From positions 65,799,585 through 65,863,584 of the forward strand of contig NC_060251.1 of the NCBI RefSeq assembly GCF_921293095.1: a DNA stretch of 64,000 nt, written 5' to 3'. Position 1 is the stretch's first letter; every line of letters starts with the position of its first letter. Below are positions 1 to 64,000 of the stretch, piece after piece. Under the pieces are notes generated by a model. It saw nothing but the letters and a program-made list of their open reading frames with translations, did not search any database and was not told where the DNA came from. This DNA comes from Ischnura elegans. Taxonomy: Eukaryota; Arthropoda; Insecta; Odonata; Coenagrionidae. Both the position numbers and the translations under genes were made by a program.

Positions 1-1925
1 GCCACGGGATCGCACACTTGTAGAGCGGTGAATTCGAAAAGGAGATAGCTGTAGCGTTCGGAGGCTCATGTTTCTTGCATATGCAGACAGTACTTTTATC
101 CTTCTCGTTGCAAAGGAATAGTTTTCTTTTATAATTTATTCATCTTTGGGTGTGCACTTGCTAACATGCGTATACGCACGCGCCGCCACTGAGTATATAC
201 ACCTTTCTCGAACCCAAATATCGAATTCGAATATTAAATCATAGCTCGAATATTCGAATATCACGAATTTCGATTACCTCGAATACTAGAATTATATTAA
301 AGCAAAGCAATTATAGCAAAGCATATTAAATGTACGTTTCTTCGTCTATTTCATATGATGAATTATAAAATAAAAAGGTATGCAGTGGAACCTCGATCTA
401 TCGTTTTTCAAGGGGATGGACGAAAAAAACGATGAATGCGGGAATCTTTGACTAGGTTGCCTATGCAGCAGGAAACTCAGGATTTTTGCGCTTAATTGTG
501 ATTTCCTTTATAGGATTCAAACAGGAATTTAGCTGATTAATGGAATATTTTAATCTTATGGAAAAAATTTGGGCACATAGTTGATTCAAATAACATCTCT
601 TTCAAATATCCTAAGGGAACACACCACCTCACAAAGAAATGATTGCATGCCGTCTCGGCATTTACACTGCTGCAATGGATTTCTGTCTGATGTATACATT
701 CTTATCTACCAAACACCATTTCAGCGGCATGCCCATCTAATATTCGGCTTCATCCAACTTCTTATTTTCACAAGGTAGCTCGCTCTACCCCCACTCCTAC
801 TGTCAAGTGCTAGTGGACAATCCGAGGTGTTTTGCAAAATACACATGCTTCTCCGCCGGATTTTCTTCAATTATTTTCAGTCCATCTTTGGAAGTTCTCA
901 CGAGATAAGCAGATGATGCAGGGAGAAAGCAAATATCCTGAGAAAATATCCCTTTGTCTGTGACTGTGACAATAGAGATTTATAGCATAACTCATAAATT
1001 GTAACTTGATGTATGTTTTCAGAAAAAAAATACCACATCAACTTCTGAGTAGCTCAGCTGCGAGGATATCAAGTTTCGCGAGAATGCTAAGTCTCCGTCA
1101 TATTTTGACATTTATTTCCTTGCATAAAATGCTTAAATAAAGTCAGAAATATGTCGTGTTTGGTCTTATTCTTTTTTAAATTACGCGCACATTACTAATA
1201 TTTCAATCCAATAAAGGTGTAATATCAATTGGTAAAAGTCATTTTTAGATACCTTTTGGGCTAATAGATGACTCATGCAGCAGTTGACCTCCAGAAATGG
1301 GGAACTTCAAAGCAGGTAGGCAGTAAAAGGTCAGTGGGGGAGAAAGAGGGGTGGGTGAAACACGACTCTATTATTCTCATGTAACTTGATATTTTCATTT
1401 GAAGCATTTGATTTATGGTCTTCGAACCCTGTGCAAGCTGGGGCCTTTTGTTTGATTTTGGAGAGGAGGAAAGCGTCGTTACTATCCCATGGGCTCAGAG
1501 GTTCCTCTGGTGGGGGAAACCGGTGATTTTCGAATTTTTTCACCAGTTTATTTTCGGTTCCCCACGTCGAACCCTTTTCACCGCTCTAATCCGTGAATTT
1601 GATGTAGTTTGTCAACTTGCCTAAAACGGTGCTGCATGCACTAAACAACTAGAGTTTTCTACATTTTTCCGAGTCAACTACCAGCGTCGTGGGTGCAACA
1701 GTGTATGGCACGAAATTCAAAGTATTCGAGGTATTCGAGAGCATACCATTAGCATAATTATTCGAGATCTCGAATATTGAATACTTTCTAGTATTCGTGG
1801 ATACTATTCGCTCATCTCTAGTATAAACATATCAAGACCAAGAACCATGTAGTGATTCATAAATTCTGTTATTTGCATTTTCATAAGTAATTTTATAAGT
1901 TAAACATGTTGTTTTCTCTTTACAG
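1..1925 (+). other. msn intron sequence (upstream exon outside window)
   Basis: No exon recognised. Two stretches rich in the palindromic motif TTCGAATA (about 203-300 and 1721-1822) look like ends or pieces of MITE-type elements; the second ends in a tattcgctcatctctag motif typical of hAT-like repeats. A fragment beginning cagtggaacctcgatctatcg near 385 looks like a pogo/Tigger-type terminal sequence. Confidence 0.5.
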
Positions 1926-1969
1926 TCCATTGGACAACAGTCAAGGCCAAACCATGGTTATACACGAAG
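1926..1969 (+). CDS. msn: msn exon (linker, TMVIHE motif)
   Basis: 44-bp exon between a tttacag acceptor and a gtaaga donor, read with one leading split base. It encodes [14 protein letters not shown]. The [10 protein letters not shown] segment resembles the KTMIVHDD segment conserved in vertebrate MAP4K4/TNIK just upstream of the CNH region. The trailing single G joins the next exon in frame. Confidence 0.7.
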
Positions 1970-4900
1970 GTAAGAAAAATGAAAGTTACTATTGCAATAT
2001 CAGTACTTTAATTTTAATTAAAAAATGAATTTAGGACATTCTTCTCAATTCCTCATACATTTTGCATTCATCGGCTCAACATTGATATTTCTTAAGAATT
2101 TATCAGTTCCTATTCTCGATTCCAACTTTTCAGAACCCAGAGCTAAAGAATCGAAGTCAATTTTGAAGTCTTTTATACTTGAAGGGATTAAATAACATTA
2201 TTACCTAGGTTCTTAATATGTAAATGTACTTCCACTTGTAATTTTGAATAATTTAGGCAATTTATCTTAACCTGTTTCGTATTTATTTGTATTTTATATT
2301 TTATATGAGTTCAAACATTAAGTAGAAGCTTACAAGCATGCCAGATCACTAACATGCAGTATTTCATTGTGCTGGAGGAAAGTGAAATAACATACTGTAT
2401 AAGTTTTTTTTTCATAGTGAAAACATTTAAGCTATTGAAATGTGACTAAACATTGCATTTCAGTTTAATAATACTTATATAAGTACATGTCTTTTGAACA
2501 TTTCAAAATCTGCTATGACAGTTTTCACAAAGGAAAACGTCACTTGAGTCCCTATGATGTTAAGATGTCGTCCAAATCTTTGCCAACAATTATATTTTAG
2601 ATAATTTTTTGAGGCAGATTTTTTAATGAAAAAGTTGGGGTCGTACTGAAGTTAAATTTGTTATTTTATAACATATAAAAATGAATCATCTGTGTGTTTT
2701 TTATATTATTTATTTAAAATAAGGTGTTTTTAAAATGTCCTAAACCACTTATTTCAGTTTTATACCTGCCCCTTAAGAGTTCAAAACTGTCCATAGCTGA
2801 TGGAAAGTGTCTTTCCTATAATGTGAAGTGCCTTTCCTATAATCTTTCCACATGTTTCCCTATTCAAGCATTATTTTCATTTAGAGGAATGAAGTGTTTG
2901 TTGAGGCTTGCATGTAATTTGAAACTGATAAAAATACTTATCTTTTATATAATAATAACATTTTTTCACCTGTCGCTGCCATGATAAATTAATATTATTG
3001 TTCGAAAGAGACTTCGCATAATGAAAAAATAGCCTAACTCAATGTACAAGACATTCATATTTGGATGTGTGTGTGAGGATCACTGTTGTGTTTTATACTA
3101 CCATGTTTAGAATGCAAAGACCAATATTTTCAAACAATTATGCAGGAAGTATCTAAATTTTACTCTATTCAAGTTTTTTTTCCTTCAAAATCAACTCCTG
3201 TAATTGTGATAATGTTTTCACCATTGGCAATGTTTGCAATTTACCTGTAAAGAGCATTTAAGTGCACAATAGCTTATGATTCAGTTGGCATTGGGATGAG
3301 GATGCAACCTCACATGTCCTAAATAGTGAATGTCATTGCAGGTGGAGGAGGAACTCCTACCATTGGATTTTCAGTTTTGGCTAGGTATTACCACTGTGAA
3401 TCCTCTCATTTGTTCTGCCTTAGTTTACTAACTATGTAGTACTGTTTTGAGATCAATTGCCTTCACCGTAATCACTTTTCATCACTCATAAGATTGGTTT
3501 GACTCAGATCTCCACTCTATACTCCTTTCAACTAATCTTTTCACGCCAACATACAGTGAAACCTTGATTTTACATTCCCCCATTATACATTTTCCCTGAT
3601 TTTGCACAGTTTTTATCGGGTCCCAAACAATACTGCCTTTAAACAATGATACTCTATTTTACAATATCCTCAATTTTGCACTTTTTTTAAGTGGTCCATT
3701 CAAAAGTGTAAAATAGAGGTTTCACTGTAGTTCTTCTCTTTAAGCCTTCATTTCCTACTTTTAGATTGTATCCCTGGCTTTCCTTTTCCATTCTTGCCAT
3801 CCACGTGTCCCTTGAAGGTAATATTTGTTTGAAATTATGTACTTGGTGTATAGCGGTGAGCTTCTTTTCTCTCCCCTTCTTCTTTAATTTTCTACTTAAC
3901 TCATATTCATTTGACCTTCATCATCCTTCTGTGGCACCACGTTTCATAATGTTTTGACAGTGATTTGTCTGCTTCTGTCATTGTAAATGCCTTGTAAAGG
4001 AGCATGCTCAAGATCAATGGGGTATCTAGGAATATGCTTTGTGGGAGAATGAACGGGGACCCCCGCCCAGGCAACAGGGGGCCACGGGGTTAGTCACCTG
4101 TCGGTATTTATTGACTAGTTTCATTTCCATTATATCAATAAACTGGTCGAATATGTCAAAACTAGACTATTTTTAATAATACTTTTATTTCTTTGCGGCT
4201 TTGGGGGGGATCTATCCCCCTAATCCCTCCCCACTGCTCCAGATGTAAGTCATAATAAACTGTTACCTTACTTCAAAGCTTATTAGCGCCTATTAAGTCG
4301 TTTCATTGTCATAAGGGTAAGGCTCCTCTCCTCTCTCTTAGTACTTCCTTATTGCTCACTCAGAAATGATTTTTGTGTGCTAATGGTGGATTTTCTCCTT
4401 TTTTATTTGTGTCTGGCACTTCAGGTGCGTCATCCAGTGGTGCTCCCAACAGGCCTCTTCCACCGACACCAGACGAGGAGGAGAGTGGGGAAAGGACTCT
4501 GGTGATGAAGAGGGTGAGTGACTGTCCCCTATCTGTTGATTTGCACGCTAGTGCTTTCTCCCGTTTGTATCTGGTTTCTTCCATTGCTGTTCCACTTTTC
4601 ATACAATTCATTCCTCACCATGCCTCACATCAGAATACAATTCCATTTTTTCTCACGTTTTAAATTTGGTCCAGTCACTTTTTTTATTATATTGATTATT
4701 ATTAATATTATTATTTGAGTTTGTGTATTTATTTTAAAATTATTGTTCATTTTTTATTTTAACGATTCATATTGCCCAGGGAAAATGAAGGGGCCAGTTC
4801 ATAAATCTTTTAAGAAAACATTAGAATTAAAAATAAATATGTTATGTACTAAATAACTGAATTAAGCAGTGATTATCTTTTCTGAGGATGTGTTATGATC

Positions 4901-7900
4901 TATCCTAATTCTATGCTGAAAATTTTTCTAAAACTTCAAATTTTTAGTTTCTATTTTAATTTCAGTCTGTTAATTTGCAAGGATAAACTTTTTGCTCATG
5001 CTTCTGAGTATGACTTGAAAATGAAGGCAGAAGTATTTCAAATGTTTCTGTAAGAACTTATAGGGACCATTGTGCTTGCCTACAATTGGAAGAAGTTTGA
5101 AAGTATCCTTAATGGATGTTTGCAAATGTAGTTTGGATTCGGTGAGATAAATTTGTGAAATAGAAAGTAGGTCTCTCTTGTTAATATGTGTAGCATTACA
5201 AAAAAGGAAATTCAGTAGATTAGCTAAAGTAATATAAATTTTGTACCAAGTATTTTCTGATACTCTAAGCTACATTAGGGTATTTAGTAGCTACTAAAAC
5301 AGCTATTCATTAGGATGAATGGTATTTAATATTTATTTTAAATCTTGTGTCCATGTATTTATTTTTTCATATTTTTTTAATTACAGTAGTTTATATTCAT
5401 TTGTTCTAATTGTATTTTCACATTTTATCACCTCTGGATTGGGATTATTTAGCACTCTTTCTCTTTTTCTTTTCCCTTACTTTAAATCATAATATTTTTT
5501 AATTACACCCAGTTACTTGCTAGGGAATGGTGGTGGGTAGACATGTTAAGGCCTCACTATCTCATTATTTCCCAGCATACACATGACACCCTCATTTATT
5601 CACACATACTCATTGAATTGGAAAAGTGCTATGTGTACGCTTATACGTGTATTGTGAAGGTGGATGGAACTTTCTTTCCTTGATTTCCACTCTTCAGTCA
5701 GAAAAAAAACTGCTGAAACATAAAAGCTACTCCCATAGAAACTTTACCCATAGTTCCATACCCATAACATGTGTCACAGGTGGTATTTTTGGCTTGTGCA
5801 GAGAATATCCTGCGTTTGGTTAGAATGAGCTTGCTTTCATAGTGCTTCATCTGTTATGATTGCGCGTATCCTGAATCGTTACCCACACTACATTGCACTG
5901 GTAGTTGGCATCATTCGAATTACCATGTACTGCTAGGTCTTAGAATTGAGATGATTGTTGTAGTGATTATTTCCAACTCATTGAACATACACATCACGTA
6001 GAGAGAAGTGAGCCTGATAGCCATTGGTGGGTGGGAGGGCATGGAGGAGAGCCTTATAGCATGGGTATGCACCATTAGAGAGCAAACGAGGAGAAGGCAG
6101 CTGCATTGTGCACAGTTCCAAACATGTGAAAGATCCCAGTGCAGCTGTGTGTGCGCGCGCTTGTGGGGAAAGAAAGAGAGAAAGAAAGAGGAAAGCAAAT
6201 GGTTGGATATTCTGCCTACAGAAGGAAGTTCCGCAGACTCAGCAGCAGAAACTACAGCGTGCGAAGCAGAGGCACTCTGACATTGATGAGCACCTCCTGA
6301 GGGAGTGGGACATTAAGAGGTTTTTTCAAGGCCTCGGCGGGGACGACCACGCTCACGCTCCAGGGGTTGTGGCCAAGGACAAAGACTCAGGAGAGGTGAA
6401 CTTGCGGAATGGCACGGCTGGCAAGCGGTCAGGAACGGCAAAGAGGAAGACGACGGTCGAGGAAGTACGGTTAGACCCCCAGTTCAGGAGGGAGGAGACG
6501 GGGCGTGGGTCGCAGCGATCCCAGAAGCGCCCCTCGTCCCACCGGCGCAATGACTCAGACTCGAGAGTCCCCGGCTTCCGAAGGGAGTCGACGGACTTCT
6601 TTCCCCGTCGCTCGACTGCACTCATAGACGGTGAGACTGGAAATTTGGCGGGAGAGACTCGTGGGGGTTTGTTGTTTCGGTCAGGCCGAGCAGGCAGTGG
6701 TCGTGGTGGGGAGCCAGTGCTCACGGGGTTTGTGAGGGGGGCAGGTGATGCGCTGGGAGTGTCGCCCATCTCTCCGCCAAGGGCGAGCGAAGCCCCGGAG
6801 CCTTGGCCCCGTCGGAGGGAGAAGACTGACGGAGATTTGTGGGCACCAAGGCGTCGCGTGGAATCAGCCGCTCAAGCATCGGCGCAGTCGTCTCAGACGC
6901 CCCAGCAGCCTGTTGATGCACCCTCCTTTTCTTACACCTCCCAGTCCTCTTCATCCTCTTCCTCAACGAATACTGCCCCAAGGAGGGAGGGAACGCAGGT
7001 TAGTGGCTAGCAGTGGGTCGGCAAAGTAGATTTTAATTTGTTGCAAATTGGTTTTGTCCCTCATAAGTGTGGAAATTCCTAAGTTGTAATTATGTGGTGC
7101 ACAAAGAGAGATTTGGATTTCATATTTCTGTGGTGGAGGGTATTTTTTTTACTTGTGAATAATGAAATTAATATCCTATAACAAAATGTTCTCTTACCAA
7201 TAATTTGGAGTCTTATCCTGGTATGGTTTTAAAGAATGGTGTGAAAGTCAAAGATTAAGATTTTCCGATTAAAAATATTCATTTTGAATATGTTATTTGC
7301 TAATTGTAATTCTTTTATAAATAGACATAATGAATGATACAACTTTTTTGAGAGCTAGATGAGGATTCAATGCTGTGTTCTGAGTTTGGTTGGTTTGCTG
7401 GTTATGTAAGGAAGGAAAGGAAATAACTGCCTTCCATCAGATCATGTGAACTTGGAAGTCATGGGAATCAAGCTGAAGATTCACCATTTTTATTAACAGT
7501 GGATCCATGTATTGTTGATTGTAATAGGGTTTGATAAATGACAACAAGCAAAATTTTCCTATTTTGATTTGTGCTGACTTCCAAGAAGTATTTATGGCAA
7601 AAAATTGAGGGCCCTTTTGCAGATGAGTTGATGAGATTATGAACTCCTTTTGAGCAAGTCACCACTTTTCAGCTATTTCTTTGTTCCTTGCAATCAGTGG
7701 TGTAGCCAATGGGGGTGCTGGGGGATCCGGACCCCTCCTCCATCCCAAAATATGAAAACAATTATTTTCCTTCATAAAAGAAAAAATATTGAAAAATCAT
7801 GAATTTACAAAATATTTCTTCAGATAATAAAGTTTTTTTCGATCATGAAAAGTGTTAAAATTAGTTCAGAACCCTCGACTTAGTACCCTGTTTTCCTAAA

Positions 7901-10900
7901 ATTTTTCCCCCTGGTTTTGGATCCCTCGTTCCCCTCTCCTCTCCCTCTCCCCGAATGAAATTCCTAGCTATGCCACTGCTTGCAATTGTCTTGCATTCCT
8001 TTAGCAATTCCTTCCTTCAATGATCGATTCTTCCTGAACAAGTTATTGAGCCAAAACTCTAACTTTGGCACCAACCAATGAAAAGTGGGCTGTAATTTAA
8101 TGTTTTCTTTATTTTCTAAGTTTTGAGAGATTGGCTGATTGTTTTTTTTTGTTGCAGTTCATCTTTCCCTCCCCTGCACCAAACTCTCTATGAATTTAGA
8201 TTTCAGGTCTGACAAGGGAAGCCCTTCAAGTGTCACCACCAGATCTCTTTGAAATTTTGCTAGGTGATGGGAAGTGGATACTCATGAGATGTAGTTTTTG
8301 GTTTCAGCCAGCAATGCTGAGTATTTTTGGAGATACATGCAGTGGAATGTACCAGAAAACACTTAAATTTATGCCTCTTGAAGTACAACTGTACACCACC
8401 AATGCTCTTTAATCCAGCAACGGTATATAAGGGTCTATTATTGTGCTGTGTGTTGTGTACATTTTGGTGGTTTCTGGTACTTTCCCTCGCTAATTTCACG
8501 CAAAATATTGAGTGCTGGTGGCTGTAATCACTATACCTCATAGGTATTCATTTCTTATCATAAGGCAAAATTTGAATGAGATGTGGTGGTGACAGATGCA
8601 GGACTTTCCATTGGAGGAAATAACCCCATTTTAGTGATTCAAAAGTGTAGCCATAAGAGAATATCTTGCTTCATGTTGCAGGACGTATGCCTATACCATG
8701 GGCCTCCTCAGATTCTGTGGTTTCTAAGCTTTAAAACCATACTAGAGGTTTGACCGAGTCTTATAAGTTTTAATAATAACATGGTAACTGGTGGATGGGG
8801 AAGATGGTATTTACCAATACTGTGGTGTTTGTTCAAGCCTATCATTACCCTTCTCCACTGAAAATTGATTTCTTATGCCTTGTGACTTATTCTGTGCATC
8901 CTCATTGCTGGTGCTAATTTTTGTCTAAATTTGGGACTTCCTTCTTTAAAGTGTCTTTTAGGGTTATAATTTAGGGCTATGTGTTCTTTAATTCTTTAAT
9001 AATTCATGTGGAAATAGTCCAAGTTTCAATGTCTACTTTTTTCTTTTTCTGTATTGCTGTACCTCCCTCTCTCTTATCTAACCTCCTCTGGTATTTTCAC
9101 TATATCAATTTTGATACCCATGTGTAAACTCTTGATCATTTTTGACAATATGAATAATACTTTTTATGCTAAATAGTATATCATCAGTTTTTATTTTTTT
9201 CAATATGGGACAAAAGTAATGCAACAGTTGGCCTCTGTTATTCACTCAATACTTGTCCTAATGGGGACATACAGCTATACTAAACATTTCCCTAATTATT
9301 TAAAGTTACATTTAACTTTTGGAAATGTGTAAGAATGTCCTTTCTAGCTCCAGTAATGTTCCTGTTATTGGTAAAGAAGGCATCAAAACTTTTAATGCAA
9401 TTCAGTGATCATGTGCCATCATTATGATTGGTATTTTGTTGTAAAACTATAGTGATATCCTATAAAGCTAGTCCGTAATTGGTATAAATTCAATTGAAAT
9501 CAGTTAAATTTCAAATTTTTACTGTGCTGTATGCATATGATAAAATTAATTTTCTCTTTTATCAATTCTACCAAATTTATCATCCTATATTCATAATCTT
9601 TTCTTAAATCTCTTTTTCCGAGCCATAGAGAGTGAGTTTGGAATTGATGGGGATTTTAGGAGCTAATCAGGTTTTATTATGCTTGGGTGTATATTTCTAA
9701 TATGCTTTGCCATCTGTGCTTCTGCTAAAACTTACTAATTTTGACACTTGTGTATAAAAGTGTTTGGGATGATTAAAATGCAGTGCTTGGAGTGGAATTG
9801 AAGTTTTCAAGTTTGTGCCTCTTCACTCAATTGCAAATATTGGTATGCACTAACTTTCTGTTTCAATTTCAAAAGAGCTGTTAAAGTCAAATTTTTCTTC
9901 GATGCCCCAATATTATTGTCTTCAAAAATTCATTAAAAATATTCTAAATTTTGTTCACAAACACACTTCAAAAATTAGGAAAATTGTAGTTGAAGTTGTA
10001 ACTTCATTGCTTGTATTACCCACTGTGAAATCCTGAAGGCTGAACACTTGAACAGCTGATTTGCTTCAGTCAGTGGCATAATTCATTCATCTTTATGCTG
10101 CCTTGTTTATGAGTTACCTTTCTCAGTGACTCTTCAAAAGCCTTATTGCATTTGTCTTTGGGCTTTATTTTTGCTTAAGAAAATAGTGTACCTTATTTTC
10201 ATCTCAATCATTAGCATAATGTTTCTTTCTGTTTCCCTTTCTCTATTCATGTCAATCCTTAGTATTTTCTGTTTTATACTTTTTGGGGTTAATTAAAAGC
10301 GTAGTGCCCTAAAATCATGACAATTCTACAATTTTTAGGTACTCCTATGATACATATTATTTCAATCCCACAAAAATATCTGCTATTAAGTAGTGAGGTT
10401 TTTATTTTAGAATGGATGTAAAAAGTAGTGAACTGAGTTATTAGCATTGATTTGTAACCTGTAAAACCTGCCCACAACATGCGGCTCCCTCCTTCCACCT
10501 TGCCTGGCTACTAACCCATGCAACATTTTTCTCTCTACATCTGTGTGCATGAAAGCCATGTGTGAAATTATAAACATGGCTTAAACACCTGGGTGTCCAG
10601 ATTTCTTGGTGTTTGAACAATGTATCTCAACCAATGCTGGGCAGAATATGAAAGATGATACAAGCACAAAATGTGTGGCACACGACACAATATTTCCTTG
10701 GAGAAGAGGAGTGCTTGCAAAAGTAAAACATCACCGTTACTGTGACATGAAAGCAGTGGAGTACTTTATATTTTTTAGAAAGAAGGAAAATTCTGACTCG
10801 ATATGACTTGAGGTCTCAAGGGCAGGAGAAAAGTAGTCATGAAATTCGTGAAAGTTCCATCAATCGGTTTCTTTAGTGAAGGTGGTAGACAGCTATCCCT

Positions 10901-13900
10901 CCATGTGAATGCCTGACTGGATATACTGACAATCTCTCGTGAACAAAACATAATGTTGGTGCTGAGACCCAAGTCATCCGTCTCATGCCAAAGTACACTG
11001 AGGTTGGAGGAAATACACCAAAAAAACAGGATTTTCATAATTACAAGTTTTTCTTACCATTTCTCATACATATTCAGCAGAAAACATCTGTGAAGACTAC
11101 TAGGTCTGTTGTTGATTTTCAGAATGCATGTTTCATTTTTATCCACTCCTGAAAACTTATTTATCATTCTTTAGGAGCTGTTATAATTTTTCTGCATGTA
11201 AAATGTTTTATTTCAATTCTACTCATTTGTATCATTGGTACTTTCCATGATTTTGTGGTATACCTTCAATTATATTACCTGGTCATAACACATTATTATA
11301 CTCCTATACTTACCCACAGGTTTGTACAGCTCTCACTTGAATGATGATTGTTGTGCTTTGTCAGTTCTTTGTGTGTTTAGAGGCTGGAAATTCAGCTTTG
11401 TTTGTTTGTAAGATTGAATCTTTGGTTATAATCGCTTCAAAGTCCATGGCTTGGTTGTATTGATGTATGATTTCTTTTGAGTTTTTCTTACATCTTCTTA
11501 TTTATTCTCCTTTTGTTAATGGTCACTCTAATTCTTTCAATTCATTTTTCCACGTTTCATGTGTGGTACTTGTTTTCATGTTCATAATGTTGGGCTTAGG
11601 TGTTGGACTCTCATCAATTATACCCTCAGTTGTTTTGCATGTCTCTTAATTTCTTTTTTTTTAGTGACCAAAGTGAGTTTTGGGGCTATTGTCAGTATTC
11701 ACTAAAATTCCTGTCTCATCACATCTGAGATTAATAGTTTTCTTTATCATAATATATCTATTTGTGCGTTAATGGCGATTAAATTTATTTATACTACTAG
11801 TCTTCGGTGACAATAGCTGTGAATCTTCTGTTTTTGCTTTTACTAATTGTGTTTTGGTGTATCTTTATCTTAACATTTGTTAATAACAAATAATTTTGGT
11901 TGTATGTATTTTATATCCACTGTGAACCATATAATTAAAAGATGGTTGAGTTAATCCGTCTTTGACCTCACTTTCAAAAAGCATCTGAGAAAATTTTCAA
12001 GGATAATTATTAGTTATCTTTTTTCATTTGACAGAGATCATTTTAGGGCTGTTACGGGAAATAGTAATACTTAGTTATTATAATTATTGATAGGTTAAAA
12101 AATACTGCCAGTTGATTTGATATAGTATTGATGATGCCCATTGTTGGTTTGAGATTTCTTTTGTTTTAGTAAAATAATTTTGGTGCTATCTGATGTTCAC
12201 TCTGTAACTTATGACAATTCTGTAGTATATTAATCTATATTGAAAGACCCTGTAGTTATGGTTCATATGTATTTTTTCCAAAAAAATTCAACGATAATTA
12301 TTTTAGTGTTTGGCTTGATAACAGATGTTAAAATTAACATTCCCATTCCTTCAGATGTCACTCTGCATTTAATGGATCCCAGAATTTAATGTGCATGGCC
12401 ATCTGCTTATGTTATTCTCAAATGGTACTATGAAGCCCTGATAGTATGAGGTCAAGTGTTAGGAATAGAAAATGGCTGTTGCCTCAGTCTAGGTTAAAGG
12501 CTGATTATCAATCTTTACCATGTTGTGCAAGGTTGTTGCTAGATCATTCTAGAAAATCTTCATTTTTTAGGGTTGATAGCATCATATTTCGACAGCTCAA
12601 AACAAATTTTCTTTTATTCTTTAAGTCCTTGACAATGAAATGGCCGAAATTTTCCGACATAGCTAGAGATCTTTTTCTGTTTACAAGCATTAGAAGTAAA
12701 TTTTTATTTTCAGACATGGTTAGCTATAAATGAGCAAAATAAAACATTGCAATGAAATTTTAGAGGAGAGGACCAATTTATGTGATGAATACTTCCATTT
12801 CGTAATGTATGACTGAGGCCTTGACTTATATTGATGTATGCAGTTGACTATGCTTCTTTATGATTACCAGTTGTGATTTGATTCCGCTTCTTATTTCTTG
12901 CCAATTCTCTTTTGAGGCAAGATCTTTGACTTTTTTTATTTGCAAGAAATTCATGAAGAGCCCTTTGGTCAAGAATGACTGTGGTACAGTACCTTTATAA
13001 AATGATAGTGGTTTTGGGTTTGGACTTCTTAGTAGTGGTATTTTTTTATCTCAAGCATTGTAATTCCTGCAATAATGCATACGCCATCCCTGGTTGCTTC
13101 ATGGGTAGTATTGACCTGTTTTAAGCTTTTTTGATCTTTTCTCATTGAATCTCCATGATTGATAAAGGTAAACTGGATAGTGTCTAATAGCAGTGTCACC
13201 TTGCAGTTAGAAACCTATGCCAAATAATGAACCACTGATTTTCTTGACCTGGTGCTGTTGACCTCACTGAGGATGACATTAAGGCACTCTCCAAATTCGT
13301 TCACCTCATTTAAAATGAATTTTCAGGTTTATGGGAATTAATTATCTTTGTTCCTATTCCTCCCGTTTGAAGCAGAGAGCTGTGTAAGAGCGATATATAT
13401 ACAACATTCAGCGAGGGCTCCCCATAGGCCTTGAACAATTATTTCTGAGGTACAGAAATTCACACAGCATGAACTGAAAATTAGTCTAAAGGTTTGTAGT
13501 AATAGAAGTGTAATGCCTAACTTACCAAGCTTATTCATTATTCAATGAATGACTTTAAAGAGAGACTTACCGGGAAGTTTTGAATTCAGTATTTTCATGT
13601 ATAGCCTTTTGGAAGATCATTATTTCGAGAAGTTGTTGTTTGTTTCAAATGATGTTCATTCTTTTTCTTTTACTCATCACGAAATAATCAGCTACGATGG
13701 AATTACAAATAACGAACACATCTGGCAGTTAGAAGTTGTCATGGGTGTATCATATTTTTATTGAAGCAATGTTCTTTTCTAGCAAGTGTTTGGCTGGAAG
13801 ATGGTCAAAAGGTTTACGATATTTTAACTGATGCACAAAGGTTAAGAAAAGACTTCGCTGTTTCACAAAATAAAATATATTTGCGACCAGTTTCGATACA

Positions 13901-16900
13901 GCGTATCATAATCTGGATATGCTGTATCGAAACCGGTCGCAAATATATTTTATTTTGTGAAACAGCGAAGTCTTTTCTTAACCTTTGTGCATCATGAAGG
14001 AGTTTCACCATGTTACGCCAACCACCATTGCATTTATGCAGATATTTTAACTGTTAGCATAATGCATTTAACGTACATATTTTATTGCTTGGGGCAGTTA
14101 CGAATTCCAAGCTAAAACCATTGTAGAGAAGAACCTTTGCGGTTTTTATTTTCATGTAATTGGAATAAGAAAGCTCACCCACTCATCAAAATGCTATATT
14201 GCACTATTGAAGGCAGGTTAAATGGTTTCCCTCACGGTGGTAGATCCAGGATCAAAATGTGCCCTCTTACTGGGCGGGTTTAGAGGAGTGGAGTGACTCC
14301 TCTGATATTGTAGGTATTATAGTAGTTTCGTCTCGGTAGTAGGAGCAATTTCCATTTTCCCTCTCCTCATGGATCCTCTGTTAGCCTCTCATAAGCCATT
14401 ATGATTACACTTTTGGCCTGAAGATGATATTTTGGAATTAAAATCTTAAAATCATTAGGGTTATTGAAATTGTAGAATAAGCTTTCTTTTTTGGTTTCAG
14501 TCTATGGAACTATTTTTATGCGATGCACAGATAGTCATATATATATATCAAATATGTAGTTGTATGATTTTTATGGAAGAGCATTTTATAGACCAAGTGA
14601 TTTTTAAGGTTGTACCATTAATATTTTGATAGAAAAATGTTTTCCAACACTTAATAGAGGTAGACCTACAGGCCATTATGAACCTTGGGTGAAAAATTGA
14701 ACACACTGCTTCATCGTAATAATGCTTGGTGCAGTCTCTATTATCATTCGTGCTGAAATGCTGACTTGCTATTTGCATAAAGTTTATATTGCACGCTAGT
14801 GTTTATTATCAATTGATGGGTGACCTGCTTGCTAGCCGAGGAAGTTGAGTTTGTTATTACTTCAGGCTTAGGTGTGAGGGATGAAATATTTTTACTTTTA
14901 ACGCGGTACATAAGTAATAATTTTAAGTAGTTTTTCATACCCAGTGCTATACGCCTTTTGCCATGCGTAGCTGGGGAAACTGTGGACATACCTTATGATG
15001 GCATACACGTGCCCTTTCTGTGGAAAGATTAAAAACAACATTGCTTTGAATGACAGCCACTGGAGTATTTTAAATTGCTTTCTTGCTTTACATAGTTTTT
15101 GTCTTACTTGACCTTATACTAATTAGAGCATTTGTACATCATGTTATAGTCATGAGTAAGTGAGAGTGGATATCCTGACTTCTTATTGATTCTCTTGTTT
15201 TATGGTTTAATTAAGGAATCTTTTCCTCTTTATATTGGCGACTGTAGCATGTGATGGTTTATGTACTCTTAGGTATTCATGGTATATATGTTGAACAGCT
15301 ATGCTCTGGGACATTCACTTTTAGTGATTAGAATGTGTTCTTTATAACAGTCGTTACATCGTAAATTTAAAAATGTGATCAGGTTTAAAGTTGATGTCCA
15401 AATTTAAATTGGATTTTCACTTCTGGATTGATTTTATTGTACTTAAGTATTAAAAATATGTGGAATTCATGCCACATATACTGCCTTCAACACTAACTGA
15501 AAGGTTGTGGAATCTTATCCTTCATGTTTTATGGGTTATTTGAGGGTAGAGGTTTTGAGCTTGTATGAAGCTATTTCGAGGGTGTATTGGTATTTTTTCC
15601 TAGAAAGTTAGAACCCAAAGTCTCATGAAGTAATTCAATATATGCAAAGCATTGATGGTCCTCCATAACAAGAATGTAAGCCGTATAGATGTTATTTATC
15701 CTTTCAATATCTTAAGTGCCATAAGGACATACCTTCAAACAGAAGGACAGTTAATGTCAGTTTTGTAATATTGTTTGTGAATCTAACATTATGTAGCGCA
15801 TTGTCAAAAAATGAAATGAAGGAAGTGTCAATAACCGCTCTTCTATGTATTGGACCATTTTATGTCTAACAGGTTCTGTGTTATGCCACGGTGGAAAAGT
15901 TAAAGTCATTTGGTTATGTTTCAAGGCATGGCTGTTCAGCAGTGTGGTGAAATATATGCTTGACGGGATCATTCGGGTGGTTTTTTGCCTATCTGTGGGT
16001 ACTGTGATTTGAGGTCTGTGCTTTGTTCTTGGGTTATTTTGCCCGTTGGGAGTTACCAGTCTTCATCTCCCATCATGGCTATCTGACCCCCAACAATGGC
16101 AATTGTTCCTCTCACTCCGGTAGAGCCGCGAGGAAAGGCGTGCCGGAGGGGGTGATTTCCACCGAATGGACTCGTCTTCAGGCCAACTTAACACCCCTGG
16201 CTCACGAACCAGCTCAGTACTGCCTGACCTCCTTACACAGGTAATGTTGGCTCTCTCTCAAAGCCATCGTCAAAAAAAAGCCATGGTCATCAACTATAGC
16301 ATATAGAAATTTAATTGACGGACTTGGGGATAAGGTGAAAGAAAGTTAACGCTATTGATATTTTTTGGAGAATGGGCTGTAAACTCCATTTGTTACCATA
16401 ATGTTATTTAACTTTATACATGTATGTGTAAGTTTTTGGTTCAAAGCTGTTATCTAGAAATTTTCAGTGTGTTTCTAATTTTATAGGCTATTTGTAATAG
16501 GCTGATTATAGGATTTTCGGTGAAAGTGCAATTGGTCTATTTTACTTTTGAGCATTTAGCCTTGAGCATTGTTTTATCATTAGGCTTAGGTTAAGCGATT
16601 CCTTTGCTTTCTCAGAAATTGCCTTAAATGCATTGCAATGCATAGTCGATAAATTAATACTTAATTACTGATTATTCAAGGCCTCCATACACAATCAAAC
16701 AATTTGTGAAATGATGTCTTTTCTGACATTATGATTCACTTAATGAGTAATAATAGTATATAACGATAAATTGAATATGGTAGTGTTTGACCTATTGCTC
16801 AATAGTTCAAAATGATTGAATCAAGACCAAATTATTTGCTTAAGCTCAGTTGTAATTCTAGTGTTTGTGTTGTGTATGTGAGCCTCTAGTGATATGAATT

Positions 16901-19900
16901 TGAAACTGGAATACCTTAGTGATTTCTCCGTATTTTTTTGCAGTTCTTCTGCATTTGACAAGTGTGGTTATGCTACCGTGAAATATTAGGCTTGCACTAT
17001 GGAATTAATTTAAAGCAATATTGACCACTCATTTGCATACGAGGAAGTGGAAATAATCAAGAATGTTCCGTTAAAATTAGCATACTCTGTTGACCATGTC
17101 AATTGATATGGCCTTAGTTACCACCTGGTATCTGACCATGCCTAATGATGTGTTCGTCCCAGCTAGTGACTCTTAGCTTTCTCTCCTCTACATACATATA
17201 TATAGGTATATATGAATAACTCATTCAGCTGGGCCTTATCCATGGCAATGACGCTCAGCTTGGTGGCAGTCTGCTCCTCACTTCTTTAGTATGCTATCTG
17301 TTTCATTCCCAATTTAGACATATTTTGGAATCGGAAAAAAAGTGGGATCCATATTTGGGAAAAGTTTTTTGACCACATGCATCCGAAAAACGTGATGGAA
17401 TTTTATTTGTCAATAATTTTACATAATAAAAATCATCCAATCAACAGTGAACTATATCATATTTTTTGGAAAAAGCTCATTTAATACGGTTTGAGAAACT
17501 TTATGTTAATTTGAAGATCAAGCCAGATAAAAGTTATTCCTTATATTTATTTTGGTGAAAATGTGGGAGAAGAATCCACCCAAAAGAGGCTATTTTTGTA
17601 ATTACATGAATTAGTATCTGATCCAGTAAAATTACAGTTTTATAACGTCTTTTAAATTAATCATCTTGTCTTATATACATCTTGTTATCTTTAAAAGTTT
17701 TAAGTGTGATTAATTTTCTATTGCAGTTGGCAGCTTGCCTGAAATAGAACATTTTATTGTTGCATTACATACTATCGTTTTTGCCTCACCTCTTTGATTA
17801 GGTCAGATTATGTGTAAATGTAGGTCTAGCTCAGAAATATAAAATATGTTTCTCATTTATTGCCCTATTTGCACTTATGTATTTTATATTTTCTAATTCG
17901 TTTAAAAGTATTTATTTGTTCATCACGAATCAAATCCTTAAGTCTGTGAACTGTTCAGTTGTTTTTCTTAGCCTGTTTAGCGTTCATGTTTCTACTAAAA
18001 GGAATATTTAAGATAGTACTAAATTTATATTATATATAGTATAGTATTTCTACTAAAGGGAATATTAATGATATGCAAGATAAAATAAGTTTTTATAAGT
18101 TGCATTATTTAGGAGCGGCTGTATAGGGCTTTTAGTCTCCCAAGTATGGTAACTACCTGTTCTGTGGTATCTATACAATCTTCCCTGCAAAGTTTAAGGC
18201 TGGTCAATCAAGAGAAATTATCTAGGAGGAAACTATGAATTGTTATGAAATTATTTATAAGTGCATTTAAACGTCAATATATTGAATTAAGGCCAAATCT
18301 CTGAGCAAGCAGTATGGTGTGAGTAATGTATTTCTGGTGTATTGATGGAGGCCGTTATAAAATAGTATGTGCACCCTTCCATATCAATATTCATTATATT
18401 GTCAATGTTTTTGTAAAAAGTATAAAGAAATTGTAGCTTACGTAAAGGATGAATGCATAACTAATTTAATGAAAGTAATAATAAATAATTTAAATGAAAA
18501 ACTTAGTATATTGGGCTGCTTTAAATGCATATAAAAGAAAGTAAGAAAAAAGCAATCACCATAAGACCTTTCCGTCTATTTATTAGACTGTAGGGGAATT
18601 TTCTGTTTAAATAGGAGGAGGTGGTAGGGTATTGATAACTAATTTTCACAAGGATTTTTTAATGTCTCTTTTACCTAAATATGGGCTCTAATAAGTAATC
18701 TGTCATGTATTGTGACCCCAACATTTAGCCACTTCTTTGGAAACCAGCTGCAACTATGATACAGTTTCATTGTTGGTTTCCATGGCATAGCATATGACTG
18801 TTGTGAGATTCTGGGTTCTCCGACCATGTTTGTTGACTTGTAGAGACAAAAGTTTAGAAAGTGGGTCTGGCTTTTCTCATCAGATCGAAGGTGAGATAAC
18901 TCTTAATATTGCCATCTTATTTAAGCTGTGAAAATAAGTTTTGACTAATCAGCATGATGCAGCTGGACTGCTAGCACCACATACAGCATCAATATTTCAG
19001 TCTATCACCTTCAAATTAATTATGAAAGCTGTCTCACTTTTGAAACTTTTGTTCGTACGTGTCAACATATGCAATTGGAAAAGCTGTGACAAGGCAACGA
19101 TCGTTCTAGTGTGTGTGGTAATTTTGCGTCCTTTCATGAGGAAGAGACGATTAATCTGTCCTTTAATTAATTAAGTGTGCATATTAAATGAAATCTCTAT
19201 TGTAATATTTAGTTATGCTGCTAATAGGCTGACAGAAAGGGTTCATAGCTACCCCTAGGTCAGTCACTTTTGGCAGTAGATTACTGTCATAAAAATTATG
19301 CCATCATCTTGTAGTTTTCAAGATTTATAGAGGAGACCATGATAAAAATTTGGCAGCATCTAAAATTTGATTTTTTGAATTTGAAAAACAGGCAAATGTT
19401 TACATAGGTCTACTCTATGCACTCTGAAAATTTTAAGGGGATAAGTAAGTTTTAAGAAAGAAAATCGTCGCTAAAAAATATGAAATAACAATTGGTCGAG
19501 AGGGTGGGATACATCCTCTTTATAAGAACATTTCCGAAGACAGGAAAATCCTAATTTCCATTTAAGTTGAGAAATCAACAATCTCTGATACTGGTTTTTC
19601 GATTGAATTAGAAATGATCGACGATAACTCCATTGGCAGAAGTGGGTGTTTGTGCAAAGTAGCTGGGAATTTAGAAATGTATGTGAAAATGAATGGGGAG
19701 TTGATTTTATAAAATATGTTTAACAGGAAATACTATTAATGGGAAAATGTTTAATCTTAAAAACAAATTTGATTCCATTATTAAAAGTTCCAGCTCATGA
19801 GCAATATGTGTGCTTTCAATGAAGTTTGCTTTAACAGTTAAAGTTTAACTTGAAATGACTGCTTGGTTTTGCATTGTGTGCACACTTTAAACGTTTAAGA

Positions 19901-22900
19901 TATGTTATGATCATTAAATTATTTTATACAGTTCAGAGGCAGTCAAAGCTGACTTATTCAGACGTAGCTTTCCCATATTTCTATTGATATTTTCATATAT
20001 TTCAGGAATATTTTTTATTTTTTTATGATAAAGAATAAGGATCTTTGGTCATGCTAAATCAGTTTTTGGATGTATCTTTATTTTTAATTATTTTTCTGTA
20101 GCTGTTTATCTTGTTCTGAATCTTGTGTAGTTCATTGTGTATACTTTTTTTTATATGATAAGTACCACTATTGGCTCTTAGCTTTAGGCTTAAGCTTCTA
20201 TTCTTTGTGCATTGTATTTAGAAAAATGTCATTGTTTGGCTCATTAAGTTGGTGTTGCCTAGCTCTAGTTGATTTTTATGGTGGTTCTTGATATTTTTCA
20301 TAATACTTGCGTTTGAGTCAGCATTTGAGTAATTGAATATTTATATTTTATTGCTTTACAGGCATCTTCAAGTCCAGGCACTCCAAACCAGAGGCAAGAT
20401 AAATCCACAAGTGATGAGGTGAGATATTGATGTCTGGTAGGATACATAAGTCTCTCTCTTTTTAAGAAATTCTGGGAAATGTATCCTTCCAGAAAAACTT
20501 ACATTTATTATATAAAGTTTATTTAGGTGGTTGATTAAAAATTAGGTTAGGAAATACTATTTTTTCGAGTCTATGAGTAATACTTTTTTGGTTGAAATTG
20601 GCATTGTGCTGTCACACTCCTCAGCCCATTTTGATGAATATGTTTTTCACTTAGTAATTTAAAAATCGTAATGAATGCTTTAGAAGAAACACAGGGCATT
20701 TATGCATATCTTGTAGAGTTAAAATTGGTAAAAATCAGGGTGCAGATGTTGGCTTACATCAGAATGTAATATCATCTTGAATTACCTCTGTATTCCTTGC
20801 ATTCAAGTTATTCCATGGTCACTGCCATTGATGAAATGGGATATGATTTTATTCAACTACCTTTTGCTCAATAGCCACTCATGAAACTTATCATCATTTA
20901 CTTTTGCCCAAGCAAAGTCAGGTCTGAATCAATGACATCCTTGCAGATCTTGGCAGATGGTAATTTTAAGTTATTATATGAGCTTCTTATCCTTGGAATG
21001 TCCTAGAAAAGGACAATTATATTTATCACTTTGGAAAGGTGAAAGTTTTCAAACAATTTCATCTTTTCTGTCTTTCCTGTGGGTTTTTATTTTACATAAG
21101 TGTCATTTTGTTCTACGACCCATTGTTCAGGAACGGTAAAATGACTATTTATTTCTCTCGTACTTTGCTCAAGCCGTGAATTTAACTCGAAGCCCTGATT
21201 TATACCAAGTCTTAATTTTCCAGTACTGTATCAAATGCCCTGCATGAGCATGCTTAAAAATTTTCATTAATCTTGCATCTCCAGTTTGGTGATGTAGCAC
21301 ATGGTTTTCAGATACTTAAGTAGGCCTATCGTTGTGTTGAGTCTTTTATTAACCAAAAGCCATAGACACTCATGAAGATGTTCGGAGAAAACTCGTGCAC
21401 TCTCTAATGAGTTTGTGCACTGCATAGGATGGATCCAAATTCATTCAATGGTAGCTATATTGCAAAATATTCATACATATATTGTTTTTATTTCTCTACG
21501 TTAGTGGCCTGCCGTGATTAGATTTTGATGGTATTGGATAGGGTGACCATTGCATCATTTGCAATTCAGCTGCATATTAATGGCAGCATATTTCCGCCAA
21601 TATTATATAGAACCTTTTTTGTCCCAACTGTTTAGAAATTCATGTCAATAATGATATCTATCTTTTTTGAAAGAATTGCATTAGCATAGTTGACCCCCTC
21701 ATGTGGCATCTAGCTTGGCAAAGCTACAAGACGTGGTTAACATTATTGGATGTAATTGTTCAATATTGCGGTAATGTGATCACTTTCCACGGGTGCATTC
21801 AGTAACTCTCATTTAGGATTACAATAGGACAACACTAGCAAGGTATGACTTAGTATCATCTGCAGTCTCTCAGCCTGTGAGGACAGGTGACATATGCTCA
21901 TGATGTGTCCTAAATTAAACATAAGTTTATGTCGTTGTCTAATATGGCAATTTGTTCCATTAAAATTATATTCCTAAATCCATTTGTGGATACTTTCAGG
22001 ATGCAAGTATGAAAAACATGCACATTTTGTCAGTTTTACTCATGCAATTTAGCCCATTTTGCATTACATCCACATCTACGTAATACCCCCCAAGCTGCCT
22101 AAAAGGCATGTGGCAGGGGGTGTTAGGTTAGTGCAAGCTTCACTGTGAACTCAGTTATTTTGGCAGTGCAAGTTATTTTTCTCTGTGCATAATCTTTTAA
22201 AATTTACTTAGCCCTTATTCCAACCTGTTTAAGGTATTCGAACCCGGATCCCCCGATTTCCGGTCGAGTGCTCTAGCCAGTTAAGCTACCGAGGCGTCAT
22301 TCTTCCCTGTGGATATTTTCGGACACTACCGGACAAGATGTCCGAAAATATCCACAGGGAAGAATGACGCCTCGGTAGCTTAACTGGCTAAAGCACTCAA
22401 CCGGAAATCGGGGGATCCAGGTTCGAATCGCGGTCAAGGCGAATGATTTTTTCTCTGTGGATCTTTCGCACGAATGTGCATTGCGGGTGACTCCCGTAAA
22501 AGTTATCACCGTGGCTAGTCCCGGTATACTTTAAACTGTTTAAGGTAGCTCATCAAAGAGATTGCATCCCAAGCAATCATTATACGAGTGAAATTATCCA
22601 AGCCTATGATACTTTTTATCCATTTAAGATCTATTTTTTGTGCCATAATAGCTTGCTTGCAGCAAAATTATTTCTTTAATGTTTCATGATGGTCTATGCT
22701 TGAGTAAATTATTCTCCATGCATTGTCATGATACCACTTCAAACTTTGAGAAATTGATGTGTTATTGTCAATACTCATTAAGCGTGCATACTTCTTGACA
22801 TGCAATTGTAGAACCATGCGAATCAGATGGTATCTCTCAGAAAAGTCTCTGAGAATATTTCATGACTGCCGTATTGTAACGGTTCGAACCGCGAGAGCTG

Positions 22901-25900
22901 CCCGCTCGCCTCCCGTTCGATCTCCACGGGACATGTGATAAGAAATTCCCCAATTCCCAAAATATAAAAATGCTTCTACTTAGACTTACCTTTTCAGGGC
23001 CCCAAATCAAGTCCCCCAATTGAACGCGCCCACACGCACACTCACTTACAAAAGGATTGAAGGCACTTGTGGCAATGGCAAATAATGCTTGTCCACTGCT
23101 TGTCACTGCACTCACAATTCAACTTGCTTCATGCCAGAGGCTGAGAGAGAGAGAGAGAGCGAGAGTCCTTGCGTCTCTGCCTTTTATCACCTCTCCTTTT
23201 ACCCATAAACACCTCCGATTCACACTAACGCCCTCTGTTACACTATTTAGAGGCGGGTTTTCAAATACCTTCCGGGAGAGAACCACAACGTCGCCTCTCC
23301 CGGAAATCCAATTCCACACTATTTCACTGCATTTCACTTACACAAAAACTAATATTATACATTTAAAACATAAAATTAACCCTTCACACAGATATTTAGT
23401 GCCGCCCTTTGTTCCCCAATGCCAAAAATGTGAGCATGCGCGCAGACGTAACCCCAGCCGCGATATATTACTTTACGCGTCGGGCCGACCCCGATCCGTA
23501 CCGTTACAGTATAGTTACATGAAAATAGCTACATTGTTTTAGTCAAATTAGTTCTGAATGGAATCCTAGCTGTGGTGTAAAGTTTTCAAAATCCCTGGTT
23601 TCAAACGTTAGCCCTGATATGACTAACTCTTTTCTATCTGCCGGTGAACAAATAAGGGGAAAACTCAGAACTCAGAGACAAAAAAAATAAGGAACAAGAG
23701 AACAATTAAGTCATCAGTATAAGAACAATTAAGTCATCAGTATATTTTTTCAAACTTAACCATGAGTATTTCAAAACAAGGATAACAAACTAAAATTCAT
23801 AAGAAGAACTTAATATATGAAGAGAAATAACTTTGACAACATGCTACAACCGCAATCAATGGCCGGCCTAGGTTTTGACCTAACTACTAGGGATAAGGGA
23901 ATAGTTTGGAATTAGGCATTAGTTTGGAAATAGGGAATTCCTCCCCACTGAAAAGGGGATTTTGGATATTATGGAAATTTTTTTGGATTTTCAAGACTTA
24001 AAAATGGTTGTTTTAGGCATATTCTTTGATTAAAAATAAAAGACGACGAAGCTCGTGTAGTAGGTCTTTATTAGTTCCAAAAAGTGTAAAATAGACTGTA
24101 AGTTTAAAACCAATTTGTATTTTATTTCGTTATTGTAGGTCAATTTACTGGAAAATGTAACTAGATACATTTGTTTTAAGAGGAAACCTCCAAAAATTTT
24201 GATCTTATCTAGTGCATGTTTCGACCCAATCGGGGGCTATAGCCCCTTTAGCCAGCCCCCCCCTCCTCCCCTATAGGTCTGACCACAATCAAGAAGATCT
24301 CCTGAGCCCATGGCTGTCAGATAAAGAGAGAGAATCTCTGGTAGACGAGTGAGGTGAAGGAGGGGAAGTTGTGTGAATAGGGGAAATTTTTTAGGGGATG
24401 AGGTGGCTGCCTGCAAGCTCAAGGCAGTGGGATGAGGTAACCAGCAGCCTCTAGCAAACGTGTTGGCCGAAACTCGAACAGCGGACGTTCTGCCTAATTT
24501 CTCTCTGCAAAGCCTGGGTTGACGCATCTCATAGGCCAAACACGGTTGGGGAAGTACCACGGCATTCAGAAAAATTTCTGAGGGGAGGAATGCTTAAAAA
24601 AAATGCCACACAGCATTGTTGCTAATGGTCGCCCTACACCTATTTTTCTTAGAATTTATGAGTTATTTAGAGAGAGAGGCTTTAGACAAGCCAGCAGGTG
24701 AGCATGAGATGGGGTTAGAATTGTAGAAGATAGGTTGAATTATCAGTCAGTAAGCATAGAATTGGAGCAGGGAAAAGATTATTGATGCGAATCACATTTT
24801 CAGCATACTTGAAAAGATGGTAAGAAGTTCCTTGCTGCAGTTGAATTTCAAAGTAAAGTTTGCCATCATGTTGTAATTAGTTGCAGTTGTCACTTTTTAT
24901 CTGAAATGTTTTCAGTATCAAAAAAAAAATGAAACGGCAACTAATATGATAATGATATGTCTTTTTTGGTCCAACTGCATTTCACAATCGACTAACGGGG
25001 GCAAGGAACAAGAACATACTAATACTATGTGAGTATCCAATTTTCGATATTGATTTTTATTCATTTTTCTCCTGTAGTTGCAATCCTTAAATACCCTTAG
25101 AACCCTTTATTTTTTTGCTCCAAAGTTTTTGTAGCGGACGTAGGACATCTGCATGTTTTCAATTAACTCTTGATTTCTAAATGCATGCTCACATCATTTG
25201 GTTGCATCTCCAGTTTTGAACCTATTAGTCATCAGATTGGGCATAGTTTTTTCCAAAATGTATTCCGTACCTGTACAATTGTAATAGGTGATTCATTCTT
25301 AAATGTCATAGTATGTATTGTATGTATTCTCTAATAGAGAAGTGCTCAAACTATTAATTTTAGTTTGAAGAGTGATTAGTTATGTTTCACTTTAGTTTGG
25401 GCATATGGTTTAATGAAGTATGTATTTCTCAATTTTAAGTGTTTTGTGATTAAGTGCCATGAATATGAAATTGTTATTGCCCGTAAATATTTCTATAAGT
25501 GTACCTTTGAGATAACTAATTAATTACTGAATAGAAAAACTCTTCATCCTAGAAAAATAGTTGTCAAGCTTTTAATGCTGCTAAGAATTTCATCAATCAC
25601 TTTACTCACTGTGGGCCACAATTTCTAGGCATTTTCATGGTTTGTATAAGCATTCTCTGAGGCAGTCTATTTTGCACTTGAGCATACAATTTATGTACAC
25701 TTTTATCTTGCTTAGAATATTATTTCAAGGTGTGGCCGAAAATCTTTCTTCTCCCTAAACTTGTCTAGATATTTGGGAAACCTCCATCTTTGTTGAGAGA
25801 AGCCTTTTGTAGCCTTCTCAGCCCTAATGAGGGTTCCGGCGATGGAGAGGAATAAATTGATTTTTTAAACCGATACATTGGTATTCCCATAAACCTGGAC

Positions 25901-28900
25901 AGGATCTGACAGAATCAGATGATTAAAGTGTGTATACTGTTGTTATGTATGAAGTATTTGAATGCTGCCCATGTTGTTGAAGCAGTCAGCATTACGTGCT
26001 ATAAGATCACTACTGTGATGGGTACTGAAGTCGTAACTGATGCTGAATTGTAATAGTTTTGTGCTTCAGCAATGTTTTTGTTCCAAAATAGGACTTATGC
26101 TTTGAGGTGTCCTCAGAATTTTATGTGTTTCTGATGATATATATTTCTTAAGGATGTAGTATTGAATGGTTTGTGTAATAGCTCTGCGATGTGATGTTTT
26201 TTTTTAGCTTTAGTTTGAAATCACATTCATTTTGTGATTTTTAAAGAATTTGGATTATAGCTACATCATGGGAAGTGAAAATTTTGTAATTTTTGGTGAG
26301 AAAAGTGAATATTTTTGGAAGGCGGCTGTAGTTAATGTGGACATTATTTTTCTTTTGGCCAAAACCTTTCATCTTAAAATTGAATCACTTGGACTATTTC
26401 AATTTGTTAGTGAAACATACTATCATGAAGGTGAACTTGGGTTGATTGGATTTGCTGGACATAAGCAGTAATTAGATGGGGCAGCCAATCAATAGCAATG
26501 AACATTTATTTCTAGCCATCAGAGAGGTGCCAATACATAGCTTCTAGAAGCTTTGGGCTCTTAGTCATGGTTGTAGTGAATTCCTTCCTGGTCTATCAAA
26601 TGCTTAAAATTATTAGCCATAATCATATTTCTCAATTAGATTATTACCTCATAACATATACTACCCAAGAATAAATGGAGTTTGACAATCGCATGTTTTT
26701 CTGCTACTTATCCCTGAATGATGCTGAAATTTTGCTGTTGCTGCTAATAGATAGGTCGACTTACAAAAAAAAGCACCTATATGGTGAGAGATCACTCACT
26801 CTCCCAAATTCTAGTTTCATAACCTGCAATTGAATGAATTACTCCACCAAAGGGCACTTGGTCATTTATATTCCATTTTCAAGATAGAGAGCTTTGGATG
26901 TTGGGAGATTGGAACGCATGTGCTGGACAAATGGATTACTCTTCTCTTTATATCTCAAACTGCCTCCTAATTGGCAACCATATCTCCTTTTCTCTTCTCT
27001 GCTCACCCCTGCTCTGCCCTCCACTTGCGACCGCCACCAGCAGTATCGGCAGGCCGTCAGTAAGACCCCTCCCCATCACCTGCAGCAGAAGCAGAGGTCA
27101 TTCCTCACGTTTGGCTTTGGCGCCGGCGGTAGTGGAGGCGGCACGGGTGGCAGCACAGCTGGGGTGATGGGCGTGGGGGTGGGCTCAGCCATGCTGGGCA
27201 GCGGTAGCACGCCTTCGACACGCCGGGAGTCCCACGTGAATGTGAACGTGACGCCGACATCACACGACCTTTCTTCGGACACGCCCGAAATACGGAAGTA
27301 CAAGAAGCGATTCAACTCCGAAATTTTGTGTGCTGCATTATGGGGTAAGCATTATCAAATTATGGCATGCTAAATGTTTCCTAAATGGTTACAGCAGTGT
27401 CTAACTCGTTGCTCAATAGTACCAAACCAGTGGTTATCTAAAGTTAAAGTATTTATGAAAAATAGTCCCTTTTTTTGACTTGTTGAAGTATAAGAAAAGA
27501 TAATGGTTAATTTTTCTGTTAGCATTTTTTTGGCCTTAGCAATTTTCTTGCCCGAAAATACAGTCCCAGCCATTGAGGAATTTCATGTATTTAACCCTTA
27601 TAATGCTGGAACGTTTTTATACGCTTTGCACGTTGACTGGCATTAACCCAAAATTTTTATTGCTACCTGGATATTTTGCACATAGACACTTTCTCTCACT
27701 TTAAGGACAGCTAAGAGGATTAATTTTACTTGCCCAGCCTTCGTGGCAAGGGGTGCTTCCTACACAGGGGGTCTTTTTTGCACTGGCTGGCAGCTACAAT
27801 CATAAACTGCAGACTAAGGGTTAAAGTTACTTTTTTGTTAGATTTTGTGCTCAAACTTTTTGAGCCTGTTTTTTTCAGTTTTATCACTGTTAGTGGAGTG
27901 ATATTAAATTATCAAAACTGCATTTTTTGACCAAATTACTGAATTGTTTTTTTTTTCTTCTGATTAAATAATTATTTTCTCTTACAGGTGTTAACTTGCT
28001 CATTGGCACAGAAAATGGTCTCATGTTATTGGACCGAAGTGGCCAGGGCAAGGTTTATCAGTTGATCTCTCGTCGCCGATTCCAACAGATGGAAGTACTG
28101 GAGGGTCAGAATATTTTGGTTACTATTTCAGGCAAGAAAAATAGAGTTCGTGTGTACTACCTCTCGTGGCTTAAGTCCAAGATTTTACGCACCGATGGGG
28201 TTAGTGATGTACGTATCACCATGGTTTTTTATCTCTTTATCTTATTTTGGTGGTATTTTTTATTCATCTCTTATATTTTAGTTATGCTCTATGCAATTGG
28301 TGAGACTTTCATATGTCCCTTGAGTTGTATTAAATCAAGATTGTAATCCATTGAAAGACTTAAAATTTCATTTTACTGTTATAAAGTAAAGATCAAGTCT
28401 TTCATGAAGTAAAGTCAAATAATATATTAATATGCCCATTTCTTCAAAAGATTAATTATCAGAAATATATTAATTTCAGCAGTGACACAACCAGCTACAG
28501 TCCACATATTAGTGAAAAAATGAAATCTGGTCATGGATGGTTTTTATAGTTCCTATATTTACGTATTACTCTCGATCTTTAATGCAGGAAATATGGAGTT
28601 TGATTTAAAAGAAAATGAAAAATACTTGTTTTTTCAGTTATATCTTCAGTTTTATGGTCAGGTGGTAGATTGTTTGGCTTGAAATAAAAAAAAGTCTGTT
28701 TGGAGGAGAGTTGGGTCACAATTGCCATGCGTCTCATCAAAGCCAATCTACCTTCCTTTTTACCATCAATGGTGTTTCATTTAGATTTTAATTACAGTAC
28801 ACTCCAGATTATCCGGGATAATGTTGGGGAGAGACGGCACGAATAATCAGGAAACATGGATAATTCAAACTTTCTCTTAAATGTCTTGTTCATAATCTAC

Positions 28901-31900
28901 GTAAAACAAACAATATATTATTATTTATGCAGTTACGTATTCTGTTATCTAAGAGTGCTTCCCGGACTCATTGAGAGCTTTCTTTGCCAGTTCGCAATCT
29001 TTTTAACGGCGATAATATGGTTGTACCTGTATTATTACTGCTCCATGTAACGCCTGGTTTCGAAAACCACACATCTGTGGCTAAGTGATCATGGATACTG
29101 AAAAGTGGTTAGCACGAATGCTTCAAAACCACTGCTCGACGTCGGAAACTACACTGTCGGGCACCACGCCACGTAGTCGCGTCTCGCAAAAGTTGCTGGG
29201 TTCCAACTGCTGTGTAACGTGTATTCGTGATCATGAAGCGAGGTCGCGCACTGCGAAGCTAGGAAAGCAGGGACAAGGTGCTCCCGTGAATGCAGCTAGT
29301 GCGTGATCGCTTCCGTTACACAAAGGGTATTCTAACGCAAATAATAAGCCCGGTGTATCCTAGAATTAATGCCGTAATTCCGATGATTTTTCATCCGATT
29401 TATTTTTAAAAAGATCACGGAAAAAATTGAGCAAGAGTGAAAATCATGCACGGATAATCCGCAACCCGGATTAACCGCAGCCGGATAATCGGGAGTCTGC
29501 TGTACTATAAATTTCTTGCTTAGCTTGCATATTGCAGTCATCTGTTGCTCCAACTTTATCCAATTCATCCTCTCGGGTGCTTTCTTTTATTTACTTTGCA
29601 GCAAGTGGAGAGGCGAAATGGGTGGATCAATGTTGGGGACTTGCAAGGTGCTGTTCATTTCCGAATCGTCAAGTATGAGCGCATTAAGTTCCTTGTGATT
29701 GCTTTGAGGGAAAGCATTGAAATATACGCTTGGGCACCTAAGCCTTATCATAAATTCATGGCCTTCAAGGTGAGTATTTTTGTTGTTACTGTTTATCTCT
29801 GTGGCATTAATAATTAAGATAGTTATTATATCTCTCATGAAAGCCCTGTTTGGGTTTCTTGTGCTACTGCAAAGTCTCCGACACCTGAGTGTGTAGTTTC
29901 TGTTTTGAGGCCAATTTTGTTCCTTATCTATGTTAACGATGTAGCCCATATTCTCTCAAATATTGTGTGTGTCCATCCTGCTTTTTATGCAAATGATTCT
30001 AATGTTCTTGTTTCATCAAGTGACTTAGACAATGTGTCCAATCAAGATAATTTAATCTCTTATAATCTAAGTAACTGGTGATCCAACAACCTCCTTGAAT
30101 AAATTATCCTAAAGGGATAAGTGTTGCAACTCTGAATTTAGAGTATTGCCTCCCTATCAAAGATTTCATACAAGTTCCCAATTAAAATCAGATTTGGAAT
30201 TGGTCCATTCTGATCTTGAACTTATGAAAACTTGTGTTATGTTCCATTACATTTCCATACATTACATATCAGTTCCTAACTGGTGCCTAGATGTGTTTTG
30301 AAGTAAATGATATTCGATACTGTCCAATTCCAGAACTGAAATTTAATTTTGAATGGGTTTTATGAATTCTTCACATCAATACCTCATGATTACCGTATTT
30401 GTCTGAATATTGTCCCCCCTTTTTTTCCAAAAATGCCCGTGGAAAAAGTAAAGGGGGAACTATATTCCTATGCATTTTTTTTAATTTTCTCAAAACTGAA
30501 ACATCAAAATTTGGGGGGGGGGGACTATACTCAAAGGGGGACAATATGCGGAGAAATACAGTATATGCAATTTGGATGCCTGAGTGCTTAATGACCTAAT
30601 TTTGTTTTTACACAGTCATTTGGCGACTTGAATCATCGCCCTCTTCTTGTGGATCTGACTGTTGAGGAAGGGACACGTCTCAAGGTCATTTATGGTTCAG
30701 CTGATGGATTTCATGCTGTAGACCTTGATTCAGCGTCTGTGTATGATGTTTACCTTCCAAAGCATGTAAGTATATCTTTTTTGCCTCTTACATAAATGCA
30801 AACCTATGCCTGAATGTAGAATACGTCAAAATAAGACTTCCCTAGAAATTGTTAACTGTGCATCAGTTTATTAATTGAGCTTACTTATTTGCATAAGGTT
30901 CCTCTATATCTATACCAAGCCTAAGTCTGTGATTTCTAGAATTCTTCTCTATCACTATGCGAAAGGGTTATTAAGTTAAGGGAAGTTAATCTCCTTTGAA
31001 GTGTTCGTGATGAATTTTTGTGATGTGGTAATTAATTCTTGTAGAATTATTTGTGGTAGAGTAAAAAATCTATTTTTCTTGATTTTAGTCCATATGTCAA
31101 TATCTCATTATCATCTACGAGATAGTTAATGCCTTGAATTTTCAAGTTAAATGAAGTATATTATTGCATGGTTGATATATGGAGTTATGACGTGTCTAAT
31201 GCTTGACTTATAAGCTAATATAATGTATTTCTTTGTTTTAATATGATTTTTTTATTTTGCAGACTCAGGGTCCAATTTCTCCTCACTGCATAGTAACACT
31301 GCCAAATTCAAATGGAATGCAACTACTTCTATGTTATGACAATGAAGGAGTTTATGTCAACACTTATGGAAAGGTGAGAACTATGTAATTTTCATTTAAA
31401 ACTTCACATACACATTACAGTTAGAACAAATAAGTTTTCATTCCATGGTTACCTCTGGACAGTTAAGGAAATCTGTGTAGTAGTTTTTAGTTTCCAGGGT
31501 GTCATGTTCAGGAAACCTACGATTACCTTGGTAGCAACAATTCCCTCTATGAAGGAATGTACCCGACTTGAAACATAATGCATACGATCAAAATAACACG
31601 TAATTACATGCGATATTTGAAAATTTAAATTCATTGAACTCAAAAACAAATGAGGGGTAATGAAAATAGTGTTATCCCTACATTATATTTTATGTGCTAG
31701 AATCTAAAACTTTCCCTTTGCCCACGATAGAGGATTCACTTCAATAAAATGTGTTGTTCTTTGAGAAAATTATTGTAAATATGTTTCACATACCCTTCTA
31801 TTTCTTGCCGATATCATGATGATGAACACTAATATCACTTATTTTTTCCTTAAATGGAAGCATCATGATATCATGATCATGATGCTTACCATTTAAGGAA

Positions 31901-33097
31901 AAAATAAGTGATATTAGTGTTAATTCCAGAGTGGTTTCTAGGAATTTATGTGGGCAACCTTCGCAGTGGCTCAACCGTCTTACTTTCGTTCTTTTGAAGC
32001 TGTTCATCATCACTGCTGCTAGAAATATATTATTTGTGAGGCAAATCCAAAAGTGTCTTATGACGTTTGAATTTTTTAAAGACTGATAAAAAAGTATTAT
32101 TTTTTTCTTATTCTTCTTTATTGGTGAACATACCATCCCGTGATAATCAAAAAATACTTCTAGTTTTTAAAGGAACATTGGTTTGATTTTAAAATTCCTG
32201 ATTTTTTTTGTCGTTATCCATTCTTAATCTATTAGTCATTACCTGTAATTAATTGTAATCCCTACTTTTTCTAGTCAACTTTTTTTTCAACCTTTGTCAA
32301 CTCCTTTTTGTGATAATAGAAAATGTCAAAACCCATTTATTGAGCAAGAAATTACTTCAGAAGTTTTAGGATAAGAAAAGTATGAAAGGGATTTATTTTT
32401 ATATTAAGTGTTTGATAATGAAAATTAATACCATTTTGATGAATATTTCAGGTCTCAAAAAATATAGTCCTTCAGTGGGGAGAAATGCCAACCTCTGTGG
32501 CTTACATTGGCACTGGGCAGATAATGGGCTGGGGAAACAAAGCAATTGAAATCCGAAGTGTTGAAACAGGACACTTGGATGGAGTGTTTATGCACAAGAA
32601 AGCTCAGCGGCTTAAATTTCTCTGTGAACGCAATGACAAGGTTGGTATTATGTATTTATGACCACTTTGAAAATTAATGAGGCCCTCTTAATTTGGAGCT
32701 AAAAATACAAAGCGAGTGTAAAATTTAACATAAAATTAGAATTAGTATCATAGAATTCTGATTTAAAGGAATTAAAGCACCTGAAGCTGACGGGAAATTG
32801 ATGCTTGAGACATGCTAATGGAGTTGATTTATAATAGACTGAAATAAAAGTATAATTTATCTATCAATCACATTCATCCATGCCAATATCTTCTTTTTCT
32901 TAGCTGCTTTCTTTTTCATTTTCTGAATGCACTTCGATATCTTGCATGAGGATACCTTATTTGTTTCTTGAAATGTAATCAGAAAGTAATGGGGCTTGTT
33001 TTATCTCACTCAGGTATTCTTTTCATCAGCAAAGGGAGGCTCTTCATGTCAGATATATTTCATGACCCTTAACAAGCCAGGCATGGCCAACTGGTGA
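1926..33097 (+). CDS. msn: misshapen / TNIK-MINK-MAP4K4-type Ste20 kinase, C-terminal part (12 exons, 5' incomplete)
   Basis: Germinal-centre-kinase IV protein kinase acting upstream of JNK and in actin, adhesion and dorsal-closure signalling (family knowledge). Seen here: exons 1926-1969, 4425-4513, 6222-6998, 16124-16240, 20362-20418, 27041-27344, 27988-28208, 29602-29769, 30616-30765, 31263-31373, 32452-32640 and 33014-33097. All have GT-AG borders and compatible phases, giving 770 codons including the stop. The N-terminal part here is low-complexity linker with the family motif [13 protein letters not shown]. The C-terminal ~400 residues are a complete citron-homology (CNH) domain, with signatures [56 protein letters not shown] and [13 protein letters not shown], ending MANW. 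The kinase and coiled-coil parts must lie left of base 1. The insect-type [10 protein letters not shown] junction favours the msn orthologue over a vertebrate paralogue name. Very confident for the CNH exons, slightly less for the two first small exons. Confidence 0.93.
1970..4424 (+). other. msn intron
   Basis: 2.45-kb AT-rich intron. Apart from the MITE at 3554-3727 and a G/C-rich patch at about 4040-4240 that looks repeat-derived, I see nothing in it. Confidence 0.6.
3554..3727. mobile_element. 174-bp MITE with TA duplication, pogo/Tigger-like termini
   Basis: The left end CAGTGAAACCTTGATTTTAC and the right end (read in reverse) CAGTGAAACCTCTATTTTAC are nearly identical inverted repeats, flanked by TA on both sides (3552-3553 and 3728-3729). 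The internal sequence is AT-rich and non-coding. It sits in the msn intron between 1969 and 4425. The terminal sequence and TA target are those of Tc1/mariner-pogo superfamily elements. Confidence 0.8.
4425..4513 (+). CDS. msn: msn exon ([13 protein letters not shown] linker motif)
   Basis: 89-bp exon, acceptor cacttcag, donor gtgagt. It starts with two bases completing a split Gly codon and ends in phase 0. It encodes a short Ser/Gly stretch, then [20 protein letters not shown], the Pro-rich SH3-type and acidic patch typical of misshapen-family linkers. Confidence 0.88.
4514..6221 (+). other. msn intron
   Basis: AT-rich intron of 1.7 kb. I see no conserved coding sequence, mobile-element termini or RNA gene in it. 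Confidence 0.5.
6222..6998 (+). CDS. msn: msn large linker exon (259 codons, Arg/Ser-rich)
   Basis: 777-bp exon, acceptor ttctgcctacag, donor gttagt, phase 0 at both ends. It is strikingly GC-rich against the AT-rich introns. It opens with a Gln-rich amphipathic piece ([18 protein letters not shown], then an acidic [10 protein letters not shown]). The rest is a long disordered Arg/Gly/Ser/Pro region ending in a run of serines ([11 protein letters not shown]). It contains several basic patches and possible phosphorylation sites but no folded domain. The phase-0 borders mean it could be skipped without a frameshift. Confidence 0.82.
7695..7978. mobile_element. 284-bp hAT-type MITE with 8-bp target duplication
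   Basis: Begins CAGTGGTGTAGCC and ends GGCATAGC in reverse sense (tatgccactg), forming short imperfect terminal inverted repeats. It is flanked on both sides by the identical octamer CTTGCAAT (7687-7694 and 7979-7986). An 8-bp duplication is the hAT hallmark. Non-coding and non-autonomous. Confidence 0.85.
13829..13994. repeat. 74-bp inverted repeat, 18-bp spacer
   Basis: Left arm 13829-13902 and right arm 13921-13994 are reverse complements over 74 bases with one mismatch that I can see (cagtttcg against cggtttcg). Both strands therefore give nearly the same short open frame. RNA from either strand would fold into a long hairpin. No flanking duplication found. Confidence 0.9.
16124..16240 (+). 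CDS. msn: msn linker exon ([10 protein letters not shown])
   Basis: 117 bp, 39 codons, phase 0 at both ends. The acceptor follows a good pyrimidine tract (gttcctctcactccggtag); the donor is gtaatg. It encodes an Arg/Gly start, then [17 protein letters not shown], which reads directly into the next exon [10 protein letters not shown]. Other frames through this stretch are open over longer distances but do not join neighbouring exons. I chose this frame from phase and from the resemblance to arthropod misshapen linkers. Confidence 0.8.
16241..20361 (+). other. msn intron
   Basis: 4.1 kb of AT-rich sequence in which I see no exon, RNA gene or defined element. Confidence 0.5.
20362..20418 (+). 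CDS. msn: msn small linker exon (19 codons)
   Basis: 57 bp between a tgctttacag acceptor and a gtgaga donor, phase 0 at both ends. It encodes [19 protein letters not shown], a Ser/Pro-rich continuation of the linker. Symmetric phase makes it another possible cassette exon. Confidence 0.82.
22236..22429. repeat. Inverted pair of tRNA-headed SINE-like copies
   Basis: Arms of about 87-89 bases (22236-22323 and 22341-22429) are near-perfect reverse complements around a 17-base spacer. Each arm contains the tRNA-like head, so the two copies face away from a shared centre. The left copy is truncated at its 3' side. Confidence 0.88.
22368..22441 (+). repeat. tRNA-derived SINE head (tRNA-like, probably not a gene)
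   Basis: 74-nt tRNA-shaped sequence with an A-box-like TAGCTTAACTGG and a B-box-like GGTTCGAATCG. Matching acceptor ends cgcctc/aaggcg show one mismatch in the stem. The anticodon loop CCGGAAA lacks the invariant T33, and the T-stem pairs poorly. The same head occurs at 35746-35819, followed by a similar T-rich tail, which argues for a dispersed SINE family. Confidence 0.7.
22875..23508. mobile_element. 634-bp non-autonomous DNA element, 4-bp target duplication
   Basis: Left end TGTAACGGTTCGAACCG, right end in reverse TGTAACGGTACGGATCG; the first 9 bases match perfectly and then similarity is partial. Flanked by GTAT on both sides (22871-22874 and 23509-23512). Much more GC-rich than the surrounding intron, with a short GA microsatellite near 23143. 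A 161-codon open frame within it has no recognised domain. Confidence 0.65.
27041..27344 (+). CDS. msn: msn exon: end of linker and start of CNH region
   Basis: 304-bp exon after a long pyrimidine tract, donor gtaagc. It encodes a Gln-rich start, a Gly-rich stretch ([18 protein letters not shown]) and then the invariant [18 protein letters not shown] and CAALWG that lead into the CNH domain. The acceptor is a tandem cagcag, so the first Gln may be optional. Confidence 0.93.
27345..27987 (+). other. msn intron
   Basis: 643-bp AT-rich intron; nothing else seen. Confidence 0.6.
27988..28208 (+). CDS. msn: msn CNH exon ([10 protein letters not shown] ... LRTDG)
   Basis: 221 bp, acceptor tctcttacag, ending phase 0. 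It encodes [20 protein letters not shown] and the [12 protein letters not shown] and [15 protein letters not shown] segments. I place the donor at gtacgt (28209), which adds GVSD and gives the arthropod-type [10 protein letters not shown] junction. A second in-phase donor gttagt nine bases earlier (28200) is also usable. Confidence 0.93.
28209..29601 (+). other. msn intron
   Basis: 1.4-kb intron, half of it occupied by the pogo-like element at 28795-29502. Confidence 0.6.
28795..29502. mobile_element. 708-bp pogo/Tigger-like non-autonomous element
   Basis: Left end CAGTACACTCCAGATTATCC and right end (reverse) CAGCAGACTCCCGATTATCC are terminal inverted repeats of about 22 bp, flanked by TA. 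Further gataat motifs lie inside both ends. A 73-codon open frame at 29085-29306 shows no transposase motif. Confidence 0.85.
29602..29769 (+). CDS. msn: msn CNH exon (QVERRNGW ... YHKFMAFK)
   Basis: 168 bp, 56 codons, phase 0, acceptor ttactttgcag, donor gtgagt. Encodes [33 protein letters not shown] and [15 protein letters not shown], core CNH propeller strands. Confidence 0.97.
29770..30615 (+). other. msn intron
   Basis: Contains a 168-bp MITE (30394-30561) that ends only 54 bases before the next exon. A degraded fragment around 29880-30100 may be a retroelement remnant; its frames are broken and I do not assign it. Confidence 0.5.
30394..30561. mobile_element. 168-bp MITE, TA-flanked, inside msn intron
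   Basis: Terminal inverted repeats of about 27 bp, CCGTATTTGTCTGAATATTG against reverse CTGTATTTCTCCGCATATTG, each followed by tccccc. Flanked by TA. A long G run (about 30512-30524) lies inside. Confidence 0.8.
30616..30765 (+). CDS. msn: msn CNH exon (SFGDL ... VYLPKH)
   Basis: 150 bp, 50 codons, phase 0, acceptor tttttacacag, donor gtaagt. Encodes [20 protein letters not shown] and [20 protein letters not shown], canonical for the family. Confidence 0.97.
30766..31262 (+). other. msn intron
   Basis: 497-bp AT-rich intron, nothing else seen. Confidence 0.6.
31263..31373 (+). CDS. msn: msn CNH exon ([10 protein letters not shown] ... GVYVNTYGK)
   Basis: 111 bp, 37 codons, phase 0, acceptor tattttgcag, donor gtgaga. 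Encodes the CNH strand [17 protein letters not shown]. Confidence 0.96.
31374..32451 (+). other. msn intron with a long hairpin
   Basis: 1.08-kb intron. Its only recognisable structure is the inverted repeat at 31825-31921. Confidence 0.6.
31825..31921. repeat. 45/46-bp inverted repeat, 6-base loop
   Basis: Left arm 31825-31869 pairs with right arm 31876-31921 with one unpaired base. The arms begin aacactaatatcacttattt and end at a catgatatcatgatcatg core that is itself palindromic. The transcript would form a nearly perfect 45-bp hairpin inside the msn intron. Confidence 0.88.
32452..32640 (+). CDS. msn: msn CNH exon ([13 protein letters not shown] ... CERNDK)
   Basis: 189 bp, 63 codons, phase 0, acceptor aatatttcag, donor gttggt. 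Encodes [40 protein letters not shown] and [12 protein letters not shown], near-identical to family members. Confidence 0.97.
32641..33013 (+). other. msn last intron
   Basis: 373-bp AT-rich intron, nothing else seen. Confidence 0.6.
33014..33097 (+). CDS. msn: msn last coding exon and stop
   Basis: Acceptor ttatctcactcag. 27 codons ([20 protein letters not shown], then KPGMANW) and TGA at 33095-33097. This is the normal C-terminus of the family. Confidence 0.96.
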   Translation, partial: VFFSSAKGGSSCQIYFMTLNKPGMANW

Positions 33098-35730
33098 GCT
33101 AACGGTCATACTCCTCGAGGGCTCAGTCGCCAGGCTTAGCCACTGGTGCTTCTAACCAATTGTCGGAGGGGGGGACAGAACACATCAGCTTACTTTAGTG
33201 AAAACCAAGTGCCATCGACAAAGGTGGAGATGGCAGCCTCTGGTGGGAGGTTGCCCTTCCCTTTTTCCAAGACGCAACCAGCAATGGGGGGTGCCAGCAA
33301 TGCGCTAAGAGGAGCACACATGGCCCTCAGGGAGTCTTGGGTTGCCCGGGTGGGATGAACAGTTTTTCCAAAACTTAGAGGACTAGTTTTTTTACATAAT
33401 TATTACACTTTATTTAATGGATTCATTCATCCACAAGTTGGATGCCTACGGGGCATGGAAATCCAATTATACTTCTGTGCTAATCTAGGCACTCTTGCCA
33501 TATGGAGGTGACACAGATATATCACATAGGGCTGAGCCTTGACTGACATTTTTTTTGGCAGTGGAAAGAGCACTGCATTGTATGCATTTGTATATTAATG
33601 AGGTAAATGAATACCCCTTCCTCTTCCTCTATACTTCCCATGAAATAAGTCTTTTTTTTTACCCTTTGTATAAGCATCTCTCCTTGTTTCCTATTATGCC
33701 CTGAGGGGAATTTCCACTAGGTGAACGGGGAATGTGCCTGCACAGAAGTAATAAAAATGAAAAAAATTATGGCAGAGGGCCTCCCCTCCTTTTAAGAGGG
33801 GAGTAAGTGTGTGTTTAGGGGTGCATTGGAACGACAATGCACAGTGGCGTCTGATGGTTGTGGTGGTCGACGGGCATGATCCTGTTTTCTGAGCTCATGC
33901 GGTGCGCGAGTTTTTTATCCCTCTGCAATGTTCATGACCCTGATGATTTTTAATGTGCTCCCTTGTTCTCCACGATGCCCCTCTTTTTATTGTTATTTTT
34001 TTTCCAAAGATGCTCTTCTTGTATATGTGAGAATTATTGCTCCCATGTCCCCATTACCCTTTATCATGTGAAAAAGTTTTTCAAAGAGAAATATGTATTA
34101 ACATCTTTTGAAAGAAGCCTTTCTGTTTATAGATTTTTGTTGTTTTTTACGGTGAATTTATCCATGAACGCAGTATAAAATTAGTAATTCCTCATGGTAT
34201 GTGTGAATGGGAAGAATGTTTAGAGAAGAGAGTGTGTGAGAATGACTTTGGACCGCTGCGAGTGTTGAAATTGTAAATTTTGTAGGATATTAAAAAAAAA
34301 GTAAAATGAAAGGAATGTATGGGTGCTTGACATATATACAAAATAAATTTGTAGAGTTGCGAATGTTTTTTTGGTGGGCATTAAGAGGAGGTATAAAAAG
34401 AGGTTCTTGAGAGAGGGTTTTTCCATATAAAAAAATACCAAAATATGCATTTTTTTCCTCTTCTTGAGTAAACATTTGTAATGGGTGATGTGAAAAAATT
34501 CCATTCCACGATGGAAACTTAGTTACGTGTACAAAAATTGAAAATTGTGAAATGCTGTATGATAAGTCTTGGTGCTGCCTGTTGAAGTGTTCTATTGTAT
34601 CGGAAAAAATGAAATTTTTTTGCCCACTGTGTTCTGATTACTAATAATCACTGGAAAATATGGAAAACGAATGGTCAAAGGATGTGTGTGCTGTTGTGTT
34701 GTGGTGGGAGTGGATGAATGCATGTCACAAATTTATCTCTTGGAAAATAAAAAAAAGACTTTTTGAACAAATAGCTACACAGTTATGAGCTGTTGGTGGG
34801 AGGGTTTTTCCAGGTAATATACTCCCCCATGTTATTTTACCGTCAATAATATCCTTTTTGTTATAGCGAATTTTGAATCAGGTTCAGAGCATATAGCCAT
34901 TTATATTTGATTGATATGTCCTGATGCTGCTTTTATACCTCTCATGATAAAATAAAGAGAAAATGATCCTGTTTATTGTATGTTTTGTGATTGAATTTTT
35001 TTCTTGTAATATTATGTTCATTGGGATAACTCTGTTCTCCATTAAATTTGGGATTTTTCTAGGGGAAAACTATGCATAGTACAAACTGAGTGTATCTAAA
35101 TAAGATCATTTGTGACTGTAAATCTGAACATTTACATTAAAAGTTGTCATTTCTCCTAAATATATAGTTGCTGCTTTTGAATTTGGGAGGAAAGAAAGAT
35201 TACTTGTGTCAGCCAGCCAGCTGAGGAAAAGATGTCAACCTTTAGCTCAGTAAAAAATGAATAAGAAATAGTGAATGAAGATCGTAAATGAGAATACAAT
35301 ATTGAATACACTCTCTAAAGCTTGAGGTAAGTAATGCAATAATAATGCTTGGCTGGTTAGCATTTGGGTATTAAGTCAGGCACTTAATTTGCATGAAGGA
35401 TACGTTTCTTACATTTTTATCTTCCCATGGACATGTACGGAGTGTTATTATGGTCATGTGCAAAAGTATTTGTGGATAGATTTGATGGTGCTCTTCGAAG
35501 GACGTCAAAAGCACGAGACACTTCCAGTGTTATTGGGAAAGGTTTTGAAAGTGGATGCAGTAAGAGGAGTGAAAGGTGGAGACCCGAGGTAGGAGAAGAG
35601 AGGAATAGGTAGATGCATTGTAACATAAGCTGGCCGTTGGGAGTTGAATGAAATAGAGTCATCTAGAGCAGAGCATACCTTCTCTCTGTTAAATGAGCAT
35701 AAATAACCCTTTTTGTGTGAAAAATCCAAC
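33098..35730 (+). other. msn: msn 3' UTR and intergenic sequence
   Basis: Untranslated sequence following the msn stop. The first ~250 bases are GC-richer and contain a 70-codon open frame with no known domain, probably chance. AATAAA hexamers occur at 34746-34751 and 34951-34956; the second, followed by a T/G-rich stretch, is the better candidate poly(A) signal. The transcript end is not proven. From about 35000 on I see no gene. Confidence 0.45.
34951..34956 (+). promoter_or_regulatory. msn: candidate poly(A) signal for msn
   Basis: AATAAA in an AT-rich context with a T/G-rich region from about 34970. It would give a 3' UTR of about 1.9 kb. The earlier AATAAA at 34746 is an alternative. 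Confidence 0.3.
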
Positions 35731-35745
35731 GAGAAAAAAATAATT

Positions 35746-35819
35746 TGCCTTGACTGGGATTCGAACCCGTAACCCTCAATTTCTGGTCGAGTGCTTCAGC
35801 CAGTTGAGCTACCGAGGCA
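35746..35819 (-). repeat. tRNA-like SINE head (tRNA pseudogene or SINE)
   Basis: On the minus strand, a 74-nt cloverleaf-like sequence with A box TAGCTCAACTGG, B box GGTTCGAATCC, and acceptor ends TGCCTCG/CAAGGCA with one mismatch. The anticodon arm CTCGA/TTGAG with loop CCAGAAA lacks T33, and two T-stem pairs are broken. It is the same family as 22368-22441 and is followed by the same T-rich tail. A block matching accgtggctagtcccggtat is also shared near both loci (35975-35996 and about 22508-22530). Confidence 0.65.
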
Positions 35820-36639
35820 TCATTCTCCCCTGTGGAAATTTGTGGACTATGCCGGACAAGGTGGTATGGACTGCTGAGCATATTATGTGACTAACAGTCC
35901 AAATCGTGCGCACAGCACCACAGCCAGAGAGCAAAGCCCGAACTTAGAACACAAAGAGGTGTTCCCTGTAAACGACTTTAAGTATACCGGGACTAGCCAC
36001 GGTACTTAAATAAATATCCCTCTCCTTGAATACTGGTCCCAAATTTGGTGTTCCCCACTATCCTAAATTTACTAAAATACCCAGCCAACTTCTTCCTTGC
36101 CATCACCTGCCATTGATTCTACATCGAGAAACTTCACCCATGGACTATCTTTTCCTCCCTTGGCACTTCTACTATGTCTCTCTTGTCTGATTAGATGTTC
36201 CGAAATAAAAGTCTTGAGTGGAACTAATGACATTCTCCACCTCTTTCGTTTACATGTTTCACCCAGTCCTTAATGTAATAACGGTCTTATTCATATTTCA
36301 CGATTCCATCCCTCCATATCTCAATGCTCTCTTTTCAATGAAATCCCCTCCTTGTGTGACTTCCTAACCTCGAAATATCCTTCTGTGGACTTCATCTCCT
36401 ATTCCACAGTTTTCAAATCTTCCTTAAAATGCCAGCAAAAAATTCTCTGCTTTCCAAATCCTTGATATCTTTCTTATTTTGATCTTTATTTTTTGTTAAT
36501 CAGTATTGTTGTCAATAGTTTTTATTGATAAATTGGCTGACTAATGTGGTGACTTTTGTGCCTGCCAGGCCAGTGGTAGTCTGGCATAGCCTTGCAATGG
36601 AAACAAACCACATGACCTTTCCCTTTGCACCACTTTCCC

Positions 36640-37140
36640 TATCATAAAAAATAATGAGTCTACTGCCCATCTTTTTGTCAAACCTCCTACTATCACCTTC
36701 TAACGATCAGCAAACCTCTCTGATTTATTCCGCTCGACAAACCCCTTACAAAAGTCAACCACTACACCCAATAGTCCTTTGCCCTGTGGTTGTCCTAGAT
36801 GTAAGACCTTCCCAATTTTCACCCCTCCTTCTATCCCCAGTCATCTCGTCCCTTGTCTACCACCCTTTGGCCTTTTGTACTTCCAAGAATGTAGTTTACC
36901 TCATTCAATGTCAACACTGTCCCTCCTTTTATATAGGTAAATCCTCGACTCCCCTTAACCTAACAATCAACAACCACAGGGAATCATGCACTTCTCCCCA
37001 CTTTGCGTTCCTCCCGGTGGCAAAACATGCAGCAGCTCATCAACGTCAATTCAATGATTCTTACATTGCTTCATTTTTGGCCTCCCTTCCCCCCACAGAC
37101 CACCCACTTAAACTCAATTCCATCGAATTAACTTATATAT
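36640..37140 (+). pseudogene. GIY-YIG endonuclease fragment of a retroelement (Penelope-type)
   Basis: Open frame on the + strand with KNVVYLIQCQHCPSFYIGKS at about 36892-36951 (the GIY-YIG core). A Cys pair follows, then an RESC/H-rich stretch, and near the end LKLNSIELTYI, which carries the conserved Glu position. This matches the nuclease that Penelope-like elements carry behind their reverse transcriptase. No reverse transcriptase is attached on this strand, and the frame is cut at its 3' end by a MITE at 37141. I see no start or partner and treat it as a dead fragment. Confidence 0.6.
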
Positions 37141-37365
37141 GCATGGGCTTATCCAGAGAGAGCCTGGAGGGGGCAGCTGCCCCCATCCCCACGGAAGCAA
37201 AAATTGAAGATGACTTTAGGGAAAATAATACTTTTTCATTTGAAAGAACTGTTACAGTTTCCTTAAAATGTTGATTTCATTCACCTTTTCCATGCTTAAA
37301 TCTTACCTACAACTTGAATAACCATGGCTTACCCTCCTCTTGTTTTGATCCTGGGTATGCCCTTG
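37141..37365. mobile_element. hAT-like MITE truncating the GIY-YIG fragment
   Basis: Left end gcatgggcttatccag and reverse right end caagggcatacccaggatc are imperfect inverted repeats. The flanks tatatat on each side suggest a 7-8 bp duplication, although the repetitive target makes this uncertain. Confidence 0.5.
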
Positions 37366-37429
37366 TATATATTGCTGTGTAGAGCAGTCTTCCTCCCGGC
37401 TTAAATATATACAGATAATCCCTTAAATA

Positions 37430-38069
37430 GGGTGGTTTCCTATTATTTTTTTATTGCCTAAATCGAAAGATTATTACTCCTGGAGTGCGCATTTCACGCT
37501 CTTAGATTTTCGAAGGACAATATCTAATTTTCGCGATTAAATGAAAAGGGAAAAATTTCAAGTGCGCGAAAACGGGACAGCTAAGTAGGAATGATAGGAA
37601 AAGTCCGTGTGAAGTATTTCTGGTTCCAGCTGTCAGCGTGTGAGATGACCTTGAGCGCTGATACGATGCAGGCTGCTAGCAGGTAGCTGATTGTGAGTAC
37701 CCTCCTAGCAGGTAGCGTTTGGCTTAAATAAGGATTACTATTCCCCTATCAAACGAAGGAAACTTTCCGAACTTAGCCAGTTTTAATAGGTGATTATTAA
37801 GACATGTTTCCCTGAGCTCTGTGCCTCATGCATGCATTGGTAATCTCAGACGATGTAAAACTCTTATCTACTCATATAGAAACTAGGTCCCTGTGACGTC
37901 ACGTGGAGTGGAATCTCATGGGTGTCAATCTGGCCTTTTTCAAATGAGGTTAAAATTGACCATTAACATTCGTCTAAACTGGGATTTCTAAAACCAAGTA
38001 ACTTGTATATTGTGGGTAACGAATTGCAATCAGTGCATTTCGTTTTCTTTGATGAAGGAAACTATACCC
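37430..38069 (+). mobile_element. MITE family A, copy 1 (640 bp, TA-flanked)
   Basis: Starts GGGTGGTTTCCTATTATTTT after TA and ends GGAAACTATACCC before TA. It is nearly collinear with the 660-bp copy at 53040-53699. The terminal repeats are 11-13 bp (GGGTRGTTTC). It contains a recurrent aggtccctgtgacgtcacgtgg-like segment and a GC-richer centre. No coding capacity seen. It marks the left edge of the Penelope-like remnant. Confidence 0.85.
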
Positions 38070-38418
38070 TATTGCCTCAACCCACTCTTCCTCCTTTGGT
38101 CCCTACTTCCCCACTATTCCCCCTCCCTCAGCTCTCTTTCATCCTTTACCTACAGTCTCAGAGGAAGGTGTATTTGTCCCACCAAAAATTTTGTCTCGTG
38201 TTTTTTCTTTATTGTGCCTTCTGTGTGTGCCCAACCTGGGATATTTTTTTTTGCTACATATCGTATTTCCTATTTTGCCAGTCGTCCCCTTTACATGTGG
38301 AAGGAAGGCTTTCTTCTGGTTGCTGAGGTCATTTATAGAAGAGTTTGCACCTTCTGCGGTGTTGTTTTTGTCTTCGGTGTTCTTTTTAACTACCTTATTA
38401 AATGTTCGAGAGATAATA

Positions 38419-38824
38419 GGGTAGTTTCCTTCATCAAAGAAAACGAAAGGCATTGATTACGATTCGTTACCTACCATTAGTGTATTCACAATATACAAAT
38501 TATTTGGTTTTAGAAATACCGGTGTAGACGAATGGCAAGGGTCAATTTTTATCATTTGAAAGCAATTTTTTTATCATTACCAGCTAGCATGGTACTCGGC
38601 TACCTGCTAGCATCCTGCGTCGTATCAGCGCTCTGAGCCTCGCCCCAAGGTCATCTCACTTGCGGGCTTGCGGCAGCGGGAAGCAGAACGATGTCGCGCG
38701 GAGTTTTTCCCGGCATTCACACTTACCCGTCGCGTTTTCGCGCGCTTGAAATTTTTCACTTTTCCGCGAAACAGGAGTAATAATCTTTCGATTTAGGCTG
38801 TAAAAAAATAATAGGAAACCACCC
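38419..38824 (-). mobile_element. MITE family A, copy 2 (406 bp, inverted, internally deleted)
   Basis: Same termini as the copies at 37430 and 53040 but in reverse orientation, flanked by TA. It lacks about 230-250 internal bases. It lies inside the Penelope-like reverse transcriptase, so it inserted later. With copy 1 it forms a large inverted pair around 350 bases of reverse transcriptase sequence. Confidence 0.85.
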
Positions 38825-39847
38825 TATTCTGTTGTCGAATCCATTTCCCTGTAGAATGGCCTCTAGTTTCCACCATTCTTCGGCTAAGTTGTTTTGGTCA
38901 CTTATTGTGTGGGAGGTGTATCAGTTGGTGTTAACCACTCCATTTATTTGGGCTGGGTGATGATGAGATAAAGCGTGCTGGTACCAATTTGTTTCTGTTG
39001 GTTTTCGATAGAATGCGTGTCCTAATGTTCCATCATGGTCCCATCCTTCTTTTCCATGAGAACATACAAGAATGGAAGTTTTCCGTCTTCCTCCACCTCC
39101 ACAGTAAACTTTATGTTTCCGTTGATACCGTTCAAGTAAGTGTTAAATTCTTGCAGCTTTCCTTGCCGTTCGTCCAAATTATAAAGATATCGTCCATAAT
39201 ATATATCTCACTCAAATAAGTTTGTGGGCAGCGCTCTGGATTGGTGTTTCTTCTATGTGTTCCTTAAATATTTTTGCAATTGCTGGGGAGAAAGGGAAAC
39301 CCATCGCTTCTCCAGACGTATTTATGTTGATAAAAATTATTCCTACACCAGAAGAAAGTAGGTACTCTTGAGGCATATCACTGCCAGCTTGGCAATGTTT
39401 TCTCCAAATCTGTCTTTTATGACATTTACTGCCTCGTCGCAAGGAATATTTGTGAAGAGCGATGTTACATTTAAGTGGATTAGGATGTCTTCTTTTTTGA
39501 CCTTGATGCCGCTAATAATCTGAAGAAAATGTCGAGTGTGTCTCATGCATGATTTCGCCTCTTCTGCTGCGGGCTGTAAAATTGGTGCCAGGTATTTCGA
39601 TAATTTATATATTGGCGAGTCTATGGCGCTGACAATGGCCCTAAGGGGTACTCCTTTCTTATGAATTTTTAGCGGACCGCTCAAGTAAAAATTTCTCCCT
39701 TGCAACTTGACTGAAACTGGGCTGGAACTACCTTGAAACTCACTGCCTTGCTTCTATGCTGAAACTGCATTGAAATTGAAACAAACCAGTGGAGTTTGGG
39801 AGAGGGATGGCAGTGCAGTAGCAGTGCGATTAAGAACTCCAGCTACT

Positions 39848-40015
39848 CCAATCAAACTCCCTTGGCTGACTAAACTGAAACTCCCTTGGCAAGCTACACT
39901 GAAACTCCCTTGGCCACAAACTAGACTGAAACTCCCTTGGCTACCAGCTAGACTGAAACTCCCTTGGCCAGCTAGACTGAAACTCCATTGGATAGCTAGG
40001 CTGAAACTCTCTTGT
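39848..40015. repeat. Minisatellite, CTGAAACTCCCTTGGC units
   Basis: About seven units of 21-28 bp share the core ctgaaactcccttgg with variable linkers containing gctaga. The array is open in + and minus frames, giving repeated LKLPWP-like and QGSFSLA-like peptides. I consider both fortuitous. Confidence 0.85.
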
Positions 40016-40464
40016 TTGGCTGAATACATTTCCCCTACCCAAACCATTAAAATTCCCTTGTCAAATCATATGAAACAACTTGGCTAAATTAACTGTAAAT
40101 TAACAACTTGCACAACCCAGCCAACAGTGGATGATCACATAACAGGTTTCTCCCACAATTTTGCCTGCATGATAAAAGATAAAGGGTGGACAGGTGATAG
40201 CGATAAACAATAGTTATAACTGCAATGACCACAACATTTTTCAAGACACAATTTATTAGAACATGAAAATACATCAATAAATTAATAACTGTTAAAAGCA
40301 CATACAAAAATATTCTAAATGAAAGAAGTCATGGAAGTTAGATGCTCCTGAAAAAGAGAAGAAACATGACTGATGAGAGTCACAAACGACTTAACTCAAA
40401 ATCAAATTAGCAAAATTGCACATGAAAAACTCTCCTTTACTTGGCTTATTAGTTATATGGTGCA

Positions 40465-40539
40465 TTTAATGTTTGGAAGGAAATTTCTTAGCTTTTCTAC
40501 AAAAAAGAAAAGCTAAGAAATTTCCTTCCAAACATTAAA
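40465..40539. repeat. 33-bp perfect inverted repeat, 9-base loop
   Basis: 40465-40497 and 40507-40539 are exact reverse complements (arm starts tttaatgtttggaaggaaat) around tacaaaaaa. RNA from either strand would form a perfect hairpin. Confidence 0.92.
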
Positions 40540-40799
40540 TATGGAATTCTACAAAGTAAAGGCCTCAACAATTCAGTGCATATGGTGCATTAATGTGAAT
40601 CATTCAAATTATAGAAAGCAAAACTTAAATTATCACTGAGGAAGCATGCGCTTTGCATCATAGTTAAATGAAAAACGAAGCGATGACTCGTTACTTAGGC
40701 TATGTGTGAACTCCAAACGAAAACCACGTAAGATTCCAAAACATTCAGCAGTAACTAATAAGTGTAAGCAGTAAATATACATTGCACTATAGCGAAACA

Positions 40800-41200
40800 T
40801 ACCCGCATTCCTTATTTCTTCGAAAGCCCGCTCGAGCTCACTGAGTCCGTCTTCCGCAGGATGACTAACGGACGGCGCGGCATCCGCGGCATTGATGACC
40901 GGTCGGTGTATTATCCTCCTCGTCCAGGGTATCCATGAGGCAGGAAAAGTGGACGGCAGTCGCCAACGCGTTGAAAGAAGAATTCGTTATTGGCTGCATG
41001 ACCCCCGAAAAAGGAGCTTGAAATCCTTAAACGTGCCTGGATTAAAACACTAATTCAATGTCAACGTTCTCATGGCTAAACATGGAAGGAATAAACATGC
41101 CATCAGAGAAGTTAAAACGCTTACCTCCAATTATGACTGAAGTCACCACCACCGACCTTGTTCTCCCCTTCACCTTAATTTCGATTAATTCTTGCCGTTA
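40800..41200 (-). other. GC-rich segment with possible minus-strand exons (unassigned)
   Basis: On the minus strand a short segment ending ATAATTGGAG is followed by a consensus donor gtaagc (about 41127-41122). Further on, a segment with coding character (SVSHPAEDGLSELERAFEEI) ends at a gtatgt donor near 40803. A CpG-rich stretch accompanies it. It may be a captured host 5' gene end or the remains of the element's own transposase gene. No domain is recognised, so the boundaries are tentative. Confidence 0.25.
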
Positions 41201-41447
41201 ACAAACGTCGAAGTACCGGGAAAATATTTATGCCATCAATCTTTTCATGCTAAAACCCACGCTCACCTCGCTCCTAGCAACTTGAGAGAAATAACGGCAA
41301 CCGACAGCATGACGCGCGGGAAAAGGTATACGTGTTGCCAAAAGCTAAATAATAAAAAAATACATTGCCGCTGGAAACAGGGGTCGCGTATATGTCCGGT
41401 AGAAGGGTTCCGTATGTTGGCAAATCTTACGATGGGTAGCACACGCG

Positions 41448-41800
41448 CAGCAAGGGAGAAGCAGTTCAAATTCATGAGGGAGAGGGGATACGCAAATGCT
41501 GCTGCAGCTCTGTGGCAGGGCAGTTAAGACATTCGGCGAGAGAGATTCAGTGGAGTTATTAAGTTGGCCTGGCCTTTGAGCCCACTGTCCAGCTCAGTGC
41601 CAGTAGAGCTCATGTGCAGCAAGGGAGAAGCATTTCAAATCCATGAGGGAGAGGGGATACCCAATGCTGCCGCAGCTCTGTGGCAAGGCAGTAAAGACAT
41701 GCGGCAAGAGAGACGCAGTGGTGTCATAAATTCGGCCTGGCCTGAGCCTATTGTCCAGTTCAGTATCAGTGGGGCACATGTGCAGCAAGGGAGAAGCAGT
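41448..41800 (+). repeat. Tandem repeat of 166-169 bp, two copies plus a partial
   Basis: Units begin cagcaagggagaagc at 41448, 41617 and 41783. The first two share the gctgcagctctgtggcagggcag-type block and the ggcctggcct block. Imperfect, and inside the right part of the 2300-bp element. Confidence 0.8.
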
Positions 41801-41980
41801 TCAAATTCAATGGACTTGCAAGGGAGAATGGCATCAGAGTTTCAGTTGAGTGCTCTTTTTCTTGTTGAGGACAAGGCAGTGCAGTGCAGTGCCAAGGTTG
41901 TTTCAAGGCAGTTTGAGCGCATTCAGTGGAGTTTCAGCCCAGAATCAGCTCTGTTTCAAGGGAGAAATTTTTACTTGAGA

Positions 41981-42018
41981 AAAACTCCTTGTATCTACGC
42001 GTAGATACAAGGAGTTTT
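41981..42018. repeat. 38-bp perfect palindrome
   Basis: AAAACTCCTTGTATCTACG followed directly by its exact reverse complement, with no spacer. It lies one base outside the right end of the 2300-bp element. Confidence 0.95.
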
Positions 42019-42190
42019 CCGATCGTGTGGGTTACTATATTCTTCTTCTTTCGGTGGGATCTGGTATACTAGTCTTTATGATTTCGGACACTATCCTCTT
42101 GTATCAGGAGGTTGGGTCTCTGTCGATCTTTTGATAAGGTCGTTCTGCAAGTAGTTCTTCCATCTTATTATCGTTTTCTTCTATCTACTT

Positions 42191-42735
42191 ACTTATTTAG
42201 GTAGTTCAGATGAAATGGGTTTTGCTAGTGTAAATATTTGAGCGAATAGCTTTCGTAGTTTTTTGTGGAAAACATTCTACTTCTTTCCCAGTCTGAGGTG
42301 CACTACGACTCTTCCTTCTTCCATGACCAGCCTTTATGGATACACGGCTATGTACTACTTCACCTGGGATATCTACCGAAGACACTTAAGAGAAGCATTT
42401 AAAAAAAGGCGCGTTCAGTCATTGGTGAACAATTGAAGTCTGAAATATACGTTGCCGTAGATACCGGGGGCGCAGGTGGTAATTTAGATGCTTTTTTCCA
42501 TGTGTTTTGATAACTTATTAGCCGGTGTTCAATTGGTGTAATTTTTGATAATTTAGGCTATTCTATCTGGCTCATCGTGGGTTGTGAAGTCATTGAGTGC
42601 GAGTTGGATTTACGTGCATGGTCGTCTTATATCTGATAATTCAAGTCCATGTGATGGTGACAGTTTCGGTATGCTCGGCGATGGTGAAATTAAATATCAT
42701 GCCTATGGTATAAATATTCTTCTATGAAATTTCAG
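42191..42735 (+). other. Upstream region of the deaminase gene
   Basis: No coding sequence assigned. It presumably contains the promoter and a 5' UTR exon of the gene starting at 42777. An initiator-like ttcagtcatt occurs at 42414-42423, and a tttcag acceptor at 42730-42735 suggests the coding exon is not the first exon. Both are guesses. Confidence 0.35.
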
Positions 42736-42776
42736 CAGATATAGAAAAAGGCAGCTGATGTTACATTCTGTGACCG

Positions 42777-44098
42777 ATGCAAGAATCTTTGCGCTTGCCA
42801 AAGGGACGAGGCAGAGGGTTGAATCGTGGAGGCGGTCATTTATCGCAATGTCAGTCCCGAGTTCCGGCGATTCCTCCCTTTCCATTCCAACACCAGCCAT
42901 CATTTGGAACTGGAAAAGCACCGACGACAGCTCTAAAGCCTTTAACAATGGGAAGAGGGATGTGCAACATAGAAACTCCGGGCCCGTATGACCCCGTGCT
43001 ACCAGGGCAGTGCTTCTCAGTGCCGTTGGGGTCTCGGGGGCGCGATCCTGTACCTCGAAACGTGAATGGCCTTGACCCACGGGCCTCAAATGGCCCTACT
43101 TCTCTACATAGTTTTTACGGCCCTTCTCCCCAAGGTTTCATTGGCCGTGCTCCATATGACTCGGTTGGTCCTTCTCCACGGGGCATCAGTGGCCCACCTC
43201 CCCGGGGCATCAGTGGCCCTCCTCCTGGGGGCATCAGCGACCCTTCCAAACATGGCTCGTGGAGTCCATCTCCTCAAGGATTCAAAGTTCCTGCCCCACG
43301 GTTGGGATTCAGTGGCCCTGCTCCACGAGGCAACAGTGGCCCTTCTCCCTTAAGTTTCAAGGTTCCGTCTCCCGAAGACTTCAGCCTCCCTCCTCCACGA
43401 AGTAACGGTGGCCCTTCAAGATCCAAGGTTTCGTCTCCCGAAGACTTAAGAGTCCCTCGTCCAGGAGACAACAGTGGCCCTTCTCCCTTAAGCTTCAAGG
43501 TTCCGTCTCCCGAAGACTTAAGCGTCCCTTCTCCACGAGTCAGTAGAGGAGGCCCTGCTAACCAAAGTCCCCGTGGCCCTTTTCTCCAAGGTTTCGGTGG
43601 CCCTGCCCCAAAAAAAGTAAGTGGCCCCTCTCCCAAAGTTTTCAGTGGTCCTTCTCCCCAACGCTTTAGTCGTTCTTCATCCTCAGGATTCCATGGCTCT
43701 GCTCCTCAGAGCTCATCAAGCACTCCTCAAGTATGCTTCTTGGCATTGGCCGATCCTGTACCTCGGGGAAGAGGTATCGGTGTCGGAGATTGCGTCCCTC
43801 GTTTCCATGAATCAGAAAGGGCAGTAATGAACCCGAACCTAAGTCATGGCATTCCATCTCTACCTGAACCACGTCCGAATTCTCTGACTCAAGTGGAATG
43901 GGATGTTTTCATTCGGAATGGTCGGCCGTCTCATAAAAATGTGTGTGCTGTTTTCTGTTGCTGTACGTTTGGAGAGGGTAATAGCGTCCAGAGGACATTT
44001 AGTTTTTGCTGCGATGCAAAATCTCGTTGGGAGCATGCGGAAAAGAAAGCAATTGAGCAACTTTTAATGCTGGAAAATGGAAGTGGTCGTGAATTGAG
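42777..44098 (+). CDS. Deaminase exon: RG/Pro-rich repeats plus HAE half of active site
   Basis: 1322 bases from ATG to donor gtaaga, leaving two bases of a split Arg codon. It carries the whole repeat region and the first deaminase strands (NVCAVFCCCTFGEGN, TFSFCCDAKSRWEHAEKKAI). An out-of-frame ATG at 42758 opens a 77-codon frame overlapping the start. Confidence 0.82.
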
Positions 44099-47000
44099 GT
44101 AAGAAATCTCCCAAAAGTACACACTCAGCTCCGCTTCCATTTACATTTTAATAAAATTCTAGAATGGTTCCCACTGATGCACCTGAACATGTAAGGACTT
44201 GAATTCCATATGTATTTATGCTATGGAATTTAAAAAATTTACCAATTTCGTGTTCAAGTACAAATTGACCCTTAATTTCTCAAGTATCTTGACTGTTAAT
44301 ATTTATCGATTTTACATTTGCATGGTCTACTTGACTTAAAGAAATACATTCAGCTTTTTATAATACTTGAAGCTGTAGGAAGCTTTGATCTCACAAATGC
44401 TTCTTTTAAATTTTTTAGGCATGTGGTCTTCATCAGCAGCCGCTCTCCTTGCATACCTTGTGCCAAAGACATGATTACATTTGTCAAGTCCAGAGGATTA
44501 TCAATGAACTTGTATTTTACTGCTCTCCAAAAGGTCATCAATCCAGTTAAGAGTGGTGTTCAGCTACTGGCAGACTTTGGAATGCCAATGCAAATTGCTG
44601 ATAAGCACATCTGGTCTTACCTCACTTCTCTTCTTGCAGTTAGCAATGGAAAGCCACGAACTGCATTATCAGTAAGTTAAATTTTGGACTCCCTAGATCA
44701 CACCATCTAATGTTTTGTGGGGTGAAATGGGGTTCTTGCAAATACTTTGTCTTCTCTCTAATAATAATGCACAGTTTTAGTTTTGTAATAAAAATTAAGT
44801 GGCATGCAGTTTATTTATTTATTTAAGGAGTTGCTCACATACAGCATTTCTAAGAATTTATAGTGACACAGTAAAAAATATGAAATTTTAACATAAAAAA
44901 TCTGAACCAAGAGTACAAGCATAAGATAGTGAAAAATAAACTAGAGGGCACGAGGAAAGGGAGGTGGAGAGGGAGGTTTATTTATTAGCCGAGGAATGGG
45001 ACATGGCTAGTTTGACAAATGAGTTTCTAAGGGCAGAAAAAATTGATCAATATTGTCTAGTAATGAATTGAGCAGGGAGCAAAGGCAGCGTTGGAGTGAG
45101 CGCTTAACGAGGGATAGGCGTATGAAGTAAGGAATGTGTATGAGTGGATCGGCAAGGCACTCTGAAATTAATGGATGAAAGCAAATCAGGACAATCAATG
45201 TGTGAATTTAGAATATTGTAATAAGTTTTATATCTGTTTTAATCCTTTGTTGGCAGAGATCAGTGATTGATAGAGAAGATAGGAGTGAGCTGGTGGATAT
45301 GTCACGTAAGTGGGGAACTCTGTGTCGTACGATTCTGGCGAAGAAGCTGGTTATACTGTCAAGAGAGGTGAGGTTAGAAGAAGCTGCGATGGACCATATG
45401 GTAGAGCAATATCCGATGACTGGAAGGATAAATGCTGAGAAGTATGATTTTAGAGCTGTGGGATTGGTTATTTCTGTGTAGCGGTAGAGGAGACCTAAAA
45501 GTGACATAGATTTGCTCTTGATTAAATAAGTGTTCCGAGAAGTTAAGTTTATTGTCAGTTATGATGCCTAAATCCTTCACATCCGAAACACATTGAAGAG
45601 GCTTGGAATTAATTGAATATTGAAAAGTAATTGGGGATTTTTTAAGAGAAATCAAAAGGGAATTGCATTTACTGAAATTTAAGTGTAGGTTCCAAGTATT
45701 TCACCAATTTGCCGTCAAGTTTAAAGAATTTTGATGGACTTTGCAGTCCGAGGTAGTTTGAATTTGATTAAATAGTTTACAGTCGTTCGCATAAAAAAGA
45801 GTATGTGACTGGGATGGAGGCAAAGGTGTGGCTAGGTCATCGATGAATAGGCTAAATAAATATGGCCCCAGGACACTACCTTGAGGAACACATGATGTTA
45901 CCGGGGACCAGTAAGAGGAGGTGCCAGAAAGTATAACTCTTTGGAATCTATTCGTAAGAAAGGATTTGACGAGGTTGAGAAAGGTTCCGTGCACGTTGAA
46001 TCGTTGACTAAGCTTGTGAAAGAGGAGGGTATGGTCGAGTGAATCGAAGGCTCTGGAGAAATCAAGGAATATGGTGTCGAGTTGAGAATTTTTTGCTATT
46101 GAGTTGACAGCATGGTGATGGAATACAGATAGATTAGTAAGACAGGAGCAATTAGGAAGGAAACCATGCTGATTATTCGATAGGCTAGGGGATGTAAAGT
46201 AAAGAAATCTGTTGAGTATAATCCTCTCAGCAATAGAGGATAGGATTGGAAGTAAGGAAATTGGGCGGTAAATAATATCTTCACATTTAGGACCAGTTTT
46301 ATGGATTGGTATAATGTTCGCCATTTTCCACTGATGTGGAAAGACACTAAGCGTGAAGCAGCGATTTAACAGAAGACTCATAGGAATCGCGAGGGAGGAG
46401 GTGCAGTTATGTATAAAGATAGGACTGAGGCCATCAGGGCCTGGTGAACGATGGAGGGGTATTTTTGAGAGAAAGTGAAATACTTCCTGTGGATCGGTCT
46501 CAATGCGGGAAAGACAGTGCGTACAGCAAGATGTGAGGGAGTGGTCAGGGAAAGAAGGGACATTGGATGCAGGCATTAGGCGATCTGAAAAGAATTTAGC
46601 AAGGAAAGGCTTCAGAGGGCGGGGTGGAACCCTGCAATGTTTCTTGGAGCTGGAAAAGTTGTAAATGACGTCAAGGGACTCATGGTCTGAGTCGAAGATG
46701 TTTCTGCTGGGGGTTGCCTCTGGGGGAGTGGTGGAAAGAAGGAAGTCCAACGTTGCCGTGTTTTGCGTCCATTCATTGTAGAACTGGGAAAGATGAAGGG
46801 GGTTGATGAAATTTTGGAGAAAGTACTCATCATGGGCGTCCAACAGAGACCCACTCGTTGGAAACTCCCAATGCATTGAGAGATTAAAGTCCCCAAAAAG
46901 GATAATGGGACCAAGAGTAATGACACTCATCACAGAGTCAAGGCATTTTTCTAAGACGGAAAGATCACTGGCAGGAGGACGATAGAAACAGCCCACATAA

Positions 47001-49689
47001 GTTTTTATAGGTTGCAAATGTTTATTAGAGGGTAGAGAGACTTTGGTCCACACGATTTCAAAGTCAGTCTCTAGGTCCAAGCGACGTTTAGAGAGAAATT
47101 TATTATTGATAGCAACAAGCACTCCACCCCCTCTGGAGAGCCTATCTTTGCGATGTATGCCATGAGTGGTTGTGAATGATATTTCTCCGTCCTGAACACT
47201 AGGGTTCATCCAAGTTTCCGTAAGCGTGATTATATTAAGTTTGGAAAGCTCATGGGCATGGGAGTCACAGGTTGATAATTTGTTCTTAACCCTTTCGCTG
47301 CTGTTCAATCTCCGAAAACCTTCTCCTCACATGCGGCGAAAAGGTTAAAATGCCTTTCGTGTGACCATGGAGCAGGTACTACCAGGATGGGCATGGTACA
47401 CCCTCCGAAGGGTGGCTAATCCAGGACCCTATCCTCGACGAAGTCATCCACGCAACTCCCCGAAAAGTGACCGCTCTGACTTCATTTTGAAAATCTATCA
47501 ATCAATCCGATCATAGAAAAATGATTGTTTTCATCGCACTCCTGCCGATCAAGCGATCAAGTATGTCTTTGAACCGTGTTTCTGCGATGAAAAATAACGA
47601 TTTTGTTAACTTTGCAAAAAAGCGTGGCTGCGGACCACCGGAAAATGGCCATTTTATCAAAGTCAACAAAATCGTTATTTTTCATCGCAGAAACACGATT
47701 CAAAGACGTACTTGATCACTTGATCGGCAGTAGTGCAATGAAAACAATCATTTTGTGATGATCGGATTGATTGATAGATTTTCAAATTGCAGTCAGAGCG
47801 GTCACTTTTCCGGAGGTAGGGCCCCTGCTGGTAGGGCTGATGAGACGGTCCTGCGTGGGTGAGTTCGTCGAGGAAAGGGTCGTGGATTAGTGGGTCCCTT
47901 CGAAGTGCTTCGGCGAAAGTGCTGACCGCATGGCAGGGAGGAAGAAAAAGTACGTCCACCGCAGTCTGCCATGCGGACATACTAGGTACGTCCACAGCAG
48001 TGAAAGGGTTAATGCTTCTCACATTTTGGTAATAAAAATGCACGTTAAGGTCAGAGGAAGGGCCTGGGTTTAGTTGTACGTCACCGGAAAGGAGGAAAAG
48101 AAGCAAGATAGCGGCTTCAAGTCGAGGTCACGGTCTGGCGGTTGAGGATCGAGGGTGTCGCCGGGACCTCGGCGATAGAGCTGTGGGGCAATGGAGGCTG
48201 ATGAGGGATAGACTGCACGATGCAAACAAGGAAAAAAGAAATCTTCGTTCACTGAACATTTCAGAAGGAACTGGGTGCGCAAATGATGTGGGGGGCAGAC
48301 ATGGTGGAATCGCACAAACACAAAGGGTAAAATTCACTGGGAATAGAACACAAACCACAAAGAAAGCAAACTTTAACGGAGCATGAGATGCGCGTGTCCT
48401 CCCGCTGGTGGCTATCTTAAATGAGAAGTTATGATAAAGTATAGGACCACAGCTAGATAGTTTATTTAACTGATGAACAGACTTCATTTGCAATAGAGTC
48501 ATATAAGAGCTCCCATAGTATTAAGTGTTTATTCCACTTCTGACTTCCTCTATGTTTCAGCCAGGTTTGGCCCCTCTCAAGATGCTAGTCCTTTCTCTTC
48601 TGCTCTGCACTTCTCTCTCTTTCTTATGATCCTCATATTCTTTGTATCTTCTTTCAAATCCTCCATCATCCATCATTTCTCTTTTGAACAATATTTCAAA
48701 ATCTCAGCTTCTTAGGCATCCTTTCTTTCAATGTGTGACCTAGCTAAGCTAACCAACTAAATATCGTGCAATGTTTGTGAAAACCTATTGGGTTTTAGAT
48801 TTGGAAATTTCCAAATTTGCTACCACTGCTATTACTGTTTACTGCTATTACTGCTGTTTCCATTCACGCTGGCCACCACACCATCAAATCTGAAACCCTA
48901 GCTACCAGAAACTACCCAAACTCTGCTTTGTGGAGGAAACACTGCATCTGTTGGATGGGATGTTAATTTGTGGTCCCCTAGGTGCCTTTCATTAAAAGCA
49001 TGCCTATGCCGAAACCAGGTTTCTCTCCATCCTTCCTTAAGTTAGCTAGTAGCCATAATAAGCTAAACTGTTGGTCAACCTCCTCCAATACCTACCTTTC
49101 TATACATATTTTACATTGCCTCAATTTATATTATGCATCAATGGGCTACTTATCCTTGTTTAAACCATCTTTTCTAATATGCTTAGAGGGTGTTCATTTT
49201 CAGCAGAGATGGTCCCTGTTTTTGCCTTGTATATCTTACTCACTATTCAAATGGTACATATTCAAAGATCATTGAGGACCTGAATTTTTATCTTGCCTAC
49301 TTTCATTATTAATCATTACCAGGGACTTAGGTTCTTCACTTAAATGATATAATAGATCGTTAAAATAATAATTAATTTTCATTCCTCAATTTGGCTTTGA
49401 TAAGGTAGAATTTTACTATTGAAATTCTAATTTTATAATATCATGATTGTTGCGGTGAATTGCTATGTTTTTTGTCAGTCTGAAAGCCTGAATTTTTACC
49501 TTGTGTCTTTTAAAGGATGGAAGGGAGGTGAATGTGACTTGTCGCAAAGCTTGGGATGTCACATGGTCTCATCAGCTGACAGCAGTCTTGCATCGTGATC
49601 ATAATAATGTGCTTGATAGCAAGAGCCTCCTCGCCAAGTTCGAGGATGTTCGGGTGGCAATGATGGCTAAGGGGCAGGCAAATTCATAG
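42777..49689 (+). CDS. AID/APOBEC-like cytidine deaminase with Pro/Gly-rich repetitive N-terminus (3 exons)
   Basis: Three exons (42777-44098, 44419-44671, 49516-49689) join in frame to 582 residues. Residues 1-45 are RG-rich (KGRGRGLNRGGGH). About 97-310 are imperfect GPSPRGxSGP and FKVPSPED repeats. About 385-515 are a zinc deaminase: H420-A421-E422 in WEHAEKKAIEQLL, then 30 residues later S450-P451-C452-I453-P454-C455. Next come LNLYFTAL-like (MNLYFTALQ) and GVQLLADFGMP, then a helix with W (KHIWSYLTSLLA). Spacing and the SPCxxC(A) form match AID/APOBEC rather than free-nucleoside deaminases. All zinc ligands and the catalytic Glu are present, so it should be active. There is no signal peptide or membrane segment; nuclear or cytoplasmic location is inferred. 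The substrate (DNA or RNA) is unknown. Start: first in-frame ATG after TGA at 42771. Confident of the deaminase fold, fairly confident of the AID/APOBEC affinity. Confidence 0.8.
43066..43700 (+). repeat. Pro/Gly/Ser-rich coding repeat array
   Basis: Imperfect units based on ggccctyctccncg.ggc.tcagt encode GPSPRGISGP-like peptides. A longer unit of about 139 bases, NSGPSPLSFKVPSPED, occurs twice (starting near 43331 and 43470) with a degenerate third copy (SRSKVSSPEDLRV) between. Confidence 0.85.
44099..44418 (+). other. Deaminase intron 1
   Basis: 320-bp AT-rich intron between the HAE and PCxxC exons; nothing else seen. Confidence 0.7.
44419..44671 (+). CDS. Deaminase exon: SPCIPC half of active site
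   Basis: 253 bp, acceptor tttaaattttttag, donor gtaagt, ending phase 0. One leading base completes Arg441. Encodes HVVFISSRSPCIPCAKDMIT, VKSRGLSMNLYFTALQKVI, and SGVQLLADFGMPMQIADKHI followed by WSYLTSLLA: the second zinc-binding half and the last strands and helices of the deaminase fold. Confidence 0.85.
45701..47308 (-). pseudogene. LINE endonuclease-reverse transcriptase reading frame
   Basis: 535-codon open stretch. The first eight residues come from the inserted MITE and the real LINE sequence starts at KNKLS. The endonuclease occupies about residues 8-215, the reverse transcriptase about 270-535. It ends at a stop soon after the catalytic box (NSLNLTANW). In the catalytic FADD the second Asp is kept but the first is Asn (YAND), so it should be inactive. 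The rest of the protein continues in other frames at 45655-45374 and 45507-45208. Confidence 0.88.
47290..48008. mobile_element. 719-bp TTAA-flanked foldback MITE (piggyBac-like) inside the LINE
   Basis: Ends CCCTTTCGCTGCTGT and (reverse) CCCTTTCACTGCTGT, with TTAA at both borders (47286-47289 and 48009-48012), as for piggyBac elements. Its middle is a long imperfect inverted repeat (about 47460-47610 and 47665-47815), so most of it can fold back. Removing it restores the LINE frame NVRSI-KNKLS. Confidence 0.85.
48059..48085 (-). other. 2A-like ribosome-skipping motif in the LINE
   Basis: Encodes GDVQLNPGP, preceded by a Leu-rich run (LEAAILLLFLLS), the classic context of 2A-like peptides (D-V/I-E-x-N-P-G-P). 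Glu is replaced by Gln. After it comes NVHFYYQNVRSI, the usual start of a CR1/L2 endonuclease. Confidence 0.75.
49516..49689 (+). CDS. Deaminase C-terminal exon
   Basis: Acceptor cttttaaag (weak pyrimidine tract), phase 0, 57 codons and TAG. Encodes DGREVNVTCRKAWDVTWSHQ and a helical tail (SKSLLAKFEDVRVAMMAKGQ). No known domain. The codon pattern looks coding and the exon joins in phase, but its assignment to this gene rests on phase and position only. Confidence 0.68.
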   Translation, partial: DGREVNVTCRKAWDVTWSHQLTAVLHRDHNNVLDSKSLLAKFEDVRVAMMAKGQANS

Positions 49690-52600
49690 GCTTCATCTTG
49701 TTGCATTGCTCTTTATATTTAAAAGAGCAATCTTTGGAACATATTTTTATGTCTTTAATCTGCACAATAAGTTTATGTAGATACGGTTAGCAAGCATTTT
49801 TTTTCTTACTTTTCTGCTCTTATACTGCTAGTTCGGTCAATGTGATAGCCGAGGAAGATCCATTGGGTGAAAATTGAGACTCAAAATGATTGGATTATGG
49901 ATGTCCTTATGAATGAAGTTGATTGGAAAGATGGTGTTTGAAGGCTTTGATCTGACCTATTCTTCCTGGAAAAAGTTGCCTCTATTATGATATATTTGAT
50001 CAACTTTCAAAATGCAGCCGATATTAGCAGATGCTGTCACCAGTGGTATATACTAGCATGGAAAATACCTTTCATACTTGGCTGGTTGTTAGCGCTGGTT
50101 GTAAGTACGTACGAGTTTGGCCTGTGCATGCAGTATCTTTACAGGAAAAGGCTGTGCAGTAAGGATTTTAGTTTTCAAAAATGTCATCTGTGGGATTCAA
50201 GATGTGAAACTAAGCCCTTTATAGCAGCATCTGAGGCATCTCTTTTATTATAATTATCATGGGAGAGATCCCACAAACAGGCTGAAGTTAAAAATGTTCA
50301 AAAACCTTATAATATAACCTACATTCCATAACTTCTTGATGATGTAAACACGACTCTGCAGCAACTCAACCACAACTGCAAGCAACATGCCCATTTAGTT
50401 TAATTCAGATGGCTCTGTTGATCATGTGACTATTTCCACCTTTGTAAAAATTGTAAATTATAATTTTTACAAACTGTGTTTTATCCTCTAGTTGTTTTGA
50501 TGTAATTTCTTTATTAGGTGATGATAGGTTTTTATCTATTAAATGATTTTAAAGTTGAGGAAATTCAGATTTTGAAGATGGATTGGGATATTGGTACTGA
50601 TTTGTGATCAATAGATCTTCTGTTTGGAATCTACTCTGTAACTGGTCATAATCGTTATATTTAACTCAGTGTTTCGTTCCTCCTGCTGGGAATGTTGTCA
50701 CGTCAGTCTCCTGACGACTTTCTGTCGAGTTGAATATTAAGCACGCATACCCGAATGGAATGTAGTAGTGCATCTAATCGCTGTGGAAACCATAAAACCA
50801 AAATGCTCATTATTGTTGGTGAGATAATTTTTGGATTGAGTTGAGTTTATTATCTCTTGTAATGAATATTTATATAGCACTGATAAATACTACACCGATG
50901 GCTGTGATATGTAATTGCTTGTGTTTATGAAAATTAATTTTAAGCTGTAGATTTATTTTGTTATATATTTTTTTTAGTTCATGATCAAATACATGCATAA
51001 GTTTTTGAAAGAACTCTTTGAATTCAATCCCGAATTCTCATTTTACATCAGGATATATGAAATAACATAAATATAGGTTGCATGTTTTATAGTTCATTTT
51101 TACACCTCATGTATTTTTTAAATCATTTTTGTATTTTGAATTTGAATACTTTGACTGAATTTTAATTTTTAACTGTTTTAATGCATTGAATATTTTGTTG
51201 CCCATGTATGTAATCAAATAATCTCCAGACAAAGGCTTATAATATGAAATGTTTAGGTCTATGGAAGTTTTTTTGTACAATTGTATAAGTTCAATATGTT
51301 TGTTCTGACTTCTGCTATTGCTTTTGACAACTTAAGGTTTAGAAGCAAATTTCTATTCCTGGCAATCATTTTATAGGTAGTCGTGTTGAGTGGTGGTGGA
51401 AGTCTTCATAGATTAATATTGAGTTAATAGAAATTTTTTCAAATAAAATATCTTTTCCTCCTCACTCAGGTTGAAATTTTAGTTTCATCTTTTATTCCCT
51501 CAAAGAATCATACTAAGGTTTTTTATTCTGTCATTGATGTTCTGCTCAATTTTGTAGGTAAATATATCCTGTATTTAAATACCAATCACAATTAGCAAGT
51601 AGTGAGGATGGTATGCACTGAAGGTAGGAACTTCATTTAACTTGTAAAATTCTACCTGAACTTCTAAACCCATTATTCCTGTTCAGTACGTTTACTCGTT
51701 GAAGGTATGTCATATTTAATTTTGTCATAAAATGTCCTGTAAAAGCATTCCAATATGATTAATCTTCTTGGTGATAATTAAATATGCTGAGTTGCAGTTC
51801 AAGTTTTGCAGCTCTTATGTTGTCATTGGATTACATGTATAGTTTACTGATATTTTACGGAGGGGAGTGCTCACATGTCGCGAAGGTGCGACTCTTCGAG
51901 TGGATGAGGCACCGCATGTTACTCATCACTACAGGAGTTAGTATCGGACAAATAGTATTTTGGAAGAATTTATGTGTAATATTGCCTGGATACTTATGTC
52001 CTCATTGACTGAATAACCCTCTTGATAAGTTTATAAATCAAGGGCTAAAGTGACTAGGAACTAATGTTTTTTATTTTTTTACAAACCGATTAACTAACAA
52101 GTATTTGCAGTGTTTAATCGGCAATTTGAAATATTTGTGTTTTCTTCTGCTATAATAACACAGCCAATATACCAATAGGAATGATGTGTTACATGTAAAT
52201 GAACTTCTTTATTGCTGACTGCTGCATGAATATTCCTGATGTTGTTGGTGGGGACTGTGGGTGTTTCATGAAAGGTGAATATGTACTAATTAGAAAATGA
52301 TTAAATACTCATCCAGTTTCCTGCATGAGGGACATTCTATTTTTATGTTTATGTCTCCATAAGAATTTTCCTTGCTCATACCTTTTCATTAATATTAAGC
52401 CGATGTTAAATATACTCACAAGTCACTGTTGCAATTTACTGCTGTTATTCTAACGGGTATTTGTTTCAGGTTTTTTATATACTCATGATAGAGGGAGCGT
52501 TAGATAATAGTTGAAGATAATTTTGCGCTCTCTTCTTGGTTTTTGAAAACTTACTCCATTTATCATGTGGGTAACATGGATATCTTGTGACCATCATCAT

Positions 52601-53039
52601 GTCTTTTAATTATATTTTTTCTCTAAAAAATTTTTACTCACAATGATGATTGATTTTTTGAACTTCCATTTTTATGCTTATCTCCCCTTGCTTTCTTGCA
52701 CTAGGGATCCTATACTGTAGGTGCAAGAATAATTTTCATGGTAAATTCAAAAATTTATATTTTATAAATTTTGTCAAGATAGTGATGTTCTTTTCTTGGA
52801 ATAGTAGTGTTTTACTTTATGCAAATACCTGCTGTCCAAATAACTATAATCCTATACGTGTATTGTTGGCAGCCCATTATGTCACTGGAAAGAGAAAAAT
52901 TATTGTACATTCTGTATTTTTTAATGTAATCATACCACTCATTAAAATTAATCTTCTTGTAGTCTTGTTTTTTTAGTTGTATTGAGTGAGTGCTAACCAA
53001 CCTCTTTTTTCCTGGCAAGGTTTTTTTAGCTATTCAATA
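49690..53039 (+). other. 3' UTR and intergenic DNA after the deaminase gene
   Basis: AT-rich and non-coding. No perfect AATAAA follows closely; ATTAAA occurs near 50538 and AATAAA near 51442, so the 3' end is undetermined. No other feature seen. Confidence 0.4.
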
Positions 53040-53699
53040 GGGTGGTTTCCTATTATTTTTTTATTGCCTAAATCGAAAGATTATCACTCCTGGAGTACGT
53101 ATTTCACGCTTTTAGATTTTTAAATGACGATATCTATTTTTCGCGACTAAATGAAAAGTGAAAATTTTCAAGCGCCTGAAAACGCGACGCGTAAGTAAGA
53201 ATGCCGGGAAATCTCTCCGTGTGGCGTATTTCTGGTTCCCGCTGCCGCCCTGTGAGGTGACCTTGAGGCGAGTTGAGCGCTCATACGACGCAGGCTGCTA
53301 GCGGGTAGCTGAGTACCCTGCTGGCTGGTAGCGCTTGGCTTAAATAAGGATTATTAACACCTTATCAAATGAAGAAAACTTTCCGAGCTTAGCCAGTTTT
53401 AATAAGTGATTATTAAGACATGTTTCTCTGAGCTCTGCGCCTCATGCATGCATTGGTAACCTCAGACGATGTATAACTCCTATCCTCTCGTATAGAAACT
53501 AGGTCCCTGTGACATCACGTGGAGTGGCATCGCATGGGCGCCAATCTGGCCCCTTTCAAATAAGGATAAAAATGGACCATAGCCATTTGTCTAAACCGGT
53601 ATTTCTAAAACGAAATAATTTGTATATTATGAATACAGTAATGGTGGGTAACGAATCGCAATCAATGCCTTTCGTTTTCTTTGATAGAAGAAACTACCC
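53040..53699 (+). mobile_element. MITE family A, copy 3 (660 bp, TA-flanked)
   Basis: Complete-looking copy from GGGTGGTTTCC to GAAACTACCC with TA on each side, collinear with the copy at 37430-38069. It shares the ggtccctgtgac..cacgtggagtgg block and the cgaat/gcaatca...ttcgttttctttgat 3' part. Confidence 0.88.
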
Positions 53700-54630
53700 T
53701 ATTCTCTGGAACCTTGATTGAAGTAAACTTTGGCTAAATGATAGGCTATGATCATCAGGTGTTTTAAGTGCTGTTCCTCTCTCCCTCTTTATAACTAGTG
53801 GAAAGTGAGATCATCACTGGTCAACAATCATAAAATTGGTTTGACGCAGCTCTCCACTTAGTTCTCCTATCAGCTAATCGAAAGTGAGATAAGAACTGGA
53901 AAATAAAAATTGTGGGGGTGGTTTATTACAGTGGATAGGTTAGTTTTGTTCTTTGGTTCTCAGTTACATCAGTTCTTGAACTTAGAATCTGAACCAGAGC
54001 CAAAAAGAATATGTGATGACATTATTTATACAAAACCAAAAAAAAATCTTGAGCAATTTATAACACTTACTTTAAATAGAGTGTTATTTAGATTAAATAT
54101 TTTGTAAAATAAGCAGAAGTATTATTTTTGTCTGTTTTCTTAACAACCTTGAATAGTCATCTTTTGAGAAGCAGTGAAAACACTTGACTTAGAACCCAAA
54201 CTAAGACTGAGAACCATTGGTGGAAACGTGGGCTGGAATCAGAGCCGACATAGAAGTGGGACTTACCCATCTCTGTTATTACCTTCTCCATTAAAAGACA
54301 TTTTGGGCCAGGAGGTGGGTAGGGGAGCCTATTACTTCTAAGATGGAGGATAGGTTTGAACACACTATGCCTTAAAACAGAACTAAGGTCCTGTTTCTCT
54401 CCCAAACTTTGCTTTGAAGACTTATTTTTACTTGTATCCAGGGCTTCATAACTCTGTTCTGAATGAGACATGAAACTTTTTCCACCTTTACAGTGTAGAT
54501 TAGTGAAACCTCAAACGTGTTAATTTATTTCATAATTATTTATCAAAAGCTTGGGTATTGGGATTTTCATGATGCAGTTGTGAAAGAAGGCAGTTATTCC
54601 ATGCTTTCTTTTGATTTTCTGTGCTATTAT

Positions 54631-54861
54631 GATACCTCCATGGCACAAGCACTCAGCAATCGCCCACTCAACCATAACAATATGCATGCACTCAGCTGGT
54701 AGTTGCTGGAGCACAAACACTCACCTCGGAAGCTTGGAGACTGGGAGAAGAGCGTTTGTGCTCCAGTTACTGCCAGCTGAGGGCATGCATATTGTTGGGC
54801 TCCTAGATGAGTGGATTTGATCTGGTTGGTGATTGCTGGGCGCTTGTGCTATAGAGGCATC
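54631..54861. repeat. Imperfect palindrome of about 230 bp
   Basis: Outer arms (gatacctccatggcacaagc / reverse gatgcctctatagcacaagc) and inner arms (acaatatgcatgc...gagcacaaacactc with the matching right half) fold the whole segment on itself around 54723-54749. It has mismatches and small gaps. Confidence 0.8.
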
Positions 54862-56390
54862 AGTTTGGTTCCCAAGGAAAATCAGTGTAACTTACACAAA
54901 ATGTGTGAGGTGACTTTCATTAACTTGATAGCCAAGGCCATATATGTGCTGTATACATTTTGTACGGGGTGTATATAATTTTAAATAACAGCTTGATCAC
55001 TGCTACAATTTATTTCTAGTGAGCTGCACATTGATCGTCTCACTTCCTCTCTCTTTTCCTTTTGTAATGGGAAATGCATTTGTGCTAAGCTTACTGCTTT
55101 TTCAACAATATTGGTGGCGGTGGGGTCCTCTATTTGTAGGATTCAAAAAGATGGTGGTGTAAGGAATGGTGAAAGAGTTTTCATCGGAGAAAGAAGGAAG
55201 TTGACTTAAATTTTTTATTTCCACTAATAACAGGTATGCAATTTGGTTCATTTGGCTTATGCTATTTCTTGGCTGGGTCATTTAATATTTGTTTCACATT
55301 ATATTTTTGTATATTATTCCTTTAAATGAATATTATCTACACTTATAAATGAATGTAAGTGTAATTTTGTTCAGATCCTCAGTACTGCAGGGATCTCGCC
55401 CAAATCCCCCCTTATCCTGGATCCAGAACTGGGAGCATTGGAGGCATTTTAGACTTGGATAGCTTGACAATTTTGCTGTGGCTGAACGTGGCATCATGAG
55501 GATATGGAGGATACCACAAGATAAAGTGGGATAGTGAGAAATTAATCTGCTACTTCAATAACTTCTGAGACAGGCTTTCTAAGGAGGCCATTCAGATCTG
55601 GCCTAGAAAAAACAATATTTATTCAGATATGGGTTCAAAACATAGCAGAAGTGGAATCCCATTTTAAGGGAAAAAACTGATGGAGCTCTTTTTTATTCGA
55701 ATTCCTAAGATCTTTCTGCTCAAGCAGGATCCCAATTGCTCGGACTGTTTATAGTTACATATTGATGGTTTTTTAGTCACTCAGACTTATTTACTGTGAT
55801 GATGATGGACGAATTGTCTGTTGGTGACATGCAATGATTTGGAATTTATATATTTTGTTCAAGGTGAAATTTTTCCTAGTGTTTTCGGCCATTCATATAC
55901 ACATATGGATACAGAAAGAAGTAGAAACAAAGAGACAGAAACATAAACATGTGAAGATGGAATGATGGCGTAAAACATTTGGAAAAATTTCATCTATCCA
56001 GCTATTGAGGATACTCTTATCTCCTGTTTCTGTTGGGGGTTAATGCAACCAAACCCCCAGATATAGCTCAATGTGTTGGCCAAGAGATGGCTCTGGGCAC
56101 TGCTCCCGCCACCGAGGAAGAATTGAATACACACAGAAGCAGAAATAAAATGAAAGATTGTCTCATTCACTCATACAGTACTATACACATAGCACATGTG
56201 TTTCTGGGAACCCCGATCCCAACAAGAAGAAATTAACCAATGAGGTTACAGACATATTCAATTCACATAAGTCACCACAAGCAAATATTCAAATGCAAGT
56301 ATAGTTAGAAGTTAAAACAAGGAACACTCATGAAGATGACATAGAGGTGGTGTGGCGATGGAATGATGGCCGAAAACACAAAAAAATTTC

Positions 56391-56462
56391 ACCTTGACTG
56401 GGAATAGTACCACAGACCTTCTGCTTTCCTGGAAAATGCTCAGAGCACCGAGCTATTGAGGC
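56391..56462 (-). repeat. Degenerate tRNA-like SINE head
   Basis: On the minus strand GCCTCAATAGCTCGGTGCTC ... CAGTCAAGGTG retains A-box-like and acceptor-like parts of the family seen at 35746 and 22368, with a poor B box (GGTACTATTCC). A related fragment lies near 55985-56020 and an inverted tail near 55861-55900. Confidence 0.5.
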
Positions 56463-56710
56463 TACTCTTTATATGCATACTACTAACAATGGCTTACATG
56501 GTACAGGAAAGGTAATAAGGTATCTAATGTACATTAGCTTTTTTATACATGCATTTTATATCCTCTAACTGGGATTTAAAAAGTTTTAAAACATACAGTT
56601 TTCATATTAAAACATACATCACAAAAATATAGGTAAATATTCATAGAATATTTCTTTAGAAAACACCTTGAAGAAGGAATATTTTTACGATGACAAAACA
56701 GAACATGGAA

Positions 56711-56859
56711 TTAATTGTCATATCGTAAATGCTTTCCCATCAGATTCTCTGCCTTTCTCAAAATTTTGTCCCTTCCTCGCTGATTTACACGGATTTTTTT
56801 GTCAATCTTCTCAGCTCGGTCTTTCATTATTTTGTCCCAATATTCTTTCTCCTCAGAAC
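56711..56859 (-). CDS. Larp7: Larp7 last exon and stop
   Basis: 149 bases after acceptor catctttcag: SEEKEYWDKIMKDRAEKIDK, then a basic tail (QRGRDKILRKAENL) and TAA at 56711-56713. It parallels the HEQRYWQKILVDRQAKL helix of vertebrate LARP7. Confidence 0.88.
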
Positions 56860-59800
56860 CTGAAAGATGAATGCGAATATCTATCAATCTATTAAAGACG
56901 AAGAGGAATACCTACTGAATGCAGCAACATAAAATGGCAGCATGCAGTTGGGAAAAATCAAAGCCTTCCAGATGGCAATAAAATGGAATACAATTTAAAA
57001 AAAGTGTTCAACATTTTCAAGTATATTTGACCAAAACATTGAATCATGGTATTGGTGGCAATCAAATACATAAAAATATGGTTACATGGTTTTATTAGCT
57101 TGATGAATTGCAACTAGGGGAAAAATGTCTCAACAATGTTTGTGCTGCCACTAATATTTCGTGAGACAGTCAGTTTCCTTTGTGATGGCATGATTTTCTT
57201 CAGCCAATTTCTGATGGGGTAAATTCAAACACATTGCAATCTTTCTATTTCCACCATGGGCTTCAATTGAGTAGGACCTAATGAGACTGTGAAAGAAGGT
57301 ATTGGGTATATGCTTGGTACTGGGAAGGAGAAAAAATATGGGTAATTTTCATAATGAGAGTTAAATAGAATGTTTCAAAGGCATTGCATATGAATTATCT
57401 CATGCAACCCCATTGTGGTGACCAGCAAGAATGACACTCCGGGGTAGGCAAAGTGTGGATATGCTGTCTTCAACATACATTCTTCTGGTGAAAAGAGTGA
57501 CTCAAACTTTTTGATTTTACCTCATTAGAATTTGGCCTAAGAATAAAATGCCATCAGAGAGGACAACAATTTTCTCACCTAGGATTAACAGAGGCACAAA
57601 CTTTGCTTGGATACTTTTACCCCCATAGTACATGTACTCAATGAAGAGCCTTGGCCCTGACGAAATTTATTTCATAATGGAGAGGAATGTTTTTTTGGGA
57701 AGGAGCAGTATTTTAAATTTGTTTTCTAAATATGCCATCTACCTTTAAACCAGAAATATCATTACATTGGGAGGTCTTTTACAGAACACATTTAGCTAAA
57801 AACATTCTTTTTCCGTAAGGGTTTGATAGCTAGGAGTTCTATTTTTTTCATACATCATTGATTATTGCAATCAAGGAGACTGCATAGAGCAGGCCCTATA
57901 GAAGGTTGATTTCTATTGCCACTTCAGTCGCATTTCAATCGGTTTTCAAAAATGTCCATAGCATGGTGATTAATGAAATGCAAAGGAAAGCTGTGCACTT
58001 TGTAATAAAACTGCTACGTGTGTAAAGAAAGCGTTACAAAGATGCTTAACGAATTAGGATGGGAGACTAGAAGGCTGGTATCCTAACATCGCCTATGCAT
58101 ATTGAGGTGGCTTATGGGATAATATGTAGATTTACCCTTTTACACTGTTTTGCATTGCTTATTGTACAGTTAATTTTACAATAGGTTTCATCTTGAGGGG
58201 CAAAAACCTTAGACCTGGAGATGATTTCATAACATTGACATTTGCATCTAAATTATGCATTCAGCGGGACAAACCAATGTGTTTAGTTCTGCCCAACTAA
58301 CGAGTGGTCCATGGGTTCCGATTCCACAGAAATTTTTGAGAAATGGTCTTCAGCGATCTCCCTCCTAATGCCCAACTCCTCTCTCAGTGAACCTCCCGAG
58401 AAAAATTATACACAAAAATTCACCTTCCAAGACACTCCTGTCCTCCCACGGTATATCTTTGATGAGCTCCTTGGCAGCTTCTGCAGAGTGGCATCTTATA
58501 TATGCTGCACTTGCAGCATCTTTTACATCAATATACGCGACGGAGTCACTCTTAGGGAGATTCTTGACTTCTTCCTGTTTTGAAGAAGGAATCCATTTGA
58601 TCAAAAATATCATTGTACATAAAATTATAAATAATATCAATAATTTAGATTGGGTGGATGCATAACAATAATACTATAACAATGGTAACCGATGGGAAAC
58701 TTGAGAAATTATTCATACCAGTGATAGGATTATTGACTGATGCTGCTAACACAATGGTAATTTCTCTCTATTACTAAAACTATTAACGGAATGCTTCGAA
58801 GTATGAAGCAGTCACATAAACATAATCTTGATCCATCTCTATTTGGACAGTGAAGAATAGGAAGCAATTGCTATCACCATTTTTTTTTACATTGCCAAAA
58901 AATCAGTACACAAAACGAATGTACAGAGAGATCTATTTGGATTGAGCCTAACTAAAAAGGTGGCAAGTCACAAAACATCAGCAGGAATTAAAGGTGCATT
59001 TTAGTTTGGAAAATTGGCTATATGGCAGTTTTGGGACTCAATACCTCAGAATTTAAACATTATGTCTCATTCCATATTTTTAGATGCATATTATTTATGC
59101 TCTTCATTTATTTGATGTTCACACAACAACCCACATTGATGAATCAGTTCCCAAACGATCAAGAATTTGAATAGCATTAACTTAAGACTGAGTGGGACTG
59201 CAATGACTTGGGTACTCTTGTCCCTTGTCTTTAAGTGGCAGGCAGGTTGAACAGTATCAAAGTAAAGATAGTAAATTTATGGTAGCCTGAATGATGGGGA
59301 ATGGGTGGGGAGCTTCATCAGGTGACCTGTTATTTAGACCTTTCTGAGTCCTGCCAACCCAATGTTTATTCTGTTTGTCACTTGCAGACAGCACACAAGA
59401 GCACCATAGTTTAATTATGAATGGTCACCCATCCAGGCTAACAATTAGTCTAGGTCCAAGATTCCTTAACTCTGGTGGTCCAATGGAAACTGGTGTGTTA
59501 ATATGGTGAGGCCCTAGCCCAAGAGGGTTCTAATTGATTACGCTCCAGTAGAAAACCACAATAACCATTCAGTCAACGTCCCTTGATTGAATTTTGATTC
59601 AGCAAACAAAATATTTTAGGAATAAATACATATTAAATTGCATGGAATATCCAGTTACTTTTCATTTGTAACCCTCTGTAATTTGAAGCAAATGTAGAGA
59701 ATTTTGGCTATCAATCAAAGTGAAACAAGCTGAAGTGCATACCTTAAACTTCCGTGCAGCCTCCAGTGGTTCTTTGAAAAGGATCTTTACAATGACACCA

Positions 59801-62800
59801 GGAACAAACTTCACCCTAGGTTTCCCTTTCTCTTCCACTGTCTTTGGTGCATCTTCGTGGTCTTCTCCCAGTTCCATGTCCCCACCATGGTATTGCTGCT
59901 CCACACTGTTGCCCTCACTCTCACCACCCCAATAGTTGCACCAACGCTTTCCCATCATCTGAGATCGCAACATCTGCATGTTTTTCCTCTGCAGCTGCAA
60001 GTACTTGTTCCTCAGACGCTTCCAGTCCCTCCTACATCAAAACAAATGTGTAAATAAAAATTATGCCATCCTAAAGTTATTATCACCAGTGTCAAGTGAT
60101 GGTGAGTATTCATCTAGTACTCATGCAGCTTGCCTTCCCTTGCCCCTTGATTAAGAACCATAGAATTTCTATTGGCTTAAATATTGCATGGCATAGTCTC
60201 AGTGATTACTCAAAGTTTATGAACAATTAAGCTTCTTTTATAGCGAAACATCCTGTTTTATTTGATATCCTGTTTTCCTAAATTTATGTATGTTTAAAGT
60301 AGTTCTAGAATTGTAGTTAACTAGTCCGTGCTAGACCTTCAGCTGTGACACCACAAGTCACGGGACAACCACCAAACCCAATACTCCCACAACACTGCAC
60401 CTTTAAAATACTAGTATAAGGAATATTACCGTTAGCTCAAGTAATTCTTGACAGTTCTTGACGAATACATTTTCTCATGGGCTTTTCATATACATTATTG
60501 CAATATGGTAGCCAAAATAGCTCTTTCCCCCAAAGCTAATCCATTTTTGTTTACTCTAATTATTGCCGACAACATCTAGCCAGTACAGAGGTCTCCACTC
60601 ATTGTCAAACGAGATGTTCCAATAACAGGTTGACAAGGTTAACACAAGCGTCAGCAAAACAGATGCATAAAACTGCTTTCATGTGAGATTGTAGGATACA
60701 GCAATATTAATCATAACGCCAGACAAAAATTTGTACAATTCTACAACATTTAAATTTAGATATTTACTCCAGAGATATTGTCTCTGCCAGGGGAGAGGAG
60801 GGGGCTGAGGGGAAGTATGTATCTAGCAGCAGAAATAAGAGGTACAATGGCGTAGCCTTGGTGTGGGGTAGTCCTTTGGGTCGTGGAACTGGTTGCAGGG
60901 AACCATACCTCATAAAAGTTTAGGGTTACATTAACACAAATAAAATATTGACCCAAATGAAGTACATAATTGCTTAGGTTGTTCAATACCATAGCTTTTA
61001 CAGCCCCAAAATATCCATCCAATTTCGGGTTCTTAATACTTAGGACCCTTGAGGCATGGATTCCCATAATTTTAAAGTACATAAACATATTTCAGAACAT
61101 GAATATAAACATATATATTTAGGTCATTTCGAAACTAGGAAAACATAAATTTTCCAAACTATGAAACATAAAAGACCTAATATTGACTCACTTGGACAAG
61201 ATGCGCAATCCCAACGGTTCTCCTTCCAACTTTTCCCGTTTGTTCCTGTTCCTCTTTTTCCGTTTCCGTTTCACTCCTCCTTCTTCATCACCTCCACCTT
61301 CAGCCTCCAACTGCTCCCCTTCACTGCGACTTCTCTTCATTTCTAAAGTAAAATATCCCATTGATGAGAAACTCCTTTGAGCAGAAATACTTCCTCATCA
61401 AAGTCACTTTAAATATATCAGAGGCTCTAAATTAAAAATTAAATTTCTTCCGATGAAATGTTTCAGAAAAATTAAAAATTAGCAGTTTCATGTTGATTAT
61501 AGAACAGTAGAACTTGAGAGCAGGTGATATTTCATCTATTTCATTGTAAACAGACATTTAAAATTATTTTATTCCCTTTTGACCGATGACAGAAAACAGA
61601 AACAAATGAAAGTCTATGAGTCAAAACTAGGTGTGATGGATTTTGCAAAACTTATGGAATATCAGGGTGTTGTATACGTATTTGCAATTCAAATATTTCC
61701 GACCTATAACTCCAAAAGTCATCATGAATGATTTCAAAGGCTAGATTTTCAGGTTGATATTCAATTTACTTATGGTTTTCAATAGCAGTCAACATAAATC
61801 AATTTAATTGTTTAAATTTATAGAATAACCCTGAAACACTTGTGTCCTAGTCATGATATGAAGAGGATTAAGAGTGAATTCATGTAGAACAGAATCCAGA
61901 CAACCATAAATTAATTGAAAAAATTAAAAAGCTATTCCTGACAAACTTTTTTAATGCATGCTAAAATATAACAGTTAAAATGTTATCATCTTCAGAAAAA
62001 TCATAAAAAATAAATGTTAACTCGTCACAGATCTTACTTTTAATTACTTTCACTACCTTGAACTAAGTACATATTGGATTTGATCTCAGAAAAAGCATCG
62101 AAGGACACTGCTGCTATGTGATACCATGCATTCAGAAAATGTTTTAACTGCCAAAAGAAACTTCTTTAATACAGACATATGATAGGACACAGTTCTAAAA
62201 ATTCTCACCAGTTTCTCCTTCCTCATCCTCTACCTCCTCATCTTTCTTCCTCTTGCGCTTCTTTTGACTCTCAGCTGCCTCAGTAGATTCAATCTCTTCT
62301 TCAACCACTAGAATATTAAACAGTGTAGGACAGAGATAGAAAAATATTATTTGAAATAAAAAATTAGAGAGTTGATAAGATAAAAAGAATAACTTTAATG
62401 AAGTTCCACCTGATATCACCTTATTCCTCGTAGACATGATCACAATACTCTTTAAATTGAGAATTCACTTCATTTTCCTGTCCCTGAATGACTTTGTGGC
62501 CCAACTTCAGTTAAATGTAACCAACATATTCAAACAGAAAGGCAGGAATTTGCCAATGATTCCATAAAATGCAGAGGCCTGGCTCAAGCCCTGTTCTTAA
62601 TTTTATGCACTGTATTTTAAAGTCCATTGAAGAAGCATGACTATTTTATAAACTTTTAATGTTATCCATCACATTTGTTAGTGGTATTCATCAAAAGTTT
62701 TGGAGGCAACAGTGCATGCACAAAGCTCTCTCATGGGACTGGGCACTTTTCTGATTGGGACTGGATACAATCTATTGATTAAGGTTGATTCTTGATAAGG

Positions 62801-62976
62801 AGTCGGTTACATAGAATCGCATGGATGCTGACAGCTAGAGGATACAAAAGATGACCTTCAAAATTGTGTGCCCTTACCATCCTCAACAGCTTCTTCATCA
62901 TCACTGCTATCTCTTTTTCTCTTTCGTTTCTTCTTTTCCTTAATGGCACCACCACTCTCTTCCTTAGTTAAACCCT
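56711..62976 (-). CDS. Larp7: La-related protein 7, C-terminal part (6 exons, 5' incomplete)
   Basis: Larp7 binds and stabilises 7SK snRNA in the snRNP that restrains P-TEFb (family knowledge). Minus-strand exons 62976-62878, 62307-62209, 61342-61192, 60031-59743, 58574-58424 and 56859-56711 join in frame (311 residues plus TAA). Order: Lys/Arg and Glu/Asp-rich linker (EKKKRKRKRDSSDDEE, QKKRKRKKDEE), then RDWKRLRNKYLQLQRKNM (matching the DWLALKEEYLALQK helix of human LARP7). The C-terminal xRRM follows: KFVPGVIVKILFKEPLEAAR, RNP3-like VAYIDV, the conserved Arg in AAYIRC, and a C-terminal helix EKEYWDKIMKDRAEKI. The La motif and RRM1 lie beyond 64000. Transcribed towards the deaminase gene. 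Strong assignment. Confidence 0.88.
56860..58423 (-). other. Larp7 last intron
   Basis: 1.56 kb, AT-rich, no other feature seen. Confidence 0.6.
58424..58574 (-). CDS. Larp7: Larp7 exon: core of xRRM
   Basis: 151 bp, acceptor ttcaaaacag, donor gtgaat. Encodes EEVKNLPKSDSVAYIDVKDA, ASAAYIRCHSAEAAKELIKD and IPWEDRSVLE. YID is the RNP3 (Y/W-x-D) motif that marks the xRRM, and the RNP1 position lacks the usual aromatics, as expected. Confidence 0.92.
58575..59742 (-). other. Larp7 intron
   Basis: 1.17 kb, AT-rich, no other feature seen. Confidence 0.6.
59743..60031 (-). CDS. Larp7: Larp7 exon: helix and first half of xRRM
   Basis: 289 bp, acceptor ttttgatgtag, donor gtatgc, 96 codons after one split base. 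Encodes RDWKRLRNKYLQLQRKNMQM, an acidic spacer, then KPRVKFVPGVIVKILFKEPL, the first xRRM strand. The other open frame of this exon ends at a TGA and does not join its neighbours. Confidence 0.92.
60032..61191 (-). other. Larp7 intron
   Basis: 1.16 kb. A 110-codon minus-strand open frame near 60756-61088 has no recognisable domain. A gtgtggggtagtcc-type GC-richer patch near 60780-60900 may be a repeat remnant. Confidence 0.5.
61192..61342 (-). CDS. Larp7: Larp7 exon: basic linker to LRILSK
   Basis: 151 bp, acceptor ttactttag, donor gtgagt. Encodes MKRSRSEGEQLEAEGGGDEE, GGVKRKRKKRNRNKREK and GLRILSK, which runs into the conserved (K)RDWKRL helix of the next exon. Confidence 0.87.
61343..62208 (-). 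other. Larp7 intron
   Basis: 866 bp, AT-rich, nothing seen. Confidence 0.6.
62209..62307 (-). CDS. Larp7: Larp7 exon: second basic/acidic linker
   Basis: 99 bp, acceptor aatattctag, donor gtgaga, same phases and same length as the exon before it. Encodes VEEEIESTEAAESQKKRKRK and KDEEVEDEEGET. Confidence 0.85.
62308..62877 (-). other. Larp7 intron
   Basis: 570 bp, AT-rich, nothing seen. Confidence 0.6.
62878..62976 (-). CDS. Larp7: Larp7 exon: basic/acidic linker
   Basis: 99 bp, acceptor gatgcag, donor gtaagg, 2-base lead and 1-base tail. Encodes GLTKEESGGAIKEKKKRKRK and RDSSDDEEAVED: a nuclear-localisation-like basic run next to a probable CK2-type acidic patch. Confidence 0.8.
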
Positions 62977-64000
62977 CTGCATCACCCGAGATTTATTCAA
63001 AAGAAAATAGGATATCTTTTGTAACAAATAGCATTTTAGCAAGTTTACCAGCATCACTACTTTGTTCAATGTGCTTCTAAATTTGAGCTAATTTGCAAAA
63101 GAAAGCTTATATTTATCCATATATTGACTTCAAATCAAAATTGCTCCATATTTAAGCACTTGAAATTATTTAAAACTAATATCTGTTCATTTTATCTCTG
63201 CGGGTCAACTTTCGTGAGATCCCGGACACTCTCGGAGGGCCTCGCTGAAGGAGGAGGGGCCTCGCTGAAGGGGGAGGGGCCTCGCTGAAGGGGGAGGGGC
63301 CTCGCTGAAGGGGAAGGGGTAGTACCGAGAGAGAGAGAGAGAGCAGGAGCGACCTTAACGTTGCCAAATGTACATAGCCGCCCTTGTGTCTCACTGAAAA
63401 GGTGTGACTCACACGTGGCCACAGATATTTTGGGCCCGGCGGCGAAACAATGCATACAATTTACTGAGAATAATCCCATCTCAGAAGCCAGGATATTGTC
63501 CGCAAAATGCGAGACCGCTGGTGAAAGGCATACATAGGCGTAACATTCTTATAAACGGGGAGTGCAAGGGAAAAGGATTTGGCAACACAGCTAGCAGATT
63601 CACGAAGTTGACACGACGGAGGTCTGAGAGCGACTGACGTTCCGAAGTGCTAGACCACGCCTACTGTCTGCTGATTGGCAGAGGGAAAGTCACGTGTAGA
63701 TAAACTTTCCCTCCTCTCACCCCAACTCGGTTAAGCCACACCAGCTCACCCGCAAAGATAAAGTGAACAGACCTTAGTCACAATATGTTGCATAAGAGAT
63801 TGAGTCAGTCCCTAAATCTTTTCAGTCCGGTTCTCCCCCATCGGTACTCGGTTCCAAGGATGAACTCTTATTATCTGAATTAATGGCAAATTTAAATGAA
63901 CAACCAAAAGATGTGAATGAATATGATTTCACTAGAGATATAAATTAGCAGGAAAGCTCAGTAGAAAAAACTTAAGATTGTCTCCATAATTTTATTTGCC
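62977..64000 (-). other. Larp7 intron or upstream region, GC-rich from 63.2 kb
   Basis: No Larp7 exon seen. From 63200 to 63780 the sequence is GC- and CpG-richer, with a minisatellite, a GA microsatellite, a CCAAT box (reverse attgg at about 63673) and cacgtg. This could be an element or an internal promoter; undecided. Confidence 0.4.
63235..63320. repeat. 20-bp minisatellite (about 4 units) with adjacent GA microsatellite
   Basis: Exact 20-base period ggaggggcctcgctgaaggg (63235-63320), followed at 63326-63343 by (GA)n. Open on the minus strand as an SEAPPPSARPL-like repeat; probably not coding. Confidence 0.9.

Follow-up and report, generated by a model that had tools for sequence, protein, structure and literature searches.

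Enzymes of the AID/APOBEC family edit DNA and RNA and are known from vertebrate immunity; they have been little studied in insects, which to our knowledge are usually treated as lacking the family. A locus of the damselfly Ischnura elegans, lying in a window of 64,000 nucleotides (the whole stretch of DNA analysed), raises the question of whether an insect encodes such an enzyme itself. A first-pass annotation had described here an arthropod AID/APOBEC-like deaminase gene with an intact zinc site, and the damselfly source agrees with its arthropod assignment. Judged from its sequence, the locus very probably holds a host-encoded AID/APOBEC-family cytidine deaminase gene, apparently present in a single copy. 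An intact gene in a chromosome-level genome would permit a direct test of base mutation as an insect immune weapon, and would let one ask when other insect orders lost the family.

The gene lies at 42777-49689 on the plus strand, and its three exons, once joined, form a reading frame of 582 codons that stays open up to the terminal stop, for a product of 582 amino acids:

42777..44098, plus strand: exon 1, codons 1-440 plus two bases of codon 441; lies in a 442-codon stop-free frame, donor GAG/GTAAGA
44099..44418, plus strand: intron 1, 320 bp, phase 2, GT-AG; acceptor TTTTTTAG/GC
44419..44671, plus strand: exon 2, HVVFISSRSPCIPCAKDM with the putative zinc cysteines C452 and C455; LYFTALQ, MPMQIA and IWSYL stretches
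44672..49515, plus strand: intron 2, 4,844 bp, phase 0, GT-AG; holds a minus-strand non-LTR retrotransposon
49516..49689, plus strand: exon 3, 57 residues and the stop; acceptor TTTTAAAG/GA, in frame with exon 2

Both introns have GT-AG borders, standard splice sites and phases that match across the exons, as expected of the host-style introns first annotated, and these frame-keeping joins, together with the curated profile matches given below, bear out a deaminase gene over the whole interval. The pyrimidine fraction of the intron 1 acceptor is 0.8, and the donor of exon 2 reads TCA/GTAAGT. Exon 1 encodes a Pro/Ser/Gly-rich N-terminal region and then the start of the deaminase domain with W418-E-H420-A-E422, and intron 1 falls between the HxE and PCxxC motifs. 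Mononucleotide shuffling of exon 1, repeated 2000 times, never kept its frame open (window GC 37.7%).

Arguments for a pseudogene, or for a gene model with a wrong 5′ or 3′ boundary, lie at its two ends. The ATG at 42777 is the first past an in-frame stop, its context is weak by inspection, and this start appears uncertain, with further exons upstream being possible. The profile score does not rise with exon 3 (NAD1 37.5 bits, against 38.1 bits when it is left out). This exon gives no Pfam match alone, and matches the C-terminal half of human AID (FKAWEGL region) only as well as 26 of 500 shuffles do; it is the weakly supported part of the gene model, in which CRKAWDVTWSHQLTAVLH is proposed as the last helix of the deaminase domain. 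Moreover, the model was read from DNA alone. Against this stand the long open frame, the motif-complete domain and the clean splice signals, and we give such an error or decay a small probability, an intact gene being strongly preferred.

The assignment to the family rests on profile matches. With the C-terminal 231 residues, four AID/APOBEC profiles of Pfam passed their curated cut-offs, namely NAD1 (37.5 bits, cut-off 27), SNAD4 (36.5, 27), APOBEC2 (34.5, 26.8) and APOBEC_N (32.2, 25), and since these scores lie within about 5 bits of each other no one clade is singled out. The same four profiles passed with the whole 582-residue protein (34.7, 33.7, 31.7 and 29.4 bits), the best matches beginning at residues 387 and 395. 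Exon 2 alone stayed slightly below the cut-offs (SNAD4 26.8 bits against 27, NAD1 25.6 against 27, APOBEC_N 24.7 against 25). Chance resemblance of a protein from another deaminase group (CDA, dCMP deaminase or ADAT) might be read into the 18.7 bits given by dCMP_cyt_deam_1, the general cytidine-deaminase model, and into a PHROG dCMP deaminase match of 14.9 bits (E 0.031). However, dCMP_cyt_deam_1 falls below its cut-off of 25 whereas the four AID/APOBEC profiles exceed theirs, and a different deaminase clade was therefore dropped as highly improbable; comparison with APOBEC, NAD and other deaminase profiles, proposed with the first annotation, thus came out for AID/APOBEC.

Pairwise comparisons point to the same family. 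In a phmmer search against PDB sequences, 27 of 28 rows were chains of APOBEC or AID proteins, a fusion among them; E was below 0.01 in 8 of the 28, and the best value (4.4e-6) sums two stretches of 17.6 and 10.2 bits, each weak alone. Alignment to the human AID sequence scored 105, compared with a shuffle mean of 52, and none of 500 shuffles scored as high; without exon 3 the score was 86, reached by 2 of 500 shuffles.

The zinc site is complete. Residues H420, E422, P451, C452 and C455 are all present, the histidine, glutamate and both cysteines at the positions first annotated, and the Glu-to-Cys gap is likewise 30. The motif HAE-x28-PCxxC (H420-A-E422, 28 residues, P451-C-I-P-C455) fits the family pattern H[AVS]E-x(24-36)-PCxxC given in PMC5956068. 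Within it the damselfly protein reads SSRSPC, with Arg450 where the vertebrate SWSPC motif has Trp. This SWSPC form is the motif of vertebrate AID/APOBEC3, and its Trp is not universal across the wider family, APOBEC2 having SSSPC. In the AID/APOBEC-like deaminase fold, helix 4 lies between parallel strands 4 and 5, and we infer that a single catalytic domain (about residues 385-582), standing behind the long N-terminal region, would adopt this fold. H420, C452 and C455 would coordinate a zinc ion, E422 would serve as proton shuttle, and the presumed reaction would deaminate cytosine, giving uracil, on single-stranded DNA or RNA.

Whether the protein works in this manner is a separate matter. 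Loss of deaminase activity has been argued for APOBEC2 and APOBEC4, and the damselfly protein might similarly have the AID/APOBEC fold without nucleic-acid deaminase activity, acting as a scaffold or RNA-binding regulator. The presence of APOBEC2 among the best profiles (34.5 bits) and the Arg in place of the SWSPC Trp agree with this idea; the zinc and proton-shuttle residues, all intact, and the 582 open codons speak against it, and we regard it as a minority possibility of about one chance in four. A catalytically active deaminase is the reading that we favour, with reasonable though far from full confidence.

The region preceding the domain is unusual in composition, with 66 Pro, 53 Ser and 50 Gly in residues 1-350, and part of it is built from repeats:

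43166..43678, plus strand: imperfect tandem repeats in exon 1, 24-bp and 66/72-bp units (Tandem Repeats Finder)

Tandem Repeats Finder places them at 43166-43244, 43316-43539 and 43632-43678, with units encoding, for example, GPSPRGISGP, and this Pro/Ser/Gly/Arg-rich region is probably disordered. No signal peptide is visible by inspection in the N-terminus MQESLRLPKGRGRGLNRGGGH, which is not hydrophobic (true start uncertain), so the protein would act intracellularly. We consider it most likely an intracellular cytidine deaminase that carries a Pro/Ser/Gly-rich tail of 350 residues. Such a tail may bring the deaminase to its substrate or to RNA-protein particles, and action inside the cell would most plausibly be directed against viral or other foreign nucleic acid; this antiviral role we hold with less confidence than the activity itself, and the mutator or antiviral editor of the first-pass annotation likewise stays an inference. 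No characterised member is known to us that joins the deaminase to a long Pro/Ser/Gly-rich extension built from repeats. As a more speculative proposal, which we rate as improbable, the gene would represent a separate insect (perhaps odonate or early-insect) intracellular AID/APOBEC lineage whose repeat-built tail targets nucleic acid for mutagenic antiviral defence.

The first-pass remark that arthropod relatives are rare or poorly characterised may be justified, although Krishnan et al. 2018 (PNAS) reportedly list arthropods among the animals with AID/APOBEC-like deaminases; on this account the family was already known in the phylum and the damselfly gene adds a member. A search of one literature collection found no paper joining APOBEC and Odonata, and arthropod members are not mentioned in the available portions of PMC13428168, PMC6466128, PMC6651903, PMC10354150 and PMC8075586. 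NAD1 (novel AID/APOBEC-like deaminase clade 1, PF18778), the best-scoring profile, is described in PMC8201067 as an uncharacterised clade of ray-finned fishes, coelacanth, amphibians, lizards and marsupials, whereas the damselfly gene comes from an insect and has a long N-terminal tail. SNAD4 (PF18750), second in score, is reported only from sponges, and SNADs carry a signal peptide (PMC11004436), whereas none is visible by inspection in the damselfly protein. Sea urchin and brachiopod AIDL proteins are invertebrate, share the catalytic motif with the damselfly protein and resemble the vertebrate enzymes in their enzymatic activity (PMC5956068). SpAIDL1 (193 residues) and SpAIDL4a (194 residues) are members of a gene family, in contrast to the 582 residues and lack of a clear paralogue in the damselfly.

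A protein search of the I. elegans genome returned these three exons only. Exon 2 ranked first genome-wide in all three profile searches (NAD1, SNAD4 and APOBEC_N), in which the gene itself stayed below the NAD1 and SNAD4 cut-offs, and no clear second family member emerged from either kind of search; as only three profiles were run, exon by exon, a divergent gene or one resembling APOBEC4 may have escaped. Two weak places on chromosome 1 were considered as second genes. The weak match at C1:10160327 was rejected, its translation having three stops and no zinc motif. C1:115490531 reads VIYGSWSPCIDC within a 53-residue open frame and is not claimed: its E-values are 0.66, 0.35 and 1.27 genome-wide, and no HxE motif occurs in the three frames of that strand over a 3.1-kb locus.

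Beyond the damselfly, viral contigs gave 1 pattern stretch and no confirmed relative. Deaminase toxins of AID/APOBEC-like type have been reported in Wolbachia, Orientia and Rickettsia (PMC3482391), and such toxin domains in arthropod endosymbionts make acquisition of the deaminase from a bacterial endosymbiont conceivable. Yet the protein has no NCBIfam match, the top profiles carry animal-clade names, the introns are host-like, and 10 stretches from the prokaryote genome collection included none confirmed by tblastn, a scan reaching close relatives only. Bacterial acquisition is thus very improbable beside a host-encoded gene.

An APOBEC3-like hypermutator of retroelements is expected to leave a plus-strand G-to-A excess, and two kinds of element were sampled, the first being that of intron 2, outside the coding sequence:

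45211..48127, minus strand: non-LTR retrotransposon (LINE) remnant with endonuclease and reverse transcriptase; RVT_1 81.7 bits, Exo_endo_phos_2 23.6 bits (below the cut-off of 27.4)

Scoring 40 of 1231 candidates gave at least 58 match rows for this LINE in the genome, counting the window copy, and 30 loci were drawn from them. Singletons were counted, pooled rather than per copy. Among 17 distinct copies of the 3′ stretch they numbered 46 for C>T and 27 for G>A, a lean opposite to the APOBEC direction; the 14 distinct copies compared over the 5′ stretch gave 21 and 26. For BEL/Pao retrotransposons, pieces of ~1.9 kb were taken from the best 60 of 150 places (150 scored of 554 candidates), a choice by profile score that under-represents badly mutated copies. 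A partner was found for 59 of the 60, with nearest-neighbour totals of 194 A-for-G, 169 G-for-A, 157 T-for-C and 172 C-for-T. Polarisation was made for 53 pieces, the other 7 having fewer than three close partners, and pooled changes leaned slightly to G>A (88 versus 73 C>T, binomial p 0.24). Four or more such changes were present in 16 copies, of which 9 leaned to G>A and 6 to C>T. The strongest imbalances were in L062 (no G>A, 5 C>T, p 0.063), L091 (6 and 1, p 0.069) and L104 (11 and 5, p 0.14), these p values being uncorrected for the 16 tests. The sampled LINE and BEL/Pao copies show no clear strand-biased G>A excess, a result that counts towards an inactive scaffold.

The deaminase locus is chromosomal, with a kinase gene upstream, and its neighbours in the window are as follows:

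27287..33094, plus strand: MAP4K4/misshapen-like kinase exons with CNH domain (CNH 71.4 and 33 bits), placed by tblastn with protein fragments
58368..58673, minus strand: downstream frame with an RRM/xRRM piece (RRM_3 19.2 bits, cut-off 22.9; xRRM 14.8, cut-off 23.7)

The next downstream frame, 59665-60036, has no profile match, and the RRM/xRRM frame, with both matches below cut-off, perhaps belongs to a LARP7-like gene.

The candidate deaminase gene lies on chromosome 6 of Ischnura elegans (C6:65799585-65863584 for the window), in assembly ioIscEleg1.1, given as 110 scaffolds and 1,722,763,890 bases (PMC9975421). The first-pass annotation had proposed a three-exon gene at 42777-49689, its product lacking a signal peptide, and GT-AG introns together with a joined open frame bore out the exon structure.

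Exons of the deaminase gene, from sequence
42777-44098, +, exon 1
44419-44671, +, exon 2
49516-49689, +, exon 3

The two introns measure 320 bp (phase 2) and 4,844 bp (phase 0), and the spliced exons give 582 codons and a stop. Exon 1 is contained in a 442-codon stop-free frame, and its frame was kept open in none of 2000 mononucleotide shuffles. ATG 42777 is the first ATG 3' of an in-frame stop; its context looks weak, and its use as start codon is not certain. The upstream neighbour resembles MAP4K4/misshapen, its CNH exons ending near 33.1 kb, and downstream, on the opposite strand, a frame with an RRM/xRRM piece scoring below cut-off is taken as putatively LARP7-like.

Pfam-A was searched with the C-terminal 231 residues and with the whole protein.

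Pfam-A scores of the C-terminal 231 residues (cut-off in brackets)
NAD1, 37.5 bits (27)
SNAD4, 36.5 bits (27)
APOBEC2, 34.5 bits (26.8)
APOBEC_N, 32.2 bits (25)
APOBEC3, 26.5 bits (27)
NAD2, 20.7 bits (27)
dCMP_cyt_deam_1, 18.7 bits (25)

The ranking was unchanged for the whole protein, with NAD1, SNAD4, APOBEC2 and APOBEC_N over cut-off. Thus the AID/APOBEC-like identity claimed earlier holds, with four curated family profiles over cut-off and the general cytidine-deaminase profile below, and assignment to the family is well supported; since the four lie within ∼5 bits, no single clade can be assigned. Exon 2 by itself scored slightly below cut-off (SNAD4 26.8 bits, NAD1 25.6 bits), and neither the exon 1 part (89 aa) nor exon 3 alone had a Pfam match at E up to 1. 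APOBEC or AID chains made up 27 of the 28 phmmer rows against PDB sequences at E up to 10, eight of the 28 having E below 0.01; the top match, APOBEC3G, owes its E of 4.4e-6 to two stretches combined, each weak alone. Aligned with human AID, the domain scored 105 against a shuffle mean of 52, equalled in 0/500 shuffles; 2/500 scored as high when exon 3 was removed, and exon 3 alone was marginal (26/500). Scans of viral contigs and of prokaryote genomes, the second able to reach close relatives only, gave no confirmed relative.

The zinc site, described earlier as intact, is so: H420-A-E422 and P451-C452-I-P-C455 are all present, with 28 residues from Glu to Pro, and fall within the published motif H[AVS]E-x(24-36)-PCxxC (PMC5956068). 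The Trp of vertebrate SWSPC is Arg450 in the damselfly protein.

In the whole genome (1,722,721,009 bases, 110 contigs), protein search found only the three exons of this gene (6/6 candidates scored). The gene also ranked first with NAD1 (24.3 bits, 3 rows) and SNAD4 (25.6 bits, 7 rows), both below cut-off because exons were scored singly, and with APOBEC_N (25.0 bits, at cut-off, 2 rows). Two weak chromosome 1 places recur across these profile searches. At L006, a weak match at C1:115490531-115490656 (-), a 53-residue open frame reading PKAVIYGSWSPCIDCTDQITSLF resembles the AID/APOBEC SWSPC motif; the peptide scored 22.9 bits against SNAD4 (cut-off 27), its genome-wide E-values of 0.35-1.27 permit chance, and no HxE motif turned up on this (-) strand across the 3.1-kb locus. 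The frame may be a remnant, or it may belong to a second gene as one of its exons.

When an APOBEC3-like enzyme targets minus-strand cDNA, retroelement copies come to carry G-to-A changes on their plus strand, and an excess of such changes was the one prediction of the mutator idea that we tested. Intron 2 holds a LINE remnant, a non-LTR retrotransposon at 45211-48127 (-), and two stretches of its genomic copies lean in opposite directions, G-to-A versus C-to-T. Nearest-neighbour mismatches of 60 BEL/Pao pieces, from a sample biased to well-kept copies, were near balance with a slight lean (A-for-G 194, T-for-C 157). The 53 polarised copies gave 88 G>A versus 73 C>T (p 0.24), none of the 16 testable copies had p below 0.06 in either direction, and the base after G>A showed no marked preference (A in 36/88, background 35%). 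Within a sample biased to well-kept copies, these results argue against germline hypermutation being strong in the LINE and BEL/Pao elements examined; they have no bearing on exogenous viruses or RNA.

Arthropods were reportedly counted among holders of AID/APOBEC-like deaminases by Krishnan et al. in 2018, and the literature searched yielded no paper linking APOBEC with Odonata. Judged by sequence, the damselfly gene adds an insect member, a putative deaminase with an unusual tail, to a known family. AID-like enzymes of sea urchin and brachiopod are described as resembling vertebrate enzymes in activity and as inducible by pathogen challenge (PMC5956068). NAD1 is given as ranging from fishes to marsupials and as uncharacterised (PMC8201067), SNAD4 is reported from sponges only (PMC11004436), three APOBEC3-like proteins are annotated in Aplysia (PMC9334734), and AID/APOBEC-like deaminases are listed among endosymbiont toxins (PMC3482391).

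Several related LINE copies, ∼92-94% identical in matched parts, carry an extra ∼460 bp between two matched stretches that is absent from the window copy. BEL/Pao retrotransposons are abundant in the I. elegans genome and look young. The search gave 554 candidates, and among the 150 that were scored and listed, some have open frames of 1,734 or 1,740 codons; identity to the nearest neighbour exceeds 98% for 46 of the 59 pieces sampled. Directly 5' of the deaminase gene, at 41438-41806, a 168-bp unit occurs ×2.2 in an open frame with recurring AAAALWQGS. A GIY-YIG-like frame at 36648-37271 (+; 18.9 bits, below cut-off 22.6) and a frame at 39346-39753 (-) resembling reverse transcriptase by eye are perhaps fragments of Penelope-like elements.
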